Below, one piece after another: positions 1 through 46,478 of a DNA stretch of 46,478 nt. A program made the position numbers and the translations under genes. The notes under the pieces were generated by a model. That model was not told where the DNA came from and ran no database searches. It worked only from the letters and a program-made list of their open reading frames with translations. Position 1 is the first letter of the stretch. Each line of letters opens with the position of its first letter. This DNA is from a virus, in the IMG/VR virus record IMGVR_UViG_3300047470_000128, positions 1 through 46,478 of that record; one strand, written 5' to 3'.

Positions 1-52
1 ACGGTCGTCTCGCCGAGCGCTTGCTGACCCTTTAGTCAGGACAAGCTGTTAA
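1..52 (+). other. possible 3' end of the gene that starts at 46156, if the molecule is circular
   Basis: The last frame of the window (from 46156) ends in an incomplete codon GA. If base 46478 is joined to base 1 the frame continues through 17 further codons and stops at TAA 50-52, giving a protein of about 125 residues. This is inference from frame continuity; a random open frame of this length is possible. The rest of the stretch up to the integrase start holds no gene that I can support, only the repeats listed separately and an imperfect hairpin at 111-133. Confidence 0.35.
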
Positions 53-202
53 ACTCGCCACCTGCCCACATCGCCACGGCGATCGCCACCTGAACAGAGC
101 TGAAACCACTGTGGAAATCTTCAAAGATTCCACGGTAGCCTCCCGCCAAAAACCTCCCCGTATCAAAACCCCCTTTAAACCACCGATTTCAGCACCTTTC
201 GA

Positions 203-226
203 GTATCGCCGCGTACCACGCGATAC
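203..226. repeat. palindrome upstream of int
   Basis: GTATCGC (203-209) is mirrored by GCGATAC (220-226), and the 10-bp spacer itself carries most of an inner palindrome (CGCGT ACC ACGCG, 210-222). It lies about 70 bp before the integrase start. It could be an integrase or excisionase binding site, part of attP, or an operator; the sequence does not decide. Confidence 0.5.
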
Positions 227-246
227 CTTCCCAGTTGCGCCAGGTT

Positions 247-293
247 AGTACATCATCCAGTACATTGAAAAACGACCATCGAGAGGATGTACT
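247..293. repeat. AGTACAT repeats in the int leader
   Basis: AGTACAT occurs twice directly (247-253 and 259-265) and once inverted as ATGTACT (287-293), the last ending two bases before the integrase start codon at 295. TAGTACATC (246-254) and GGATGTACTA (285-294) can also pair in RNA, which would bury the ribosome-binding site GAGAGGA (281-287). This suggests autoregulation of int at DNA or RNA level. Confidence 0.5.
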
Positions 294-294
294 A

Positions 295-1479
295 GTGGCA
301 CTCACGGATACCGCCGCCAAGCAGGCAAAGCCAAAGGAAAAGGCCTACACCCTTCCCGATGCCCTCGGCTTGTCGCTTTATGTGGCGGCAAGCGGCATCA
401 AGAGCTGGCACTTTCGATTCACCTGGCTCAGCAAACAAGTTCGGATTTCATTCGGGACTTACCCTGACACGGGCCTGAAGGAAGCGCGCGCACGCAGAGA
501 TGAGGCGCGAGAGGACGTTGCAAACGGAGTGGATCCGCGCAACTCGAGGCGGGAGAAGAAGGCCGAGATGATCGAGGCCGGGGGGCGCACCTTTCGCCGT
601 GTCTATGACGAATGGCTGGCTTTCAGGAAGGGAAGCATTTCGCCTGGCACTTACCGGGTGATCAGCAATGCCATGGAGTTGGATGTGTTGCCAGCCTTTG
701 GCGATCGGCAGATTGACGCCATCAAGCGGGCCGACGTCATCGGCTTGATCCGGCGCGTGGAGAAGCGCGGATCGGTGGCCACAGCCGTCAAGGTGCGCCA
801 GCGCATGAGCCAGGTTTTCAGCTATGCAATTGCCACCGGACTGATTGAGGCGAACCCAACAGCCGAGATGCATGCCGTTACCGAGAAGATGGGCCAGCAC
901 AAGCCCCACCCGTTCCTGCCCTTCAGCGAGATGCCGACCACCATGGCGGCGATCAGGGACTGCGCGTCAGGCCATCAACTGAAGACGGCGCTTATGCTGA
1001 TGATCTACACCGCTTCGCGCCCTGGCGAAGTGCGCCACGCTGAATGGTCGGAAATCGACCTCGATGCCGCGACCTGGACAACGCCAGCGGCGAAGATGAA
1101 GATGCGACGAGATCACTCCGTCCCTTTATCGACCCAAGCCGTCGACCTGCTGAAAAGCATGCTGCCCATCACCGGCGGCCAGCGCTACGTGTTCGCGAAT
1201 CGAAATGTCTCGACCGCGCCAATCGGAACCAATTACGCGAACAACGTCATGGATTCCTGCGGACTCACCGGCAAGCAATCGCCTCACGGCTTCAGACACT
1301 TGTTCTCCACCGAGATGAACGGGCGTGGGTACAACCGCGACTGGATCGAGCGCCAACTTGCGCACGCCGACAGCAGCGTGATCCGCGACGTGTACAACCA
1401 TGCCGCCTATCTCGAACAGCGCCGGGAGATGATGCAAACGTGGGCGGACCTCATTACTCCCGACAGCAAAGGGGCGTGA
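295..1479 (+). CDS. int: tyrosine integrase, P4 type
   Basis: Site-specific recombinase for integration and excision. The GTG at 295 is chosen because it follows GAGAGGA and gives the usual family N-terminus (VALTDTAAKQAKPK); an upstream TTG at 235 would add 20 unlikely residues. The product has 394 aa, normal for the family. The N-terminal DUF4102-type arm-binding domain covers about 1-85, a core-binding domain about 95-190, and the catalytic domain the rest, with Arg242 (in TASRPGE), His331/Arg334 (HGFRH), His357 and nucleophile Tyr367 (VYNHA). All catalytic residues are present, so it should be active. No excisionase was recognised nearby. Confidence 0.95.
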   Translation: MALTDTAAKQAKPKEKAYTLPDALGLSLYVAASGIKSWHFRFTWLSKQVRISFGTYPDTGLKEARARRDEAREDVANGVDPRNSRREKKAEMIEAGGRTFRRVYDEWLAFRKGSISPGTYRVISNAMELDVLPAFGDRQIDAIKRADVIGLIRRVEKRGSVATAVKVRQRMSQVFSYAIATGLIEANPTAEMHAVTEKMGQHKPHPFLPFSEMPTTMAAIRDCASGHQLKTALMLMIYTASRPGEVRHAEWSEIDLDAATWTTPAAKMKMRRDHSVPLSTQAVDLLKSMLPITGGQRYVFANRNVSTAPIGTNYANNVMDSCGLTGKQSPHGFRHLFSTEMNGRGYNRDWIERQLAHADSSVIRDVYNHAAYLEQRREMMQTWADLITPDSKGA

Positions 1480-1550
1480 GCGTCAGACCCTCACCCGGCG
1501 TCCTGCCGATGAGCATCGTGCTACGCTGGCCTCTTCAAGGAGGCTTCAAG

Positions 1551-1760
1551 ATGCCAAATTCAGACCTGCTCCCTTCCCTGCTTTTCAAGATCAATGAAAA
1601 CCAGCTCGCCCTCGAAGCGGCTATCATGGAGCTTTCCAACTGGGTCGAGCAGCACGGCGCCGCCGACGTCGCCGATAACGTCCGCGGCGCCTTGGAGGCG
1701 ATCGACAAGAATGAAGAATTCATTAAGATGACGCTCGCGGTGATGATGGCGCCGGAGTAA
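1551..1760 (+). CDS. small conserved phage protein, unknown function
   Basis: 69 aa, starting at ATG 1551 behind a strong AAGGAGG (1537-1543). It is acidic, apparently helical and soluble, with no membrane segment. A larger overlapping frame beginning at 1044 is an out-of-frame shadow of the integrase; only this 3' part has a ribosome-binding site and good composition. It follows int by about 70 bp on the same strand and may be co-transcribed. The function is not recognised. Confidence 0.75.
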   Translation: MPNSDLLPSLLFKINENQLALEAAIMELSNWVEQHGAADVADNVRGALEAIDKNEEFIKMTLAVMMAPE

Positions 1761-1763
1761 AGC

Positions 1764-2468
1764 CTAGTAGCCAACGGCTCCATCTGCATCCAACGGAAAA
1801 TCTGGATCAATACGTTCAAATAGAATCACTAGCGGGCCGTCGCTATCACGGTACACTCGAGTAGCGGCAATCCATTCGTCAGGCGCTACTTGCTTGAGCC
1901 TCAGTTCCTGAGTGAACGCTCCATTGCTTGCGGTGTAGAAGATGTTAAAACGGCGGTGCTGCCCAGTGAGGGGTGGTAAGAGGCATCGATTCGCCATTCC
2001 TTTGAACAAAGTGCCAATATCCACATTACTATTTGCAACATCCATCCAGTTCGGCAAATCAAAAGGTACATCAATGTCGCATATGCGAGCGCTGAGGTTT
2101 TGAAGATGGTGCTCGCCTTCGTGGATAACAGCCCAGCCGTTGTTGTTGGACATGACGCTCATGTAGCAGTAGCTGTCACCGCCGGTCATGTGGTTTAGCA
2201 GCTCTTGTGTTTCTTCCTCTAGCTTATCAACCAACTCGATGATGCGCCCTTCTAACGCCTGCAGGCTGCTCTCCACACCTGCTTGCTTTCGCACCCGGAA
2301 CACCTGCCCGGTCAACCAGCTCGCGAGGAAGAATGAGGGACCGAATGCAGCCAGTACAGACTCCACCGTAATATTGCCGCCCCAGCCCACGTAGGTAGTC
2401 CAGCCGCCAGCGATGAGCCCAGGCACCCAAAACTCCTTAAGCAACTGCTTTCCTGTCCTCTTCCACAT
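1764..2468 (-). CDS. membrane-anchored protein of unknown function
   Basis: 234 aa. ATG 2468 is chosen because AGGAG sits 7 bases upstream; the ATG two codons earlier nearly touches that site, and an ATG further upstream lacks one. The N-terminus (MWKRTGKQLLKEFW) is basic, followed by hydrophobic segments at about 15-60 (two likely transmembrane helices) and a short coiled coil (about 70-95), then a soluble C-terminal domain of about 130 residues. It lies convergent to the preceding small + gene, 3 bp from its end, so the two are separate transcription units. It is an accessory (moron-like) gene; I do not recognise a catalytic motif. Confidence 0.75.
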   Translation of the reverse strand: MWKRTGKQLLKEFWVPGLIAGGWTTYVGWGGNITVESVLAAFGPSFFLASWLTGQVFRVRKQAGVESSLQALEGRIIELVDKLEEETQELLNHMTGGDSYCYMSVMSNNNGWAVIHEGEHHLQNLSARICDIDVPFDLPNWMDVANSNVDIGTLFKGMANRCLLPPLTGQHRRFNIFYTASNGAFTQELRLKQVAPDEWIAATRVYRDSDGPLVILFERIDPDFPLDADGAVGY

Positions 2469-2626
2469 TCCCATTCTCCTCTGTATACCTGCCTTAGGCG
2501 TCGGCCGCGAATCATGCAATAGCGCATGACACAATTCACTCACTATCTAGTGCGGCATCATTCCGAGCAAAAATTCCTCAAGCCCCCTCGTCGCCTCAAT
2601 CTCGCGAAAAACTCACTCGTCGATTA

Positions 2627-2642
2627 CTGTACATCCGAACAG
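2627..2642. promoter_or_regulatory. LexA box
   Basis: CTGTACATCCGAACAG fits the LexA consensus CTGT-N8-ACAG. It lies about 20 bp before the GTG at 2661 and so would put the following gene and yedK under SOS control. Confidence 0.75.
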
Positions 2643-2660
2643 CATACGTAAGGCACGACC

Positions 2661-2981
2661 GTGGACCCCTACGAAATCGAAGACACCAGCGACTGGCTCG
2701 GCACTCCGACCAGGCTGGAAACCGTCAAGCATTACGCAAGCATGCTCGAGGAAGACGTCCAGGACCTGAAGCGTCAGCTGCAGGCGGCAAAGGAAAATAT
2801 TGCCACCCTGGTTGAAATGAACGACCAGCTATCGAACGAACTCCAAAAGAAGCTGGCATGGATGGCGAACCTGGAGGCGGAAACCACCGACCAGCTTGGC
2901 CAGATCCGGAGCCTGACAATGGTCCTTGATCAAAAGGAACGGATCATTCGCGAGTTGCAAGCCGGCAATCAGAGGGGCTGA
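2661..2981 (+). CDS. SOS-controlled coiled-coil protein
   Basis: 106 aa from GTG 2661, with AAGG 7 bases upstream. From about residue 17 to the end the sequence is a nearly continuous heptad-type coiled coil rich in Glu, Gln, Lys and Leu; no other domain is visible. The gene begins directly after a LexA box and ends 2 bp before the yedK start, so the two form an SOS operon. I do not recognise the function. Confidence 0.75.
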   Translation: MDPYEIEDTSDWLGTPTRLETVKHYASMLEEDVQDLKRQLQAAKENIATLVEMNDQLSNELQKKLAWMANLEAETTDQLGQIRSLTMVLDQKERIIRELQAGNQRG

Positions 2982-2983
2982 AC

Positions 2984-3259
2984 ATGTGCGGACGACTTTC
3001 CCAGTACGACGGCATCCACGACTTTGTGGCGGCACTCAGCATGCCCAACCCTCTGGTAAACAGCGCCGGCGACCATCCGTTCGAGCGGTACAACGCCGCT
3101 CCGACAACTCAGCTCGCCATCTTTCACCAGGAAGGCGAATACCTTCACGCAGACATGGTTCGGTGGGGATGGCGCCCGCACTGGGCTAAGGATCGCGCGG
3201 CTCCTATCAACGCCAGGGTGGAGAAAGTTGCACACGGCCCATTCTTCCGCGCGATCTGG
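2984..3259 (+). pseudogene. yedK: truncated SRAP-family (YedK/HMCES-like) gene
   Basis: SRAP proteins crosslink to abasic sites in single-stranded DNA through Cys2. The first 92 codons match the family well: MCGR with Cys2, the N-A-A-P motif, RWGWRP, and PINAR with Asn76. After about 3260 the homology stops and the frame runs, by chance, antisense through another gene remnant to a stop at 3802. The catalytic Glu and His that normally follow (near 105 and 160) and over half of the usual ~220 residues are missing. A 272-aa chimera could still be made, but normal activity is unlikely. Confidence 0.8.
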
Positions 3260-3431
3260 TCGCCTCGGCCATCTCAAGCATATCGGACAGATCCAGGTCA
3301 TCGACCTGGCGCCGCCGGCGGCATTCGAAAGCCATGCTCACCAGCGTGGCGGCGTGCTTCTCCGGATCGGTGGCCAGGTCGAATACGTTGTCGAGCGCGG
3401 CGACTCACTCGCGCGGAAGGGAATCCATCAT
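3207..3431 (-). pseudogene. broken SOS-type gene, antisense to the yedK junction
   Basis: Reading leftward from ATG 3431 the frame begins MMDSLPRE, meets TGA at 3405-3407, then continues as well-formed protein (VAALDNVFDLATDPEKH and a Cys-Arg-rich stretch) until it runs into the 3' side of the truncated yedK near 3260. The start lies just below a LexA box. The in-frame stop plus the lost 3' end make it a pseudogene. A TGG-to-TGA change at codon 9 would explain the stop. The likely origin is a deletion that joined two convergent genes. Confidence 0.55.
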
Positions 3432-3437
3432 GGCGAA

Positions 3438-3457
3438 TACTGTATATAAAAACAGTA
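3438..3457. promoter_or_regulatory. LexA box
   Basis: TACTGTATATAAAAACAGTA (core CTGT-N8-ACAG at 3440-3455) is close to the ideal LexA operator, including the TA flanks. It lies 6 bp before the start of the broken minus-strand gene at 3431. Confidence 0.85.
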
Positions 3458-3542
3458 TCGTATAGGCCATTTCCGCCCCGGGCAATCTCCGGTCAGCGAA
3501 TGGGCTTCATCCCATCGACCACCGCCTCGCACGCCAGCCCAG

Positions 3543-3725
3543 CTATTCGACTTCGCTCAAGCGCTGCTGCGCAGCTGCCCGCCATTCGGTCAGAGTCTTC
3601 AAGCAATCCCCCGAGCACCACGACGGCAGAGGTTCAAACCTGGCGCTGCTGGGTAGCGATGGTACTGGAGGTGGCTGCTCGGCCGGCGTGCGTCCGCATA
3701 AAATCGCCCAGGTTGACCTGGGCAT
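3543..3725 (-). CDS. small SOS-regulated protein
   Basis: 60 aa from ATG 3725 (MPRSTWAILCG...). The C-terminal half (LPSWCSGDCLKTL, then an Ala/Gln/Arg-rich helix) looks like real protein. A second minus-strand frame overlaps 5' and has poorer composition. The ribosome-binding site is weak. The LexA box at 3772 is about 45 bp upstream, so expression is probably DNA-damage induced. The function is unknown. Confidence 0.5.
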   Translation of the reverse strand: MPRSTWAILCGRTPAEQPPPVPSLPSSARFEPLPSWCSGDCLKTLTEWRAAAQQRLSEVE

Positions 3726-3771
3726 ATCTTCGATTTCATGGCGACGGTCGCGCTCAGGACGGGATGGAGCG

Positions 3772-3787
3772 CTGTATGAATGAACAG
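3772..3787. promoter_or_regulatory. LexA box
   Basis: CTGTATGAATGAACAG, a perfect CTGT-N8-ACAG, lies upstream of the leftward small gene at 3725. It is the third such box in 1.2 kb. The remaining stretch to 3933 holds no other gene. Confidence 0.75.
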
Positions 3788-3933
3788 TATGCTATGGTGT
3801 GATGGCCACCGGATCAAGCCTTCCATCAAGTGGCAGGATTTTCCGATAACTAAAACGCAATTCTAGCGTATATGCAAAATCTATCGATAAATAACCAACA
3901 AATGTAGTCGCGAAACATAAAAAGGAGAGATTT

Positions 3934-4839
3934 ATGGAGCAAGCCTCAAATAGGAAGATGTCGGATCCAAATTATGTGAACAGTGAAAATAGAACGCGTG
4001 GAATCATCATCCACAGTCCCACCACAATAAACGCGGACGGGACAATTACGGTCAAACAATCAAACCTTGACTCGCAAGACTTGCGATCGGCCCTGCTTTA
4101 CTGGGATAAATTGTCTTTCCCTAGAAACCAAGTTATATACATAGGAGGCGGACCCGAGGCTAAAGAGCTCGTTAATTGCGGGATAATGGAAAGGCCAACG
4201 ATCGATGTAATACCATCGGGTGATTCAGATCTCATAATGACGTCTGCCGAGGCAATTGCATTGCAGCAATATGATCAAAAAGAACCAGGAGTATGGAGTG
4301 TCGGATCAGGGGCAAACTCTCTAAGCTATTCTGGATCAAAGTCCGGCACAGGTACTGGCCTAGAGCTTTATAATTCCCTTCCAATCCCTGGAGAGAATGT
4401 GCCACTGGTTGAAATCCTTGACTTCAAGGAGCGCAGGCGCAGCGAGCTACTTATGTTCAGGTCCCATATGGACTCCATGATTTCGGCAATCACTAGCGCT
4501 GACGATAGCGGAGAAGCTCTCATTAAGGCACTGAAAGATCTTGATGAGGCATGTGCCAATCTAATCTCGGTGACCAAGGAATGGAAGCTTCCAGTGAGAC
4601 TAGCCAATTTCAAGGCCTCGATTAATTTCAATTTCGCAAAATCGGCAACTGCAGCTGCGGCTGCATGGAAAGCTACGGACACATTGGCGCTCGGAAAGAC
4701 GGAGCAAGCTGTGGCAGCGACAGTTGCTGGGATCTCCAGCAACTTCAAGCTGTCGGCGGACATAGAATTCCAGAAAATCAAGAGGCCAACATCACCCTAT
4801 AAATATCTATACCAAGCGACTCAAGAGCTTAAGGCTTAA
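3934..4839 (+). CDS. DUF6236 family protein
   Basis: 301 aa from ATG 3934 with AAAAGGAGAG about 8 bases upstream. The start region (GIIIHSPTTIN, then a DSQDLRSALLYWDKLSFP motif at about 45-65) matches what I recall of the DUF6236 family, which has no established biochemistry and often occurs in accessory or mobile regions. The C-terminal half is helical and Ala-rich. Codon use is clearly more AT-rich than the neighbours (AATAAA, AGTATA and similar runs), a sign of recent acquisition. It stands alone with its own leader and a hairpin downstream. A defence or exclusion role is possible, from context only. Confidence 0.75.
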   Translation: MEQASNRKMSDPNYVNSENRTRGIIIHSPTTINADGTITVKQSNLDSQDLRSALLYWDKLSFPRNQVIYIGGGPEAKELVNCGIMERPTIDVIPSGDSDLIMTSAEAIALQQYDQKEPGVWSVGSGANSLSYSGSKSGTGTGLELYNSLPIPGENVPLVEILDFKERRRSELLMFRSHMDSMISAITSADDSGEALIKALKDLDEACANLISVTKEWKLPVRLANFKASINFNFAKSATAAAAAWKATDTLALGKTEQAVAATVAGISSNFKLSADIEFQKIKRPTSPYKYLYQATQELKA

Positions 4840-4862
4840 AATATCAGGACCTCACTTTGCGT

Positions 4863-4890
4863 GAAAGGCAGTCCGTCCCGACTGCCTTTC
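4863..4890 (+). terminator. strong hairpin after the DUF6236 gene
   Basis: GAAAGGCAGTC (4863-4873) pairs perfectly with GACTGCCTTTC (4880-4890) across a 6-nt loop, 23 bp after the DUF6236 stop. No clear U-tract follows on either strand, so it may be an RNA-stabilising hairpin or a weak bidirectional terminator between convergent units. Confidence 0.45.
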
Positions 4891-4935
4891 CTGGCCTGAT
4901 GATAGTTTGGCTTTGGATTTAAGTAAAAGCGAAAT

Positions 4936-5433
4936 TCATTTTGGCGCCATAGATGCATCGTGCTCTCGCTGGCATTGAATCCCAGCTATTCGGGCAACGT
5001 CATAAGCTCTCGCCAGCTCTCGATTCGTAGCAACAGACCGGTCGAGCAGATCGGAGAGCACCATGGCGGCGCGGGTGGCTGCCTGGCCTTTGGCGACAGA
5101 GGCGGTATCCGTGCCGGGGCAACTGACGGTGGCGGCGAGCTGGGTGACGTCACTGCGCAGCCGTTGGCCAGCAGCATCGGCGTCAGCAGCGCCAGCATCA
5201 GCAATCGTTCTTTCTTCATACCCTTTTACCCTCGCCTCTTGCTGCGCATCTGCGATCCGGTGTTCTTCCTGCCGCGCCGATCGTTCGCCGACGAGCTCGG
5301 CCAAGCGGTCGCCGCTGTCGCATTGTGCTGTTGCTTCGCCGGCGCTTGCTCGTTCTACCGAACGGCCGTGCTGGTAGGCGGTCCAGTGGGATGCCAGCAG
5401 CACGGTAACTGCCAGTAAGACCCAGCCCTTCAT
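4936..5433 (-). CDS. inner-membrane spanin (Rz-like, DUF2514 type)
   Basis: 165 aa. The N-terminus MKGWVLLAVTVLLASHW is a signal anchor; the rest is a periplasmic, mostly helical Glu/Ala/Arg-rich region, as expected of an i-spanin that bridges the envelope during lysis. Its ATG overlaps the endolysin stop (ATGA), and a lipoprotein frame is nested inside, the typical Rz/Rz1 arrangement. It is the last gene of the leftward late block. Confidence 0.85.
   Translation of the reverse strand: MKGWVLLAVTVLLASHWTAYQHGRSVERASAGEATAQCDSGDRLAELVGERSARQEEHRIADAQQEARVKGYEERTIADAGAADADAAGQRLRSDVTQLAATVSCPGTDTASVAKGQAATRAAMVLSDLLDRSVATNRELARAYDVARIAGIQCQREHDASMAPK
4986..5219 (-). CDS. outer-membrane spanin lipoprotein (Rz1-like), nested in Rz
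   Basis: 77 aa, wholly inside the Rz gene in another frame. The start MKKERLLMLALLTPMLLAN is followed by Gly-Cys21, a signal peptide with a lipobox-like site (ANGC), then a Pro-rich segment (SPPPSVAP, PPAPP). These are the hallmarks of Rz1 o-spanins, which pair with Rz to fuse inner and outer membranes. The lipobox is not canonical at -3, so processing is inferred. Confidence 0.75.
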   Translation of the reverse strand: MKKERLLMLALLTPMLLANGCAVTSPSSPPPSVAPARIPPLSPKARQPPAPPWCSPICSTGLLLRIESWRELMTLPE

Positions 5434-5873
5434 GCCAGAGCCCGCCGAATGCCCTCGTCGATCACCTCGGCCTTGTACGGGTTTCCGCCGTTCTCGTGAA
5501 CGATGATGCCGACCACGGCCTCACGCAGCACCTGTGGCCTGCAGATGTCGATGGAGTCGCGGACACCCACACCGAGGCGCTTGGCGATGGCCTGCGCATA
5601 CGCCAGGGTATTGTTCTCGCTGGATGGGGCCCAGCGGCTGATGAACTCCAGCGGGGTATCAATACCTAGTCGGCCTACGCCTGGCATGCCGTCCTTGCCC
5701 CGGTAGTTCAGTAGCAGCTTGCCTAAGGCGCGGATGCCGTTCTCGGCATGGTCGAAGCGGGCGAATCGCGGCTTGGCCACGCCCACCTCCAACCCGATCT
5801 GACCTTGCCAGGCATTGCGTGGATTGAAATCGATGTTCCCCGGGTTGTTGTTACGGATGCCGCGTACGGACAT
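5430..5873 (-). CDS. endolysin-like peptidoglycan hydrolase
   Basis: 147 aa from ATG 5873, with GGAG 7-8 bases upstream; an extension to 5951 would run through the terminator hairpin and is rejected. The N-terminus MSVRGIRNNNPGNIDF is typical of a family of lysozyme-like phage proteins annotated as endolysin or virion-associated hydrolase. It lies directly before Rz with a 4-bp overlap, which supports an endolysin role. No signal peptide is seen, so export would depend on a holin, and the holin candidates are about 23 kb away at 28.9-29.4 kb. Confidence 0.7.
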   Translation of the reverse strand: MSVRGIRNNNPGNIDFNPRNAWQGQIGLEVGVAKPRFARFDHAENGIRALGKLLLNYRGKDGMPGVGRLGIDTPLEFISRWAPSSENNTLAYAQAIAKRLGVGVRDSIDICRPQVLREAVVGIIVHENGGNPYKAEVIDEGIRRALA

Positions 5874-5889
5874 GGGTTTTCTCCAGGCG

Positions 5890-5914
5890 AAAAAAAGCCC
5901 GCTCAGGGCGGGCT
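5890..5914 (-). terminator. intrinsic terminator, leftward
   Basis: On the - strand AGCCCGC pairs with GCGGGCT over a 5-nt loop, followed by six or seven U. It sits just upstream of the endolysin start, so transcription from the tail genes would stop here unless antiterminated. Confidence 0.8.
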
Positions 5915-6049
5915 CGGATAGTGGTATCGACAAGAACGGAGCGACGGTCACGATGACCGCTACGTCAGCTCGACCCTGGGCGCGGTTTATGCTAAAAGCG
6001 GACCTGCGCGCCGCTTGGCGAGATTGGCTAAGTCTGAAAAGGAGAGAAG

Positions 6050-6367
6050 ATGAGCAATCAAGAGTTAATGATTTCGCTGCCGATGCGGCTAGTCGATCAC
6101 ATCGTTGGCAGATCCCGAGGCGTTCCTGCCTACGACGCAGTCGCCGAGATTGAGGCGCTGATAGAGGATCAGATCGGAAGCCTGGATGCTCAGGACCCCA
6201 ATGTTAACTCACTGGAAACTCAAGCTTTGCGCTCTGAACGTTGCGAGAAACTGTTGCGCGAGTTATTTATTGCGACAAGAGATCAGCAACTCCTTGGAGA
6301 AGGATCGATTCAGGCTCTCTCCCCCGAGCTACTCGAAAACATTGAATCGTTCCTAGCGAGAAAGTAA
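6050..6367 (+). CDS. small protein of unknown function, opposite strand in the late block
   Basis: 105 aa with AAAAGGAGAG about 8 bases upstream of ATG 6050. The sequence is acidic and helical (MSNQELMISLPMRLVDHIVG...), without membrane segments. It is the only + strand gene inside the otherwise leftward block 4936-30167, wedged between the lectin-like protein and the endolysin, which marks it as an inserted accessory gene with its own promoter. I do not recognise the function. Confidence 0.7.
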   Translation: MSNQELMISLPMRLVDHIVGRSRGVPAYDAVAEIEALIEDQIGSLDAQDPNVNSLETQALRSERCEKLLRELFIATRDQQLLGEGSIQALSPELLENIESFLARK

Positions 6368-6406
6368 CCCAATAGATCATCCCGCTGGGGCAATTGATTC
6401 GCGACG

Positions 6407-7180
6407 TCAGATGACGATTCCGCGACCTGCATAGTACGCCTTTACCGCTTGGTACATCGTTTCAACTTCTGCGTCAGTCAACGCGCGATCCCATATGGCC
6501 GCAAAGAACACCTCCGGACCGACCAGGCTTCCGTACTGGGTGTATCCGCAGCCGACGCGGTATGGCTGTCCCAAGTCGAATACTGTCCCTGCGATGGGCG
6601 TGCTCACAGCTGATGTCTTAGCAGTCTTGTTGTCGACCCTTCGCCACTTGCTCGTCGCGACTCCCTCGCGGCGGCCAACGAGCGCTTGAATTCCTCCAAT
6701 TGGCCTCAGCATCGATGCAGCCCGGAAGTTGCTGCTTGAAGAGTTGGCGCCATCCCATTCCGAAGCGCCCATCTCCTCGTAGGTCTGCTCAGCGTTAGGT
6801 GCTGACTGCGGCCGCATCATGAGAGATGTGGCAAACGTTGTTCCACTGGCGGCCTTCCTGTTGCTGCCGTAGTTGGAGACGATCATGGTGTTAGCCCGGG
6901 GTACAGGGCTACGTGCGACCACCATCATGGTGATCGAATCCGAGTCTGCAACCGATGTTTGGATGTAGCTGGTTAGCGGCACAAAGGTTGCGCTGTTCTG
7001 ACCAACTACAGGTGCGCCAACCACTTCTGCACCGCTCTTGCCCAGCGCCAGATTACGACCTTGGTTAATACCTTCGCCACCGAAGATATTCAGGTACTGA
7101 AGCCCATTAGGCACCGGAGGAATGTAGCCTACCGCGCCATTCGAGAAGTCAGCGCCCTTTACGACAATGCTCAGACCCAT
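6407..7180 (-). CDS. lectin-like (LamG/concanavalin-fold) tail-associated protein
   Basis: 257 aa from ATG 7180, with AAGGAG 6 bases upstream; longer starts run into the preceding fibre gene. The C-terminal motif (FFAAIWDRALTDAEVE, about 230-245) is typical of LamG/concanavalin A-like domains, and the body is beta-rich with many Ser, Gly and Thr. It follows the esterase fibre by 10 bp and is probably a receptor- or glycan-binding accessory of the tail tip. The family assignment is from pattern only. Confidence 0.6.
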   Translation of the reverse strand: MGLSIVVKGADFSNGAVGYIPPVPNGLQYLNIFGGEGINQGRNLALGKSGAEVVGAPVVGQNSATFVPLTSYIQTSVADSDSITMMVVARSPVPRANTMIVSNYGSNRKAASGTTFATSLMMRPQSAPNAEQTYEEMGASEWDGANSSSSNFRAASMLRPIGGIQALVGRREGVATSKWRRVDNKTAKTSAVSTPIAGTVFDLGQPYRVGCGYTQYGSLVGPEVFFAAIWDRALTDAEVETMYQAVKAYYAGRGIVI

Positions 7181-7190
7181 GAACTGCTCC

Positions 7191-9302
7191 TTAGATTTGC
7201 TCGGGCGCGACGCTGAATGCGATGCACCAGTTGTGAAGTGGATATGGCTTGTTGACAAGGTCGGCGATATTAGCGCCCGGGTACTGTCCGGAGCCTTCGA
7301 TATAGGTGTACACGTCAGCCGATACAGTGGGATCACTGTCGCGCAAATTCCCGTTGCCGTTACTTCCGGAAAGGCTCGCGTACTGGACCAGCGGGCTCGC
7401 GCCGACGCTGCGGGATAGGGTCAACATCACCTGGGTCTCGCTGATGATCTCGACAGAGTTAAGACCTACCGACCCTTGTGCGTCGATTACGCGAAAGCCC
7501 TTGTTCGCATATTCCACGGGCTCGAGAACCACGTAGGGCTTCGCGAAAACCAGCGGAGGGCACGGAACGTGGAAGTCGATCAGGACCTGCCGGCCGGTAA
7601 TCGTTACTCGCCGCGGCGAGAGCGGTCGCCAGTTCTCCCCCATTGTGATGACTCGATGCAGAACCTTGCCCAGCTGGGCCCCCATCCAGCGGTATCCATT
7701 GCAGTCGAGATGGCCGCCCTTATCCGTGAAGGGATATGCCGGGGTCGCAAGGAACCAGTTGGGCTGCTCTTTGCTGAGTTCCCACTGCGCCATGCCAATT
7801 GCCAGGTTATTCCCGTCGCGAGTCCATGAGCCACTGGTTTGGTATGTGATGATCGCTGGCGGAGAATCCTGGCCGGCGACACCTTGTGCTATATCCGACC
7901 TCCAGATGCTCGCTTGTGCAAGCAGCTTGGCCTTGTAGCCATCCTTGGTGTTGTCGCAACCATCAACCCCTGCATAGTTCCATTCTCCCTGCATAAACAA
8001 GATGGCGGGAATGCAGTAGCTAGCGCCCTCGCTATCAGCAATTGCCTTAACGCCCTGCGCCGCTTGCAGCAGGCGCTGATAGCGATCCGGCGCCGCGCCC
8101 TTGCTAAGTTGCTCGATTGAGGTTCCTGCGAAGCCACAGTTTGACGAGACAAATAGACGATTAACATCAGCCGCGACACCGTGGTACTGCAGGAACATTT
8201 TTCGGGCGAAGTTCACGGCTGCGACATCAGGGCATTCGCCTTCGTTGCCCGCGCCAGGGACCAGCGCCGCTACTTCTGCATCGGCCATGACAGTCTTACC
8301 GTCACCGCTTTGCACCACCGGAATCAGTGGTTTGAGAGCTGCGCCACCAAGCGGGATAAAGTCAGCTGTCCATGCGCTACCAGGGCGCGGGCTGTCTCCG
8401 AACATCAGATTTCCGCCGTATGCCGCACGGCTAAGCACGGGCCAGCCTTCATATCCAGTGCTTAGGCTCTGCCCGTATGTCAGGATGTGGTTGTAACGAC
8501 ACACAGGCCTCTGCACGGTAGAGTTAAATTCGCCACGCACGGCAGAGGAAACAGCCAGATTTCCTGCGTTACGTACGGCCCGGTCCAATTCATAAGCACC
8601 AGAATCGCCATGGTCGACCCCATGAAACTCACCGCCGACATCGAGAGACAAAGCGACGAAACCGTGCTCGTCAACGAAGTGCACGCCTGGCACGACAGTC
8701 TTTTCTAATGCGGTGTCGCCTAACAGAACCTCCGGGGAAACTACCCTTTCGGTCCCAGTGAATACACGCGCTCTCACTCCATCAGGGCCACCTTCTAAAA
8801 TGGTATTGCCGAGCGGATCTTGAACTGCGAAAGCGGGCTGACCCGAGCCGGCGTTTATTAGGCGGTCGTCCTGAGACGGTTGCTTCGTGAAGTATTTCCA
8901 CGCGCTTGCAGCGTTGTCCCAGTAATACCACCCGTTCTTGCTCTCGTCGGGATCGGCATCAACCACAGCAACAACGGCGTCACGGGTTTGCGGCATAGCT
9001 AACAACTGCGCATAGGTGCCGGCATGCTTGTTGTTCAGGTCGTCGCCCAGTGTCGAGGCCGTTTGCTGCATCTGCTCAATCGCATCGTCAGCTGACTGGC
9101 TGACCTCCGCCTGAATAACCTCGATCTGAGTCTGCGCATCTTGTTGAATACCAGCAACAACCTGCTTCAGGTTCCTGATATCGCCCGACTCAGTTGGGAT
9201 GTCATCTGCAGCCGCTGCATCGTTGGCGAATCGGTAAACAATGTTGCTGCCGACTTCCGCGCGCACAGTCGCGATTTCAAGGCGCTGAGTTTGATCAGCC
9301 AT
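7191..9302 (-). CDS. tail fibre/spike with SGNH-type esterase domain
   Basis: 703 aa. The N-terminal ~250 residues look like an attachment and shaft region (a coiled-coil stretch at about 40-90, then beta-rich repeats). From about 270 a carbohydrate-esterase (SGNH/sialate O-acetylesterase-like) domain follows: GQS with Ser279, QGEWN at 438-442, and a GGHLDCNGYRWMG block with His531. This predicts removal of O-acetyl groups from host surface polysaccharide during adsorption. The C-terminal ~150 residues are beta-rich. Start ATG 9302 has AAAGGA. It lies downstream of the terminase, away from the collar fibre gene. Confidence 0.8.
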   Translation of the reverse strand: MADQTQRLEIATVRAEVGSNIVYRFANDAAAADDIPTESGDIRNLKQVVAGIQQDAQTQIEVIQAEVSQSADDAIEQMQQTASTLGDDLNNKHAGTYAQLLAMPQTRDAVVAVVDADPDESKNGWYYWDNAASAWKYFTKQPSQDDRLINAGSGQPAFAVQDPLGNTILEGGPDGVRARVFTGTERVVSPEVLLGDTALEKTVVPGVHFVDEHGFVALSLDVGGEFHGVDHGDSGAYELDRAVRNAGNLAVSSAVRGEFNSTVQRPVCRYNHILTYGQSLSTGYEGWPVLSRAAYGGNLMFGDSPRPGSAWTADFIPLGGAALKPLIPVVQSGDGKTVMADAEVAALVPGAGNEGECPDVAAVNFARKMFLQYHGVAADVNRLFVSSNCGFAGTSIEQLSKGAAPDRYQRLLQAAQGVKAIADSEGASYCIPAILFMQGEWNYAGVDGCDNTKDGYKAKLLAQASIWRSDIAQGVAGQDSPPAIITYQTSGSWTRDGNNLAIGMAQWELSKEQPNWFLATPAYPFTDKGGHLDCNGYRWMGAQLGKVLHRVITMGENWRPLSPRRVTITGRQVLIDFHVPCPPLVFAKPYVVLEPVEYANKGFRVIDAQGSVGLNSVEIISETQVMLTLSRSVGASPLVQYASLSGSNGNGNLRDSDPTVSADVYTYIEGSGQYPGANIADLVNKPYPLHNWCIAFSVAPEQI

Positions 9303-9359
9303 GTCATTTCCTTTGGGTGAGTTTGGAGAGCGCGCCAGGCGCGGTCAGCGAATCGGGGA

Positions 9360-10973
9360 TTACGAGATCCAGCTGCTGGAGAAGAAGCTGCCGGTGTTGC
9401 TGATCAGCATGTCGGCGACCGCGTCGAAGATGGTGTCGATCTGGTCGTCGAATGCGTGGGTGTCGTCAGCCGTGAAGGCTGAGGCTTCCGTGAGGAATGG
9501 GGCTACCCAGTCGGTCGAGGCGATGATTTCTCCGCGGTGATCCTTGACGTGCTCGATCTTTCCGCCTTGCTCATCGAAGATGGCTGGCACGAATACCCGG
9601 CCCGACTTTAACCAAGGCACGGCGTCCATGCAGCGGGTGACCTTGTTGGCTGCCGGGCCGCGCGGTTGCGGCTCAATCGGGATCGAACCCTTTTTGCTGA
9701 TGGTCTGGATCAGACCGGTTCCGCTCGACTTGTCCTCAACGCGCATGTAGCGCAGGGCGGCCGGTCGGAACTGATCCCACTCCTTCCACTTCTGCCAAAC
9801 GCGCAGGGCTTCGGTCTCAAGGTCGCCCGCATCCCACTTGCCGCGGTGCACGTCGATGATGTACAGGTTGCCGTCGACGCCCAGGCCGCAGTGACTGAAC
9901 ACCGAGTAGTCATGCTGCTCGCCGGTTTTCTGTGCGGTGTCGACATACACGCCGCGCCAGACCAGGAAAGGCAACTGCTGGTAGGTCTTGAACCAGTCGG
10001 CATCGATCATGCCGCCGCTAAGTGCCACCGGCTCCTGTTGGTACTGACTGACCATGGTGTACGGGTCGCGGTCCCACAGCGCCATCAAGTCGGCGACGGT
10101 TTCCTTGGCTGGCCAGTAGGACCAGTATTCGACGCCCCCACGGACGATTGAGGGACCGCTAAAAACGTCACGCTCGGCGTGCTCGCGGATCTCGTCCGGC
10201 AGGCTTGCGATGTATTCGTGGGTGACCAGCGCCGGGACTTTGATGTGGCTGAAGTCCAAGCCCATGCCGCCCTTGAGCAGAAATCCCGATACGTCGTCCG
10301 TGTGCAGGCGCTGTTGGGTGCAGATGACCGGGGTGTCAGGCGATGCCCGCCGACTGCGCAGAGTATTGGTGACAATCCGCTGAGCTTTGGCGCGCATGGT
10401 TGCGCTGAATGCGCTATCGGCCTTCTCCGGGTCGTCCAGATTGATGAACCCGGTGAAGCCCTCGGAGATATAGCCGCCGCGCACGCCAGTGATCTGGCCA
10501 CCGGTGGATCGGCTGAAGATTTGGTGTTTATTGCGCCCGTTTTCGTCCGTGATGATCCAGTTGGCCACGTCGGCCTTACCCAGGTCACACGGCCACAGCT
10601 CCTGGTATTCGGAGCTGGTGATGATCGACTTGATGCGATTGGAGTTCTCTTCGACCAGAGATTTCGAGTAGGACACGCTCAGGTTGCGCGTTCTGGCGAA
10701 GTTGGTCATCACGTAGGCAGGCACGTGAATAGACCAAAACTCGGTTTTGGTTCCGCCTGGCGGCATATTGAAAACGACGTTTTTGAGTTCGCCCGAAAGA
10801 ACTTTAAGGGCGGTGTAATCCATGTAGCGGTGGTGCCAGTTACAGAGCATCCTCATGCCTTGGTTTAACTGGAAAAAGACGCGCATGAACGACAGCGGGG
10901 AATGCTCGCTGATCAGTTTTGACGCTTCTTTCTCTTGCCGACTCATTGATCCCCAGTCGAGAAGCGCACTCAT
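9360..10973 (-). CDS. terL: terminase large subunit
   Basis: 537 aa packaging motor with ATPase and nuclease domains. A Walker A-like PPGGTKT is at 71-77, a Walker B-like FINLDDPEKA near 177, and nuclease acidic residues occur in VYVDTAQ (about 338) and HAFDDQIDT near the C-terminus. Its ATG overlaps the terS stop (ATGA). Its position after the collar fibre, about 16 kb from the portal gene, is unusual; terL normally lies next to the portal. Confidence 0.92.
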   Translation of the reverse strand: MSALLDWGSMSRQEKEASKLISEHSPLSFMRVFFQLNQGMRMLCNWHHRYMDYTALKVLSGELKNVVFNMPPGGTKTEFWSIHVPAYVMTNFARTRNLSVSYSKSLVEENSNRIKSIITSSEYQELWPCDLGKADVANWIITDENGRNKHQIFSRSTGGQITGVRGGYISEGFTGFINLDDPEKADSAFSATMRAKAQRIVTNTLRSRRASPDTPVICTQQRLHTDDVSGFLLKGGMGLDFSHIKVPALVTHEYIASLPDEIREHAERDVFSGPSIVRGGVEYWSYWPAKETVADLMALWDRDPYTMVSQYQQEPVALSGGMIDADWFKTYQQLPFLVWRGVYVDTAQKTGEQHDYSVFSHCGLGVDGNLYIIDVHRGKWDAGDLETEALRVWQKWKEWDQFRPAALRYMRVEDKSSGTGLIQTISKKGSIPIEPQPRGPAANKVTRCMDAVPWLKSGRVFVPAIFDEQGGKIEHVKDHRGEIIASTDWVAPFLTEASAFTADDTHAFDDQIDTIFDAVADMLISNTGSFFSSSWIS

Positions 10974-11419
10974 AGGCGATCAAGGACCGACTCGAGGGCC
11001 TTCTTGTCCACCGTGACTTGCGACTTCGTTTCGATAGCGCCGCCATTCTTGCCAGTGATTTCCACGATTTTCTTGTCCAGGCCGAGCAGCTTGGCTTTGC
11101 CCATGGTGGCCGAGACAGCCGCCGATGTTTGAGGTGTCTCGGCAGCAAGGGCCGCCGTGCGCGCCTCCTCCAGTTCCGCCAGTAGAGTATCGACGGTGAT
11201 CTGGTGCCTATCCATGACTGCTTCCCTTAGCTCGGCGATCCGGGCCTGAACCTGCGGCTTTTGCAGGACGATCCAGCTCTCACGAGCGGCTGTCTTCTCT
11301 GCCATGTTGGTGACGTTGTAGGAGCGACGATAGGCCTCGGAAGCATTATTCGTCTCCATGTAGACGAGGCAAAACGCCTCCATCTTGTCCGTGAAGCGGC
11401 GCTTGCGAGGCCTTTCCAT
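10970..11419 (-). CDS. terS: terminase small subunit
   Basis: 149 aa from ATG 11419 (MERPRKRRFTDKMEAF...). The N-terminal HTH region with N-A-S-E-A-Y-R-R-S and Q-A-R-I-A-E-L-R motifs is characteristic of terminase small subunits; the C-terminal part is helical for oligomerisation and TerL contact. It overlaps terL by 4 bp. It is expected to recognise the packaging site, often inside or near terS. Confidence 0.85.
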   Translation of the reverse strand: MERPRKRRFTDKMEAFCLVYMETNNASEAYRRSYNVTNMAEKTAARESWIVLQKPQVQARIAELREAVMDRHQITVDTLLAELEEARTAALAAETPQTSAAVSATMGKAKLLGLDKKIVEITGKNGGAIETKSQVTVDKKALESVLDRL

Positions 11420-11427
11420 ATGTGCAC

Positions 11428-11637
11428 CTACGGGTTGATGAGTTTCCACTTGTAGCCGACCCACTGTGGGCGCTTGCCTCCGGTGATGATGGGCGGCTTG
11501 ATTTCCACGCAGCCGGCTGGCACCAACCAGTTGCCGACATTCTGCGGATCGGGGTCGGCTGCCGCCTCGCCCACGTAAAACCCTTGGCCGTCGGTCTGGT
11601 AAACCAGTCGCTGACCGTCGCGCAATGTAATGGGCAT
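11428..11637 (-). CDS. small fibre-linked protein, unknown
   Basis: 69 aa, start overlapping the collar-fibre stop (TGATG), so translation is probably coupled. It is beta-rich with an aromatic C-terminus (QWVGYKWKLINP). Its position directly after a fibre gene suggests a fibre partner or chaperone, but no chaperone motif is seen. Confidence 0.7.
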   Translation of the reverse strand: MPITLRDGQRLVYQTDGQGFYVGEAAADPDPQNVGNWLVPAGCVEIKPPIITGGKRPQWVGYKWKLINP

Positions 11638-12461
11638 CAGTATTTGATCCAGTAGTTGACGGTGATATTTCGCGGCCTCGTGGCGCCGGCGCTCGAGAGT
11701 CCGGGTGTTGAAGTCGGGCCAGTGAGGTAGCTCAGGCTGGTCCCTGGGTACTCGGCTTGTGCCACTTGGTCTGCACTTGCATTGGCGATCGTTGTTCTGA
11801 TCGTATCCACGGTCGGCAGTGTGAGTGGGTCGTCATAGGTAACCAGTGTCCCGCGCTGCTTGCTGCCAAACGCGCGCCCAACATCCACACCGCGCCCGTC
11901 GTCGAACCCGCGCAGGAACTCGCCGCGGGCATCGGGAAGGCGGAACTGAAGGCTTGTTTCACCGCCGGTATTGTGGGCCGTCCCAATGACCGCGAACAGC
12001 CGCTGATACGAGGCGCGAGACAGCACAGCACCGTTGCACTTCAGCCAACCCGCGGGAGGCACGCCGTTATGCCAAACCTGTTTTCCGTCGCCTGGTTCGT
12101 GCCCAGTGAAGAATGAAGACCCGCAGTAGCGCCAGAAGCCCGAGGTTGAGACGGGGTCGTTTCCGGAGTTATCCGCCACCAGGCTTTCGTAGTAGTTGCC
12201 GTCGCTTGCGTAGGTCGGTGCGCCGAGGCCGTAGATCGCCTGTGCGTGCCAGGTCATAACGCCTTGTCGCTCGACGCCCTGCAGGGCAGAGTCGACCCGG
12301 TTGTGCCACCAGTTTTCCTGCCCGGCCGGCGGAGCGTCCTTGTCCTGACCTCCTTCCCAGCCGGCGGAGACGCGGGCATCGTTCGGCGCCTTGAAACTGT
12401 TCAGGCTGTCCTCGGTTTCCACACCTTGAGCCCAGCGCGTATTAAAAGGCTGTCTTGCCAT
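11637..12461 (-). CDS. tail fibre with phage tail collar domain
   Basis: 274 aa. The middle shows the collar-domain signature: PPAGWLKCNGAVLSR (about 135-150) and LPDARGEFLRGFDDGRG (about 175-192). The C-terminus (TRPRNITVNYWIKY) is typical of these fibres. The N-terminal part probably docks to the baseplate. It overlaps the DUF2612 stop (TAATG), continuing the baseplate operon. Confidence 0.88.
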   Translation of the reverse strand: MARQPFNTRWAQGVETEDSLNSFKAPNDARVSAGWEGGQDKDAPPAGQENWWHNRVDSALQGVERQGVMTWHAQAIYGLGAPTYASDGNYYESLVADNSGNDPVSTSGFWRYCGSSFFTGHEPGDGKQVWHNGVPPAGWLKCNGAVLSRASYQRLFAVIGTAHNTGGETSLQFRLPDARGEFLRGFDDGRGVDVGRAFGSKQRGTLVTYDDPLTLPTVDTIRTTIANASADQVAQAEYPGTSLSYLTGPTSTPGLSSAGATRPRNITVNYWIKY

Positions 12462-13120
12462 TAGGCCAAATCTCCAGGAAGGGTCACGTTTGAGTATTCG
12501 TAGATTTGCGATGACGACGATTCGATGTCGTCGATGTTCACCGGCAGGATGAAGATCTCGCCGATGCGCGTGCCTTGCGGGCGCGGTATCAGGTCGAAAT
12601 TCTCGATCAGGTAAAGCGTGGTGTTGTCCAGCGGCGAAGCAATGCCGATGTCGAATGACTTGTCGACGTTGCTGATCAGCGCCGTGACCTTCACGCCGGT
12701 GATGATTTCCACCAGCTGGATGATGCTGTCGGCGGTGCCGTCGCTAATGTTGCGGGCGATCTTGGCCTTGACCAGCTTGCGGTAGAGGTCGTTGTTCAGC
12801 TGAGCGTCGATAGCCTCGCCATCGCCGATGTAGGGCGCGACGTTGTAGTTGGTGTAGCTGTCGTTGCCGCCATATCCGAACACATCGAACTCTGCGGAGC
12901 GCAGGATCGGCCGCCTCACTCCAACGATTCGCCCGATCACGTCGAGCATTTCGCCGGTCACTGTGTCTACGTCATAGCTGCCGTAAACCTGATCCAGCGG
13001 CGCTTCCAGGTGCTGGTTGGCAATTTCTGGCGCTATCGTCAGCCAGCGCACCATGCGCGGCTTGTCGCGGTACTCACTGATGATGCGCGACTTGGCTCGC
13101 GCGACGTGGTCCATGCTCAT
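12461..13120 (-). CDS. DUF2612 baseplate protein
   Basis: 219 aa; start ATG overlaps the gp47-like stop (ATGA). The sequence, with a VTGEMLDVIGRIVGVRRP motif (about 54-70) and a middle segment linked to tandem variable loops, matches the DUF2612 family, which replaces tail protein I between baseplate J and the fibre. It probably connects the baseplate wedge to the fibre. Confidence 0.75.
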   Translation of the reverse strand: MSMDHVARAKSRIISEYRDKPRMVRWLTIAPEIANQHLEAPLDQVYGSYDVDTVTGEMLDVIGRIVGVRRPILRSAEFDVFGYGGNDSYTNYNVAPYIGDGEAIDAQLNNDLYRKLVKAKIARNISDGTADSIIQLVEIITGVKVTALISNVDKSFDIGIASPLDNTTLYLIENFDLIPRPQGTRIGEIFILPVNIDDIESSSSQIYEYSNVTLPGDLA

Positions 13121-14376
13121 GGGATCACCGTGACCGCGATGTTGTCGACGTCAAAGGTGGCGATCTGGGCAATGGTCGGCTGAATTGGCGTCAGGCCTTG
13201 AGCGATGGCGCTCAAGCCAATCGTCAGGGATGTGACGTAACTGTCGCCGTACTTGCCAAGGATCTTGTTCGCTGGCGTATACAGCCTGCCAGGAGCGACC
13301 TTCTCGCCGATGTCGTAACCGCCCCGGTTGAATCCGATGGTGGTTTCGCCATTGAACAGGCGTCGCGTCGAGTCGGCGACGATGGCCTTTTTGAGCTGAT
13401 CATCGATGTCGCTCGGCAGGTCGCCTACCTTTTGATACGTGAGCGCCACGAAGATCGGCAGACCCGAGGCGCGCTGAAAGGTCATGGTGTATGGGTTGCC
13501 GGTGGTAGGTGACACGCCGGACACCTTGACGCCATTGGCTCCCGGAGCATCAACCCAGGCGCCGGTCTTGACGCTGTAGCGGGGCAGCATCGGCGTGCCG
13601 GGGTTGTGTTTCTGGTACATGGCCAGGCCGATGTCAGCATCAGAACCGCCGTTGACGATGACTGCGATACCACAGTAAGGCACGCCGTCGACGTCGAACG
13701 GTGAGTCGCTGTTGTTCTCCAGCACCTTCACGTCAGTCACGCCGGTCACGCTAGCGATATTGGCGACCATGTTGTCGACCATGTTGCTTCCCGCGCGGGC
13801 CACCGAGTCATTACGGCGCTTGCGGAAGTCAGTTTCGCTCTCGGCATCATCGCCTGCTGCGGCTTCGCTGTTGTTGACCGACGACCAGCCAGGGTATGGC
13901 GTGCCGATGATGGTCAGCTCGCCGGGAGAGGCCAGGACTCGGCCCGGAGTGGTGCAAGTCGCGAATCCGGTGCCGGTCTGGCTTACGCCAATCACGATGA
14001 TGGCCGTGGTCAGCCAAACGGTGTTATCAATACGGCTACGCACCTGCGAGCCCGCTGGAATGGCTGTGCTGGCCTGGCCGACCACAGTGATCGGGGCGAT
14101 GGAGTAGGTCGCATCGCGGATCGGTACGCCGGAGATCTTGCCGATGTCTCGCAAGGCCTCGCCAGTGGCGCTGTCCGGATCTTTGCTGCGATAAGCCGCG
14201 ACGACAGCCTCGTCCAGATTGGTCAGAAGTTCGGCGTCGATGCCAATACGCTGACCATCCGGGGAGTCGGCGTCGATGTTCCAGTCGGGATCGATCGCCA
14301 GCGTTCGTGTTTTGATGTCGCCTAGGTACTCGTTTAGCGAGCGACCGGTAATGCCTTGTTCGGTGATTTGAGCCAT
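13117..14376 (-). CDS. baseplate J/gp47-like protein
   Basis: 419 aa wedge component. The N-terminal block (IDPDWNIDADSPDGQRIGI and LRDIGKISGVPIRDATYS) and the central FRKRRNDSVARAGSN stretch are typical of the J/gp47 family. It overlaps its neighbours (TAATG upstream, ATGA downstream), in the conserved order gp25-J-DUF2612-fibre. Confidence 0.9.
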   Translation of the reverse strand: MAQITEQGITGRSLNEYLGDIKTRTLAIDPDWNIDADSPDGQRIGIDAELLTNLDEAVVAAYRSKDPDSATGEALRDIGKISGVPIRDATYSIAPITVVGQASTAIPAGSQVRSRIDNTVWLTTAIIVIGVSQTGTGFATCTTPGRVLASPGELTIIGTPYPGWSSVNNSEAAAGDDAESETDFRKRRNDSVARAGSNMVDNMVANIASVTGVTDVKVLENNSDSPFDVDGVPYCGIAVIVNGGSDADIGLAMYQKHNPGTPMLPRYSVKTGAWVDAPGANGVKVSGVSPTTGNPYTMTFQRASGLPIFVALTYQKVGDLPSDIDDQLKKAIVADSTRRLFNGETTIGFNRGGYDIGEKVAPGRLYTPANKILGKYGDSYVTSLTIGLSAIAQGLTPIQPTIAQIATFDVDNIAVTVIP

Positions 14377-14741
14377 TAGATAACCGCCTGCACATAATTG
14401 ATATCGGCGCTATCGCCTGAGCTGCTGACGATTGAGGCGTTCACCGTGAGCGTCCGCGCAGCGATGTCCGTGGTCACGCTGAAGGCCGTCATGCCGGCGC
14501 AGCCTGGGGTCAGCAGGATTCGTCGACGAATCACTGATTCGCGCGATGCCAGGGCCGAGCCTTTGCCGAGGACGCTGCCGAACCAGTCGGTACCGTCGGT
14601 GGTGTCAAGGAACCACTCGCCCAGGAAGAACTTGAGGCGGGTCAGTACGTTTTGAGCGACCTCTTCGGCGCTGTAGCCGGTTAGGAACTCCTGAGGGCCT
14701 AGGGCCAGGTCGCCGTCAGCGTCCAGTTTTCGTACCGTCAT
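14376..14741 (-). CDS. gp25/W-like baseplate wedge protein
   Basis: 121 aa. LTRLKFFLGEWFLDTTDGTDWF (about 33-54) and ESVIRRRILLTPGCAGM are recognisable for the phage GPW/gp25 or Mu gp46-like group. It lies between the spike gene and gp47, as expected, with 1- and 4-bp overlaps. Confidence 0.82.
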   Translation of the reverse strand: MTVRKLDADGDLALGPQEFLTGYSAEEVAQNVLTRLKFFLGEWFLDTTDGTDWFGSVLGKGSALASRESVIRRRILLTPGCAGMTAFSVTTDIAARTLTVNASIVSSSGDSADINYVQAVI

Positions 14742-15412
14742 GGGCTCACCGGTCCTGATATGTCGTCGCCAACCTCAACACCCGCGTGACCGTGCTCGAG
14801 ACCGATGCTGACGCCTTGGTTGTGGATGGTGGTCATGGTGGTTACGGCCTGCTCGAAGTTGGCAGGCTGTTCAAAGTTGGCCGAGCACTTGACGTTGAGC
14901 GACACGCCGTCTATCTCGAGCGTCTTGTCGTCGTGAATCCAGAAATAGGCCGAGCCGTCATTGCTACGCAGGCGGATACCGTCGTTGGCAAAGTTACTGA
15001 TCGCACCGGGGATCGAGCGGATTCCCGGGATGAAGTAGCAGTCGTTAGCTGAGAAGCGCCGCGACTCGGACTTGATCGCTACCCCGCCCTGATCGACCCA
15101 GGAGTCGATGCACTCCTGCGAGAAGAACAGGGCGCCCTCGGTGCCGCTAGCGACCCGGCATTCCAGCGTGCCGCCGGTAGCACCCCAGAACTGCACCGGG
15201 ACGCAGATGATCGGCCGGCGCACTTCCTGATTACCCTGGCGGTCCTCCAGCATCAGGCCGATCTGCACTTCCGCCATCTGGGTGTCCGGGTCGAACTTCA
15301 GCACATGGCCCGGGACGCTGGTGCGCATATTGCCCTTCAGGTACTCGCCGAAGACGTCACGCAGCATCTTGGAGAACTCTGCCTGCGTTCTTGAGGCGAG
15401 CGGATCAGTCAT
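14738..15412 (-). CDS. Gp138-type membrane-puncturing spike
   Basis: 224 aa from ATG 15412, overlapping the hub stop (ATGA); the longer frame to 15484 is an overlap with the hub gene. An OB-fold-like first half (GHVLKFDPDTQMAEVQIGL, RRPIICVPVQFWGATGG) is followed by a beta-rich tip with a His-containing C-terminus (EHGHAGVEVGDDISGP). This matches the phi92 gp138 spike family that pierces the outer membrane. Confidence 0.78.
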   Translation of the reverse strand: MTDPLASRTQAEFSKMLRDVFGEYLKGNMRTSVPGHVLKFDPDTQMAEVQIGLMLEDRQGNQEVRRPIICVPVQFWGATGGTLECRVASGTEGALFFSQECIDSWVDQGGVAIKSESRRFSANDCYFIPGIRSIPGAISNFANDGIRLRSNDGSAYFWIHDDKTLEIDGVSLNVKCSANFEQPANFEQAVTTMTTIHNQGVSIGLEHGHAGVEVGDDISGPVSP

Positions 15413-16362
15413 CGGGTGGCCCTTTGGGAAATTCCGGCTTGTGCCGCTGCACCGATGCGCAGACAGCTGATTTGGCTTTCCCACTGGTCACCGTGTGAGT
15501 CTCCGGCGAACACCAGTGAGTTGACCTTGTAGAAGCCCTCGCCAATCGTGCGGGGGATGTCGTAGAAGAACGCCCCGGAGAACTCGAAACGGGGCGCCAT
15601 CGATTCCAACTTGATGGTGTCGCCGAGCTTGATCTTGGGGTTGAGCGCGTAGCGGATGCCGACCTCGGTATCGCTCACCACTGGTGAGCCGATCATTCCG
15701 GTGCCGGCGCTGATGACATAGACCTGATTGGCCAGGGCAAAGTCGCGCTTGATGATCTTCATCGCGCCGTTCTCAACCATCCAGTCGAACTGGAATGTCT
15801 CACCCAGTTCATTCATGCAGGCTGTGGGGTCGCCTTGCAGGATGGTGCCGCGTGACCGCCGCTTGAGTTCGGAGAAGTCGCCATAGAACTGGATATCTGC
15901 ACCGAATGGCTCAGCACACGCCTCGATGATCTGCACAGGGTCGGTTTCAGGTGACAGCGTGAGATTGATCAGGTTCTGATCGCGCTCCCTGGCTGACGAC
16001 TTGCAGAAGAAGCGAATGCCCTTAGTGGCGCCGCCGTCTTCCAGTTGCCGCTGTACGTTCACGATCTGCCCGACAAACACCGCGCCAAACTGGCCGGCAT
16101 ACCCTGCTTCCAGTGATATGAACTCGTACTTCTTGGTGACGCCGTCGCCGAGCATTTGGCGCTCGGCATAGGAAGACACGTTGTAGATGGTGATCTCGGC
16201 CACGCTGAGCGCGCCGCCGGCGAAGTGAGTGGCCTGAAAGGTGATGCGTAATCCGTCGTTGTCGCCCGGGATGATCTCGCCGGCCCGCATTTCGTAAACT
16301 CGCGAACCGGTGACCCGCCCAACCTTCAGCCGGTAGCTGCGCAGAAACAGTTCATCACTCAT
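15409..16362 (-). CDS. baseplate hub protein (gp27/gpD-like)
   Basis: 317 aa. The N-terminus (LKVGRVTGSRVYE, LRITFQATHFAG, LSVAEITIYNVS) and a central FDWMVENGAMKIIKRD segment are typical of the hub that carries the spike. It overlaps the preceding small plug gene by 8 bp and the spike gene by 4 bp. Confidence 0.72.
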   Translation of the reverse strand: MSDELFLRSYRLKVGRVTGSRVYEMRAGEIIPGDNDGLRITFQATHFAGGALSVAEITIYNVSSYAERQMLGDGVTKKYEFISLEAGYAGQFGAVFVGQIVNVQRQLEDGGATKGIRFFCKSSARERDQNLINLTLSPETDPVQIIEACAEPFGADIQFYGDFSELKRRSRGTILQGDPTACMNELGETFQFDWMVENGAMKIIKRDFALANQVYVISAGTGMIGSPVVSDTEVGIRYALNPKIKLGDTIKLESMAPRFEFSGAFFYDIPRTIGEGFYKVNSLVFAGDSHGDQWESQISCLRIGAAAQAGISQRATR

Positions 16363-16657
16363 CGGACCACACCAGTAAGTTGGCGACCCCCAGGTTGTCC
16401 GGGGTCGGTTGCTCCCCCTCCAGCGTCAGGGAGCCGTAATTGATCTCTGGCGGCGGGTACAGGCCGGCTAGCAGGTCGACGCCAGGCAGCAAGAAACGGC
16501 CAGCGGTTAGAGTGACGCCCAAGGTGGTCAGGATGTTTACGCGGAACACTTCCAAACCGGCCATCCATTGCAGCTCGATCGCCAGCGTGTTGGTGCCCAG
16601 TCGAGCATTGAACGCCTGCGCTGGCAGGGCCCGAACGGCAACCTTGTATCGGCTCAT
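16355..16657 (-). CDS. probable baseplate plug protein
   Basis: 100 aa, beta-rich, with a GRFLLPGVDLLAGLYP motif. Length, composition and place (between the Dit-like protein and the hub) resemble the plug protein gp18 of cyanophage Pam3 (DUF6983). The family call is from memory and is moderate; a structural baseplate role is clear from the operon. Confidence 0.55.
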   Translation of the reverse strand: MSRYKVAVRALPAQAFNARLGTNTLAIELQWMAGLEVFRVNILTTLGVTLTAGRFLLPGVDLLAGLYPPPEINYGSLTLEGEQPTPDNLGVANLLVWSDE

Positions 16658-17274
16658 CGGATCACCTCGACCGAAGCGTCACCGGTGGCGATCATGGGGG
16701 CGCCCTGCGTGGTCACAGTGTCGTTTTTCATGAGTTGATCCGCCGATGTGACACCTTTGCCGATCATCGAGCTGACGATCCGCACCTGCTGAAGCTCGGC
16801 GATGAACACCAGGCCGTCCTCATTCTCAGGCCGCGTGCGCTCATCCAGACGGATCAGCATCATGTCGCGCATGATTTCCTTTCCGGTGTCCAGGTCGAAC
16901 TTCGCTCGGGCTTCCAGAATGGCGGTCAGCGATGCCCAGGCCGTGGAGGCCCTGGTCTCTTCGCTGCCTGACAACAAATAGGCAGAGACGGCGCTGATCG
17001 CTGCGCCGCCGATGCCACCAACCGCAGTAGCAACCGCGCCGACGCCCATCATTCCAAGGTCACTCAGGTCCAGGCCGAGAGGGGTGTTTGAGACGGCCCC
17101 CGTCAACAGGTAGCGGTTCGGCAGGAGGATCGCGTGGTCGTTCATGTTGGCGCCGAACTCGACCGGAAACTGCGTGAGGTACACCGATTTGCTGGTGACC
17201 CCTTCAAGCTTGGCGTCAAACTCCAGCGGCCCTATCTTCGGCAACGTTTTGGTAAAGATGCTCATCAGGGTCAT
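16654..17274 (-). CDS. Dit-like distal tail/baseplate protein
   Basis: 206 aa. The N-terminal domain carries FDAKLEGVTSKSVYLTQFPVEFG; a glycine/alanine-rich segment (about 72-95, MMGVGAVATAVGGIGGAA) could be a buried or lipid-contacting helix; the C-terminal part has a beta fold (ERTRPENEDGLVFIAELQQV). It fits the Dit-like N-terminal family that follows the tape measure. Start overlaps the tape-measure stop (ATGA). Confidence 0.65.
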   Translation of the reverse strand: MTLMSIFTKTLPKIGPLEFDAKLEGVTSKSVYLTQFPVEFGANMNDHAILLPNRYLLTGAVSNTPLGLDLSDLGMMGVGAVATAVGGIGGAAISAVSAYLLSGSEETRASTAWASLTAILEARAKFDLDTGKEIMRDMMLIRLDERTRPENEDGLVFIAELQQVRIVSSMIGKGVTSADQLMKNDTVTTQGAPMIATGDASVEVIR

Positions 17275-19070
17275 TTTTCAGGGCTCCTGAAGTCCTGCAT
17301 CGTTTGCTCGGTGAGGTTGCTCAGCTGCTCGGTGTACAGCTGCTTGACCTTCTCGGTGTCGGCACCGTGGATGTGGAATTGGCGGTTGTCGGTGTAGGCC
17401 GGCTGGGCAGCTGGTGCCGCCTGGCTCGGCGGTGGCGCGATCGATGCCTGGTTGGGCGGCTGTACGACTGCGTTAACCGAGTATTCGGGAGGAGGCTTTC
17501 GGTAGGACTCAAGCCATGTTTTCGCCTGATCCAACATGCTTTCTTGTGGCCTTCCAGACTGCTTCAGTTCTTTCTGGACCCTGGCCCAGACAACGGGGTC
17601 GCTTAGATCAACAGCCGGCGCACTGGATGCCTGAGCGTCTTTAGGGGCTGAGCGACCGTAGGTGTCAGCCATTTCACCGCGACGCTCAGCTTCACCTTCG
17701 TGATCCGCAGGCCGCTCGTAGTATTTCGATACGACTCCCGCCGCCTCGGAAGGGGTAGCGGCCACACGGAGCTTGTCGCCGGCCGCCTTCTCTTTGCCGC
17801 GAGTGAGTTCGTGATTGATAAACTCAAGCTGCTCCACGCCCGAGGCCTGGCGGATGTCCTTGCCGGAGAACTTGGCGAAGTCCGCCTGACGATCTGGATG
17901 CCACTGCGCCAATCCGTAAGCCTGGCCGCTATCACCCTCAACGTCATGCTTGAAGCCGCTTTCCTGCTCAATGTTGGCGGTGATGCCCATCGCCTGCTCT
18001 TCCGTCCACCCCTTGGACCTGAAGAAATCAATGGTCGCGCCCGCCGCCTCGGTGCCACCTTTTTTTAGCTTGTTGTTCAGCAGATCCGCGTCTTCGCCCT
18101 CGTTCAGCTTGCTTGAATAGAAGAGTGCCGCCGCAGTGCCGCCGGCAACTGCCAGCAAGGAAGCGCCACCCGCGGCCGCCGCAGCACCGCCAGCCGCTCC
18201 AGCGCCACCCAGACCGATAAGCGCGCGTAGCGCCGCCAATCCCTTGAGCGCAGCGCCACCACCCATCAGCGCCATGGCGATCGATACCAGCTCAATGTTG
18301 TCGGCCAGGCCGCCAAAGAACTCCTTCAGCCCCGAGTCGACCAGGTCCTTGTTGTCGCGGTAGAAGGCGACGAAGTCCTCGGCCATGTCGGCAAACGCCG
18401 GGGCCAGCTCGCCGGCGATGGTGTTGCCGATGTCGGTGAATACCAGGTCCAGCTCACTGCTCACCTTGGTCAGGCGGGCCGAGTCCTCGATTTGCTTCTG
18501 GGTCATCACGGCAAGCTTCCCGCGTGAATCCAGCTGTTTTTCGACCTCGTCACGGCCGCGCATCAACAGGCGCACGGTTGAGTTATCCAAGCCCAGGGCC
18601 TGACCAGCCAGGCGCTGATTGAGCTCGCTCATGTGCTCGAACTCGCCGGCAATGTTGGCCATTGCCTCGGCCGTGTCCTGCGCGCCGATGATGGCGTCGG
18701 GATTGAGCCCAAGCTTTGCCACGTCACCAAACCATCCAGTGTTCCCGGTGATTGGCGAGGCCATCAGGTCTTGCATCTTTTGCATGGCTGCAAAGGCGTC
18801 CGAGGCGCTACCGCCTTGAGCCGTGAGCGCCTGACCAAGCGCCTGCACGTTCTGCGTGCTGAGCCCGGTCAGCTTGTTGAAATTGTTCAGCTCGGTACCG
18901 GCGTTTTTGAAGTCGCCGACCACCTTGTCGATGGCCAGCTTGCTCGCCAGCACGGCGCCGAGCTGCAGGGCTGATTTGGTCAGGCCGCCGAACGCCGTCT
19001 CGCCCGCTTGGAACGACTTTTCGTCGACCTTGAGGCCGAGCGCGATGAGAAACGATTCCAAGACCTTCAC
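17271..19070 (-). CDS. tape measure protein with embedded tail lysozyme
   Basis: 599 aa. The N-terminal ~260 residues are helical tape-measure type; a hydrophobic Gly/Ala-rich region spans about 262-318. Residues about 343-472 form a phage tail lysozyme domain (ATIDFFRSKGWTEEQAMGIT, then Glu368 and Glu370 in NIEQESGF, and GLAQWHPDRQ). The C-terminal 100 residues are Pro-rich. A tape of this size predicts a short tail of roughly 90 nm by the usual 1.5 angstrom per residue rule. The lysozyme would open peptidoglycan during injection. Confidence 0.9.
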   Translation of the reverse strand: MKVLESFLIALGLKVDEKSFQAGETAFGGLTKSALQLGAVLASKLAIDKVVGDFKNAGTELNNFNKLTGLSTQNVQALGQALTAQGGSASDAFAAMQKMQDLMASPITGNTGWFGDVAKLGLNPDAIIGAQDTAEAMANIAGEFEHMSELNQRLAGQALGLDNSTVRLLMRGRDEVEKQLDSRGKLAVMTQKQIEDSARLTKVSSELDLVFTDIGNTIAGELAPAFADMAEDFVAFYRDNKDLVDSGLKEFFGGLADNIELVSIAMALMGGGAALKGLAALRALIGLGGAGAAGGAAAAAGGASLLAVAGGTAAALFYSSKLNEGEDADLLNNKLKKGGTEAAGATIDFFRSKGWTEEQAMGITANIEQESGFKHDVEGDSGQAYGLAQWHPDRQADFAKFSGKDIRQASGVEQLEFINHELTRGKEKAAGDKLRVAATPSEAAGVVSKYYERPADHEGEAERRGEMADTYGRSAPKDAQASSAPAVDLSDPVVWARVQKELKQSGRPQESMLDQAKTWLESYRKPPPEYSVNAVVQPPNQASIAPPPSQAAPAAQPAYTDNRQFHIHGADTEKVKQLYTEQLSNLTEQTMQDFRSPEK

Positions 19071-19086
19071 GGCCGGCTCCTTGAAA

Positions 19087-19113
19087 ATAAAAAAGCCCCG
19101 CGAGTGCAGGGCT
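19087..19113 (-). terminator. intrinsic terminator between tail chaperone and tape measure
   Basis: On the - strand AGCCCTGC pairs with GCGGGGCT (one G-U) over a 4-nt loop, followed by UUUUUUAUUUU. The upstream arm overlaps the stop codon of the frameshifted chaperone (19112-19114), so ribosomes finishing the long product would sit on the hairpin. This could lower tape measure expression relative to tube and sheath. Confidence 0.75.
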
Positions 19114-19321
19114 AGTTTTGGCGATTGGCTTCGGCCAGATGGCGGGCGTAGATCATTTCATCCATGACCAGATTCGCCCGCTTGACCCAGCCGAGCGAAT
19201 AGGTGCCGTCCTGCAGGTCTTTGTAGGTGCATAGCGGCGGACACAGGCCGGGGATTCCGGTGCATGGTCGCCACAGCTCCCAGTCGACCGCCGGGTTTAA
19301 CCGGGCTCCTGACTCGAACCC
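19112..19321 (-). CDS. -1 frameshift extension of the tail assembly chaperone
   Basis: A frame without its own plausible start overlaps the 3' end of the chaperone gene and continues past its stop for about 60 codons (after the likely shift: FESGARLNPAVDWELWRPC, later ARHLAEANRQN), ending at TAG 19112-19114. It lies in the -1 frame relative to the chaperone. This is the layout of lambda G/GT and P2 E/E'. The likeliest slip point is GGGTTCG (19315-19321, read as G GGT TCG), although upstream UUU runs in the overlap cannot be excluded. Confidence 0.7.
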   Translation of the reverse strand, partial: GFESGARLNPAVDWELWRPCTGIPGLCPPLCTYKDLQDGTYSLGWVKRANLVMDEMIYARHLAEANRQN

Positions 19322-19743
19322 ACCACCTCGGCTGAATCGGTAGATTTCTGGAAGAGGGTCAGGAGACCGGTAAAATCCTCGAAGACGTTACCAAGAGCCA
19401 TCACGACCAGCGTGAAGTAGGTCTTAAGTCGGCCCGAGAAGTCTTCCATGGTCACTGGAGTGGTAGAGCCTTCCTTGAACAGCTTGCCCAGCATGGAGTC
19501 GCAGACGAAGTTGAAGTCGTCCTCGGGCATGCGGGCGAGCATGGTACCCACGATGCCACCGGCCACCATGAAGGACGACGCAGCGCCAACCTCGGCCAGG
19601 GCCAGGCCGCGAATCATCGGATCGACGCCGTACTTGCCCAGCCGAAACAGCACCGCGCGCTGCTTCTCGGCGCTGGGCATGGCGAAGCGGTAGGTCACGC
19701 CGTCATGCTCGATTGAGCGGATGTAGGCTTCAGCCTGACTCAT
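19297..19743 (-). CDS. tail assembly chaperone, short form
   Basis: 148 aa from ATG 19743. It is a soluble, mixed alpha/beta protein located between the tail tube gene and the tape measure, the fixed position of tail chaperones that coat the tape measure before tube polymerisation. Its start overlaps the tube stop by 4 bp. A -1 shift near the 3' end gives a longer form. Confidence 0.8.
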   Translation of the reverse strand: MSQAEAYIRSIEHDGVTYRFAMPSAEKQRAVLFRLGKYGVDPMIRGLALAEVGAASSFMVAGGIVGTMLARMPEDDFNFVCDSMLGKLFKEGSTTPVTMEDFSGRLKTYFTLVVMALGNVFEDFTGLLTLFQKSTDSAEVVGSSQEPG

Positions 19744-20144
19744 ACGATCACGCCTTTATTAAATTCCATCACGAAGGTTGCGTCATTCATGCCGGGACCA
19801 CCGCGCGCCATCGACTTGCCGCGAGTGATAACGCCCTCGGAGAACACGCCTCCCTCAAGGCCGGCGATAGAGGCATAGGAGCCGGAGATCTCAGCCTTCG
19901 CCGTGACCTGCGCTTGCATTGCCAATGCCTGCGGACTGCCTGGCATAAAGTTGACGGTCAGGCGCAGGCCAGGATTCTTGCGGTGGAATCGCACGGCGTT
20001 CCCGCCCAGACCTCGACTCAGGTTCGCCGCATCATCGATGTATTCGAGCGTGAATGGTGGATCAGTGCGGCCCCAGTCATCCAGCACGCCGACGCCGGTG
20101 ATGACCACGATGGTGTTTTCTACAGAAAGATCGGAAAGTGACAT
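19740..20144 (-). CDS. tail tube protein (DUF3277/KPP10-like)
   Basis: 134 aa, beta-rich. The start (MSLSDLSVENTIVVITGVGVLDDWG) and the RLTVNFMPGSPQAL stretch resemble the DUF3277 structural protein described for Pseudomonas phage KPP10. It directly follows the sheath gene (13 bp), the usual sheath-tube order. Confidence 0.78.
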   Translation of the reverse strand: MSLSDLSVENTIVVITGVGVLDDWGRTDPPFTLEYIDDAANLSRGLGGNAVRFHRKNPGLRLTVNFMPGSPQALAMQAQVTAKAEISGSYASIAGLEGGVFSEGVITRGKSMARGGPGMNDATFVMEFNKGVIV

Positions 20145-20157
20145 TGGTCAGCGCCCC

Positions 20158-21288
20158 TTATTCAACGTTGGCCGTCAGGTCGACGGCATGGATAGCGCCA
20201 GCACGGAAGATTCGCATCCGGATCGGAGCAGAGTCGCGTTCAGCTCGCTCAGCATCCGAGATCAGCAGGATTTCCTCTGCCTTGGTCAGCATCTCGTAAC
20301 CGCGGCTCAGCTTTTCCTCGCCGGTCTCATCGTCGGTGATCAGGCGCGCGCCCAGGTAACCGTTGTCGATGAACTTCTCGCCCGTCTGTGCACCAGCATT
20401 GATCAGGACCTGCTGACCCGATGGGGTCTGGCGAAGCTTGGTCGGAACCTTGATCAGCGCGTTGTACAAGGACACCCGCTCGAAGTTGACGAAAGCGTCC
20501 AAGTTGAAGACGTCGTCGATGAATTCGCCGTAGGACGACGTAGTCTTCGAGTTGATGATTCGACCCATGTCCTTCTCGCCGCCGGTCTCGACCACGGTGT
20601 AGAAGATGGCGCCCTTCGCTTTCATGGCGCCATATGCGGTAGGGGTAAGGCTTTCGGCGTCGATGCCCGGCAGCTTCTTGAATTCACCAGTAATGGTCGA
20701 GTTCGCGGAATTGAAATTGACGCGACTGAACACGGCAGCCAACTCAAAGCCGGCATAGAGTTCGGTTGCATGACTTACAACGAACATGCGACGCGAGCCT
20801 TGGGTGAAGGCCTTGCTAACAATATCGGTGGTGATCGCTGGATCGCGCACGCCCGCCTGATTGGTGGTAAAGGCGAAGAACTTATTCGCGGCATCACCAG
20901 CAGCACCCAGAGCCAGCACTACCGCATCATCACTGCGAATAGAGGTCTCGAACTCGTACCAGTAGAACCAGATGCCCTTGCTGATTGCGTCATTCAGTGA
21001 CTGGATCGGGGAGTGCTCCTCGATGCGTAAGTAGATACGCAGGGTCTTGGGCTTCGGTACTGCGGAGAACCACGCCAGCGCCGCAGCGTATGGGTCGGAG
21101 GCGATGTTAAAGTGGGCCGCCACTTGTGTCGGCGAACCGTAATCGCGATACGAGCCCTCGGCAAATGTCGCGTCGCTCGACGAGTCGAAGTCAGCAAAGA
21201 CCATGCCCGCGCCAAAGTTGGAAGTTCCAAGCCCGGCAGAGTTGATCAGGACGTTGATGTTGATGATTTCTTCAGCCGGATAAGCCAT
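20158..21288 (-). CDS. tail sheath protein (DUF3383)
   Basis: 376 aa contractile sheath subunit. Family-typical stretches include the N-terminal INVLINSAGLGTSNFGAGMVF, KTLRIYLRIEEHSP (about 81-94), and the C-terminal ADLT-type ending (HAVDLTANVE). It is short compared with T4-type sheaths, a compact form. The presence of a sheath establishes the myovirus morphology. Confidence 0.88.
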   Translation of the reverse strand: MAYPAEEIININVLINSAGLGTSNFGAGMVFADFDSSSDATFAEGSYRDYGSPTQVAAHFNIASDPYAAALAWFSAVPKPKTLRIYLRIEEHSPIQSLNDAISKGIWFYWYEFETSIRSDDAVVLALGAAGDAANKFFAFTTNQAGVRDPAITTDIVSKAFTQGSRRMFVVSHATELYAGFELAAVFSRVNFNSANSTITGEFKKLPGIDAESLTPTAYGAMKAKGAIFYTVVETGGEKDMGRIINSKTTSSYGEFIDDVFNLDAFVNFERVSLYNALIKVPTKLRQTPSGQQVLINAGAQTGEKFIDNGYLGARLITDDETGEEKLSRGYEMLTKAEEILLISDAERAERDSAPIRMRIFRAGAIHAVDLTANVE

Positions 21289-21829
21289 TTACTTCCCCTT
21301 GCGCAATGGCGCCAGATTGTTCGGTTTGCACGGAGAACCCCGCGCGATAGATCCGCTGGATGCGGTCTTCAGCGATCGATTCGCCGTAGAGGTACAGAGT
21401 GAGCTGGGCGCGCTCTTCCATGGCGGCCTGGTAGAGCCCGGTCAGGTTGTTGATCGGTGATACGCGGGACCAGCCCAGCTTTGCGGTTCGCAGGAGGGCC
21501 TTTATCGGCTCGCGCTTATTCGCCTCGCAGATCGCTGCGGCGTAACCCATCGCGCCAGAGCGGTAGAAGTTGATGCTGAATCCCAGGGTGTACTGGGTGG
21601 CGACCTTGGCGATGATGTCCTTGTATTGCGGGTCATCCTCGGCAACGACGCTGCGCTGCGAGTTGAGCGCCTGACCGAACTGTTCGGGGTTTTGCAGGCG
21701 CACCGCGCAGTAGCTGCCGGCTGGGGCGCCTACACCAGGGTCCCCGATGATCACCTTGTTGGCCGGCAACCCGGTCGCCGCGACTACAATCCGGCACACC
21801 GCCTTGGATAGCGCTTTTTCGTCAAGCAT
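21272..21829 (-). CDS. neck/tail terminator protein (gp12-like)
   Basis: 185 aa from ATG 21829 (MLDEKALSKAVCRIV...). An in-frame extension to 21964 would only read the upstream gene out of frame. An 8-bp overlap with the upstream neck gene and a 17-bp overlap with the sheath gene show tight coupling. The sequence, including GAPAGSYCAVRL and a late LTLYLYGESIAEDRIQRI stretch, fits the phage neck terminator family that caps the tube. Confidence 0.65.
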   Translation of the reverse strand: MLDEKALSKAVCRIVVAATGLPANKVIIGDPGVGAPAGSYCAVRLQNPEQFGQALNSQRSVVAEDDPQYKDIIAKVATQYTLGFSINFYRSGAMGYAAAICEANKREPIKALLRTAKLGWSRVSPINNLTGLYQAAMEERAQLTLYLYGESIAEDRIQRIYRAGFSVQTEQSGAIAQGEVNGLSG

Positions 21830-22244
21830 CGGTATGCGCCTCCAGACTGGCGATCTCAGCCGGGTCCAGCTTGGCCACCACCGCTCGGCAGAAGTTGTGC
21901 CAAGGCCTGAAGTCGCGGTTGACAGCCTTCCACCAAGTAGCTGGCTTATCGGGCGTCTCCGCAAACACCAGGATGTCGGACAGCTTGCCGTCGGTTGACA
22001 GTTCGATCCCTTTGCCGTCGTTGCGATGGATCACCCGGAAGTCATCCACCCGCTCGGCGCCAATCTGCAAGAACTGGATCTCCTTGTCTCCGACCGGCTG
22101 CACGTTGGCGTCGAAGGTGTCGGTGTAACTCAGCATTAGGGACGGCTCGAAGTCGACGATGTCGCTGGTATAGCGATTCAGGACCACCCCCTTGTGCGTC
22201 ACGAAGGGGCCGCTGACGTGGCCGCGCATGTTCAAGCCCATCAC
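21822..22244 (-). CDS. neck/collar protein
   Basis: 140 aa, beta-rich (GPFVTHKGVVLNRYTSDIVDFEPS...). It lies between the gp10-like protein and the tail terminator, so it is probably a head-tail connector or collar component. I do not recognise the family with certainty. Confidence 0.6.
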   Translation of the reverse strand: MMGLNMRGHVSGPFVTHKGVVLNRYTSDIVDFEPSLMLSYTDTFDANVQPVGDKEIQFLQIGAERVDDFRVIHRNDGKGIELSTDGKLSDILVFAETPDKPATWWKAVNRDFRPWHNFCRAVVAKLDPAEIASLEAHTDA

Positions 22245-22738
22245 AAGCCCTCTTCGATTGGGTCGCCTGCCTCGGCGATGACGTAGCGAATGGATTGGCG
22301 GAAGGCGCCGGTATCGATCAGAGGGTTGTCGGAGCCCTTGGCAGCAATCGTCGATGCGGCGTTGGGCGGATCCTTCAGGTCGGTGATTTCCTGCTTGATG
22401 TGGCCCTCGGCGAGCTGCCCCATCTGCTCGAGCAGAATGCGCATGGTCATTTCACCGCTGAGCACCTTGGGAACCATCACCTCGGCCAGTCGCAGGTATT
22501 GCGGGGTGCCTTTCTCGATGGCCGGGCCCAGCACGGGGCGCGCGGGGATCTTGCCGTCAGCAGAGCCGAAGTTGTTGACCGCCGCGATAGTCGCCAGGGT
22601 CAGACCGTCTTCGTACGTGCCGGCGCCTTTCGGAACGCCGGCCAGGACGCGAGCATCACCTTCCAGTTTCTTGGCCAGATCCCTCATCGCCTGCTCGACC
22701 TGCTGCTTGCCGATCAAGCTCACGTCCGGCCTGATCAT
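22241..22738 (-). CDS. HK97 gp10-like head-tail connector
   Basis: 165 aa. IPARPVLGPAIEKG (about 64-77) and PLIDTGAFRQSIRYVI (about 139-154) are motifs seen in HK97-gp10-like and tail completion proteins. It overlaps both neighbours by 4 bp (ATGA), inside the neck module. Confidence 0.7.
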   Translation of the reverse strand: MIRPDVSLIGKQQVEQAMRDLAKKLEGDARVLAGVPKGAGTYEDGLTLATIAAVNNFGSADGKIPARPVLGPAIEKGTPQYLRLAEVMVPKVLSGEMTMRILLEQMGQLAEGHIKQEITDLKDPPNAASTIAAKGSDNPLIDTGAFRQSIRYVIAEAGDPIEEGL

Positions 22739-23169
22739 ACGCAGACCGCTCCCATGCCAGCCCGGTCCCGCAGGTGCAGGTACTCGACACCGTATGGGGT
22801 CAGGGCCAGAGCCGCCTCCCGCGTCGTCAGGCTGGCGTTCGCCGCCGGGATGGCGTAGGACACCGATTCATCACGTACGCCCTTACTGGCCACCGCGTAG
22901 GGTGTCGAGGCGCTGCCGTCTGCCATGGTGGCGTCGGTGGTCGCCGTGTTCCAGGTCAGGTAATGCGCCGCCAGGGCGAACCAACCGCGCTGCAGGAGCG
23001 AGTACGGCTTGTAGTCGCCCCATCGGCAAGCATCGAGCTCACCGCGTGCGATATACAGCGCCTTCGTGATCTTGGAATCAGACCAGGTGGCACTGTCGGA
23101 AAATTCTTCGTGGAACGCTCGGAAGTCAGCAATGATCGCCGGCGTCACTTCAATGGTCAGTTCAGCCAC
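22735..23169 (-). CDS. head-tail adaptor (DUF4054-like)
   Basis: 144 aa from GTG 23169, chosen because GGAGG lies 8 bases upstream; the ATG at 23202 would start inside a hairpin. The N-terminus (AELTIEVTPAIIADFRAFHEEFSD) and AALALTPYGVEYLHLRDR near the end fit DUF4054-type adaptors placed after the capsid gene. Confidence 0.72.
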   Translation of the reverse strand: MAELTIEVTPAIIADFRAFHEEFSDSATWSDSKITKALYIARGELDACRWGDYKPYSLLQRGWFALAAHYLTWNTATTDATMADGSASTPYAVASKGVRDESVSYAIPAANASLTTREAALALTPYGVEYLHLRDRAGMGAVCV

Positions 23170-23192
23170 GGTTGCAACCTCCAGAAAGCAAC

Positions 23193-23213
23193 AGCCCCGC
23201 ACTGGGCGGGGCT
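23193..23213 (-). terminator. GC-rich hairpin before the head-tail adaptor
   Basis: AGCCCCGC (23193-23200) and GCGGGGCT (23206-23213) form a perfect 8-bp stem with a 5-nt loop. The downstream U content on the - strand is poor (UGUUGCUUUC), so it may attenuate or stabilise mRNA ends rather than terminate fully. It lies just downstream of the capsid-module genes. Confidence 0.5.
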
Positions 23214-23220
23214 ATCGGTG

Positions 23221-23403
23221 TTACTTGGCTTTTGAATCAGGCTTTGCCGCCTGCTCGATCTTCAGCCATTTAGCCTTGACGAACAGGCTGTCTTTCAGCT
23301 CTTCAGCGGCCTTGTCGTCGAAGTCCTCGATCACTTCGCCTGGCTGGATCGTCAGATCCGCCAGTACCAGCGGGTGAACGCTGGAATTGGTCAGAGTTGC
23401 CAT
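23221..23403 (-). CDS. small protein after the capsid gene
   Basis: 60 aa (MATLTNSSVHPLVLADLTIQPGEVIEDF...), Lys-rich at the C-terminus. Small proteins of this shape are common between major capsid and adaptor genes; the role is unknown, and head-associated by position. Confidence 0.68.
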   Translation of the reverse strand: MATLTNSSVHPLVLADLTIQPGEVIEDFDDKAAEELKDSLFVKAKWLKIEQAAKPDSKAK

Positions 23404-23412
23404 GAAGCCTCC

Positions 23413-24390
23413 TTAGATACCGTCGACGTACAGGTGGGATGCCGGTACGCGCAGCTCGGTACCAGCGGTGCGAACCACGCCTGCTGCCTCGAACACCAGG
23501 CCGCCATGCGCAGGGATCGGCGCATTCAGGGTGTAAGGCATTGGGAGGTGGAACTTGGCGAACTGCGGATTCTTGGTGTAGATCATCATGCGGTTGCCGC
23601 CACCAGCACCGGCAGTGGCCGCCTGCAGGACTGGCTCGATGGTGATCTTCAGCACGCGCTCCAGGTAACTGACCAGGGTTTCCGAAGTGTTCGGAATCCG
23701 GAAGGTGGTCAGCAGGCCGTACTCGGTCAGCGGCAGCAGGATGTGCGTCGGGCGGAAAATCGAGTTGGTCTGGGTGCTGTAAACACGCAGGATCGCGTTG
23801 TTCAGCAAGGTCAGGATCTCGTTGGCCGCGGTCTCGCCGCCACCGGCCAGGATTGCCGCGATGGTCTTGTTTGCGCCGCCCAGCAGGGTGCCGGTCGCCA
23901 CGACTGGAACGCCTGGGTACTTCAGCAGGCCGCCAGTAGCCAGCGAAGGCCAGCGAGCATCACCCACCATGGCCACGCGATCCAACCATTGCTCGGTCAG
24001 GGTGCGGACAGCGATTGGCTTCTCGGCCAGGTAGTTGATGGCGCCGCCGAAGCCAGTGGCGTTCGCCATTTCCTGAGCCTTGCCCACTTCGATCTGGGTG
24101 TATTTGTAACCCAGGCCGCCCTGGATCACGTCCACGCCACCGACCTTGGCTGCGATCTCAGCCAGCGGGAAGTCATGGGACACATCGCCGATAGGGGCAG
24201 GCTCACCCTTGTAGTCGAGCACCTTGAACGCGATGGACTCGGTGTAATCCGGGGCCGAGGTGTCCACGTTCAGGATCGTCGGGTATTTGATATCCGGGTA
24301 CGGCTGGCGCAGAACTTCCTGTTCAACGTAGGTCAGTTGACCAATCAGGAAGCCCAGTTGCGCCTGGGGGGAAGCGTCGAAAGTTCGCAT
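23413..24390 (-). CDS. major capsid protein (DUF2184)
   Basis: 325 aa. RTFDASPQAQLGFLIGQLTYVE at the start, YTQIEVGKAQEMANATG (about 96-112) and the C-terminal LRVPASHLYVDGI fit the DUF2184 capsid family of myoviruses. It is preceded by decoration and protease genes, the standard head order. Confidence 0.88.
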   Translation of the reverse strand: MRTFDASPQAQLGFLIGQLTYVEQEVLRQPYPDIKYPTILNVDTSAPDYTESIAFKVLDYKGEPAPIGDVSHDFPLAEIAAKVGGVDVIQGGLGYKYTQIEVGKAQEMANATGFGGAINYLAEKPIAVRTLTEQWLDRVAMVGDARWPSLATGGLLKYPGVPVVATGTLLGGANKTIAAILAGGGETAANEILTLLNNAILRVYSTQTNSIFRPTHILLPLTEYGLLTTFRIPNTSETLVSYLERVLKITIEPVLQAATAGAGGGNRMMIYTKNPQFAKFHLPMPYTLNAPIPAHGGLVFEAAGVVRTAGTELRVPASHLYVDGI

Positions 24391-24400
24391 TGGTCAGTCC

Positions 24401-24910
24401 TTATGCGGCGAGAGTGGTGGTTGCGACAGCCTTGACCTGAACCAGTACCAGCTCGCCAGCGGCGGCGGCAGTCAGGAAGGTGCAGCCGACCAATTCATGG
24501 TTGCCAGCGGTGGCGGCGTTGGTGATCTCGCCGGTGGTTGGCAGGGCGTAGACCTTGGCGCCCTTGACGGCACCGGCCAGGGTCTTGACCCAGATGCGGC
24601 CATGCGAGAGCAGGCTGACTTCTTCGCCTGCGCGGTAGCCGCCGACAGAGTTTCCGCTGTCAGACACTTGGCCGGTCAGGTAGCTGCCGCTCACGCCGAC
24701 AGGCTTGCGCACCGAGATACCGAGGAAGAAGCCGGCACCGGCGGCAGGCAGCTTGCCCGAGCGGTCTGCGGTGTCAGAGACAACAACACGACCGAACGGA
24801 ATGGCGACCGAGGCAACGGCGGTAGTGACGTCCGCCATAGACAGGTCGTTGATCTGGCCTTCATAGGCCTTGCCGGCGTACTGGCCGAAGGTATCGATTG
24901 CAACGCCCAT
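24401..24910 (-). CDS. capsid decoration/cement protein (Gp24-like)
   Basis: 169 aa, beta-rich, Ala/Gly/Val-rich (FGRVVVSDTADRSGKLP, then GRIWVKTLAGAVKGAKVYAL). This pattern is typical of structural cement proteins encoded between the protease/scaffold and major capsid. The start overlaps the DUF2213 stop by one base. Confidence 0.75.
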   Translation of the reverse strand: MGVAIDTFGQYAGKAYEGQINDLSMADVTTAVASVAIPFGRVVVSDTADRSGKLPAAGAGFFLGISVRKPVGVSGSYLTGQVSDSGNSVGGYRAGEEVSLLSHGRIWVKTLAGAVKGAKVYALPTTGEITNAATAGNHELVGCTFLTAAAAGELVLVQVKAVATTTLAA

Positions 24911-26019
24911 TATTTCTCACCTCGCAGGAAGCTGTTGTAGGCCTTGGTGCCGTCGAGAGTCGCCTTGGTGTTGACTTTGGTGGCGTCGTCAGCAAAGCGC
25001 TTCAGGCTGTCGTTGACTGTCGACTTGTCGTCATCCTCGTCTTCGTCCTTGGTTTCCTCTGCCTCATCAGCAGCGGCGTCGAAGGCAGCCAGTACGTAGG
25101 CCTCGGACTTGGCAGCCCAGTCACGGGTCGGCTTGAGTTGCGCCATGGCGGCGCGCTTGATTTCGAGCGGGGACACCAGGCCCTTCGCGTCGAACGACTT
25201 CACGACCCTGGCTGCCAGGGCGATGGTGTCGAGGGTGGACTTCACGCGAGCGCCGATAGCAGCGTCAGAAGTTTCCTTCTTGGCCTCTTCCAGCTCTTCT
25301 TCAGCCGCGTCCTTGGTGGCTTCGGCCTTGTCTGCGCGATCCGACTCTTCATCCGCGAACTTCTGAAGGGTTGCAACGGCGTCTTCGACTACCGAAGCAG
25401 CCTCTTCGTCAAGGATGATGGAGCGGCTTTTCTTGGAGTCTAAAAAGACTTTCCGTTGTGCCATTGGTACACCTTTCGGTTTGTGGTCAAAAATGCGGGC
25501 GACCTTGCCTGCCCGGGCTGCGTCTACAACCGCGTTGTGGTTGATCAGGATGTCGCGTTGTTCGTATTCGTAGGCCGTGCCAGACACCGGATCGATGCCG
25601 GGGGCTTCGACGTACTCGGCCAAGTAGCCAGGGGACAGCTCAGATTTGCCCGACTGGATATCGTCGATAGCGGTCTGGTCCTTGATGATCATGTCTACGA
25701 TCAGGTTGTCACCGTCGCGCTCAACGCCACGCACGTGCCCGACCGAGACTTCCTTGAACGTGGTCGAGTCGACTAAGTCTTCGGGGTGGTCATTGGTCAC
25801 GTCCTTATCGAGGTAGCTCGCCATCGACTCAGGCTTGAATACCTCTTCGGGGGAGCGGTAGACGTTGACGATCCGCTCGGGGCCGTCGAGGTCCAGCTCG
25901 CTCGACAGGTACTGATACACGCCAGTGCGGGCCGCAATTCCCTTCACGCACAGGAAACCCTCGGGCGTGACAGTGCGCGACGTAGGCTTGAAGGCCTCAT
26001 CGATGGTCATTCTTTTCAT
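24910..26019 (-). CDS. DUF2213 prohead protease/scaffold
   Basis: 369 aa. The N-terminal ~180 residues (YLDKDVTNDHPEDLVDS, VDMIIKDQTAIDDIQSGKSE, LSPGYLAEY, INHNAVVDAARAG) match DUF2213, a capsid maturation protease domain. From about 200 on it is acidic coiled coil (EEELEEAKKE, DEDEDD), typical of an attached scaffold. Confidence 0.83.
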   Translation of the reverse strand: MKRMTIDEAFKPTSRTVTPEGFLCVKGIAARTGVYQYLSSELDLDGPERIVNVYRSPEEVFKPESMASYLDKDVTNDHPEDLVDSTTFKEVSVGHVRGVERDGDNLIVDMIIKDQTAIDDIQSGKSELSPGYLAEYVEAPGIDPVSGTAYEYEQRDILINHNAVVDAARAGKVARIFDHKPKGVPMAQRKVFLDSKKSRSIILDEEAASVVEDAVATLQKFADEESDRADKAEATKDAAEEELEEAKKETSDAAIGARVKSTLDTIALAARVVKSFDAKGLVSPLEIKRAAMAQLKPTRDWAAKSEAYVLAAFDAAADEAEETKDEDEDDDKSTVNDSLKRFADDATKVNTKATLDGTKAYNSFLRGEK

Positions 26020-26022
26020 GGG

Positions 26023-26919
26023 TTACCCGTTCTGGTCGGGGAAATAGTTCACGCCGGGGATCATGGCGATACCGACGCAGCGGCAGAGCGGGTGGTGCTT
26101 GCCCGGGTGCAGGTTGGTGACGCCTTTCCAGGTCGCACCCTCCGCCACCTTGTAAACCCCTGGCCCGTAGCCGATGTCCTGCCGCGCAATCCCCCAGCAG
26201 CTGATCTTGGCGTTCGGGTATTTGCCGGAAGGGTTACCGGATACCCGCACGTCGTCAGCATCCTGGGCCTTGTAGTGCACGATCCCGGCTGCGGTCTGGC
26301 GCTGCCGGGTCAGGTCTGAATTGAGTTGCGACACCTGGTCCCGCGCAATCAGCTTTGCCCGGCGCGCACTGACGCCCGTCTCTTCCTGAATCTGCTTGGC
26401 GATGGTGGTAGGCGCGAGGCCGTCCTTCATGCCACCCAGCACAATCGTCTCGACCTTTTTGAAGTAATCGGCCGGGATGGACTTGATCAGGTTGACGTTC
26501 TCGGCAGTGGAGGCTTCCAGATAATCCGTCATGCCCTTGGGCTTGGTGATCAGCTGGAAGTCGATGCCCACGGCCTTGTTGATCGAGTCGCGGAAGTCCT
26601 CAGCGTTGTCGGCTTCGGCACGACTGATGGTCGTTGCGGCTACCCGCTGGATCTGCGCCTCGAACAGCGGAAAGGTGAAGCGCTGGGAGACGCTGCGAAT
26701 GGACTTGAGGATCTCGTCCGTCCAGCTGCCATCGAGCGTCACGCGGCTGTCTGCGATGTAGGCCGGCTTCAGGCGCTTCAATGCCGGCTCAAGCGAGGCG
26801 ATCAGCTCGGAGGCCATCGCCCTGACCAATGCACGCAGCTGACCGAGGTAGTAGCGCTCAGCCTCCTTGCTGGGCATGACCGGTTTAGGCGCCTTCGGCT
26901 TTTTCCGGCGTTTTTCCAT
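26023..26919 (-). CDS. MuF-like minor head protein
   Basis: 298 aa from ATG 26919 (MEKRRKKPKAPKP...), which overlaps the portal end by 35 bp; ATG 26877, just after the portal stop, is an alternative. Residues from about 180 (LAPTTIAKQIQEETGVSARRAKLIARDQ) and the C-terminal Cys/His region (HPGKHHPLCRC) are the head-morphogenesis (SPP1 gp7/Mu gpF) signature. It is likely a few copies per head near the portal. Confidence 0.82.
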   Translation of the reverse strand: MEKRRKKPKAPKPVMPSKEAERYYLGQLRALVRAMASELIASLEPALKRLKPAYIADSRVTLDGSWTDEILKSIRSVSQRFTFPLFEAQIQRVAATTISRAEADNAEDFRDSINKAVGIDFQLITKPKGMTDYLEASTAENVNLIKSIPADYFKKVETIVLGGMKDGLAPTTIAKQIQEETGVSARRAKLIARDQVSQLNSDLTRQRQTAAGIVHYKAQDADDVRVSGNPSGKYPNAKISCWGIARQDIGYGPGVYKVAEGATWKGVTNLHPGKHHPLCRCVGIAMIPGVNYFPDQNG

Positions 26920-28291
26920 CAGCGCCTGGTTCGTAGCCGTCAGTTTCGCCAAGGGAGAAACCGGGGAGGTCTTTGCCGTCGTCGCCAAGGCCATTGTCCT
27001 GATCCTTCTCCAGCTGCTCTTGAGCCTTGATCTGCTCATCGGTGATGGCGTAGGTGCCTTTCGACTGTGCGCGGCGCATGGCATGGCTTGGGCGAATCAC
27101 ACCGCTCTCGATGTTCATCGCATCCGCCTGGGCGTCGGCAAGGTCTTCCTGAGCCTGCTCATTGCCCGAAGGCAGTGACAGCGGATTCCACTCGAACTCG
27201 ATGCCTTCCGGGTACGTGCCCAGCGCCGAGCGGATCAGCACCTGGTCCAGCGCCTCAAGGTCTAGACGCATCTGGCCGTCCTGCTTGCCCTTGATGGTGC
27301 CGTGGTACGTCTTCAGATCGCCTTCACCGGTTGAGCTGAGGCCTGCTGCTGATTGGCCCCACAACTCGGTCACCGGCATTTCAGCGGCGCCTGCCGTCCA
27401 CACCATGAACTGCTCCATGATCTGGCTCAGACCGGAGAAGGCGATGCTCTTTCGGTCAAACGTCTCGTTGCCCTCATCCAGCAGAGCCAAGTTCACGATC
27501 GACTTCATCATGCCGAACAAGCGATACCGCTCGGTGATCATGTCTTTCGACGGACCCGCAAGCTCGCTCTTCAGGTTCTTCACGCTGATCGTGTCGACGT
27601 TGGCTTCCAGTACCAGGGAGGCGATACCGCCCTTGGTAGCCACCACGTCGCGCAGGTCAGACATGCAGCGGCGCAGGCGACTGTCACCCCACCCCTGTTC
27701 GAACATGCGCATGCGGCGCGGCAGGCGAGCCCCAGTCCGGCGAACGATGTGGCTGTAGTGAATCTTCTGGGTGCCGTTAACCATCATGTAGAACTCGGGC
27801 ATCATCCAGTTCGGCTTGAGCGGGTCGGTCAGGTTGAATTCAATCGGCTGGATATCCCAGCGATCGAGCACAACCAAATTCTTCAGCCCGCCCTTCTTGA
27901 CCTTGTCCAGGTCGAGCGGCTGACTCAGATCCTGCTTGGTCACCATCAGCAGTGCAGCACCACCGTACAGGTCCGCCCAGCAGCAGGTATCCAGATAGGC
28001 TTGCTGCACACCGAGCCGGCGCTCTTCGGATTCGATCTGCTTGGACTGCTTGCCGCTGAACTTGCGCCATTCACGCAGCGCGTCTTCGTTCGGCTTGTCC
28101 ACGATGCGGCGGGCGATCCAGTTGGACTGATACGCCGCTTCCAGCTCGAACTGGTTCACGAACTCGAAACCGAAAGAGTTGTGCGTGCGCTTGTCTCGAC
28201 CGGTCCCGAGATTGGCTACCAGGTTCGAGAGGCTGTCAGTCGTGACTACGCCACCCGAATGCACCTGAATTCGTGGTTTTGACTCGGTCAT
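26885..28291 (-). CDS. portal protein (DUF1073)
   Basis: 468 aa. FGFEFVNQFELEAAYQSNWI, ARRIVDKPNEDALREWRKF, AYLDTCCWADLYGGAALLM and PVTELWGQSAAGLSSTGEGD are typical of DUF1073 portals. The C-terminus is acidic and ends without a fused enzyme domain. The portal is the dodecameric DNA gate of the head. Site A of the CGCGACAC palindrome family lies 18 bp before its ATG (RBS AGGACC). Confidence 0.9.
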   Translation of the reverse strand: MTESKPRIQVHSGGVVTTDSLSNLVANLGTGRDKRTHNSFGFEFVNQFELEAAYQSNWIARRIVDKPNEDALREWRKFSGKQSKQIESEERRLGVQQAYLDTCCWADLYGGAALLMVTKQDLSQPLDLDKVKKGGLKNLVVLDRWDIQPIEFNLTDPLKPNWMMPEFYMMVNGTQKIHYSHIVRRTGARLPRRMRMFEQGWGDSRLRRCMSDLRDVVATKGGIASLVLEANVDTISVKNLKSELAGPSKDMITERYRLFGMMKSIVNLALLDEGNETFDRKSIAFSGLSQIMEQFMVWTAGAAEMPVTELWGQSAAGLSSTGEGDLKTYHGTIKGKQDGQMRLDLEALDQVLIRSALGTYPEGIEFEWNPLSLPSGNEQAQEDLADAQADAMNIESGVIRPSHAMRRAQSKGTYAITDEQIKAQEQLEKDQDNGLGDDGKDLPGFSLGETDGYEPGADGKTPEKAEGA

Positions 28292-28308
28292 GATTTAGGT
28301 CCTATTCC

Positions 28309-28344
28309 GCGACACGTTTTCGCGATGCTTGTTTTGTGTCGCGA
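28309..28344. promoter_or_regulatory. palindromic site A (CGCGACAC-N20-GTGTCGCG)
   Basis: CGCGACAC at 28309-28316 and GTGTCGCG at 28337-28344, exactly 20 bp apart; the plus-strand left half continues GTTTT and the right half is preceded by TTTT. It sits directly upstream of the portal ribosome-binding site, so it could be an operator for head-gene expression or an RNA hairpin in the leader. Confidence 0.75.
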
Positions 28345-28347
28345 GAT

Positions 28348-28386
28348 ATCTCATCAGCGCACTCAGCGAATGCACTCATGAGATAC
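28348..28386. repeat. second inverted repeat with CACTCA direct repeats
   Basis: TATCTCAT (28348-28355) is mirrored by ATGAGATA (28379-28386); the 23-bp spacer carries two GCACTCA copies, the first with a G-C-G-C lead. It adjoins site A on the side away from the portal, in a 120-bp gap without genes that is a candidate control region for the head genes. Confidence 0.5.
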
Positions 28387-28411
28387 GGCGGCCATGTAGA
28401 CCGCCTCAGCT

Positions 28412-28711
28412 TCAATCCCCCGGCGTCCATACAAGCGCCTTGTGCTTGCGGTTCGCCATGGGCAGGAGGTTGCAAGTTACGGGTTTAGGGCTAGGCCCCA
28501 GGGGATTCGGTGGAGGGTGCTGCTGTAGTGCCTGACCTACAGCAATCGGATCTGGCGGCGATGGCAACTTGGGGATGTTTGCAACGAAGGCATATTCGTG
28601 CCCTGCGTCGCGGTAGGAATGCTCATCCACAATCTCGACATTGGGCATCTTGGCAGCGAGCAGTCCCGCCAGGGCCAGGCTAAGCGCACCACCCATCAAA
28701 AGAATTCGCAT
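28412..28711 (-). CDS. small exported or membrane-anchored Pro-rich protein
   Basis: 99 aa. Residues 3-20 (ILLMGGALSLALAGLLAA) are a signal peptide or anchor; the remainder is soluble with a Pro-rich stretch (SPPDP, QHPPPNPLGPSPKP). It lies downstream of holin-type genes, so an envelope role in lysis is possible. It resembles a spanin in architecture but has no lipobox Cys, and a real spanin pair exists at 4936-5433. Confidence 0.6.
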   Translation of the reverse strand: MRILLMGGALSLALAGLLAAKMPNVEIVDEHSYRDAGHEYAFVANIPKLPSPPDPIAVGQALQQHPPPNPLGPSPKPVTCNLLPMANRKHKALVWTPGD

Positions 28712-28714
28712 GAA

Positions 28715-28873
28715 TCACCGCACCTTGATCTTTGTTCCCCGCCCAACCCAGTACGCCACCTTGTCGGGGTCTGGGTTCAGTCCGGTCAGATTGGAGACGA
28801 GCTGAACACCGTGCAGGTACGCATGCAGCCACCAAGCGAGCCTGATGGTCACCTTGATCTCTGCGACCTTCAT
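28715..28873 (-). CDS. 52-aa conserved small phage protein
   Basis: It starts at ATG 28873, one base after the stop of the upstream holin-like gene, and ends 3 bp before the next start. The sequence (MKVAEIKVTIRLAWWLHAYL..., LNPDPDKVAYWVGRGTKIKV) has an aromatic amphipathic N-terminal helix. The tight packing in the operon and good composition support it as a gene; the function is unknown. Confidence 0.65.
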   Translation of the reverse strand: MKVAEIKVTIRLAWWLHAYLHGVQLVSNLTGLNPDPDKVAYWVGRGTKIKVR

Positions 28874-28874
28874 G

Positions 28875-29069
28875 TCACTTCACCAGCTTCGGCTGAAGGA
28901 CCACGCGAGCGATCATCACCAGCAGACCCAGCACGCCATAGGCCACTGGTGGCAGCACAGCCTGAAGTTGCGGCATCAGCTGTTCAGCTACCCCCAGGGC
29001 AGCAATGGCGCCGCCGGCCTGAACGCTGGTCATGCTCAGCGCTTGCTTCCAGTTATCGATCAGTTGCAT
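28875..29069 (-). CDS. small holin-like membrane protein
   Basis: 64 aa with AGGAG 6-7 bases before ATG 29069. It has two hydrophobic segments (about 15-34 and 40-58) with a short charged end (QPKLVK). The N-terminus MQLIDNWKQALSM is like the DUF7940 putative holins found in many Pseudomonas phages. It follows the S-type holin by 3 bp and may be a second holin or an antiholin. Confidence 0.7.
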   Translation of the reverse strand: MQLIDNWKQALSMTSVQAGGAIAALGVAEQLMPQLQAVLPPVAYGVLGLLVMIARVVLQPKLVK

Positions 29070-29072
29070 TGG

Positions 29073-29405
29073 TCACTCCTGCCGCTTGGGCAATTTGAAG
29101 TCGGTGAATCGGTCAGCCAGGGCGGCAACCTTCTTCACGCCGAGGGTGCCGATGCAGGCGCCGACGGCAGCTGCAAGGCTCGAGGGGAGGTTGAAATATT
29201 CGAGCAGCGGGAATGCCCCGGCTGTGATCGCTCCACACAGGCAGGACTCAAGCAGGGCCTGTCGCCGCCCTCCGCCGCCGTAGATGACGCGCAAGAAGGC
29301 GATCCAGCACGACAGCGCCGCGGCATAGAGCATCGGTGAGTTCTGGCTGAGCCAGGCCATGACGATGAGCCAGGTTTCCGGGTTCTTCTCTGGCATATGT
29401 GACAT
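29073..29405 (-). CDS. lambda S-type holin
   Basis: 110 aa from ATG 29405, with GGAGG 7 bases upstream. There are three hydrophobic stretches, a YGGGGRRQALLESCLCGAIT motif and a charged C-terminus (DRFTDFKLPKRQE), as in lambda family holins. The start reads MSHMPEKN: two Met codons three apart recall the lambda S107/S105 dual start, where the longer product is an inhibitor, but here only the first has a clear ribosome-binding site. Confidence 0.8.
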   Translation of the reverse strand: MSHMPEKNPETWLIVMAWLSQNSPMLYAAALSCWIAFLRVIYGGGGRRQALLESCLCGAITAGAFPLLEYFNLPSSLAAAVGACIGTLGVKKVAALADRFTDFKLPKRQE

Positions 29406-29501
29406 CCAGCGTCCTCCCTTGCGGGGAGCGAGAATAGGTCCGGCACTCCCCGCCTCTCTCATCCGCTCGGAGCAAGGACGATGGCGTGGGTGCCAGATAC
29501 G

Positions 29502-29526
29502 AAAAAGCCCCTGCGGATGCAGAGGC
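29502..29526 (-). terminator. intrinsic terminator upstream of the holin
   Basis: On the - strand GCCTCTGC pairs with GCAGGGGC (one G-U) over a 4-nt loop and is followed by UUUUU. It is the second of two tandem leftward terminators between the small membrane genes and the holin. Confidence 0.78.
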
Positions 29527-29591
29527 CTGAATGAGGCCCTCTCCGGGCGCGACGATTAAATGCGCCGATGGATGAGAGAAACTGGAGACGC

Positions 29592-29616
29592 AAAAAACCC
29601 CGCACTTGGCGAGGTT
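29592..29616 (-). terminator. intrinsic terminator after the 116-aa membrane gene
   Basis: On the - strand AACCTCGC pairs with GCGGGGTT (one G-U) over a 5-nt loop, followed by six U. It ends the transcript of the two membrane genes at 29645-30167. Confidence 0.8.
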
Positions 29617-29644
29617 TGGTGAGTCATTGGTGCTTTTGAGCGGC

Positions 29645-29995
29645 TTAGTCAGGCGTTGCGGCAGGCGCCAAGGAGGGAGACGCGACTTTCTTACGCAAAT
29701 CTTTGGGGGCTATGGTTTCCCCTAGGACGAAGAAAATCCCCACGCATCCGGCCAATGCCATCGACCCCTTTGCACCCATGGCGACATTAAGCAGGCCGGA
29801 GCTAAAAGGCGATACTGCCAAGGCGAAGAATGGAACCATAGTCGCACCGTTCAGGAAGGAGATGACGCACTCATCCTTCATGATGCTCCGGCTTTGCATG
29901 AGCCATCTCAACACGACACAGCAAAGACCTACAACGACGGTCCAAGCATCTATGGTCCATTCAGTTACTAGCGATAGGAATGGACCAAATTCCAT
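29645..29995 (-). CDS. multi-pass membrane protein, unknown
   Basis: 116 aa with three hydrophobic segments: about 13-34 (TIDAWTVVVGLCCVVLRWLM), 48-63 and 72-91 (AMGAKGSMALAGCVGIFFVLG), then a charged Ala/Pro tail. It begins one base after the stop of the 56-aa gene. The pair has a candidate promoter of its own and is bounded by terminators, so it forms a self-contained unit. Superinfection exclusion or lysis control are possible; the function is not recognised. Confidence 0.65.
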   Translation of the reverse strand: MEFGPFLSLVTEWTIDAWTVVVGLCCVVLRWLMQSRSIMKDECVISFLNGATMVPFFALAVSPFSSGLLNVAMGAKGSMALAGCVGIFFVLGETIAPKDLRKKVASPSLAPAATPD

Positions 29996-29996
29996 G

Positions 29997-30167
29997 TCAG
30001 ATGATGGCCAGGGATTTGATAGCTACCAAAGCGGACCCAGCACCGACAACAGATGCAAAGCTCATGCTGCCCAAGGAAGAGGTATCAATACCGAACATGC
30101 CGGCTATGGCTACACCGACGATAGCGCCAGAGAACATCAGACGCAAAGTCCTGAAATTCAGAGTCAT
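29997..30167 (-). CDS. 56-aa membrane protein
   Basis: ATG 30167 with AAGGAGAAGTAAT upstream. Two hydrophobic stretches occur, about 10-27 (LMFSGAIVGVAIAGMF) and 38-56 (ASVVGAGSALVAIKS). It is translated just before the 116-aa membrane protein (stop and next start are one base apart), so the two probably act together. It looks like a small two-pass holin or exclusion protein, but no family is recognised. Confidence 0.6.
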   Translation of the reverse strand: MTLNFRTLRLMFSGAIVGVAIAGMFGIDTSSLGSMSFASVVGAGSALVAIKSLAII

Positions 30168-30209
30168 ATTACTTCTCCTTGTGTGGGCGGGCTGCTTGAA
30201 AGCGGGCGC

Positions 30210-30238
30210 ATTCTGCTAGACGCCCTTATGTTATGCAA
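30210..30238 (-). promoter_or_regulatory. candidate leftward promoter
   Basis: On the - strand TTGCAT (30233-30238) and CAGAAT (30210-30215) are separated by 17 bp, upstream of the 56-aa gene at 30167. The -10 is imperfect. Confidence 0.4.
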
Positions 30239-30361
30239 CTTCTACGACAGCAAATCTAGCCCCGAATTCGACGAATTTTGGAGAATTTAAAAGGCATTTC
30301 GAGGGCTTTTATCGAAGATGATATCAATATGATCTCGAAATCCTATCGAATCGCAGAAGTT

Positions 30362-30397
30362 CGCGACACGTTTTTGCAAAAAATATTTTGTGTCGCA
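30362..30397. promoter_or_regulatory. palindromic site B
   Basis: CGCGACAC (30362-30369) and GTGTCGCA (30390-30397), again 20 bp apart; the left half continues GTTTT and the right half is preceded by TTTT as at site A. One base of the right arm differs. It lies in the early/late gap, about 125 bp upstream of the candidate promoter. Confidence 0.72.
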
Positions 30398-30457
30398 ACA
30401 CCCTTAATCGGAGGTGTTTTCACACTTCCACCCATTCGGACTTAATGTGGAACGAAC

Positions 30458-30489
30458 AAAAAAGCCCAGCGGTTAGGCCGGGCTTTTTG
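30458..30489. terminator. bidirectional intrinsic terminator
   Basis: AAAAAAGCCC (from 30458) and GGGCTTTTTG (to 30489) flank a short GC-rich loop, giving U-tracts in both directions. It closes the leftward early operon, whose last gene ends at 30556. Confidence 0.85.
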
Positions 30490-30555
30490 TTGTCACCTAC
30501 TACGTGCGCAGGAATGACAGGATGGGTAGATAATGGCTCATTGGCTCAATGCCAG

Positions 30556-31101
30556 TCAAGCAACTTCTGACATCACAAGGCCTTCATGCTCAAGTATGTG
30601 CTGAGCCTCCATAAGGGCCAGATCCACGCTGCTCTCCAGAGCCTTTCGAATGTCCCTCCTCCACCGCTCCTGCGTCTTGATCGGATGAGGCTCGTTCGAC
30701 CAGTTGTCCATTTCGTACCACCCGGCCGGCAGTACGTTGGTCGAGCGCTTCCCGTCCGAGCCCGGCAACTTTGGCAGCGCCCAGGTGACGATGGCGCAAT
30801 GCAGAAACCGCTCCGGCGCCGGCGACCGCATGACCTTCGTCAGCTCGGCAATGGCAGAGTGCTTGCGCTCGGTGTGCGTCGAGAACTTCGCCACCAATGC
30901 CCGCCAATGCGCAGCAGACAGCGACTTGTGCAATCGGCCAAACACCCAGCAGTCGGTGAGGAAAGCGGCCTCCTTGCCAACGATCTCCCCCTTCTGCTTG
31001 GCGCACTGCACCTTGGGTTCAAAGTCACAGCCACCGGCAGAGTTGATGGTCTCGGCGGCTAGCGCCCGAACAACTGCGGATACCACGTTGCGATAGGTCA
31101 T
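30556..31101 (-). CDS. probable late regulator (Q position)
   Basis: 181 aa from ATG 31101, overlapping the NinG stop (ATGA) with GGGAG upstream. Helical, with CDFEPKVQCAKQKGEIVGKE early, a WRALVAKFSTHTERKH block (about 67-82) and YEMDNWSNEPHPIKTQERWRRDI later. It is a common Pseudomonas phage protein at the end of the early operon. The position immediately after NinG, before a terminator and the late genes, is that of antiterminator Q, but the sequence does not prove it. Confidence 0.6.
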   Translation of the reverse strand: MTYRNVVSAVVRALAAETINSAGGCDFEPKVQCAKQKGEIVGKEAAFLTDCWVFGRLHKSLSAAHWRALVAKFSTHTERKHSAIAELTKVMRSPAPERFLHCAIVTWALPKLPGSDGKRSTNVLPAGWYEMDNWSNEPHPIKTQERWRRDIRKALESSVDLALMEAQHILEHEGLVMSEVA

Positions 31102-31679
31102 GCTGCTGCTCCCTTCAATTCTCTGGTCAGTGCCCGGTAATCGGCCTTGATGGTCTTGATCTCGTCGACGGTGTACTTTCGGGCCGAATGAGGCCCTTCG
31201 AGCCACTCGACTTGTGCGTCGCCGATCAGCTGTAGGAGCGAAAGGCGGTAATTCACCAGGTTGCCGGACAGGTGCGTATTGCACGGGGCGCACTGCTTCC
31301 ACACGTTGAGCGGCTCGAATCGCAGTTCGGGGTTCGCTCCCACAGAGCGGTAGTGCCCAGCGTGGTATTGGCCTTCGTGGTGGCGACCGCAACTCACACA
31401 AGGACGATCGGCGTCACGCAGGCGAATCCATTCGTTGAATGCGGCCTGGGCTTCGCGCAAGTGATCCGCCCTGCTCTTCAGCTTCTCCTTGCGGACCTTG
31501 ATCTCCCGGCGTTCGATCTGTGCCAGCGACTTCCGCGCCTTCTCCTGATTCACATCCTTGATGGCCAGGCCGCACTTCGGGCTGCACACGGCCTGACCCA
31601 GGCGCTGCGGCGGGAAGCTGATGCCGCAGGCCGGGTTTTTGCACTTCTTCGGTCGAGGCTGTTTTGCTGGAAGCCTCAT
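31098..31679 (-). CDS. ninG: NinG recombination protein
   Basis: 193 aa. N-terminal zinc-binding Cys pattern (KCKNPACGISF ... VCSPKC), a long basic helix (about 48-85), and an HNH-like C-terminal part with CVSCGRHHEGQYHAGHY and QCAPCN. This is the NinG/Rap family that helps lambda Red recombination as a structure-directed nuclease. It is coupled to both neighbours by 4-bp overlaps. Confidence 0.9.
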   Translation of the reverse strand: MRLPAKQPRPKKCKNPACGISFPPQRLGQAVCSPKCGLAIKDVNQEKARKSLAQIERREIKVRKEKLKSRADHLREAQAAFNEWIRLRDADRPCVSCGRHHEGQYHAGHYRSVGANPELRFEPLNVWKQCAPCNTHLSGNLVNYRLSLLQLIGDAQVEWLEGPHSARKYTVDEIKTIKADYRALTRELKGAAA

Positions 31680-32146
31680 GCAGCCACCTCGCCCAGCAGA
31701 TCCGTAAAGACCACACCGCGCTCCGTGAAATCGGCCACGATGCGATCGGTGTAGGCGATGCCTTGGGCGCGACTGAACAACCGGGTCACCGGGAAACCAT
31801 CCGGCCCGAACAGAGGGCAGCTACCCATCAGATCGAGCTTCTGCTCGTAGGACAGGTGCCGCATGGTGCGATACCAGGAGTTACGGAAGTCGTCTTCCTC
31901 GTTCAGCAGGATCTGGACCCCGAAATGCAGCTTGCAGTAACGGCGCGCGTCGTCGACGTCGCCGATCTGCGTCATCGCGGCGATGCGCTGGTACAGCGAA
32001 AACCACAGGGCGTTCTGGTCCAGGGTGCGATCCTTGCCCGGGCGCAGCGACACGACGACGAACTTCTTGTCGCGGTACATGGTGGTCAGGCTGGTGATGG
32101 CCTCGGAAAGCTTGGCCTGGCTGTTGACGCTGATCTTGTCAGTCAT
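31676..32146 (-). CDS. ninB: NinB-like recombination protein
   Basis: 156 aa. The central RTLDQNALWFSLYQRIA (about 39-56) matches the LDQN motif of NinB, a single-stranded-DNA binding modulator of phage recombination; the remainder is more divergent. It lies directly before NinG as in lambdoid nin regions. Confidence 0.65.
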   Translation of the reverse strand: MTDKISVNSQAKLSEAITSLTTMYRDKKFVVVSLRPGKDRTLDQNALWFSLYQRIAAMTQIGDVDDARRYCKLHFGVQILLNEEDDFRNSWYRTMRHLSYEQKLDLMGSCPLFGPDGFPVTRLFSRAQGIAYTDRIVADFTERGVVFTDLLGEVAA

Positions 32147-32741
32147 GCTTGGCCTCCTTGATCATTTCGGTCTGCTCATCAGCCCAGGGAAACCGCGCGT
32201 GCTCGCTGAAATCAATTTCCCAGTGCGCAGGCTCGGTCATTCCGACGTTGTCGTAGTGCGCCTCACAGTGACGGCACTCGAACACGTAAAAGCCCGGTCC
32301 TTGCTCGAAGTAGTCCTCGGCATTTTCGAGCACCTCGCCCTGTATCAGAGCGATTTGATCGACGCAGATTGCGCCGTGCACCGCGCTGATGAATGGGGTG
32401 TCACCCTCGCCGAGAAACACCTGAACCCATACCGACTCATCCGGATTGCGCCATGCGTCGGCGTCATATTGGGTCTGCTCCAAATCATCGCGCAGCGCCT
32501 CGTTCTCGGCCTGGAGCTGGTCGCGTTCGGCAGTCAGCGCATTCCGCTTATCCCCCAGATGCTCAACCAGATCATTGGATTCATTGAGGTCAGACTTCAG
32601 CCGCTCGTTCTCGGCGATCAGGGCCAGGACCGTGGCAGGGCTGGCTGCACGATCAAATGCGACGGTGCATGGCAGATGCGGCGAATCATCGGATGGCATT
32701 GCAGCCACTGCCAGGCGCTTCAGTTCGCTGTAATCGCTCAT
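32139..32741 (-). CDS. Ea22/Ead-like protein
   Basis: 200 aa. After a short N-terminal motif (SDYSELKRLAVAA) there is a coiled coil (about 40-90, ENERLKSDLNE...ENEALRDDLE), then a separate C-terminal domain with FECRHCEAHYDN, a possible metal site. This layout (Ead-type start, coiled coil, swappable C-terminus) is typical of accessory genes in lambdoid early regions. The role is unknown. Its start overlaps the upstream 31-aa gene by 4 bp. Confidence 0.68.
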   Translation of the reverse strand: MSDYSELKRLAVAAMPSDDSPHLPCTVAFDRAASPATVLALIAENERLKSDLNESNDLVEHLGDKRNALTAERDQLQAENEALRDDLEQTQYDADAWRNPDESVWVQVFLGEGDTPFISAVHGAICVDQIALIQGEVLENAEDYFEQGPGFYVFECRHCEAHYDNVGMTEPAHWEIDFSEHARFPWADEQTEMIKEAKHD

Positions 32742-32833
32742 GCCGTCACCGCCATTGTGAACAGGACGCAGAACACGCCGATGGAGAAACCAGCCATGGT
32801 GCAGGCCAGAGTGATTTTGGATTGGATAACCAT
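32738..32833 (-). CDS. 31-aa single-pass membrane peptide
   Basis: ATG 32833 has AGGAGG 7 bases upstream and overlaps the P stop (TGATG). The sequence MVIQSKITLACTMAGFSIGV... is one hydrophobic helix. The strong ribosome-binding site and exact overlaps at both ends support it as a translated gene. Confidence 0.6.
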   Translation of the reverse strand: MVIQSKITLACTMAGFSIGVFCVLFTMAVTA

Positions 32834-33627
32834 CAGGAAGCCTCCTTGCCGCGCTGCGGCTCTCGCTTGATGTTCAGTCGTGCCAGCAGCTGCGCACGCG
32901 CGGCGCCGCCGGATGATGGAATGCCCTGAACGTCCAACAGCCGAACCTGACGCTGATTGGCGAATTCCTCGGCCAGTTCCAGCTCGGTCTTCTGGCCGTC
33001 GTGGCCGATGCCAATGGCGATGTCCTCGAGCGGCAGACCCGCTACTAGGCGGCGAATGGTGATCTCGTAGGCCCGGTCGAATACCTCGCTGGCCTTCTCC
33101 GGGATCAGGTCGCCGAGGTTGTGCATCTCGCATTGCAGCGCGGCGTGGCGAACGGCCGGATGGGACCAGGTGCGATCGCCAAACCTGCTTGGGTGGGAGT
33201 TTTCCAGCGCCTCGCGAAATGCCTTGTCGTGAGGCGGGATGCCCAGCATTTCCGGGGTCGGCTGGCAAAGCTTGATGAACCTGCCCACGCTCGGCATAAA
33301 GTCCGTGCCCAGCGAACGGCAGCGCTCAACGCCGAATCGGATCTGCTCCAGTTGGGTGATCCCCTCGACGATGAATGCCTTGATCCAGCTGCGCTTGGCA
33401 GAATCCAGCGCGTCATCGGTCGGCCAAGCCTGCTTCCAAGCCGGGAAGATGGCCTGCAGTTCCTTGAACAAGGCGTTGACGACATCGATCGTTCCTGGCG
33501 GCAGGGTCTTGGGCATGACAGGTATCGCCGGCGGCTGGTAATTGCCGACAGCAGCGCGCAGGTCAGTGGTCGCACCGGTAACCTTCATGAGTTGAGCCGC
33601 GCTCCTCGGCGGCTTTGGCTTGTTCAC
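32833..33627 (-). CDS. replication protein P-like (helicase loader)
   Basis: 264 aa. NALFKELQAIFPAWKQAWP (about 50-68) and the RFGVERCRSLGTDFMPSVGRFIKLCQP block (about 96-121) are typical of lambda P homologues, which bring the host DnaB helicase to the O-bound origin. The C-terminal part is basic. It overlaps the O-like gene by 4 bp. Confidence 0.82.
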   Translation of the reverse strand: MNKPKPPRSAAQLMKVTGATTDLRAAVGNYQPPAIPVMPKTLPPGTIDVVNALFKELQAIFPAWKQAWPTDDALDSAKRSWIKAFIVEGITQLEQIRFGVERCRSLGTDFMPSVGRFIKLCQPTPEMLGIPPHDKAFREALENSHPSRFGDRTWSHPAVRHAALQCEMHNLGDLIPEKASEVFDRAYEITIRRLVAGLPLEDIAIGIGHDGQKTELELAEEFANQRQVRLLDVQGIPSSGGAARAQLLARLNIKREPQRGKEAS

Positions 33628-34415
33628 AGACCACCGTCCAGGTTCTCAGCCCAGGCTCGGTTATCGAAGTCGGGGCCATTGGCCTGACGACGAGGCGGGA
33701 ACTGGTGAACATTGTTCGCAGCGGGCGCCGGCTCGGGCACTTCGTCCTCCCAGCGCTTGCCGTTGAGCCAGGTCGACGGGTGCGGGATGAACTGGCCGTT
33801 GTCCTTGGTCCATTCGGTGTTGACGCTCTGCGCGCCCAGGGCCTGAACCATCACCTCGAACAGCTCGGCGGTCAGGGTGAGCTTGTCCCACGCCTTGCGT
33901 GCAGCCTCCTTGCCAACCTTGCGGGGATACAACGACCAGAACCGGGCGAACAGCTCAGCTGAATCGACTGCATCATCGCTAGAAGGCTTTTGATCTTTAT
34001 CTTCTCTTCTCTTCTCTTCTCTGGTCCGCAATTTGTCCGCATCACTAGCGGACACATTTCGGACGTTTTTCGTCTTTCTGTCGTTCCGCTTGCGCTCGTT
34101 ATCGTTGGCGCGGCGCTTTGCACTTGCCCCGTTATGTTCGTCAAAGCGAGGCATTACAAGGCCCTCATCCTCCATGCAGGCCCACTCAACGTCGATCATG
34201 GCCTGCGTGAAACCCGGCCACCCGACAACAGCATCCATCGCATCAGTGGTGTAGCCAACGAGCACACCGTCATCGCAATGAGTGTCAAAAGTGCTCCAGG
34301 CAACATGCAGTCCACCAATGATCCGAAGTCTGTCCGCTTTCAATGCGGACACCATGCGGAAAACTTTCGGATGGGTTTGAAGTTCGATGCGCATTTTGAT
34401 CCAGTCCCCGGCCAT
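33624..34415 (-). CDS. replication initiator O-like
   Basis: 263 aa from ATG 34415, which overlaps the antirepressor stop (TAATG). The N-terminal winged-helix-like domain (GDWIKMRIELQTHPKVFRM ... GGLHVAWSTFDTHCDDG) is seen in phage O-type initiators; a basic linker (KRRANDNERKRNDRKTK, then REEKRREDKD) leads to a C-terminal domain (FARFWSLYPRKVGKEAARKAWDKL, about 173-196) common in replication proteins. Two TGTCCGC-N7-GCGGACA palindromes lie inside the gene, a candidate origin. Confidence 0.78.
   Translation of the reverse strand: MAGDWIKMRIELQTHPKVFRMVSALKADRLRIIGGLHVAWSTFDTHCDDGVLVGYTTDAMDAVVGWPGFTQAMIDVEWACMEDEGLVMPRFDEHNGASAKRRANDNERKRNDRKTKNVRNVSASDADKLRTREEKRREDKDQKPSSDDAVDSAELFARFWSLYPRKVGKEAARKAWDKLTLTAELFEVMVQALGAQSVNTEWTKDNGQFIPHPSTWLNGKRWEDEVPEPAPAANNVHQFPPRRQANGPDFDNRAWAENLDGGL
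34034..34054. repeat. TGTCCGC-N7-GCGGACA palindrome, copy 1
   Basis: Perfect 7-bp arms with a 7-bp spacer inside the O-like gene; an additional half site GGTCCGC lies at 34023-34029. A purine run (AGAGAAGAGAAG on the - strand, 34001-34020) adjoins it. Origin iterons inside the initiator gene are usual in lambdoid phages. Confidence 0.6.
34331..34351. repeat. TGTCCGC-N7-GCGGACA palindrome, copy 2
   Basis: The same 7-7-7 arrangement with a different spacer, 297 bp from copy 1 and in the same codon phase. Both encode V-S-A-x-x-A-D-(R/K), so protein constraint could contribute. Confidence 0.6.
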
Positions 34416-35176
34416 TACACGGCCTCCCGAAGTTGGTATTGAGCCCACAGGCCAGCCACCCAAGTGACGCCCTTGGGGGTGAATTTGGACTGGTTGAAGG
34501 CATGCCCGCCGTCAGTGGTGCCAGCTCGCACCTCAAAGCGCCCTGCGTCGATGTGAGGCTGATACGCTTGCCATTCGCCGCCCATGCGGTACATGATTTT
34601 TTTGTCGATCAGGAATTCACGGAACCGGGACTCGTTAGCCTTTAGCAGCTTGGCGGTCTGACGGAAGCCCTTAAGGCCGGTGGAATCGACGTAGTTGTCG
34701 ACGAAGGCGATCTTCGGCGCCGCTTCAATGAGGGCCTGGCTGGCGATCTGCTGGAGTTCGAATTGCTCGGCCCAGGCACGCGCGGCAGCGGCTGGATTGG
34801 AGAAGTCGGGTAGCGTTGCAAGAACTCGCGGCCCCTCGAGCTCCTTCAGCTTTTGCAGCACGGATCGGCGAACGGCTTTCGATTCGCGCATGCCGACGAG
34901 CATGCATTGATCCAGGGTCAGGTCGTAGCTGGCCATGTCCACGCGGCTTTGGGGGTGTGCAATTGTTTTGCACTCCCCCAGCTCATCACCGAGCTCATCT
35001 TGCACGCGGATAATGAACTGGTCGTTCCTGACTTTCGGCTCGCCAGCCTGGCTGCGCGCCTCGTTGACCATGTCGCGAAGGTCGATGCTCGAAATCGTCC
35101 GCGACACGTTTTGCGATTGCATAAAACGTGTCGCGACCTTGTTCTGGGGATTGCTGGTTTCTATTGAATGGTGCAT
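34415..35176 (-). CDS. phage antirepressor / KilA-C-type regulator
   Basis: 253 aa from ATG 35176, preceded by GGAG at 6 bases; an ATG at 35212 lacks this, and ATG 35122 lies inside palindrome C. The N-terminal part (QNVSRTISSIDLRDMVNEAR, about 22-41; RNDQFIIRVQDELGDE; YDLTLDQCMLVGMRESKAVRR) is a Rha-type regulatory domain, and the C-terminal part (TAKLLKANESRFREFLIDKKIMYRMGGEWQAYQPHIDAGRF) is an antirepressor KilA-C domain. Such proteins relieve repression and aid lytic entry. The palindrome over codons 14-26 suggests autoregulation. Confidence 0.82.
   Translation of the reverse strand: MHHSIETSNPQNKVATRFMQSQNVSRTISSIDLRDMVNEARSQAGEPKVRNDQFIIRVQDELGDELGECKTIAHPQSRVDMASYDLTLDQCMLVGMRESKAVRRSVLQKLKELEGPRVLATLPDFSNPAAAARAWAEQFELQQIASQALIEAAPKIAFVDNYVDSTGLKGFRQTAKLLKANESRFREFLIDKKIMYRMGGEWQAYQPHIDAGRFEVRAGTTDGGHAFNQSKFTPKGVTWVAGLWAQYQLREAV
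35100..35135. promoter_or_regulatory. palindromic site C (perfect 13-bp arms)
   Basis: CGCGACACGTTTT (35100-35112) and AAAACGTGTCGCG (35123-35135) around a 10-bp spacer; the 8-bp cores are again 20 bp apart. It lies inside the 5' part of the antirepressor gene, with an internal ATG codon (35120-35122) at its centre. It is the most symmetric member of the family. Confidence 0.8.
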
Positions 35177-35201
35177 GATTCGCTCCACAGCGTTTGAAGA
35201 G

Positions 35202-35229
35202 AGCCGGGTCACTACCCCGGCTTTTTTTT
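35202..35229 (+). terminator. intrinsic terminator, rightward
   Basis: AGCCGGG (35202-35208) pairs with CCCGGCT (35216-35222) followed by eight T on the + strand. No + strand gene precedes it here, so it would block antisense transcription running against the early operon. On the - strand there is no comparable U-tract. Confidence 0.7.
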
Positions 35230-35242
35230 GCCTACTGAAAAC

Positions 35243-35291
35243 CTCAGTCCCTTAAAAGGACCCTTTCTTTGGTCCCTAATAAGAGACTGAG
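35243..35291. repeat. nested inverted repeats after the 70-aa gene
   Basis: CTCAGTC (35243-35249) and GACTGAG (35285-35291) enclose GGACC (35258-35262) and GGTCC (35271-35275). Leftward, the inner hairpin is followed by UUUUAA, so it may act as a partial terminator between the small regulators and the antirepressor. Confidence 0.5.
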
Positions 35292-35294
35292 CGC

Positions 35295-35507
35295 TTACCT
35301 TCGCGGCCCGAACTGGACTACGTTGTCCTCATTGGATTTCCCCCTTCGCGAGAGAAATCGACCGGCCTTGCGCAAGATCTGCGATGCCAGCTCATCAGTG
35401 CTAACTCCCATCTCCGAGGCCCAAAGTTCCAGGTCCTCGAAGTCGTTCTTCCTGAACTGCGCGACCTCAACCTCGCGGATCGGCGTTGCATCGTTTGCTG
35501 CTGGCAT
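35295..35507 (-). CDS. small ribbon-helix-helix-type regulator
   Basis: 70 aa from ATG 35507 with GGAGG 4 bases upstream. A short strand (REVEVAQFRKND) is followed by two helices (FEDLELWASEMG, VSTDELASQILRKAGRF), a ribbon-helix-helix-like plan, and a basic tail. It is similar in design to the 59-aa protein at 35805-35984. Probably a DNA-binding regulator; the target is unknown. Confidence 0.55.
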   Translation of the reverse strand: MPAANDATPIREVEVAQFRKNDFEDLELWASEMGVSTDELASQILRKAGRFLSRRGKSNEDNVVQFGPRR

Positions 35508-35526
35508 CGGTCCTCCCATGACCTAT

Positions 35527-35733
35527 TCAGGCCCTGAGCTTTTTTTCGCTAATTAACGGCAGGTAGCCGTGCTCTTTCTTGAATGCCAAGGCGGCGAGAA
35601 TGATTTCTCGAGCCAGCACGCTGTGTTGCGCCTTGAGCTCATGGGCGTACCCCTTGAGCTCAAGGAAGTCTTCGTCATCCAGACGAACCTTGACCTGGTG
35701 GTCGTGGCGGTGGGCTTTGTCGTCATAGGCCAT
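35527..35733 (-). CDS. Arc-like ribbon-helix-helix protein
   Basis: 68 aa. HRHDHQVKVRLDDEDFLELKGYAHE and VLAREIILAALAF form the strand-helix-helix of Arc/MetJ-type repressors. It is paralogous to the protein at 36003-36191 (shared pattern H-D-x-x-(V/I)-K-V-R-x-D-(D/E), later V-L-x-R-E-(I/L)). Probably a small early-region repressor. Confidence 0.7.
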   Translation of the reverse strand: MAYDDKAHRHDHQVKVRLDDEDFLELKGYAHELKAQHSVLAREIILAALAFKKEHGYLPLISEKKLRA

Positions 35734-35804
35734 CAGGTGTTCCCCTGCTTGCTTCTGTGATCGTGTGGTCTGGATGAACTTTGCAGTTACGCTTCAGGGC
35801 CTGC

Positions 35805-35984
35805 TCAGTCCCTTCTTCGGAAAGGCTTTACTGCTCCCCGCGGATTTCGGGGTTTTGTCCGTTGAGCCAGCTCTCGACGCATCAACTCGGCGGCCAGTTC
35901 TTCGGGGGTTACCCCCCTCTTCTCTGCCTCACGCTCAAGCTGCTCCATCTCTCGCTGGCCCAACTGGACCTGTTCGATAGGCAT
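35805..35984 (-). CDS. small regulator-like protein
   Basis: 59 aa from ATG 35984 with AAAGGAGG upstream. MPIEQVQLGQREMEQLEREAE is followed by GVTPEELAAELMRRELAQR and a basic tail (KPRNPRGAVKPFRRRD). The E-E-L-A-x-x-L-x-R helix and size match ribbon-helix-helix antitoxin/regulator types. The DNA-binding role is inferred. Confidence 0.6.
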   Translation of the reverse strand: MPIEQVQLGQREMEQLEREAEKRGVTPEELAAELMRRELAQRTKPRNPRGAVKPFRRRD

Positions 35985-36002
35985 GGGGCCTCCTTTGGGC
36001 CT

Positions 36003-36191
36003 TCAAGCCACTTGGTGTTCGTCGGTATTCTCCGAAGCCAATGCAGCAAGCTGCGCTTCCAGCAGCTCACGGCACAAAACCGCTCGCTGAGTTCGGTGAA
36101 ACTTGGCCAAAGCCTGGATTAACTCGAAGGTGTCCTCGTCAACCCGGACCTTGATCTCTCGGTCATGTAAGTGCTTGGGATTGGCATACAT
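36003..36191 (-). CDS. Arc-like ribbon-helix-helix protein
   Basis: 62 aa. LHDREIKVRVDEDTFELIQALAK and AVLCRELLEAQLAAL give the Arc-type strand-helix-helix. It is the first of four small regulator genes behind cro and a clear paralogue of 35527-35733, suggesting local duplication. Confidence 0.7.
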   Translation of the reverse strand: MYANPKHLHDREIKVRVDEDTFELIQALAKFHRTQRAVLCRELLEAQLAALASENTDEHQVA

Positions 36192-36221
36192 GCGGGTCTT
36201 GCTCCTTGCGATTGAAATTGA

Positions 36222-36416
36222 TTAAGCGGCAGATTTTTGAGATGGGAATGGACGCTGCTCTTGAGCCGACAAGCTGCCGTCGTCCCCGAGGGTCACGAAC
36301 ACATCACGGCCAACACGGATCGCCTTACTAAGGGCGCCTTGCGTGCAGCCAAGCATTTGCGCGGCCTTCGTATGGCCATGCTGTTTTGCAAATTCGGTAA
36401 GCGGGATACGGCGCAT
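36222..36416 (-). CDS. cro: Cro-like repressor
   Basis: 64 aa from ATG 36416, with AGAGGA 7 bases upstream; the longer frame to 36686 would read through the operators. FAKQHGHTKAAQMLGCTQGALSKAIRVGRD (about 9-38) is a helix-turn-helix of Cro type. It is divergent from cI across three operators. It should bind those operators and favour the lytic state. Confidence 0.85.
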   Translation of the reverse strand: MRRIPLTEFAKQHGHTKAAQMLGCTQGALSKAIRVGRDVFVTLGDDGSLSAQEQRPFPSQKSAA

Positions 36417-36448
36417 AGCGACGTCCTCTACATAGGTTTCGCGCCCAG

Positions 36449-36514
36449 TATGACCGCCGGTATTGTTATCAGTCAATACCGGCGATATTGGTTGAGCGAA
36501 TACCGCAGGTAATA
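36449..36514. promoter_or_regulatory. OR operator cluster with PR and PRM
   Basis: Three 17-bp sites of consensus CAATACC-N3-GGTATTG: 36449-36465 (3 mismatches), 36474-36490 (CAATACCGGCGATATTG, 1 mismatch) and 36498-36514 (3 mismatches), with centres 24-25 bp apart as in lambda OR. Leftward PR: TTGACT (36471-36476) and CATACT (36447-36452), 18 bp apart. Rightward PRM: TTGGTT (36488-36493) and TAATAT (36510-36515), 16 bp apart, which would start cI mRNA a few bases before its ATG (leaderless, as in lambda). Confidence 0.85.
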
Positions 36515-36524
36515 TGATTTGCCG

Positions 36525-37343
36525 ATGACTAAAGACTCTCGAAGACTGCCGCTTGCCGAATGGCAATTGGAAGACAGCGACCGCCTGAAAGAAATTTTTC
36601 AGAGGAAACGCGGCGCGCTGAAACTCACCCAGGAGAAGCTTGCTGCAGAGCTTGGTGATGGTGTTACGCAAGGTGCTGTCAGCCACTTCATGAACCGACG
36701 CACCGCACTGAGCCTAAAGGCCGCAGCAGTGTTTGCGCGCATGCTTGAAGTACCAGTGTCTGACTTCAGTCCGACACTTGCTGAGCAACTGGAAAAACTG
36801 AGCTCATCGATAAGCCCCTCGCATGAGCAAGGCATATCGAGAGAGCGTTTGGGCGGTGTCGATGCCGCAAATACGCCATTTCCTGCTGGCGATGATGTCA
36901 ATCACAGCCTTGATGACCGATACGCTTTCATTCCCCAATACGACGCGAAAGCCGCAGCCGGTATTGGCCACGAGAACCCGCACGTAGAGGTTCGCTCTAC
37001 CCTGGCGTTCAAGCGCGATTGGTTGAAGGTTAAGGGGGTTAACCCCAATCAGCTCGTGGTTATCTATGCCGATGGCGAGAGCATGTGGCCCACGATCAAC
37101 GATCACGACGTTCTGCTAATCGATAAGTCGAAGATCGATCCAATCGATCGGCAGGTCTTTGTGCTGGCCAGTGCGGACAAGGGTGCGATTGTTAAGCGTC
37201 TGATCAAAACGGCCTTGGGCGGCTGGATCATCAGAAGTGACAATGAAAACAAAGATGAGCATCCAGACCTGATCCTGTCGCGGAAGGAAATCAACGAGCA
37301 CCGGATCATCGGCCAGGTCATATGGCGAGGCGGGGATTTGTAA
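36525..37343 (+). CDS. cI: CI-type repressor with S24 self-cleavage domain
   Basis: 272 aa from ATG 36525. N-terminal helix-turn-helix (about 33-60, LTQEKLAAELGDGVTQGAVSHF); a linker; and a C-terminal LexA/CI peptidase fold with cleavage site Ala145-Gly146 (KAAAGIG), nucleophile Ser186 (GESMWPT) and Lys224 (GAIVKRL). It maintains lysogeny and is inactivated by RecA-stimulated self-cleavage, so the prophage should be SOS-inducible. There is no good ribosome-binding site; a leaderless transcript from PRM is likely. Confidence 0.93.
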   Translation: MTKDSRRLPLAEWQLEDSDRLKEIFQRKRGALKLTQEKLAAELGDGVTQGAVSHFMNRRTALSLKAAAVFARMLEVPVSDFSPTLAEQLEKLSSSISPSHEQGISRERLGGVDAANTPFPAGDDVNHSLDDRYAFIPQYDAKAAAGIGHENPHVEVRSTLAFKRDWLKVKGVNPNQLVVIYADGESMWPTINDHDVLLIDKSKIDPIDRQVFVLASADKGAIVKRLIKTALGGWIIRSDNENKDEHPDLILSRKEINEHRIIGQVIWRGGDL

Positions 37344-37443
37344 TACAGGGAGCGCCTGGCTCTTCGTGTCTGCCCTGTCACGCCTTCGTCACACCTACCT
37401 AACACAATAGGTCGGCCAAAGGGATTTGGCCCCGTCTACAGAT

Positions 37444-37468
37444 AGCCCGGCCCAGCGCCGGGCTTTTC
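37444..37468 (+). terminator. intrinsic terminator after cI
   Basis: AGCCCGGC (37444-37451) pairs with GCCGGGCT (37457-37464) over a 5-nt loop, followed by TTTTCGTTT. It ends the cI transcript about 100 bp after its stop, before the convergent lipoprotein gene. Confidence 0.8.
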
Positions 37469-37476
37469 GTTTCTGG

Positions 37477-38319
37477 CTATATCGCCTTAAACATGATCGC
37501 CTGTCGGCTTTCGCCGAGGACTGTTTCGTAGGTTGATGTGCCAATGAGCTTTAAAGGCGCTTTAAACAGCGGGAACGAAGACTCCCCCTTAGGGGGCATG
37601 GTATCCATAAAAATAATGACCGCGGGGAAGCTAGGACTGAATCTGCTGAGCATCAAAACTTTACCGTCCATGATCTGGACCGCTTCATAATCCCCCGCTT
37701 CAGCCCAAACAAATTTACCCTCGTGCGGATCGGTTCCTGTCGCCCTGAAAAGCAAGGCAAGATTGTTCAGGTCCTTATGGTTGTCGCCGCCAAGCATAGG
37801 CTTTACGCCGGTTCGATTTACCACGCCTGATATGAGGCGCTCATTTTCGCTGCGCTCTTTTTCTTTACCGTCATGTATGTTGGCCAGAGCCTGAGCCTGC
37901 CTCTCACTGCAGAGAGTCGGTATGCGCTCCATCTGCGAGCTTGCGACCTTAATGCGCCGTTCTCCTCCGAAGGCGCCTGGAGGGCTCACCACCTCGAGTG
38001 TGGCGAGCGAAGCTTTGAACGAGGCTTCATCGTATTTGGCATCACTCTTCCAAAATTTACCGCCATCGATGTTTACGGTCCAACTTTCATCACCCCTGTA
38101 GGTTCCTGCGCTCGACGGGTCGATGTGAAATTGGCGCTCATCTTCGGTGCATAGCCCGAAAACATCGATAGTTTGCCCGGTCAGGTTAGAGGTCGCCCGC
38201 ACACCAATCCGCGTCGCGTCAGATATGTCCACATAACTGAAATCGCCTGCAATGTAATCCGGCGCGCTTGCGCACCCGCTCATAGCCAGTGCCGCTGACA
38301 AGGCAATGATCCCTTTCAT
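37477..38319 (-). CDS. lipoprotein of unknown function in the immunity region
   Basis: 280 aa from ATG 38319 with GGAG 6 bases upstream; the extension to 38442 would cover an operator. MKGIIALSAALAMSG-Cys16 is a lipoprotein signal. The mature part has no family I recognise. It lies between cI and the OL operators, convergent with cI, where lambda carries rex; expression from the prophage is plausible, and roles such as superinfection exclusion or lysogenic conversion are possible but unproven. Confidence 0.72.
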   Translation of the reverse strand: MKGIIALSAALAMSGCASAPDYIAGDFSYVDISDATRIGVRATSNLTGQTIDVFGLCTEDERQFHIDPSSAGTYRGDESWTVNIDGGKFWKSDAKYDEASFKASLATLEVVSPPGAFGGERRIKVASSQMERIPTLCSERQAQALANIHDGKEKERSENERLISGVVNRTGVKPMLGGDNHKDLNNLALLFRATGTDPHEGKFVWAEAGDYEAVQIMDGKVLMLSRFSPSFPAVIIFMDTMPPKGESSFPLFKAPLKLIGTSTYETVLGESRQAIMFKAI

Positions 38320-38413
38320 TTTTTGCTCCGCTCCATAAGTGTGCCGATTGTAGCAGCCACCCCCCCTCCTAACCGTCCGCCGCCGCGCTGGATTTTTATA
38401 GCGCCTAAAAAAA

Positions 38414-38457
38414 CATGACCGGAGGTATTGACCTACTGACAATACCGGCGGTATTGT
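38414..38457 (+). promoter_or_regulatory. OL operators with PL promoter
   Basis: Two 17-bp operators: 38414-38430 (CATGACCGGAGGTATTG, three mismatches) and 38440-38456 (CAATACCGGCGGTATTG, perfect palindrome), centres 26 bp apart. The promoter TTGACC (38428-38433) and TATTGT (38452-38457), 18 bp apart, is overlapped by both. The same word set as OR shows common control by CI/Cro. Confidence 0.83.
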
Positions 38458-38464
38458 TCACCTG

Positions 38465-38506
38465 TCGCAGTCACCCAAGAGGGACTGCGAAGGGCCTCAA
38501 AGAGGC
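38465..38506 (+). ncRNA. two-hairpin leader element downstream of PL
   Basis: TCGCAGTC (38465-38472) pairs with GACTGCGA (38483-38490), then GCCTC (38494-38498) pairs with GAGGC (38502-38506). Two stem-loops at the very start of a PL transcript recall the HK022 put antitermination RNA, but no sequence identity is claimed. No N-type antiterminator gene was recognised, which leaves room for RNA-based antitermination. Confidence 0.35.
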
Positions 38507-38680
38507 TCGCCACACGACTGGTGAAGCCGCCAGATAGCCCGGGATCAGCGAAGTGATCTCCCAGCCCCCACCGGGGATCGACTGGAACCAAGTTCTTTAA
38601 GCAGGACGGACCAACAGATTTCACTGGCTGGCCTTGGCGACAGGGCCAGACGGGAAATCAACCCAGAAAAAGGATCAACC

Positions 38681-39118
38681 ATGTTCGGCAAACTGTTTGG
38701 CAAGAAATCCGGCGAAGCCCGTCAGGCCTTGGCCGTGATGACCAACCGCGATCTGATGCAAGCGTCGATCTACGGCGTCTTCTACGTCGCCTCAGCCGAT
38801 GGCGACATCGAAAAGGAAGAGCTGGAGAAGATCGAAAAGTTGATCAACAACTCCCCGGCCCTGAAAGGCTTCGGCGCCGAGCTCAGCAACACCATCGACC
38901 GCGCCAAGGCTGACTTCAACGACGGCGGCCCGCGCATCATTCGCCAGAACGCTGAGAAGGAACTGAAGGACCTGGCCCACAGCGTCGATGACGCAGCGAC
39001 CGTCCTGAACTTCATGCTCACGGTTGCCGAGGCTGACGGCGAGATTGAGCCCGCCGAAATGGCGGTGCTGGAGAAGGCCGCCAAGATCATGAACCTCAAC
39101 CTCAAAGACTACCTGTAG
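38681..39118 (+). CDS. TerB-family protein
   Basis: 145 aa, AAAGGA before ATG 38681. The two acidic helix-loop blocks (VASADGDIEKEELEKIEKLI, about 35-54; VAEADGEIEPAEMAVLEKAA, about 112-131) are the TerB tellurite-resistance fold with its metal-binding Asp/Glu residues. The short N-terminus MFGKLFGKKSGE may contact membrane. It is the first gene of the PL operon. TerB proteins are linked to stress and phage-inhibition phenotypes; the role here is unknown. Confidence 0.82.
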   Translation: MFGKLFGKKSGEARQALAVMTNRDLMQASIYGVFYVASADGDIEKEELEKIEKLINNSPALKGFGAELSNTIDRAKADFNDGGPRIIRQNAEKELKDLAHSVDDAATVLNFMLTVAEADGEIEPAEMAVLEKAAKIMNLNLKDYL

Positions 39119-39120
39119 CC

Positions 39121-39291
39121 ATGTTCGGCAGGCTCAGCAACAAAGCGCGCTCACTAGCGGCCTACGGGCTTGCGGGCGGGGTCGTATTTGTCGACTCGGC
39201 AAGCCGCATCTTCTCAATGGTGGGTGACTTGATACTGGTCGCTCTGCTTTTGGTGGTGCTGATGGCTGGAAGGTCGAAAGAAAAGCTGTAG
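39121..39291 (+). CDS. 56-aa membrane protein behind TerB
   Basis: ATG 39121 lies 2 bp after the TerB-like stop. It starts MFGRLSNKARSL, which echoes the TerB N-terminus, and has a hydrophobic segment at about 30-49 (MVGDLILVALLLVVLMAG) followed by a basic tail. The gene pair probably makes a membrane-linked complex. Confidence 0.6.
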   Translation: MFGRLSNKARSLAAYGLAGGVVFVDSASRIFSMVGDLILVALLLVVLMAGRSKEKL

Positions 39292-39467
39292 GCATCACCT
39301 CTGCCCATTCAGCGAGTGGGCAGACGGATGCGGACGATTCTGCACCGCGCAACGCGGCCCCCTGCATCGATTATCTGAAAAGTGGATCGCGCCAAATGGC
39401 CTGCGGTCCATATGTTTAAAACGGATGGGCGGCCCTCGCCTACTCCACCTCGCCCCTGGAGGCGATC

Positions 39468-39884
39468 ATGAACACCACGCACAGTTATCTGCCTCGACAT
39501 CACCGCAAGCCGCCTCCAGTGAGCCACAGCCCGCACGATGATGCTCGGGCAGAGTGGTTGCACAACGCCGCCGAAGAGCTCCTGCGCGGCTGCAGCGTTT
39601 CGTTTCAGCGCCGCATGCGCCCTCAGCAAGGCGTGACCGCCGAGGAATTCGCCCTGGCAGTGGATGAGTACGTGAACAACCGCCTGGCCGACAGCGAAGT
39701 GCACACCTCGGCGCTGGGCTGGCTGCTGATCACGGCGACGACCGGAAACGCTGATAAGACGGCTGCAGCTGAGTTGCTTGGCAACAGCGATCACCCGCTG
39801 GGCAAGCTTGGTGAGATTGCTGAATCCCTACTGGAGCCGCTCGCAGATGACGCACTGATCGCTCAGGCCGAGGACAGCGAGTGA
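39468..39884 (+). CDS. hypothetical PL-operon protein
   Basis: 138 aa from ATG 39468, GGAGG 6 bases upstream. A His/Pro-rich N-terminus (HSYLPRHHRKPPPVSHSPHDD) is followed by a helical domain (LRGCSVSFQRRMRPQQGVT...). No known family is recognised. The 176 bp before it show no gene. Confidence 0.65.
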   Translation: MNTTHSYLPRHHRKPPPVSHSPHDDARAEWLHNAAEELLRGCSVSFQRRMRPQQGVTAEEFALAVDEYVNNRLADSEVHTSALGWLLITATTGNADKTAAAELLGNSDHPLGKLGEIAESLLEPLADDALIAQAEDSE

Positions 39885-40072
39885 GCCCTCACATTGCCAT
39901 CGATCAGGCGCTTGAAGGCCTGGAGCATCCCGGCAGCCGAGACATCGACGACAGCCTCGCCGACGGGCTGCTCGTGAGGCTCTTCACTGCCGGCCAGATC
40001 ACCGCCGAAGAATTCCACCACTACAGCGCTCGCCTGCTGAAGATCAGCCGGAAGCGCAAGGAGTTGTCATGA
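39881..40072 (+). CDS. hypothetical small protein
   Basis: 63 aa from GTG 39881, overlapping the previous stop (GTGA) and with AGGA 8 bases upstream. It has an acidic N-terminal half and a basic tail (LLKISRKRKELS). It is translated in a chain with its neighbours. The function is unknown. Confidence 0.6.
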   Translation: MSPHIAIDQALEGLEHPGSRDIDDSLADGLLVRLFTAGQITAEEFHHYSARLLKISRKRKELS

Positions 40073-40290
40073 GTACAGCACCGGTAAAAACGCTGATCGA
40101 CGAACAGCTCGACGAGTTGCCCGAGCATATGGCCGTGCCAAGCGACCGCCTGCTGATGGTGTTCAAGGGGCCGACAATGTGGGACGCCATGCAGGCAGCT
40201 GAGCGGGCTCACATCGAGAACCCGCAGGCCTGGAGCAGGCGGGCATGCCTGTGCGGTGAATGGACTTTGGCGTATGAGGTTAGGGCATGA
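40069..40290 (+). CDS. hypothetical small protein
   Basis: 73 aa; ATGA overlap with the previous gene. Acidic N-terminus (LIDEQLDELPEHM) and a Cys-Trp-rich end (RRACLCGEWTLAYEV). No family is recognised. Confidence 0.6.
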   Translation: MSTAPVKTLIDEQLDELPEHMAVPSDRLLMVFKGPTMWDAMQAAERAHIENPQAWSRRACLCGEWTLAYEVRA

Positions 40291-40487
40291 GCGATTGGAT
40301 CAGCATCACCGACAGCCTGCCCGTGCCCAACAAAATGGTTCTTGTGTGTCGCGTAGGTAAAACCCGCCACCAGCCGTTTTTTGCAGTCAGGAAGAATCGC
40401 GAACTCAAGCCATGGGAATACATCGACGGCGACACCTGCCACACCAGGATCACGCACTGGCTGCCAATCCCGGAAATGCCGAAATGA
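40287..40487 (+). CDS. DUF551 protein
   Basis: 66 aa. WISITDSLPVPNKMVLVCR at the start and THWLPIPEMP at the end are the DUF551 signature, a small domain common in phage early regions and of unknown function. ATGA overlaps at both ends. Confidence 0.8.
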   Translation: MSDWISITDSLPVPNKMVLVCRVGKTRHQPFFAVRKNRELKPWEYIDGDTCHTRITHWLPIPEMPK

Positions 40488-40600
40488 CCTCATACCAGCG
40501 CGCCAAGCGCATCCACACCTGGCGCGGATCAGCCGTTGCCCTGCTTCTATTCACCGCCTGGATGCTGGCAAGCGCCTACTCCGGCCAGCTCACCCAATAA
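40484..40600 (+). CDS. 38-aa membrane peptide
   Basis: ATG 40484 overlaps the DUF551 stop. The sequence MTSYQRAKRIHTWRG is followed by one hydrophobic helix (SAVALLLFTAWMLASAY). The 4-bp overlap supports translation; the function is unknown. Confidence 0.5.
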   Translation: MTSYQRAKRIHTWRGSAVALLLFTAWMLASAYSGQLTQ

Positions 40601-40644
40601 TTCGTCACCTTCAAACGCTGCGAACATCGCGGCAAGGATTCCCC

Positions 40645-41463
40645 ATGTCCGCAGTAATGAAACAGGTCGACCATGCGCCGGCCATGTCTGAGGCAGCACT
40701 TGTTGAGGTCTTGAGTGGCAGCCTGTACCCGGGCGCCGCGCACAACTCGGTCGTAATGGTCTTGGCCTACTGCCAGGCCGCGCACCTGGACCCAATGCTG
40801 AAGCCGGTCCACATCGTTCCGGTCTACCAGAAAGGCCGCGGAATGGTCGACGTTGTAATGCCGGGGATTGGCCTCTACCGCATTCAGGCGGCGCGCACCG
40901 GGCAATACGCCGGCATCAGCGACCCTGAGTTCGGGCCATCGATCACGACCAAGCTGGCCGGAGTCGAGGTCACCTATCCGGAGTGGTGCCGGGTCACGGT
41001 GAAGCGGCAGATGTCGAACGGGCTCGTCGCCGAGTTCACCGCCAGCGAGCGCTGGCTGGAGAACTACGCAACCTCCGGCAAAGACACCATCGCACCGAAC
41101 GCCATGTGGAAGCGCCGGGCCTTTGCTCAGCTCGCCAAGTGTGCCGAGGCCCAGGCCCTGCGCAAAGCCTTCCCCGAAGTCGGATCAGCCCCGACCGCCG
41201 ACGAAATGGAAGGCAAGTCCTTCGAAGAGCCAGCGCGCGACGTCACCCCACAGCAGCAAAAGTCTGAACCGGATCCTGAAGCGCTGCCGGCCTACTCGGA
41301 CGACCTGCTCGCCGAGAACCTGGTCAAGTGGCGGCCGCTGATTGACGCCAACCGCACCAGCCCCGAGCACCTGATCGCCACCATCAGCAGCAAATACACG
41401 CTGACCGACGCGCAGAAAGAAAAGATCACCAACCTTAAAGCCCTCGATGGAGACGCAGCATGA
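40645..41463 (+). CDS. bet: Bet/RecT-family single-strand annealing protein
   Basis: 272 aa from ATG 40645 with AAGGA 6 bases upstream. MLKPVHIVPVYQKGRGMVDVVMPGIGLYRI (about 52-81) and WKRRAFAQLAKCAEAQALRKAFPE (about 155-178) are diagnostic for Redbeta/Bet. It anneals complementary single strands made by the adjacent exonuclease. The C-terminal ~80 residues are an acidic linker and small helical end. Confidence 0.92.
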   Translation: MSAVMKQVDHAPAMSEAALVEVLSGSLYPGAAHNSVVMVLAYCQAAHLDPMLKPVHIVPVYQKGRGMVDVVMPGIGLYRIQAARTGQYAGISDPEFGPSITTKLAGVEVTYPEWCRVTVKRQMSNGLVAEFTASERWLENYATSGKDTIAPNAMWKRRAFAQLAKCAEAQALRKAFPEVGSAPTADEMEGKSFEEPARDVTPQQQKSEPDPEALPAYSDDLLAENLVKWRPLIDANRTSPEHLIATISSKYTLTDAQKEKITNLKALDGDAA

Positions 41464-43097
41464 AAATTCACAACGTAGCTCAAGGCTCCGCCGAGTGGCA
41501 TGCCCTGCGCAGCCAGCACTTCACCGCCTCTGAAGCCCCGGCAATGATGGGTGCGTCGAAGTACCAGACCCGCACCGATCTGCTGACGCTGAAGAAGACC
41601 GGTATTGCGCCGGAAGTCACGCAGTCGCAGCAGTACATCTTCGACAAGGGTCACGCCACCGAAGCGATGGCCAGGCCGTTGGTTGAGGTGATGATCGGTG
41701 AAGAGCTGTACCCAGTCGTGGGCACCGAGGGCAACCTGCTCGCCTCGATGGACGGCGCGACGATGCTCGGCGAGACGCTGTTCGAGCACAAGCTCTGGAA
41801 CGAATCATTGGCCGCCCAGGTGCGCGCTGAAGACCTGGGCCCTCACTACTACTGGCAGCTTGAGCAGCAGCTGTTGGTGAGCGGCGCCGAGCGCGTGATC
41901 TTCGTTTGCTCCGACGGTACCGCCGAAAACTTCGTCAGCATGGAATATCGCCCTGTCGCCGGTCGTGCGGCTCAATTGATCGAAGGGTGGAAACAATTCG
42001 AGGCGGATCTTGCTGGCCACGAAGTGGCGGACGCCCCGTCTATCGTCGTCGGCAAGGCCCCAGACGAGCTGCCAGCGCTGCGCATTGAGCTGACCGGCAT
42101 GGTTACCGCCAGCAACCTGAAAGTGTTTGAGGAATCGGCTCTGGCGGTCATCGATTCGGTGAAAACCACGCTGACCACCGACCAGGACTTCGCGGACGCG
42201 AAAAAGGCGGTGAAGTGGTGCGGAGACGTTGAGGATGCGGTCACCGCGGCGAAGAAGCAGGCGCTGTCCCAAACCCAGACCATCGACGAACTCTTCTGCT
42301 CGCTGGACCGCATCAGCAAGCACGCCCGGGAAACTCGCCTGAAGGTCGACAAGTTGGTGAAGGCTCAAGAGCTGCTGGTGAAGACCAACATCAAGCAGAA
42401 GGCCGAACAGGCGTTGACCGATCACGTCGCAGCCATCAACAAAACCCTGGGCAAAGTGACCCTGCCCGCAGTGGCTGCAGACTTCGCTGGCGCCATGAAG
42501 AACAAGCGCACCATCGCCAGCCTGCAGGATGCCGTTGATACCGAACTGGCCCGGGCGAAGATCGACGCCAGCCAGACGGCCGACGCAATTCGCGTGAACC
42601 TCGAAAGCCTTCGAACCCTGGCTGCCGACCACGCCTTCCTGTTCGTCGATGCCCAGCAGTTGGTCATGAAAGCCAACGACGACCTGGTCGCGCTGATCAA
42701 GGTTCGGATTTCTGAGCACCAGAAAGCCGAAGAACAGAAGGCCGAAGCCCAGCGCGAGCAGATCCGGAAGGAAGAACTGCAAAAGATCGAGGATGCCAAG
42801 GCGAAGCAGGCGGTTGTCGAGCCGGTTGCTGAGCCTGCGCCGGTTGTGACGCCGGCGCCGATCAAGTCCGCACCGGTGGCACAGTCGACACCCAAGTCGG
42901 TGACCGCGACAGCGCACCAGGCGGCGAACCTTCAGGCCGAAGTATTCGACCTGCTGGACCTGGTCAAAGCCGTGGCGTATGGGCAGGCGCCTATCTCCGT
43001 GTTGACCGTCAACTGGGAAGCGCTCGATGCGATGGTTGCTGATCAGGGCCAAACCTTCAGCATGGCCGGCGTGAGGCTGGTCAAGGCGGCAGCATGA
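41460..43097 (+). CDS. YqaJ-type exonuclease with long C-terminal extension
   Basis: 545 aa. Residues about 8-190 form the lambda-exonuclease/YqaJ domain: QGSAEWHALRSQHFTASEAP, Asp98 in SMDGATM, Glu109 and Lys111 in FEHKLW, and HYYWQLEQQ. From about 210 a long coiled-coil, helical region follows, with a Pro/Val-rich hinge (about 455-480) and a small end domain. Typical viral YqaJ exonucleases are 200-350 aa, so this is a fusion. It makes 3' single strands for Bet, whose gene it overlaps by 4 bp. Confidence 0.85.
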   Translation: MKIHNVAQGSAEWHALRSQHFTASEAPAMMGASKYQTRTDLLTLKKTGIAPEVTQSQQYIFDKGHATEAMARPLVEVMIGEELYPVVGTEGNLLASMDGATMLGETLFEHKLWNESLAAQVRAEDLGPHYYWQLEQQLLVSGAERVIFVCSDGTAENFVSMEYRPVAGRAAQLIEGWKQFEADLAGHEVADAPSIVVGKAPDELPALRIELTGMVTASNLKVFEESALAVIDSVKTTLTTDQDFADAKKAVKWCGDVEDAVTAAKKQALSQTQTIDELFCSLDRISKHARETRLKVDKLVKAQELLVKTNIKQKAEQALTDHVAAINKTLGKVTLPAVAADFAGAMKNKRTIASLQDAVDTELARAKIDASQTADAIRVNLESLRTLAADHAFLFVDAQQLVMKANDDLVALIKVRISEHQKAEEQKAEAQREQIRKEELQKIEDAKAKQAVVEPVAEPAPVVTPAPIKSAPVAQSTPKSVTATAHQAANLQAEVFDLLDLVKAVAYGQAPISVLTVNWEALDAMVADQGQTFSMAGVRLVKAAA

Positions 43098-43435
43098 GGT
43101 GGGACGCCCACAAGGCCACTGAGCCAGCCATTGCGCAGGCCCTGCATCAGTTCGCTGATGCAGGGGTCTTCGCCGCATCAAAGGCGCTGCATCGTTCAAC
43201 CCGCACGCTGAACCGGATCGCCCTCGAGCATGGCGTCGAGTTCTCGACCAGCACCGCCAGGACGATGGAAGCGCGCCGCAAGAATAGGGCCTCAATGGTC
43301 GCCCAGATCAAGGCCTTGGCCGGCACCCGATCACAAGCGGAGATCTGCGCGGCCCTGGGCATCACCCGGGCCGTTCTGCGCGAGCTCGCCGAAATCCACA
43401 ACATCAACATCAACAGTCGCTCGAAAGGTGCCTGA
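43094..43435 (+). CDS. HTH-type protein
   Basis: 113 aa, ATGA overlap with the exonuclease. AGTRSQAEICAALGITRAVLRELAEIHNI (about 76-104) reads as a helix-turn-helix; the N-terminal part has a similar helical pattern (FADAGVFAASKALHRSTRTLNRIAL). Possibly two HTH units. A regulator or xis-like role is possible but not shown. Confidence 0.6.
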   Translation: MRWDAHKATEPAIAQALHQFADAGVFAASKALHRSTRTLNRIALEHGVEFSTSTARTMEARRKNRASMVAQIKALAGTRSQAEICAALGITRAVLRELAEIHNININSRSKGA

Positions 43436-43436
43436 C

Positions 43437-43793
43437 ATGGACCAAGCAATCGATGAAGCCGCAAAGCGGCAAAGTGGACTGGAGGCGGCGAAAGCTGCCT
43501 TCTTTGCATCCGGGGGTCAGGCACAGCTGATTCCAACAGGCCTCGGCAAGGACAGCCCTGGCGTCGATCAAATCCCGAAGCCGGCCTACGGCTATCGGAA
43601 CATCGAGGCGCCAAAGAGCAAGCGCGGAAGACTCATCAGCGCCGACGAAAAAGCCGCCCTGGCCGCTCAATTGGTGGAGTGCAAAGCGGCCGGAATGACG
43701 CGGTATAAGGCCAGCAAGCACCTCGGCATCAGCGAAACGCTGTGCCGCCGGCTGATCTCCGATTACTCACTCGACTTCCCGGCATCAGCCTGA
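43437..43793 (+). CDS. HTH-type protein
   Basis: 118 aa from ATG 43437, starting 2 bp after the previous stop codon. The N-terminal half is low in structure; the C-terminal half (ADEKAALAAQLVECKAAGMTRYKASKHLGISETLCRRLI, about 70-108) is a helix-turn-helix. The repeated HTH theme of the two neighbours suggests related regulators. Confidence 0.6.
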   Translation: MDQAIDEAAKRQSGLEAAKAAFFASGGQAQLIPTGLGKDSPGVDQIPKPAYGYRNIEAPKSKRGRLISADEKAALAAQLVECKAAGMTRYKASKHLGISETLCRRLISDYSLDFPASA

Positions 43794-43874
43794 TGCGCAG
43801 GACGGCACGCGTGCAACAACGCAAACGACAAGCCTGGCTGGCATTGCCGGCCAGCGGCATTGAAGAGGTATGCC

Positions 43875-44393
43875 ATGGCGATGACAAATCAGCAGCGATC
43901 CACCAAGGCAGCGCAGAAACGTGCAGCCCTCGGCGAAGAGGAATTGAGGCTACGTGCGCGCATCGGGACGCGCCAAGCATTAACCGAGCTGATGCAGTGG
44001 GCCGGCATTACTGAGCAAGGCGAGGCGCTGACCCTGATGATTCATCACGTCCAGGGCCTCGGGAGTTCCGGCGCTCTACGGTTTCTTGGTTCGCGACACA
44101 AAATTGAAGATAGCCAAAACGTGGCGTGCATTACAGACAACGCACTGATCAGGTTCGGCGTGAGGCCGGGAACGCTGACGGCCTTGAATGATCTCGTCGA
44201 GTGGATTGGCGCGCAAGACCAGAGCTCGGCAATGAGGCTCATCATTCATACGCTCCATGAAGCAGGGCCTAATCGGGCACTGCGATTCTTAGCGATGCCG
44301 CCACGCAAGCCATACGAAATACCCGCACACATCGCGGCAAAGCTACAGCTCGCCTACAACCGCGAAGCCCTTCGCATCTGTCACGACGAATAA
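43875..44393 (+). CDS. protein with two tandem ribbon-helix-helix-like repeats
   Basis: 172 aa from ATG 43875, GAGG 6 bases upstream. Two copies of a ~50-residue unit follow each other (about 32-82 and 98-150): G-T-x-x-A-L-x-x-L-x-x-W-x-G ... Q-x-x-A-x-x-L-x-I-H ... A-L-R-F-L. Each begins with a short strand and continues as two helices, so the chain could be a single-chain ribbon-helix-helix dimer. A degenerate copy of the CGCGACAC palindrome lies in the linker-coding DNA. The function is not known. Confidence 0.65.
44092..44128. promoter_or_regulatory. degenerate palindromic site D
   Basis: CGCGACAC (44092-44099), then 21 bp ending CAAAAC, then GTGGCGTG (44121-44128). On the opposite strand it reads CACG TTTT ... 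TTTTGTGTCGCG like sites A and B. One arm has two mismatches and the spacer is 1 bp longer, so binding is uncertain. It lies inside the duplicated-domain gene. Confidence 0.4.
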
Positions 44394-44451
44394 CCATCAC
44401 CCCGCTGTCGCATCCGGTCACGGAGGGCGGCGCCTACCCGAGGTAACCGCA

Positions 44452-45459
44452 ATGCCTGTTCTCCACAGCATCATCCACAAGATCGACAAGAAGCCCGATG
44501 GAAGCCCAGCGGTCCTGCACTACAGCGGCGCCGAATTGGCCGAGAGCCAAGCCCGCGACGAGCTCATCAACCAGTTCAACGAAAGCTACAACGCCAAGGC
44601 CGGAAAGGCCTGGGGGTTCTTTCACGCTGAATCTGGCGCCTTTCCCCTCAGTGGATGGCTCGGCAAGTACCTGGCCGGCGACGAAGGCTTCGTATCCTTC
44701 AGCGACAACGCTGTCGAGCACCTGACGAAGCTGATGGAAGAGTCGAACCTTTCGGTCGGCGGCAATGCCCTGTTCTGCCACTACCAGCAGGGCCTGACCG
44801 ATTACCTGATCATTGCCCTGGTGCAGGAAACCGAAGCGGTTGCGATGACCGACGGGCTGACGCTACAGCCAATTCGACGCCTGGATCTGGATCACATCCA
44901 TCTGGCGGCTCGAATCAACCTCAGCGAGTGGAAGAGCAATCCAGCGTCACGGCAGTACATATCGTTCATCAAGGGCAAGAACGGTCGCCGGGCGAGCGAG
45001 TACTTCCGCGACTTCATTGGCTGTCAGGAAGGGGTCGACGGCCCGGGCGAGACCCGCACCCTACTGAAGGCGTTCAGCGACTTCGTGGAAAGCGAAGACC
45101 TGCCGGAAGACTCCGCCCGCGAGAAGACTCAGGCCCTTGTCAGCTACTCCATGGCCCAGGCCAAGCTGGGCGAACCGATAACCATCGACGAGCTGTCAGA
45201 GCTGATCAATGAAGACCAGCCGAAGATGTTCGCCGACTTCATCCGCGACAAGGACTACGGCCTGTCGGCCACCATCCCCGCCGACAAGAAGACCCTGAAC
45301 AAATTCAGACGCTTCACCGGTCGCGCCGAGGGCCTGTCGATCAGCTTCGAGCAGCACCTGCTCGGCTCAAAAATCGAATTCGACAAAGACGGCGGCACGC
45401 TGACCTTGCGTGGCTTGCCAACTCAGCTCACGGAACAACTCAAGCGCGCCGCCGCCTGA
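44452..45459 (+). CDS. nucleoid-associated protein YejK/NdpA-like
   Basis: 335 aa from ATG 44452 with GAGG upstream. [25 protein letters not shown] (about 31-55), [19 protein letters not shown] (about 145-163) and [24 protein letters not shown] (about 167-190) are typical of the NdpA/YejK family. Phage copies may occupy or compete with host nucleoid; the precise role is unknown. Confidence 0.85.
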
Positions 45460-45515
45460 CACCCGCCGCGACGCCGCAGCTCGGAGTGGGTGCGGCGCCT
45501 TTCTGGAGATAACCC

Positions 45516-45812
45516 ATGCAAGCAGTCATCTATGCGGGCCTGCGTAACGGCGCCCGGGATCAGCAGATCCACGACGCGCTGACCTACAAGCACGTTGCGG
45601 AGGTCGCACAGGACTTCAAGCTCTCGCCGAATACCGTAAGAGCGGCCGCCAAACGAATTGAAAAGGCTGTTGTGTTTGACTTGAAACTGCTAGGGGGGGG
45701 CAGCCAATGCCGATCGGACAGGTCGCAGCGGACTGCTTTCGAAAAGCAGCCCTTGGCGCGTACCGCAGCTATCACGGCACTTTCCGCAACCTTGAGCTGC
45801 CATGCTGGGTGA
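45516..45812 (+). CDS. HTH-like small protein with doubtful 3' end
   Basis: 98 aa as read. The first ~64 residues (MQAVIYAGLRNGARDQQIHD, VAQDFKLSPNTVRAAAKRIEKA) are a convincing HTH-type protein. At 45693-45700 there is a run of eight G, after which the frame overlaps the next gene by about 105 bp and the composition becomes poor (SQCRSDRSQRTAF...). One more G would fuse it in frame to the following gene. The 3' third is probably the result of an indel or slippage, or the run serves as ribosome-binding site for the next gene. Confidence 0.55.
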   Translation: MQAVIYAGLRNGARDQQIHDALTYKHVAEVAQDFKLSPNTVRAAAKRIEKAVVFDLKLLGGGSQCRSDRSQRTAFEKQPLARTAAITALSATLSCHAG

Positions 45813-45883
45813 TCACCGACGGCACCCAGAAGATCGAGGTGATGGAGCTTCGCAAGATCGATATTGGCGAAGTTTCGATTTAA
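45707..45883 (+). CDS. small phage protein, unknown
   Basis: 58 aa from ATG 45707 directly behind the G run (GGGGGGGG, 6 bases before the ATG), which can serve as ribosome-binding site. The sequence (MPIGQVAADCFRKAALGAYR, CWVITDGTQKIEVMELRKIDIGEV) has good composition. No known family is recognised. Confidence 0.6.
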   Translation: MPIGQVAADCFRKAALGAYRSYHGTFRNLELPCWVITDGTQKIEVMELRKIDIGEVSI

Positions 45884-45890
45884 CTCACCT

Positions 45891-46073
45891 TCAATCCTGG
45901 CGCTGAAGAGCCGGCTCCGGACCGTAGGCAATTACACGCCACTGCGCAAGATCAGCAATCAGCCGTAGTCCTGAGCGAGCTTCAGATTCAAGTCTGTCAT
46001 CGGGAAGACTGAGCAGCCGCACCACTTCTTCACCGATCAACCTGATCGCCATTACATCGGTTTTCGCACTCAT
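45891..46073 (-). CDS. small protein on the opposite strand
   Basis: 60 aa from ATG 46073 (MSAKTDVMAIRLIGEEVVRLLSLPDDRLE...). A perfect TATAAT (46108-46113 on the - strand) lies upstream, giving it a promoter of its own, though the -35 is poor. It is the only leftward gene in the PL operon, probably an independent accessory or regulatory gene. Confidence 0.5.
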   Translation of the reverse strand: MSAKTDVMAIRLIGEEVVRLLSLPDDRLESEARSGLRLIADLAQWRVIAYGPEPALQRQD

Positions 46074-46155
46074 CGCAGCCACCGTCAGGTTTGAGTCGAG
46101 CGCCAATTATAGACCCCACTCCACAGCCCGGGCATGCCCCGGCATAGGACGCCCC

Positions 46156-46478
46156 ATGCCCACAGAAAACAAACTGGCCGAGCCGCTGCAGGTTGAGCGA
46201 TCGACAGTCACGAAGCTGGTGATCACCGGCGCGCCGCGGCTTGATCCGATCACCGTGTTCCTCGAAGACTTCGGTCGCCGCGATTGCCCGACCGAATCAA
46301 ATCCGAACTACCAGACCGCCCAGGGAAAGATAACGATCAACTGCTGGGACAAGAGCTGGAACGCTTACTGGGGCGGTATGGGGCCCCGCACAGTCGCGGA
46401 GTTCGTCACCAACTGCGGCTGGGACTACGTCTTGAATTGCCTGGATCGCGGGATCAGCAGCACGCGATTCAGCGGTGA
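46156..46478 (+). CDS. conserved phage protein, runs off the window
   Basis: At least 107 codons from ATG 46156; the window ends within the next codon. The sequence (LVITGAPRLDPITVFLEDFG, GKITINCWDKSWNAYWGGMG, RTVAEFVTNCGWDYVLNCLDRG) has many Trp and Cys and looks like a small globular protein found in phage early regions. If the molecule is circular it would end at base 52 (about 125 aa) and int would follow 240 bp later in the same operon. Confidence 0.72.
   Translation, partial: MPTENKLAEPLQVERSTVTKLVITGAPRLDPITVFLEDFGRRDCPTESNPNYQTAQGKITINCWDKSWNAYWGGMGPRTVAEFVTNCGWDYVLNCLDRGISSTRFSG

Follow-up and report, generated by a model that had tools for sequence, protein, structure and literature searches.

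The NikR-type operator, GTATGA-N16-TCATAC, is a long-gapped palindrome read by RHH domains. In phage P22, ant is controlled by Mnt, Arc and Sar (PMC2629481). Here we analysed a 46,478-nucleotide stretch of viral DNA (IMG/VR virus record IMGVR_UViG_3300047470_000128; hereafter the window) that carries several copies of a split palindrome, one of them in the coding leader of an antirepressor gene. The element consists of CGCG[A/C]CAC-G-(A/T)3-4 in inverted repeat with the cores 20 bp, or sometimes 21 bp, apart. It was unreported in a full-text literature search, where a query with TGTCGCGACA gave nothing on the element and the matches listed concern unrelated subjects. We put the chances at about even that these palindromes are operators, recognised by a DNA-binding regulator that acts as a dimer or tetramer and that these Pseudomonas phages either carry or are co-inherited with.

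A split palindrome at recurrent positions

An earlier sequence-only reading of the window reported three copies of the element, A, B and C (Table 1). These are real, although A begins and ends one position earlier than the 28309-28344 given there and the right arm of B departs from the pattern at one base. All three share the 13 bases CGCGACACGTTTT, as that reading held, and C is indeed a perfect 13-bp inverted repeat around a 10-bp centre. The distance from site A to the portal start codon, given as 18 bp, is 16 bp. In a relative (G012), the same element is found upstream of the portal gene and the equivalent ORF also starts 16 bp from it. A fourth copy, D, was overlooked; it lies inside the gene that had been called a duplicated-domain protein.

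Table 1. Positions of the element copies and of neighbouring features in the window
Feature	Position	Strand	Description
Portal gene	26885..28291	-	First head gene after site A; annotation from the sequence-only reading
Site A	28308..28343	.	CGCGACAC-N20-GTGTCGCG, exact match; between lysis-region genes and portal start, late leftward operon
Holin	29073..29462	-	PHROG_126
Site B	30362..30397	.	CGCGACAC-N20-GTGTCGCA; early/late leftward gene gap
Terminator-like hairpin	30459..30488	-	Between PHROG_3412 and site B
PHROG_3412 protein	30556..31101	-	Function unassigned; end of early operon, after NinB and NinG
Antirepressor	34415..35176	-	PHROG_63 anti-repressor Ant, Pfam ANT/KilAC; likely ATG start 35176
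Site C	35100..35135	.	CGCGACAC-N20-GTGTCGCG, exact match; antirepressor coding leader, encodes VATRFMQSQNVSR on - strand
Putative antisense promoter	35151..35179	+	TTGCTG-17-CATGAT; -10 overlaps antirepressor start codon
Putative Sar-like antisense RNA	35186..35232	+	About 45 nt, presumed start point; intrinsic terminator at end (stem 35202-35222, T run 35223-35230)
Small PHROG_4113 protein	35527..35733	-	RHH-like by sequence inspection; upstream of antirepressor
Second PHROG_4113 protein	36003..36191	-	
CI gene	36519-37343		Sites A-D lie away from it
PHROG_5439 protein	43860..44393	+	Predicted RHH-like domain present twice; candidate binder
Site D	44092..44128	.	CGCGACAC-N21-GTGGCGTG, degenerate 21-bp-spaced copy in PHROG_5439 gene

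With up to three mismatches allowed, the window holds three matches versus a shuffle mean of 0.54, a modest excess since 2 of 100 shuffles also reach three. Sites were also counted in a strong form, which tolerates one mismatch at most and requires each half to have an A/T tract. There are 88 such sites in 35 phage records (window included) compared with none in the same sequences reversed. The earlier description of the pattern as far beyond chance thus holds for the strong form but not for the loose count.

The element occurs at a few recurrent positions in hundreds of Pseudomonas temperate phages and in one satellite; elements are present in the 16.8-kb record phiAH14b. The fixed positions are the 5′ coding leader of the antirepressor, a point 2-3 bp past the holin stop codon and the 3′ end of PHROG_5439 genes, where an element at the site-D position is the rule. 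That the element ties the antirepressor to late genes, as the sequence-only reading proposed, is general among these phages. Among 80 antirepressor loci, collected through a neighbouring protein domain and independently of the site, the spacing is exactly 20 bp in every one, and the spacing noted in the window is therefore kept in relatives.

What acts on the element

Where the element is translated, its codons are unusual. Arg is encoded by CGA in 17 of 19 cases (background 12%), Thr by ACA in 23 of 23 (background 12%) and Ala by GCG in 29 of 29 (background 27%). Because these unusual synonymous codons are fixed, selection acts on the nucleic acid and not on the peptide. The two arms also change together. 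At core position 5 the 80 antirepressor loci have A/A in 65 and C/C in 15, with no mixed pairs.

Such covariation would be seen if the sense transcripts formed an RNA hairpin with a role in controlling translation, processing or termination. The fold of copy C, at -21.1 kcal/mol, and the place of the late site just upstream of the following gene's start, close to its ribosome-binding region, both suit this idea. However, the other window copies fold less stably (A -12.7, B -10.5 and D -5.7 kcal/mol, with z -0.55 for D), the inner tracts are unpaired in the late, PHROG_5439, A, B and D copies, and deviations in a single arm are mostly not wobble pairs. The A/T tracts are found in either orientation, with AAAA and TTTT interchanging, and inner-tract complementarity is near expectation at a spacing of both 20 (3.40 versus 3.13 of 5 in shuffled sequences) and 21 (2.18 versus 2.19). 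No Rfam 15 family matched positions 28000-36500 above its gathering score (evalue mode); near site B, Trp_leader scored 25.8 bits, below its gathering score of 41, and covers a terminator. Matching arms are also expected from a dimer site. Because the arms covary but the inner A/T tracts need not pair, these data favour a DNA site, and we consider the hairpin unlikely. The structured RNA that the sequence-only reading offered as its alternative loses ground for the same unpaired tracts in A, B and D.

The element is constant while its neighbours vary. Holins and the genes after them, the second domains of antirepressors and the tails of PHROG_5439 all switch at it, as they would if its main role were in recombination, as a short stretch of conserved sequence that links modules and through which phages exchange neighbouring genes or domains. 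Similarity breakpoints between records that fall within 40 bp of elements number 174, versus 37.6 for random places and 104.5 for gene starts (sd 20.7). This is strongest at sites outside the antirepressor and PHROG_5439 genes (124 versus 61.9 within 60 bp), but the enrichment is weak at antirepressor sites (60 versus 41.5) and absent at PHROG_5439 sites (19 versus 33.3), and breakpoint clustering may itself result from conservation. A linker leaves the fixed 20/21-bp spacing, the paired arm changes, the A/T tracts and the fixed rare codons unexplained, and it seems to us an improbable account of the element.

The reader of the element could also be a protein encoded by the Pseudomonas host. 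Among the matches listed in a genome scan, all were from Pseudomonas except one contig labelled Streptomyces, and no single detected gene is common to the element-bearing phages. Against this, the A/T-tract sites of 20 Pseudomonas genomes have no chromosomal location in common. They are mostly in prophage-like clusters of 2-3, 5-10 kb apart, which differs from equal frequency throughout host chromosomes, the pattern named in the sequence-only reading as contrary to its proposal. The sole match that recurs across these hosts, CACGCCACGGC..., is without an A/T tract and looks like a coding coincidence. The core class (A or C) varies between phages, and both classes are present in one host genome (G039). 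We give a host reader a low probability. One host protein, BswR, was rejected, the shared octamer in its paper being part of a PCR primer and its protected site being different. Site C, with 13-bp arms around a 10-bp centre, has the loxP-like look of a target for an enzyme such as a tyrosine recombinase or transposase, but this is highly improbable because copies are at fixed places in coding sequence and their centres and inner tracts (the spacers) are unlike each other within one phage, which would bar recombination between them.

The antirepressor start region and candidate regulators

The antirepressor gene is well matched by Pfam ANT (3.2e-23) and PHROG_63 (1.5e-48). Across its start lies a putative antisense promoter whose position is kept across 39 nonredundant loci (best scores averaging 8.92 versus 7.51 when shuffled, at a constant offset), with the element 9-15 bp from the -35. 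A general promoter scan did not flag the window's copy. An intrinsic terminator follows in 33 of the 39 loci versus 0.00 expected in shuffles, and the putative RNA of the window folds at -20.4 kcal/mol (z -4.5). On the basis of sequence, we predict that this is a Sar-like control region, with a short RNA complementary to the ribosome-binding region of the antirepressor gene. At late and PHROG_5439 sites, this promoter geometry was not above shuffled controls. The earlier idea that the sites mark control points thus suits C, which has a putative promoter, albeit on the antisense strand, but not site A and the late sites, which fall where lysis genes give way to head genes within an operon, with no recognisable promoter. 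The PHROG_3412 gene closes the early operon, the position of Q in lambdoid phages. MR13 was considered as an element-free control but was uninformative, since on inspection the product annotated there as 'antirepressor' resembles a replication protein.

By inspection, the element core is unlike the LexA motif CTG-N10-CAG. The operator for a phage regulator proposed in the sequence-only reading is still the best reading, but the antirepressor, named there as a possible binder, was rejected because the site persists where the second domain of the antirepressor has been exchanged. PHROG_5439 is at most a candidate. The top structural matches to its AlphaFold model (pLDDT 84.8, pTM 0.50) are the RHH domains of NikR and AmrZ (Z 4.4-4.6, 44-50 residues aligned, rmsd 1.2-2.9), a weak likeness with Z below 5 and Foldseek E above 1. 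Against PDB sequences there was one match only (E 0.85). A single sequence served as the PHROG_5439 search query. The protein was undetected in element-bearing G008, G025, AH14b, G010, G012, G019 and G067, some of which are fragments, and G005 gave only a weak hit. The suggestion of an RHH or duplicated-domain binder thus gains from the predicted RHH-like fold and the 21-bp copy in the protein's own gene but is weakened by these records.

In records selected by PHROG_5439, the class of the two 20-bp-spaced sites per phage was concordant in 14, discordant in 2 and mixed-arm in 1, an agreement that could be a co-inheritance effect. Both classes can share one phage, and the PHROG_5439 site is often unlike the other two in class, which is unexpected for a single strict regulator. 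A direct search for mixed-class cores yielded 30 loci, of which 12 had A/T tracts in each half, compared with 118 of 126 matched C/C sites. No gene convincingly tracked the A/C class among element-bearing records. The closest, a left-operon family, was rejected in this role; its nearest neighbours are concordant in 11 of 11 cases, yet its long forms mix classes (A-class G004 and G021 beside C-class G062 and G077).

If the palindromes are operators, one regulator would bind the two inverted DNA half-sites, each approximately CGCG[A/C]CAC-G-(A/T)3-4, and could act on the right early operon at site C, the late operon at A (with B near the expected start) and the left operon at D. Because most sites are inside operons and not at recognisable promoters, the likeliest action would be a protein roadblock that holds back downstream genes. 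At the antirepressor, the bound regulator may also favour the antisense promoter, so that antirepressor output would be limited twice, by roadblock and by antisense RNA. Protein binding, the identity of the binder and the direction of regulation are what we infer. It is rather doubtful, as a further step, that a single phage-borne regulator uses roadblocks and antisense-RNA control to check several operons jointly, with satellites such as phiAH14b following the helper's programme. If true, many Pseudomonas prophages would share an unrecognised regulatory code for the antirepressor switch, the recombination operon and the head genes, and the element would be a simple sequence tag for tracing a new regulator. 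It would also place a Sar-like antisense switch beyond Salmonella phage P22 and give a route to asking how phages exchange modules yet retain control sites.

Comparison with known systems

The immunity I region of P22 (ant, arc, mnt and sar) resembles this locus in its antirepressor gene, in the genes for small RHH-type proteins that lie upstream of it, and in having a promoter and a terminator on the antisense strand across the antirepressor start, which are predicted here from sequence. By contrast, a 36-bp split palindrome that lies in the coding leader and recurs in both the late and the left operon does not feature in the description of P22 in PMC2629481. NikR is similar in its long-gapped palindrome, and the PHROG_5439 model aligns to its RHH domain, but PHROG_5439 is without an apparent NikR metal-binding domain and both the core and the 20/21-bp gap of the element differ. 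As with Arc/Mnt and AmrZ, RHH-type proteins are found near the antirepressor, and AmrZ is among the best structural matches to PHROG_5439. The Arc/Mnt and AmrZ operators are shorter than this element and, unlike most copies of it, are at promoters. Finally, mosaic phages have conserved boundary or linker sequences, and as with these, neighbours change at the element; the element is instead a constrained palindrome that is repeated within a genome and found also inside coding regions.

Copies of the element and its spread

The sequence-only reading had described a palindrome with a 20-bp gap at three sites. This stood for sites A and C, which are exact, and for site B with one mismatch. The coordinates of B and C were as described and site A, earlier placed at 28309-28344, was revised. 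The 13-base left half CGCGACACGTTTT was indeed common to A, B, and C.

Element copies and antisense features in the window
Feature	Position	Strand	Description
Site A	28308-28343		exact CGCGACAC-N20-GTGTCGCG; before portal gene
Site B	30362-30397		CGCGACAC-N20-GTGTCGCG, one mismatch; early/late gap
Site C	35100-35135		exact CGCGACAC-N20-GTGTCGCG; antirepressor coding leader
Site D	44092-44128		CGCGACAC-N21-GTGGCGTG, fourth copy, 21 bp separating cores; PHROG_5439 gene
Antisense promoter	-35 TTGCTG 35151-35156; -10 CATGAT 35174-35179	+	putative
Antisense terminator	end ~35230	+	putative; Sar-like promoter and terminator together (35151-35232) lie over antirepressor start

The repeat had also been called far beyond chance. 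With up to three mismatches the excess in the window is modest (3 versus 0.54 in shuffles), but the strict form (cores with at most one mismatch plus A/T tracts) gave 88 sites in 35 phage records and 0 in reversed sequences. The commonest spacing is 20, with 21 as a second class. An exact scan of viral contigs matched at least 120 stretches, and CGCGCCAC-N20-GTGGCGCG and the 21-bp version likewise matched at least 120 each. An exact 20-base form occurs at 119 loci in 84,980 species genomes. The 80 loci listed come from Pseudomonas, apart from a single contig with the label Streptomyces; this contig may be contamination and also encodes a PHROG_5439 protein. Equal frequency at random host chromosomal places was not observed; in 20 Pseudomonas genomes, sites with A/T tracts are mostly clustered in groups of 2-3, spaced 5-10 kb.

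Right of site B there is a promoter-like TTCACA-16-CTTAAT and a terminator-like hairpin (30397-30490, + strand). The PHROG_3412 protein (30556-31101) occupies the lambdoid Q position and is a possible late regulator.

Gene positions and the conserved level

At most antirepressor loci examined the element begins ~38-60 nt inside the coding sequence. Its peptide there is (V/L)A(T/P)RF..S.NV(S/A)R, and different domains continue the protein beyond it. It is at spacing 20 in 80/80 antirepressor leaders, loci that were picked via the neighbouring protein. In PHROG_5439 it lies near the gene 3' end, encoding PRHEY.IPENVSRK or related peptides, and the tails beyond it differ between proteins. In the late region it follows holin genes that are not homologous to one another, beginning 2-3 bp past their stop codons, and unrelated genes come next, usually within ~20-30 bp. 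Further copies occur close to int/xis-type genes, and also in phiAH14a, phiAH14b, and PseuP_222.

Codon choice within the element is narrow. Antirepressor copies use ACA for Thr (23/23; background 12%), GCG for Ala (29/29; 27%), and GTG for Val (29/29; 34%), and PHROG_5439 copies use CGA for Arg (17/19; 12%) and TCG for Ser (17/17; 23%). The conserved level is the nucleic acid and not the peptide.

At core position 5 both arms carry A or both carry C; mixed arms number 0 in the antirepressor set and 12 of 281 unique 20-bp elements, although independent paired changes are fewer than these counts suggest because related sites share ancestry. Matching arms are compatible with a stem as well as with a symmetrical protein site. 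The five bases next to the core are A/T-rich but their pairing is barely above the chance level (3.40 versus 3.13; 2.18 versus 2.19), and predicted RNA stability of the window copies ranges from -21.1 kcal/mol (C) down to -5.7 kcal/mol (D). Judged from sequence, the element, which is genuine and conserved, appears to act as DNA rather than RNA and probably serves as an operator.

Three observations concern individual records. The 16.8-kb, satellite-like KU708005 (phiAH14b), from the same host as phiAH14a, has CGCGCCAC-class elements at 4695 and 10506, the former with one degenerate core. One phage record (G014) has two antirepressor genes, each with its own element. The annotated antirepressor of MT104473 (MR13; 7079-7873) resembles a replication protein and is probably misannotated.

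PHROG_5439 as a candidate binder

PHROG_5439 was found in 26/35 element records, plus one weak match, and by inspection 25/30 PHROG_5439 records carry one or more element-like N20 sites. A left-part ORF of phiAH14a also matches it. A Foldseek search with its structure model (pLDDT 84.8, pTM 0.50) gave no match at E 0.001; VIA-align ranked NikR and AmrZ first (Z 4.4-4.6). The model is compatible with an RHH (strand-helix-helix) DNA-binding fold, which it supports rather than proves.

By hand tally, two 20-bp-spaced sites in one record were 19 A/A and 2 mixed (G008 and G025, antirepressor undetected in both) in records found by A sites, 18 C/C and 3 mixed in those found by C sites, and 7 A/A, 7 C/C, 2 discordant, and 1 mixed-arm in those found by PHROG_5439. 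The class of the PHROG_5439 site is often unlike that of other sites in the same phage. Class agreement may be explained by linkage.

The window protein (43860-44393) looks like a tandem duplication of one domain, with site D located where the first copy ends. The adjoining left-operon family (e.g. 42203-42445 in phage record G010) is domain-shuffled, with a common N-terminal part and short or HTH-like long C-terminal parts.

Mosaic borders and predicted antisense transcription

Similarity breakpoints within 40 bp of elements numbered 174, versus 37.6 for random positions and 104.5 for gene starts, with the enrichment mainly at elements outside antirepressor and PHROG_5439 genes.

Across 39 nonredundant loci of the antirepressor, a -35-like hexamer lies on the antisense strand, mostly 15 bp (12 or 9) from the element, and is followed, after a 16-18 bp spacer, by a -10-like hexamer over the start codon. 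Best scores average 8.92 versus 7.51 shuffled. An intrinsic terminator then follows on the same strand in 33/39 loci (0.00 expected), with perfectly pairing stems of several different kinds. A general promoter scan of the window did not report its copy of this putative promoter, which is itself weak; the putative promoter and terminator region is conserved among relatives. We suggest that the element would act as a roadblock and could be coupled to the antisense promoter. In P22, ant is controlled by Mnt, Arc, and the antisense RNA Sar (PMC2629481).
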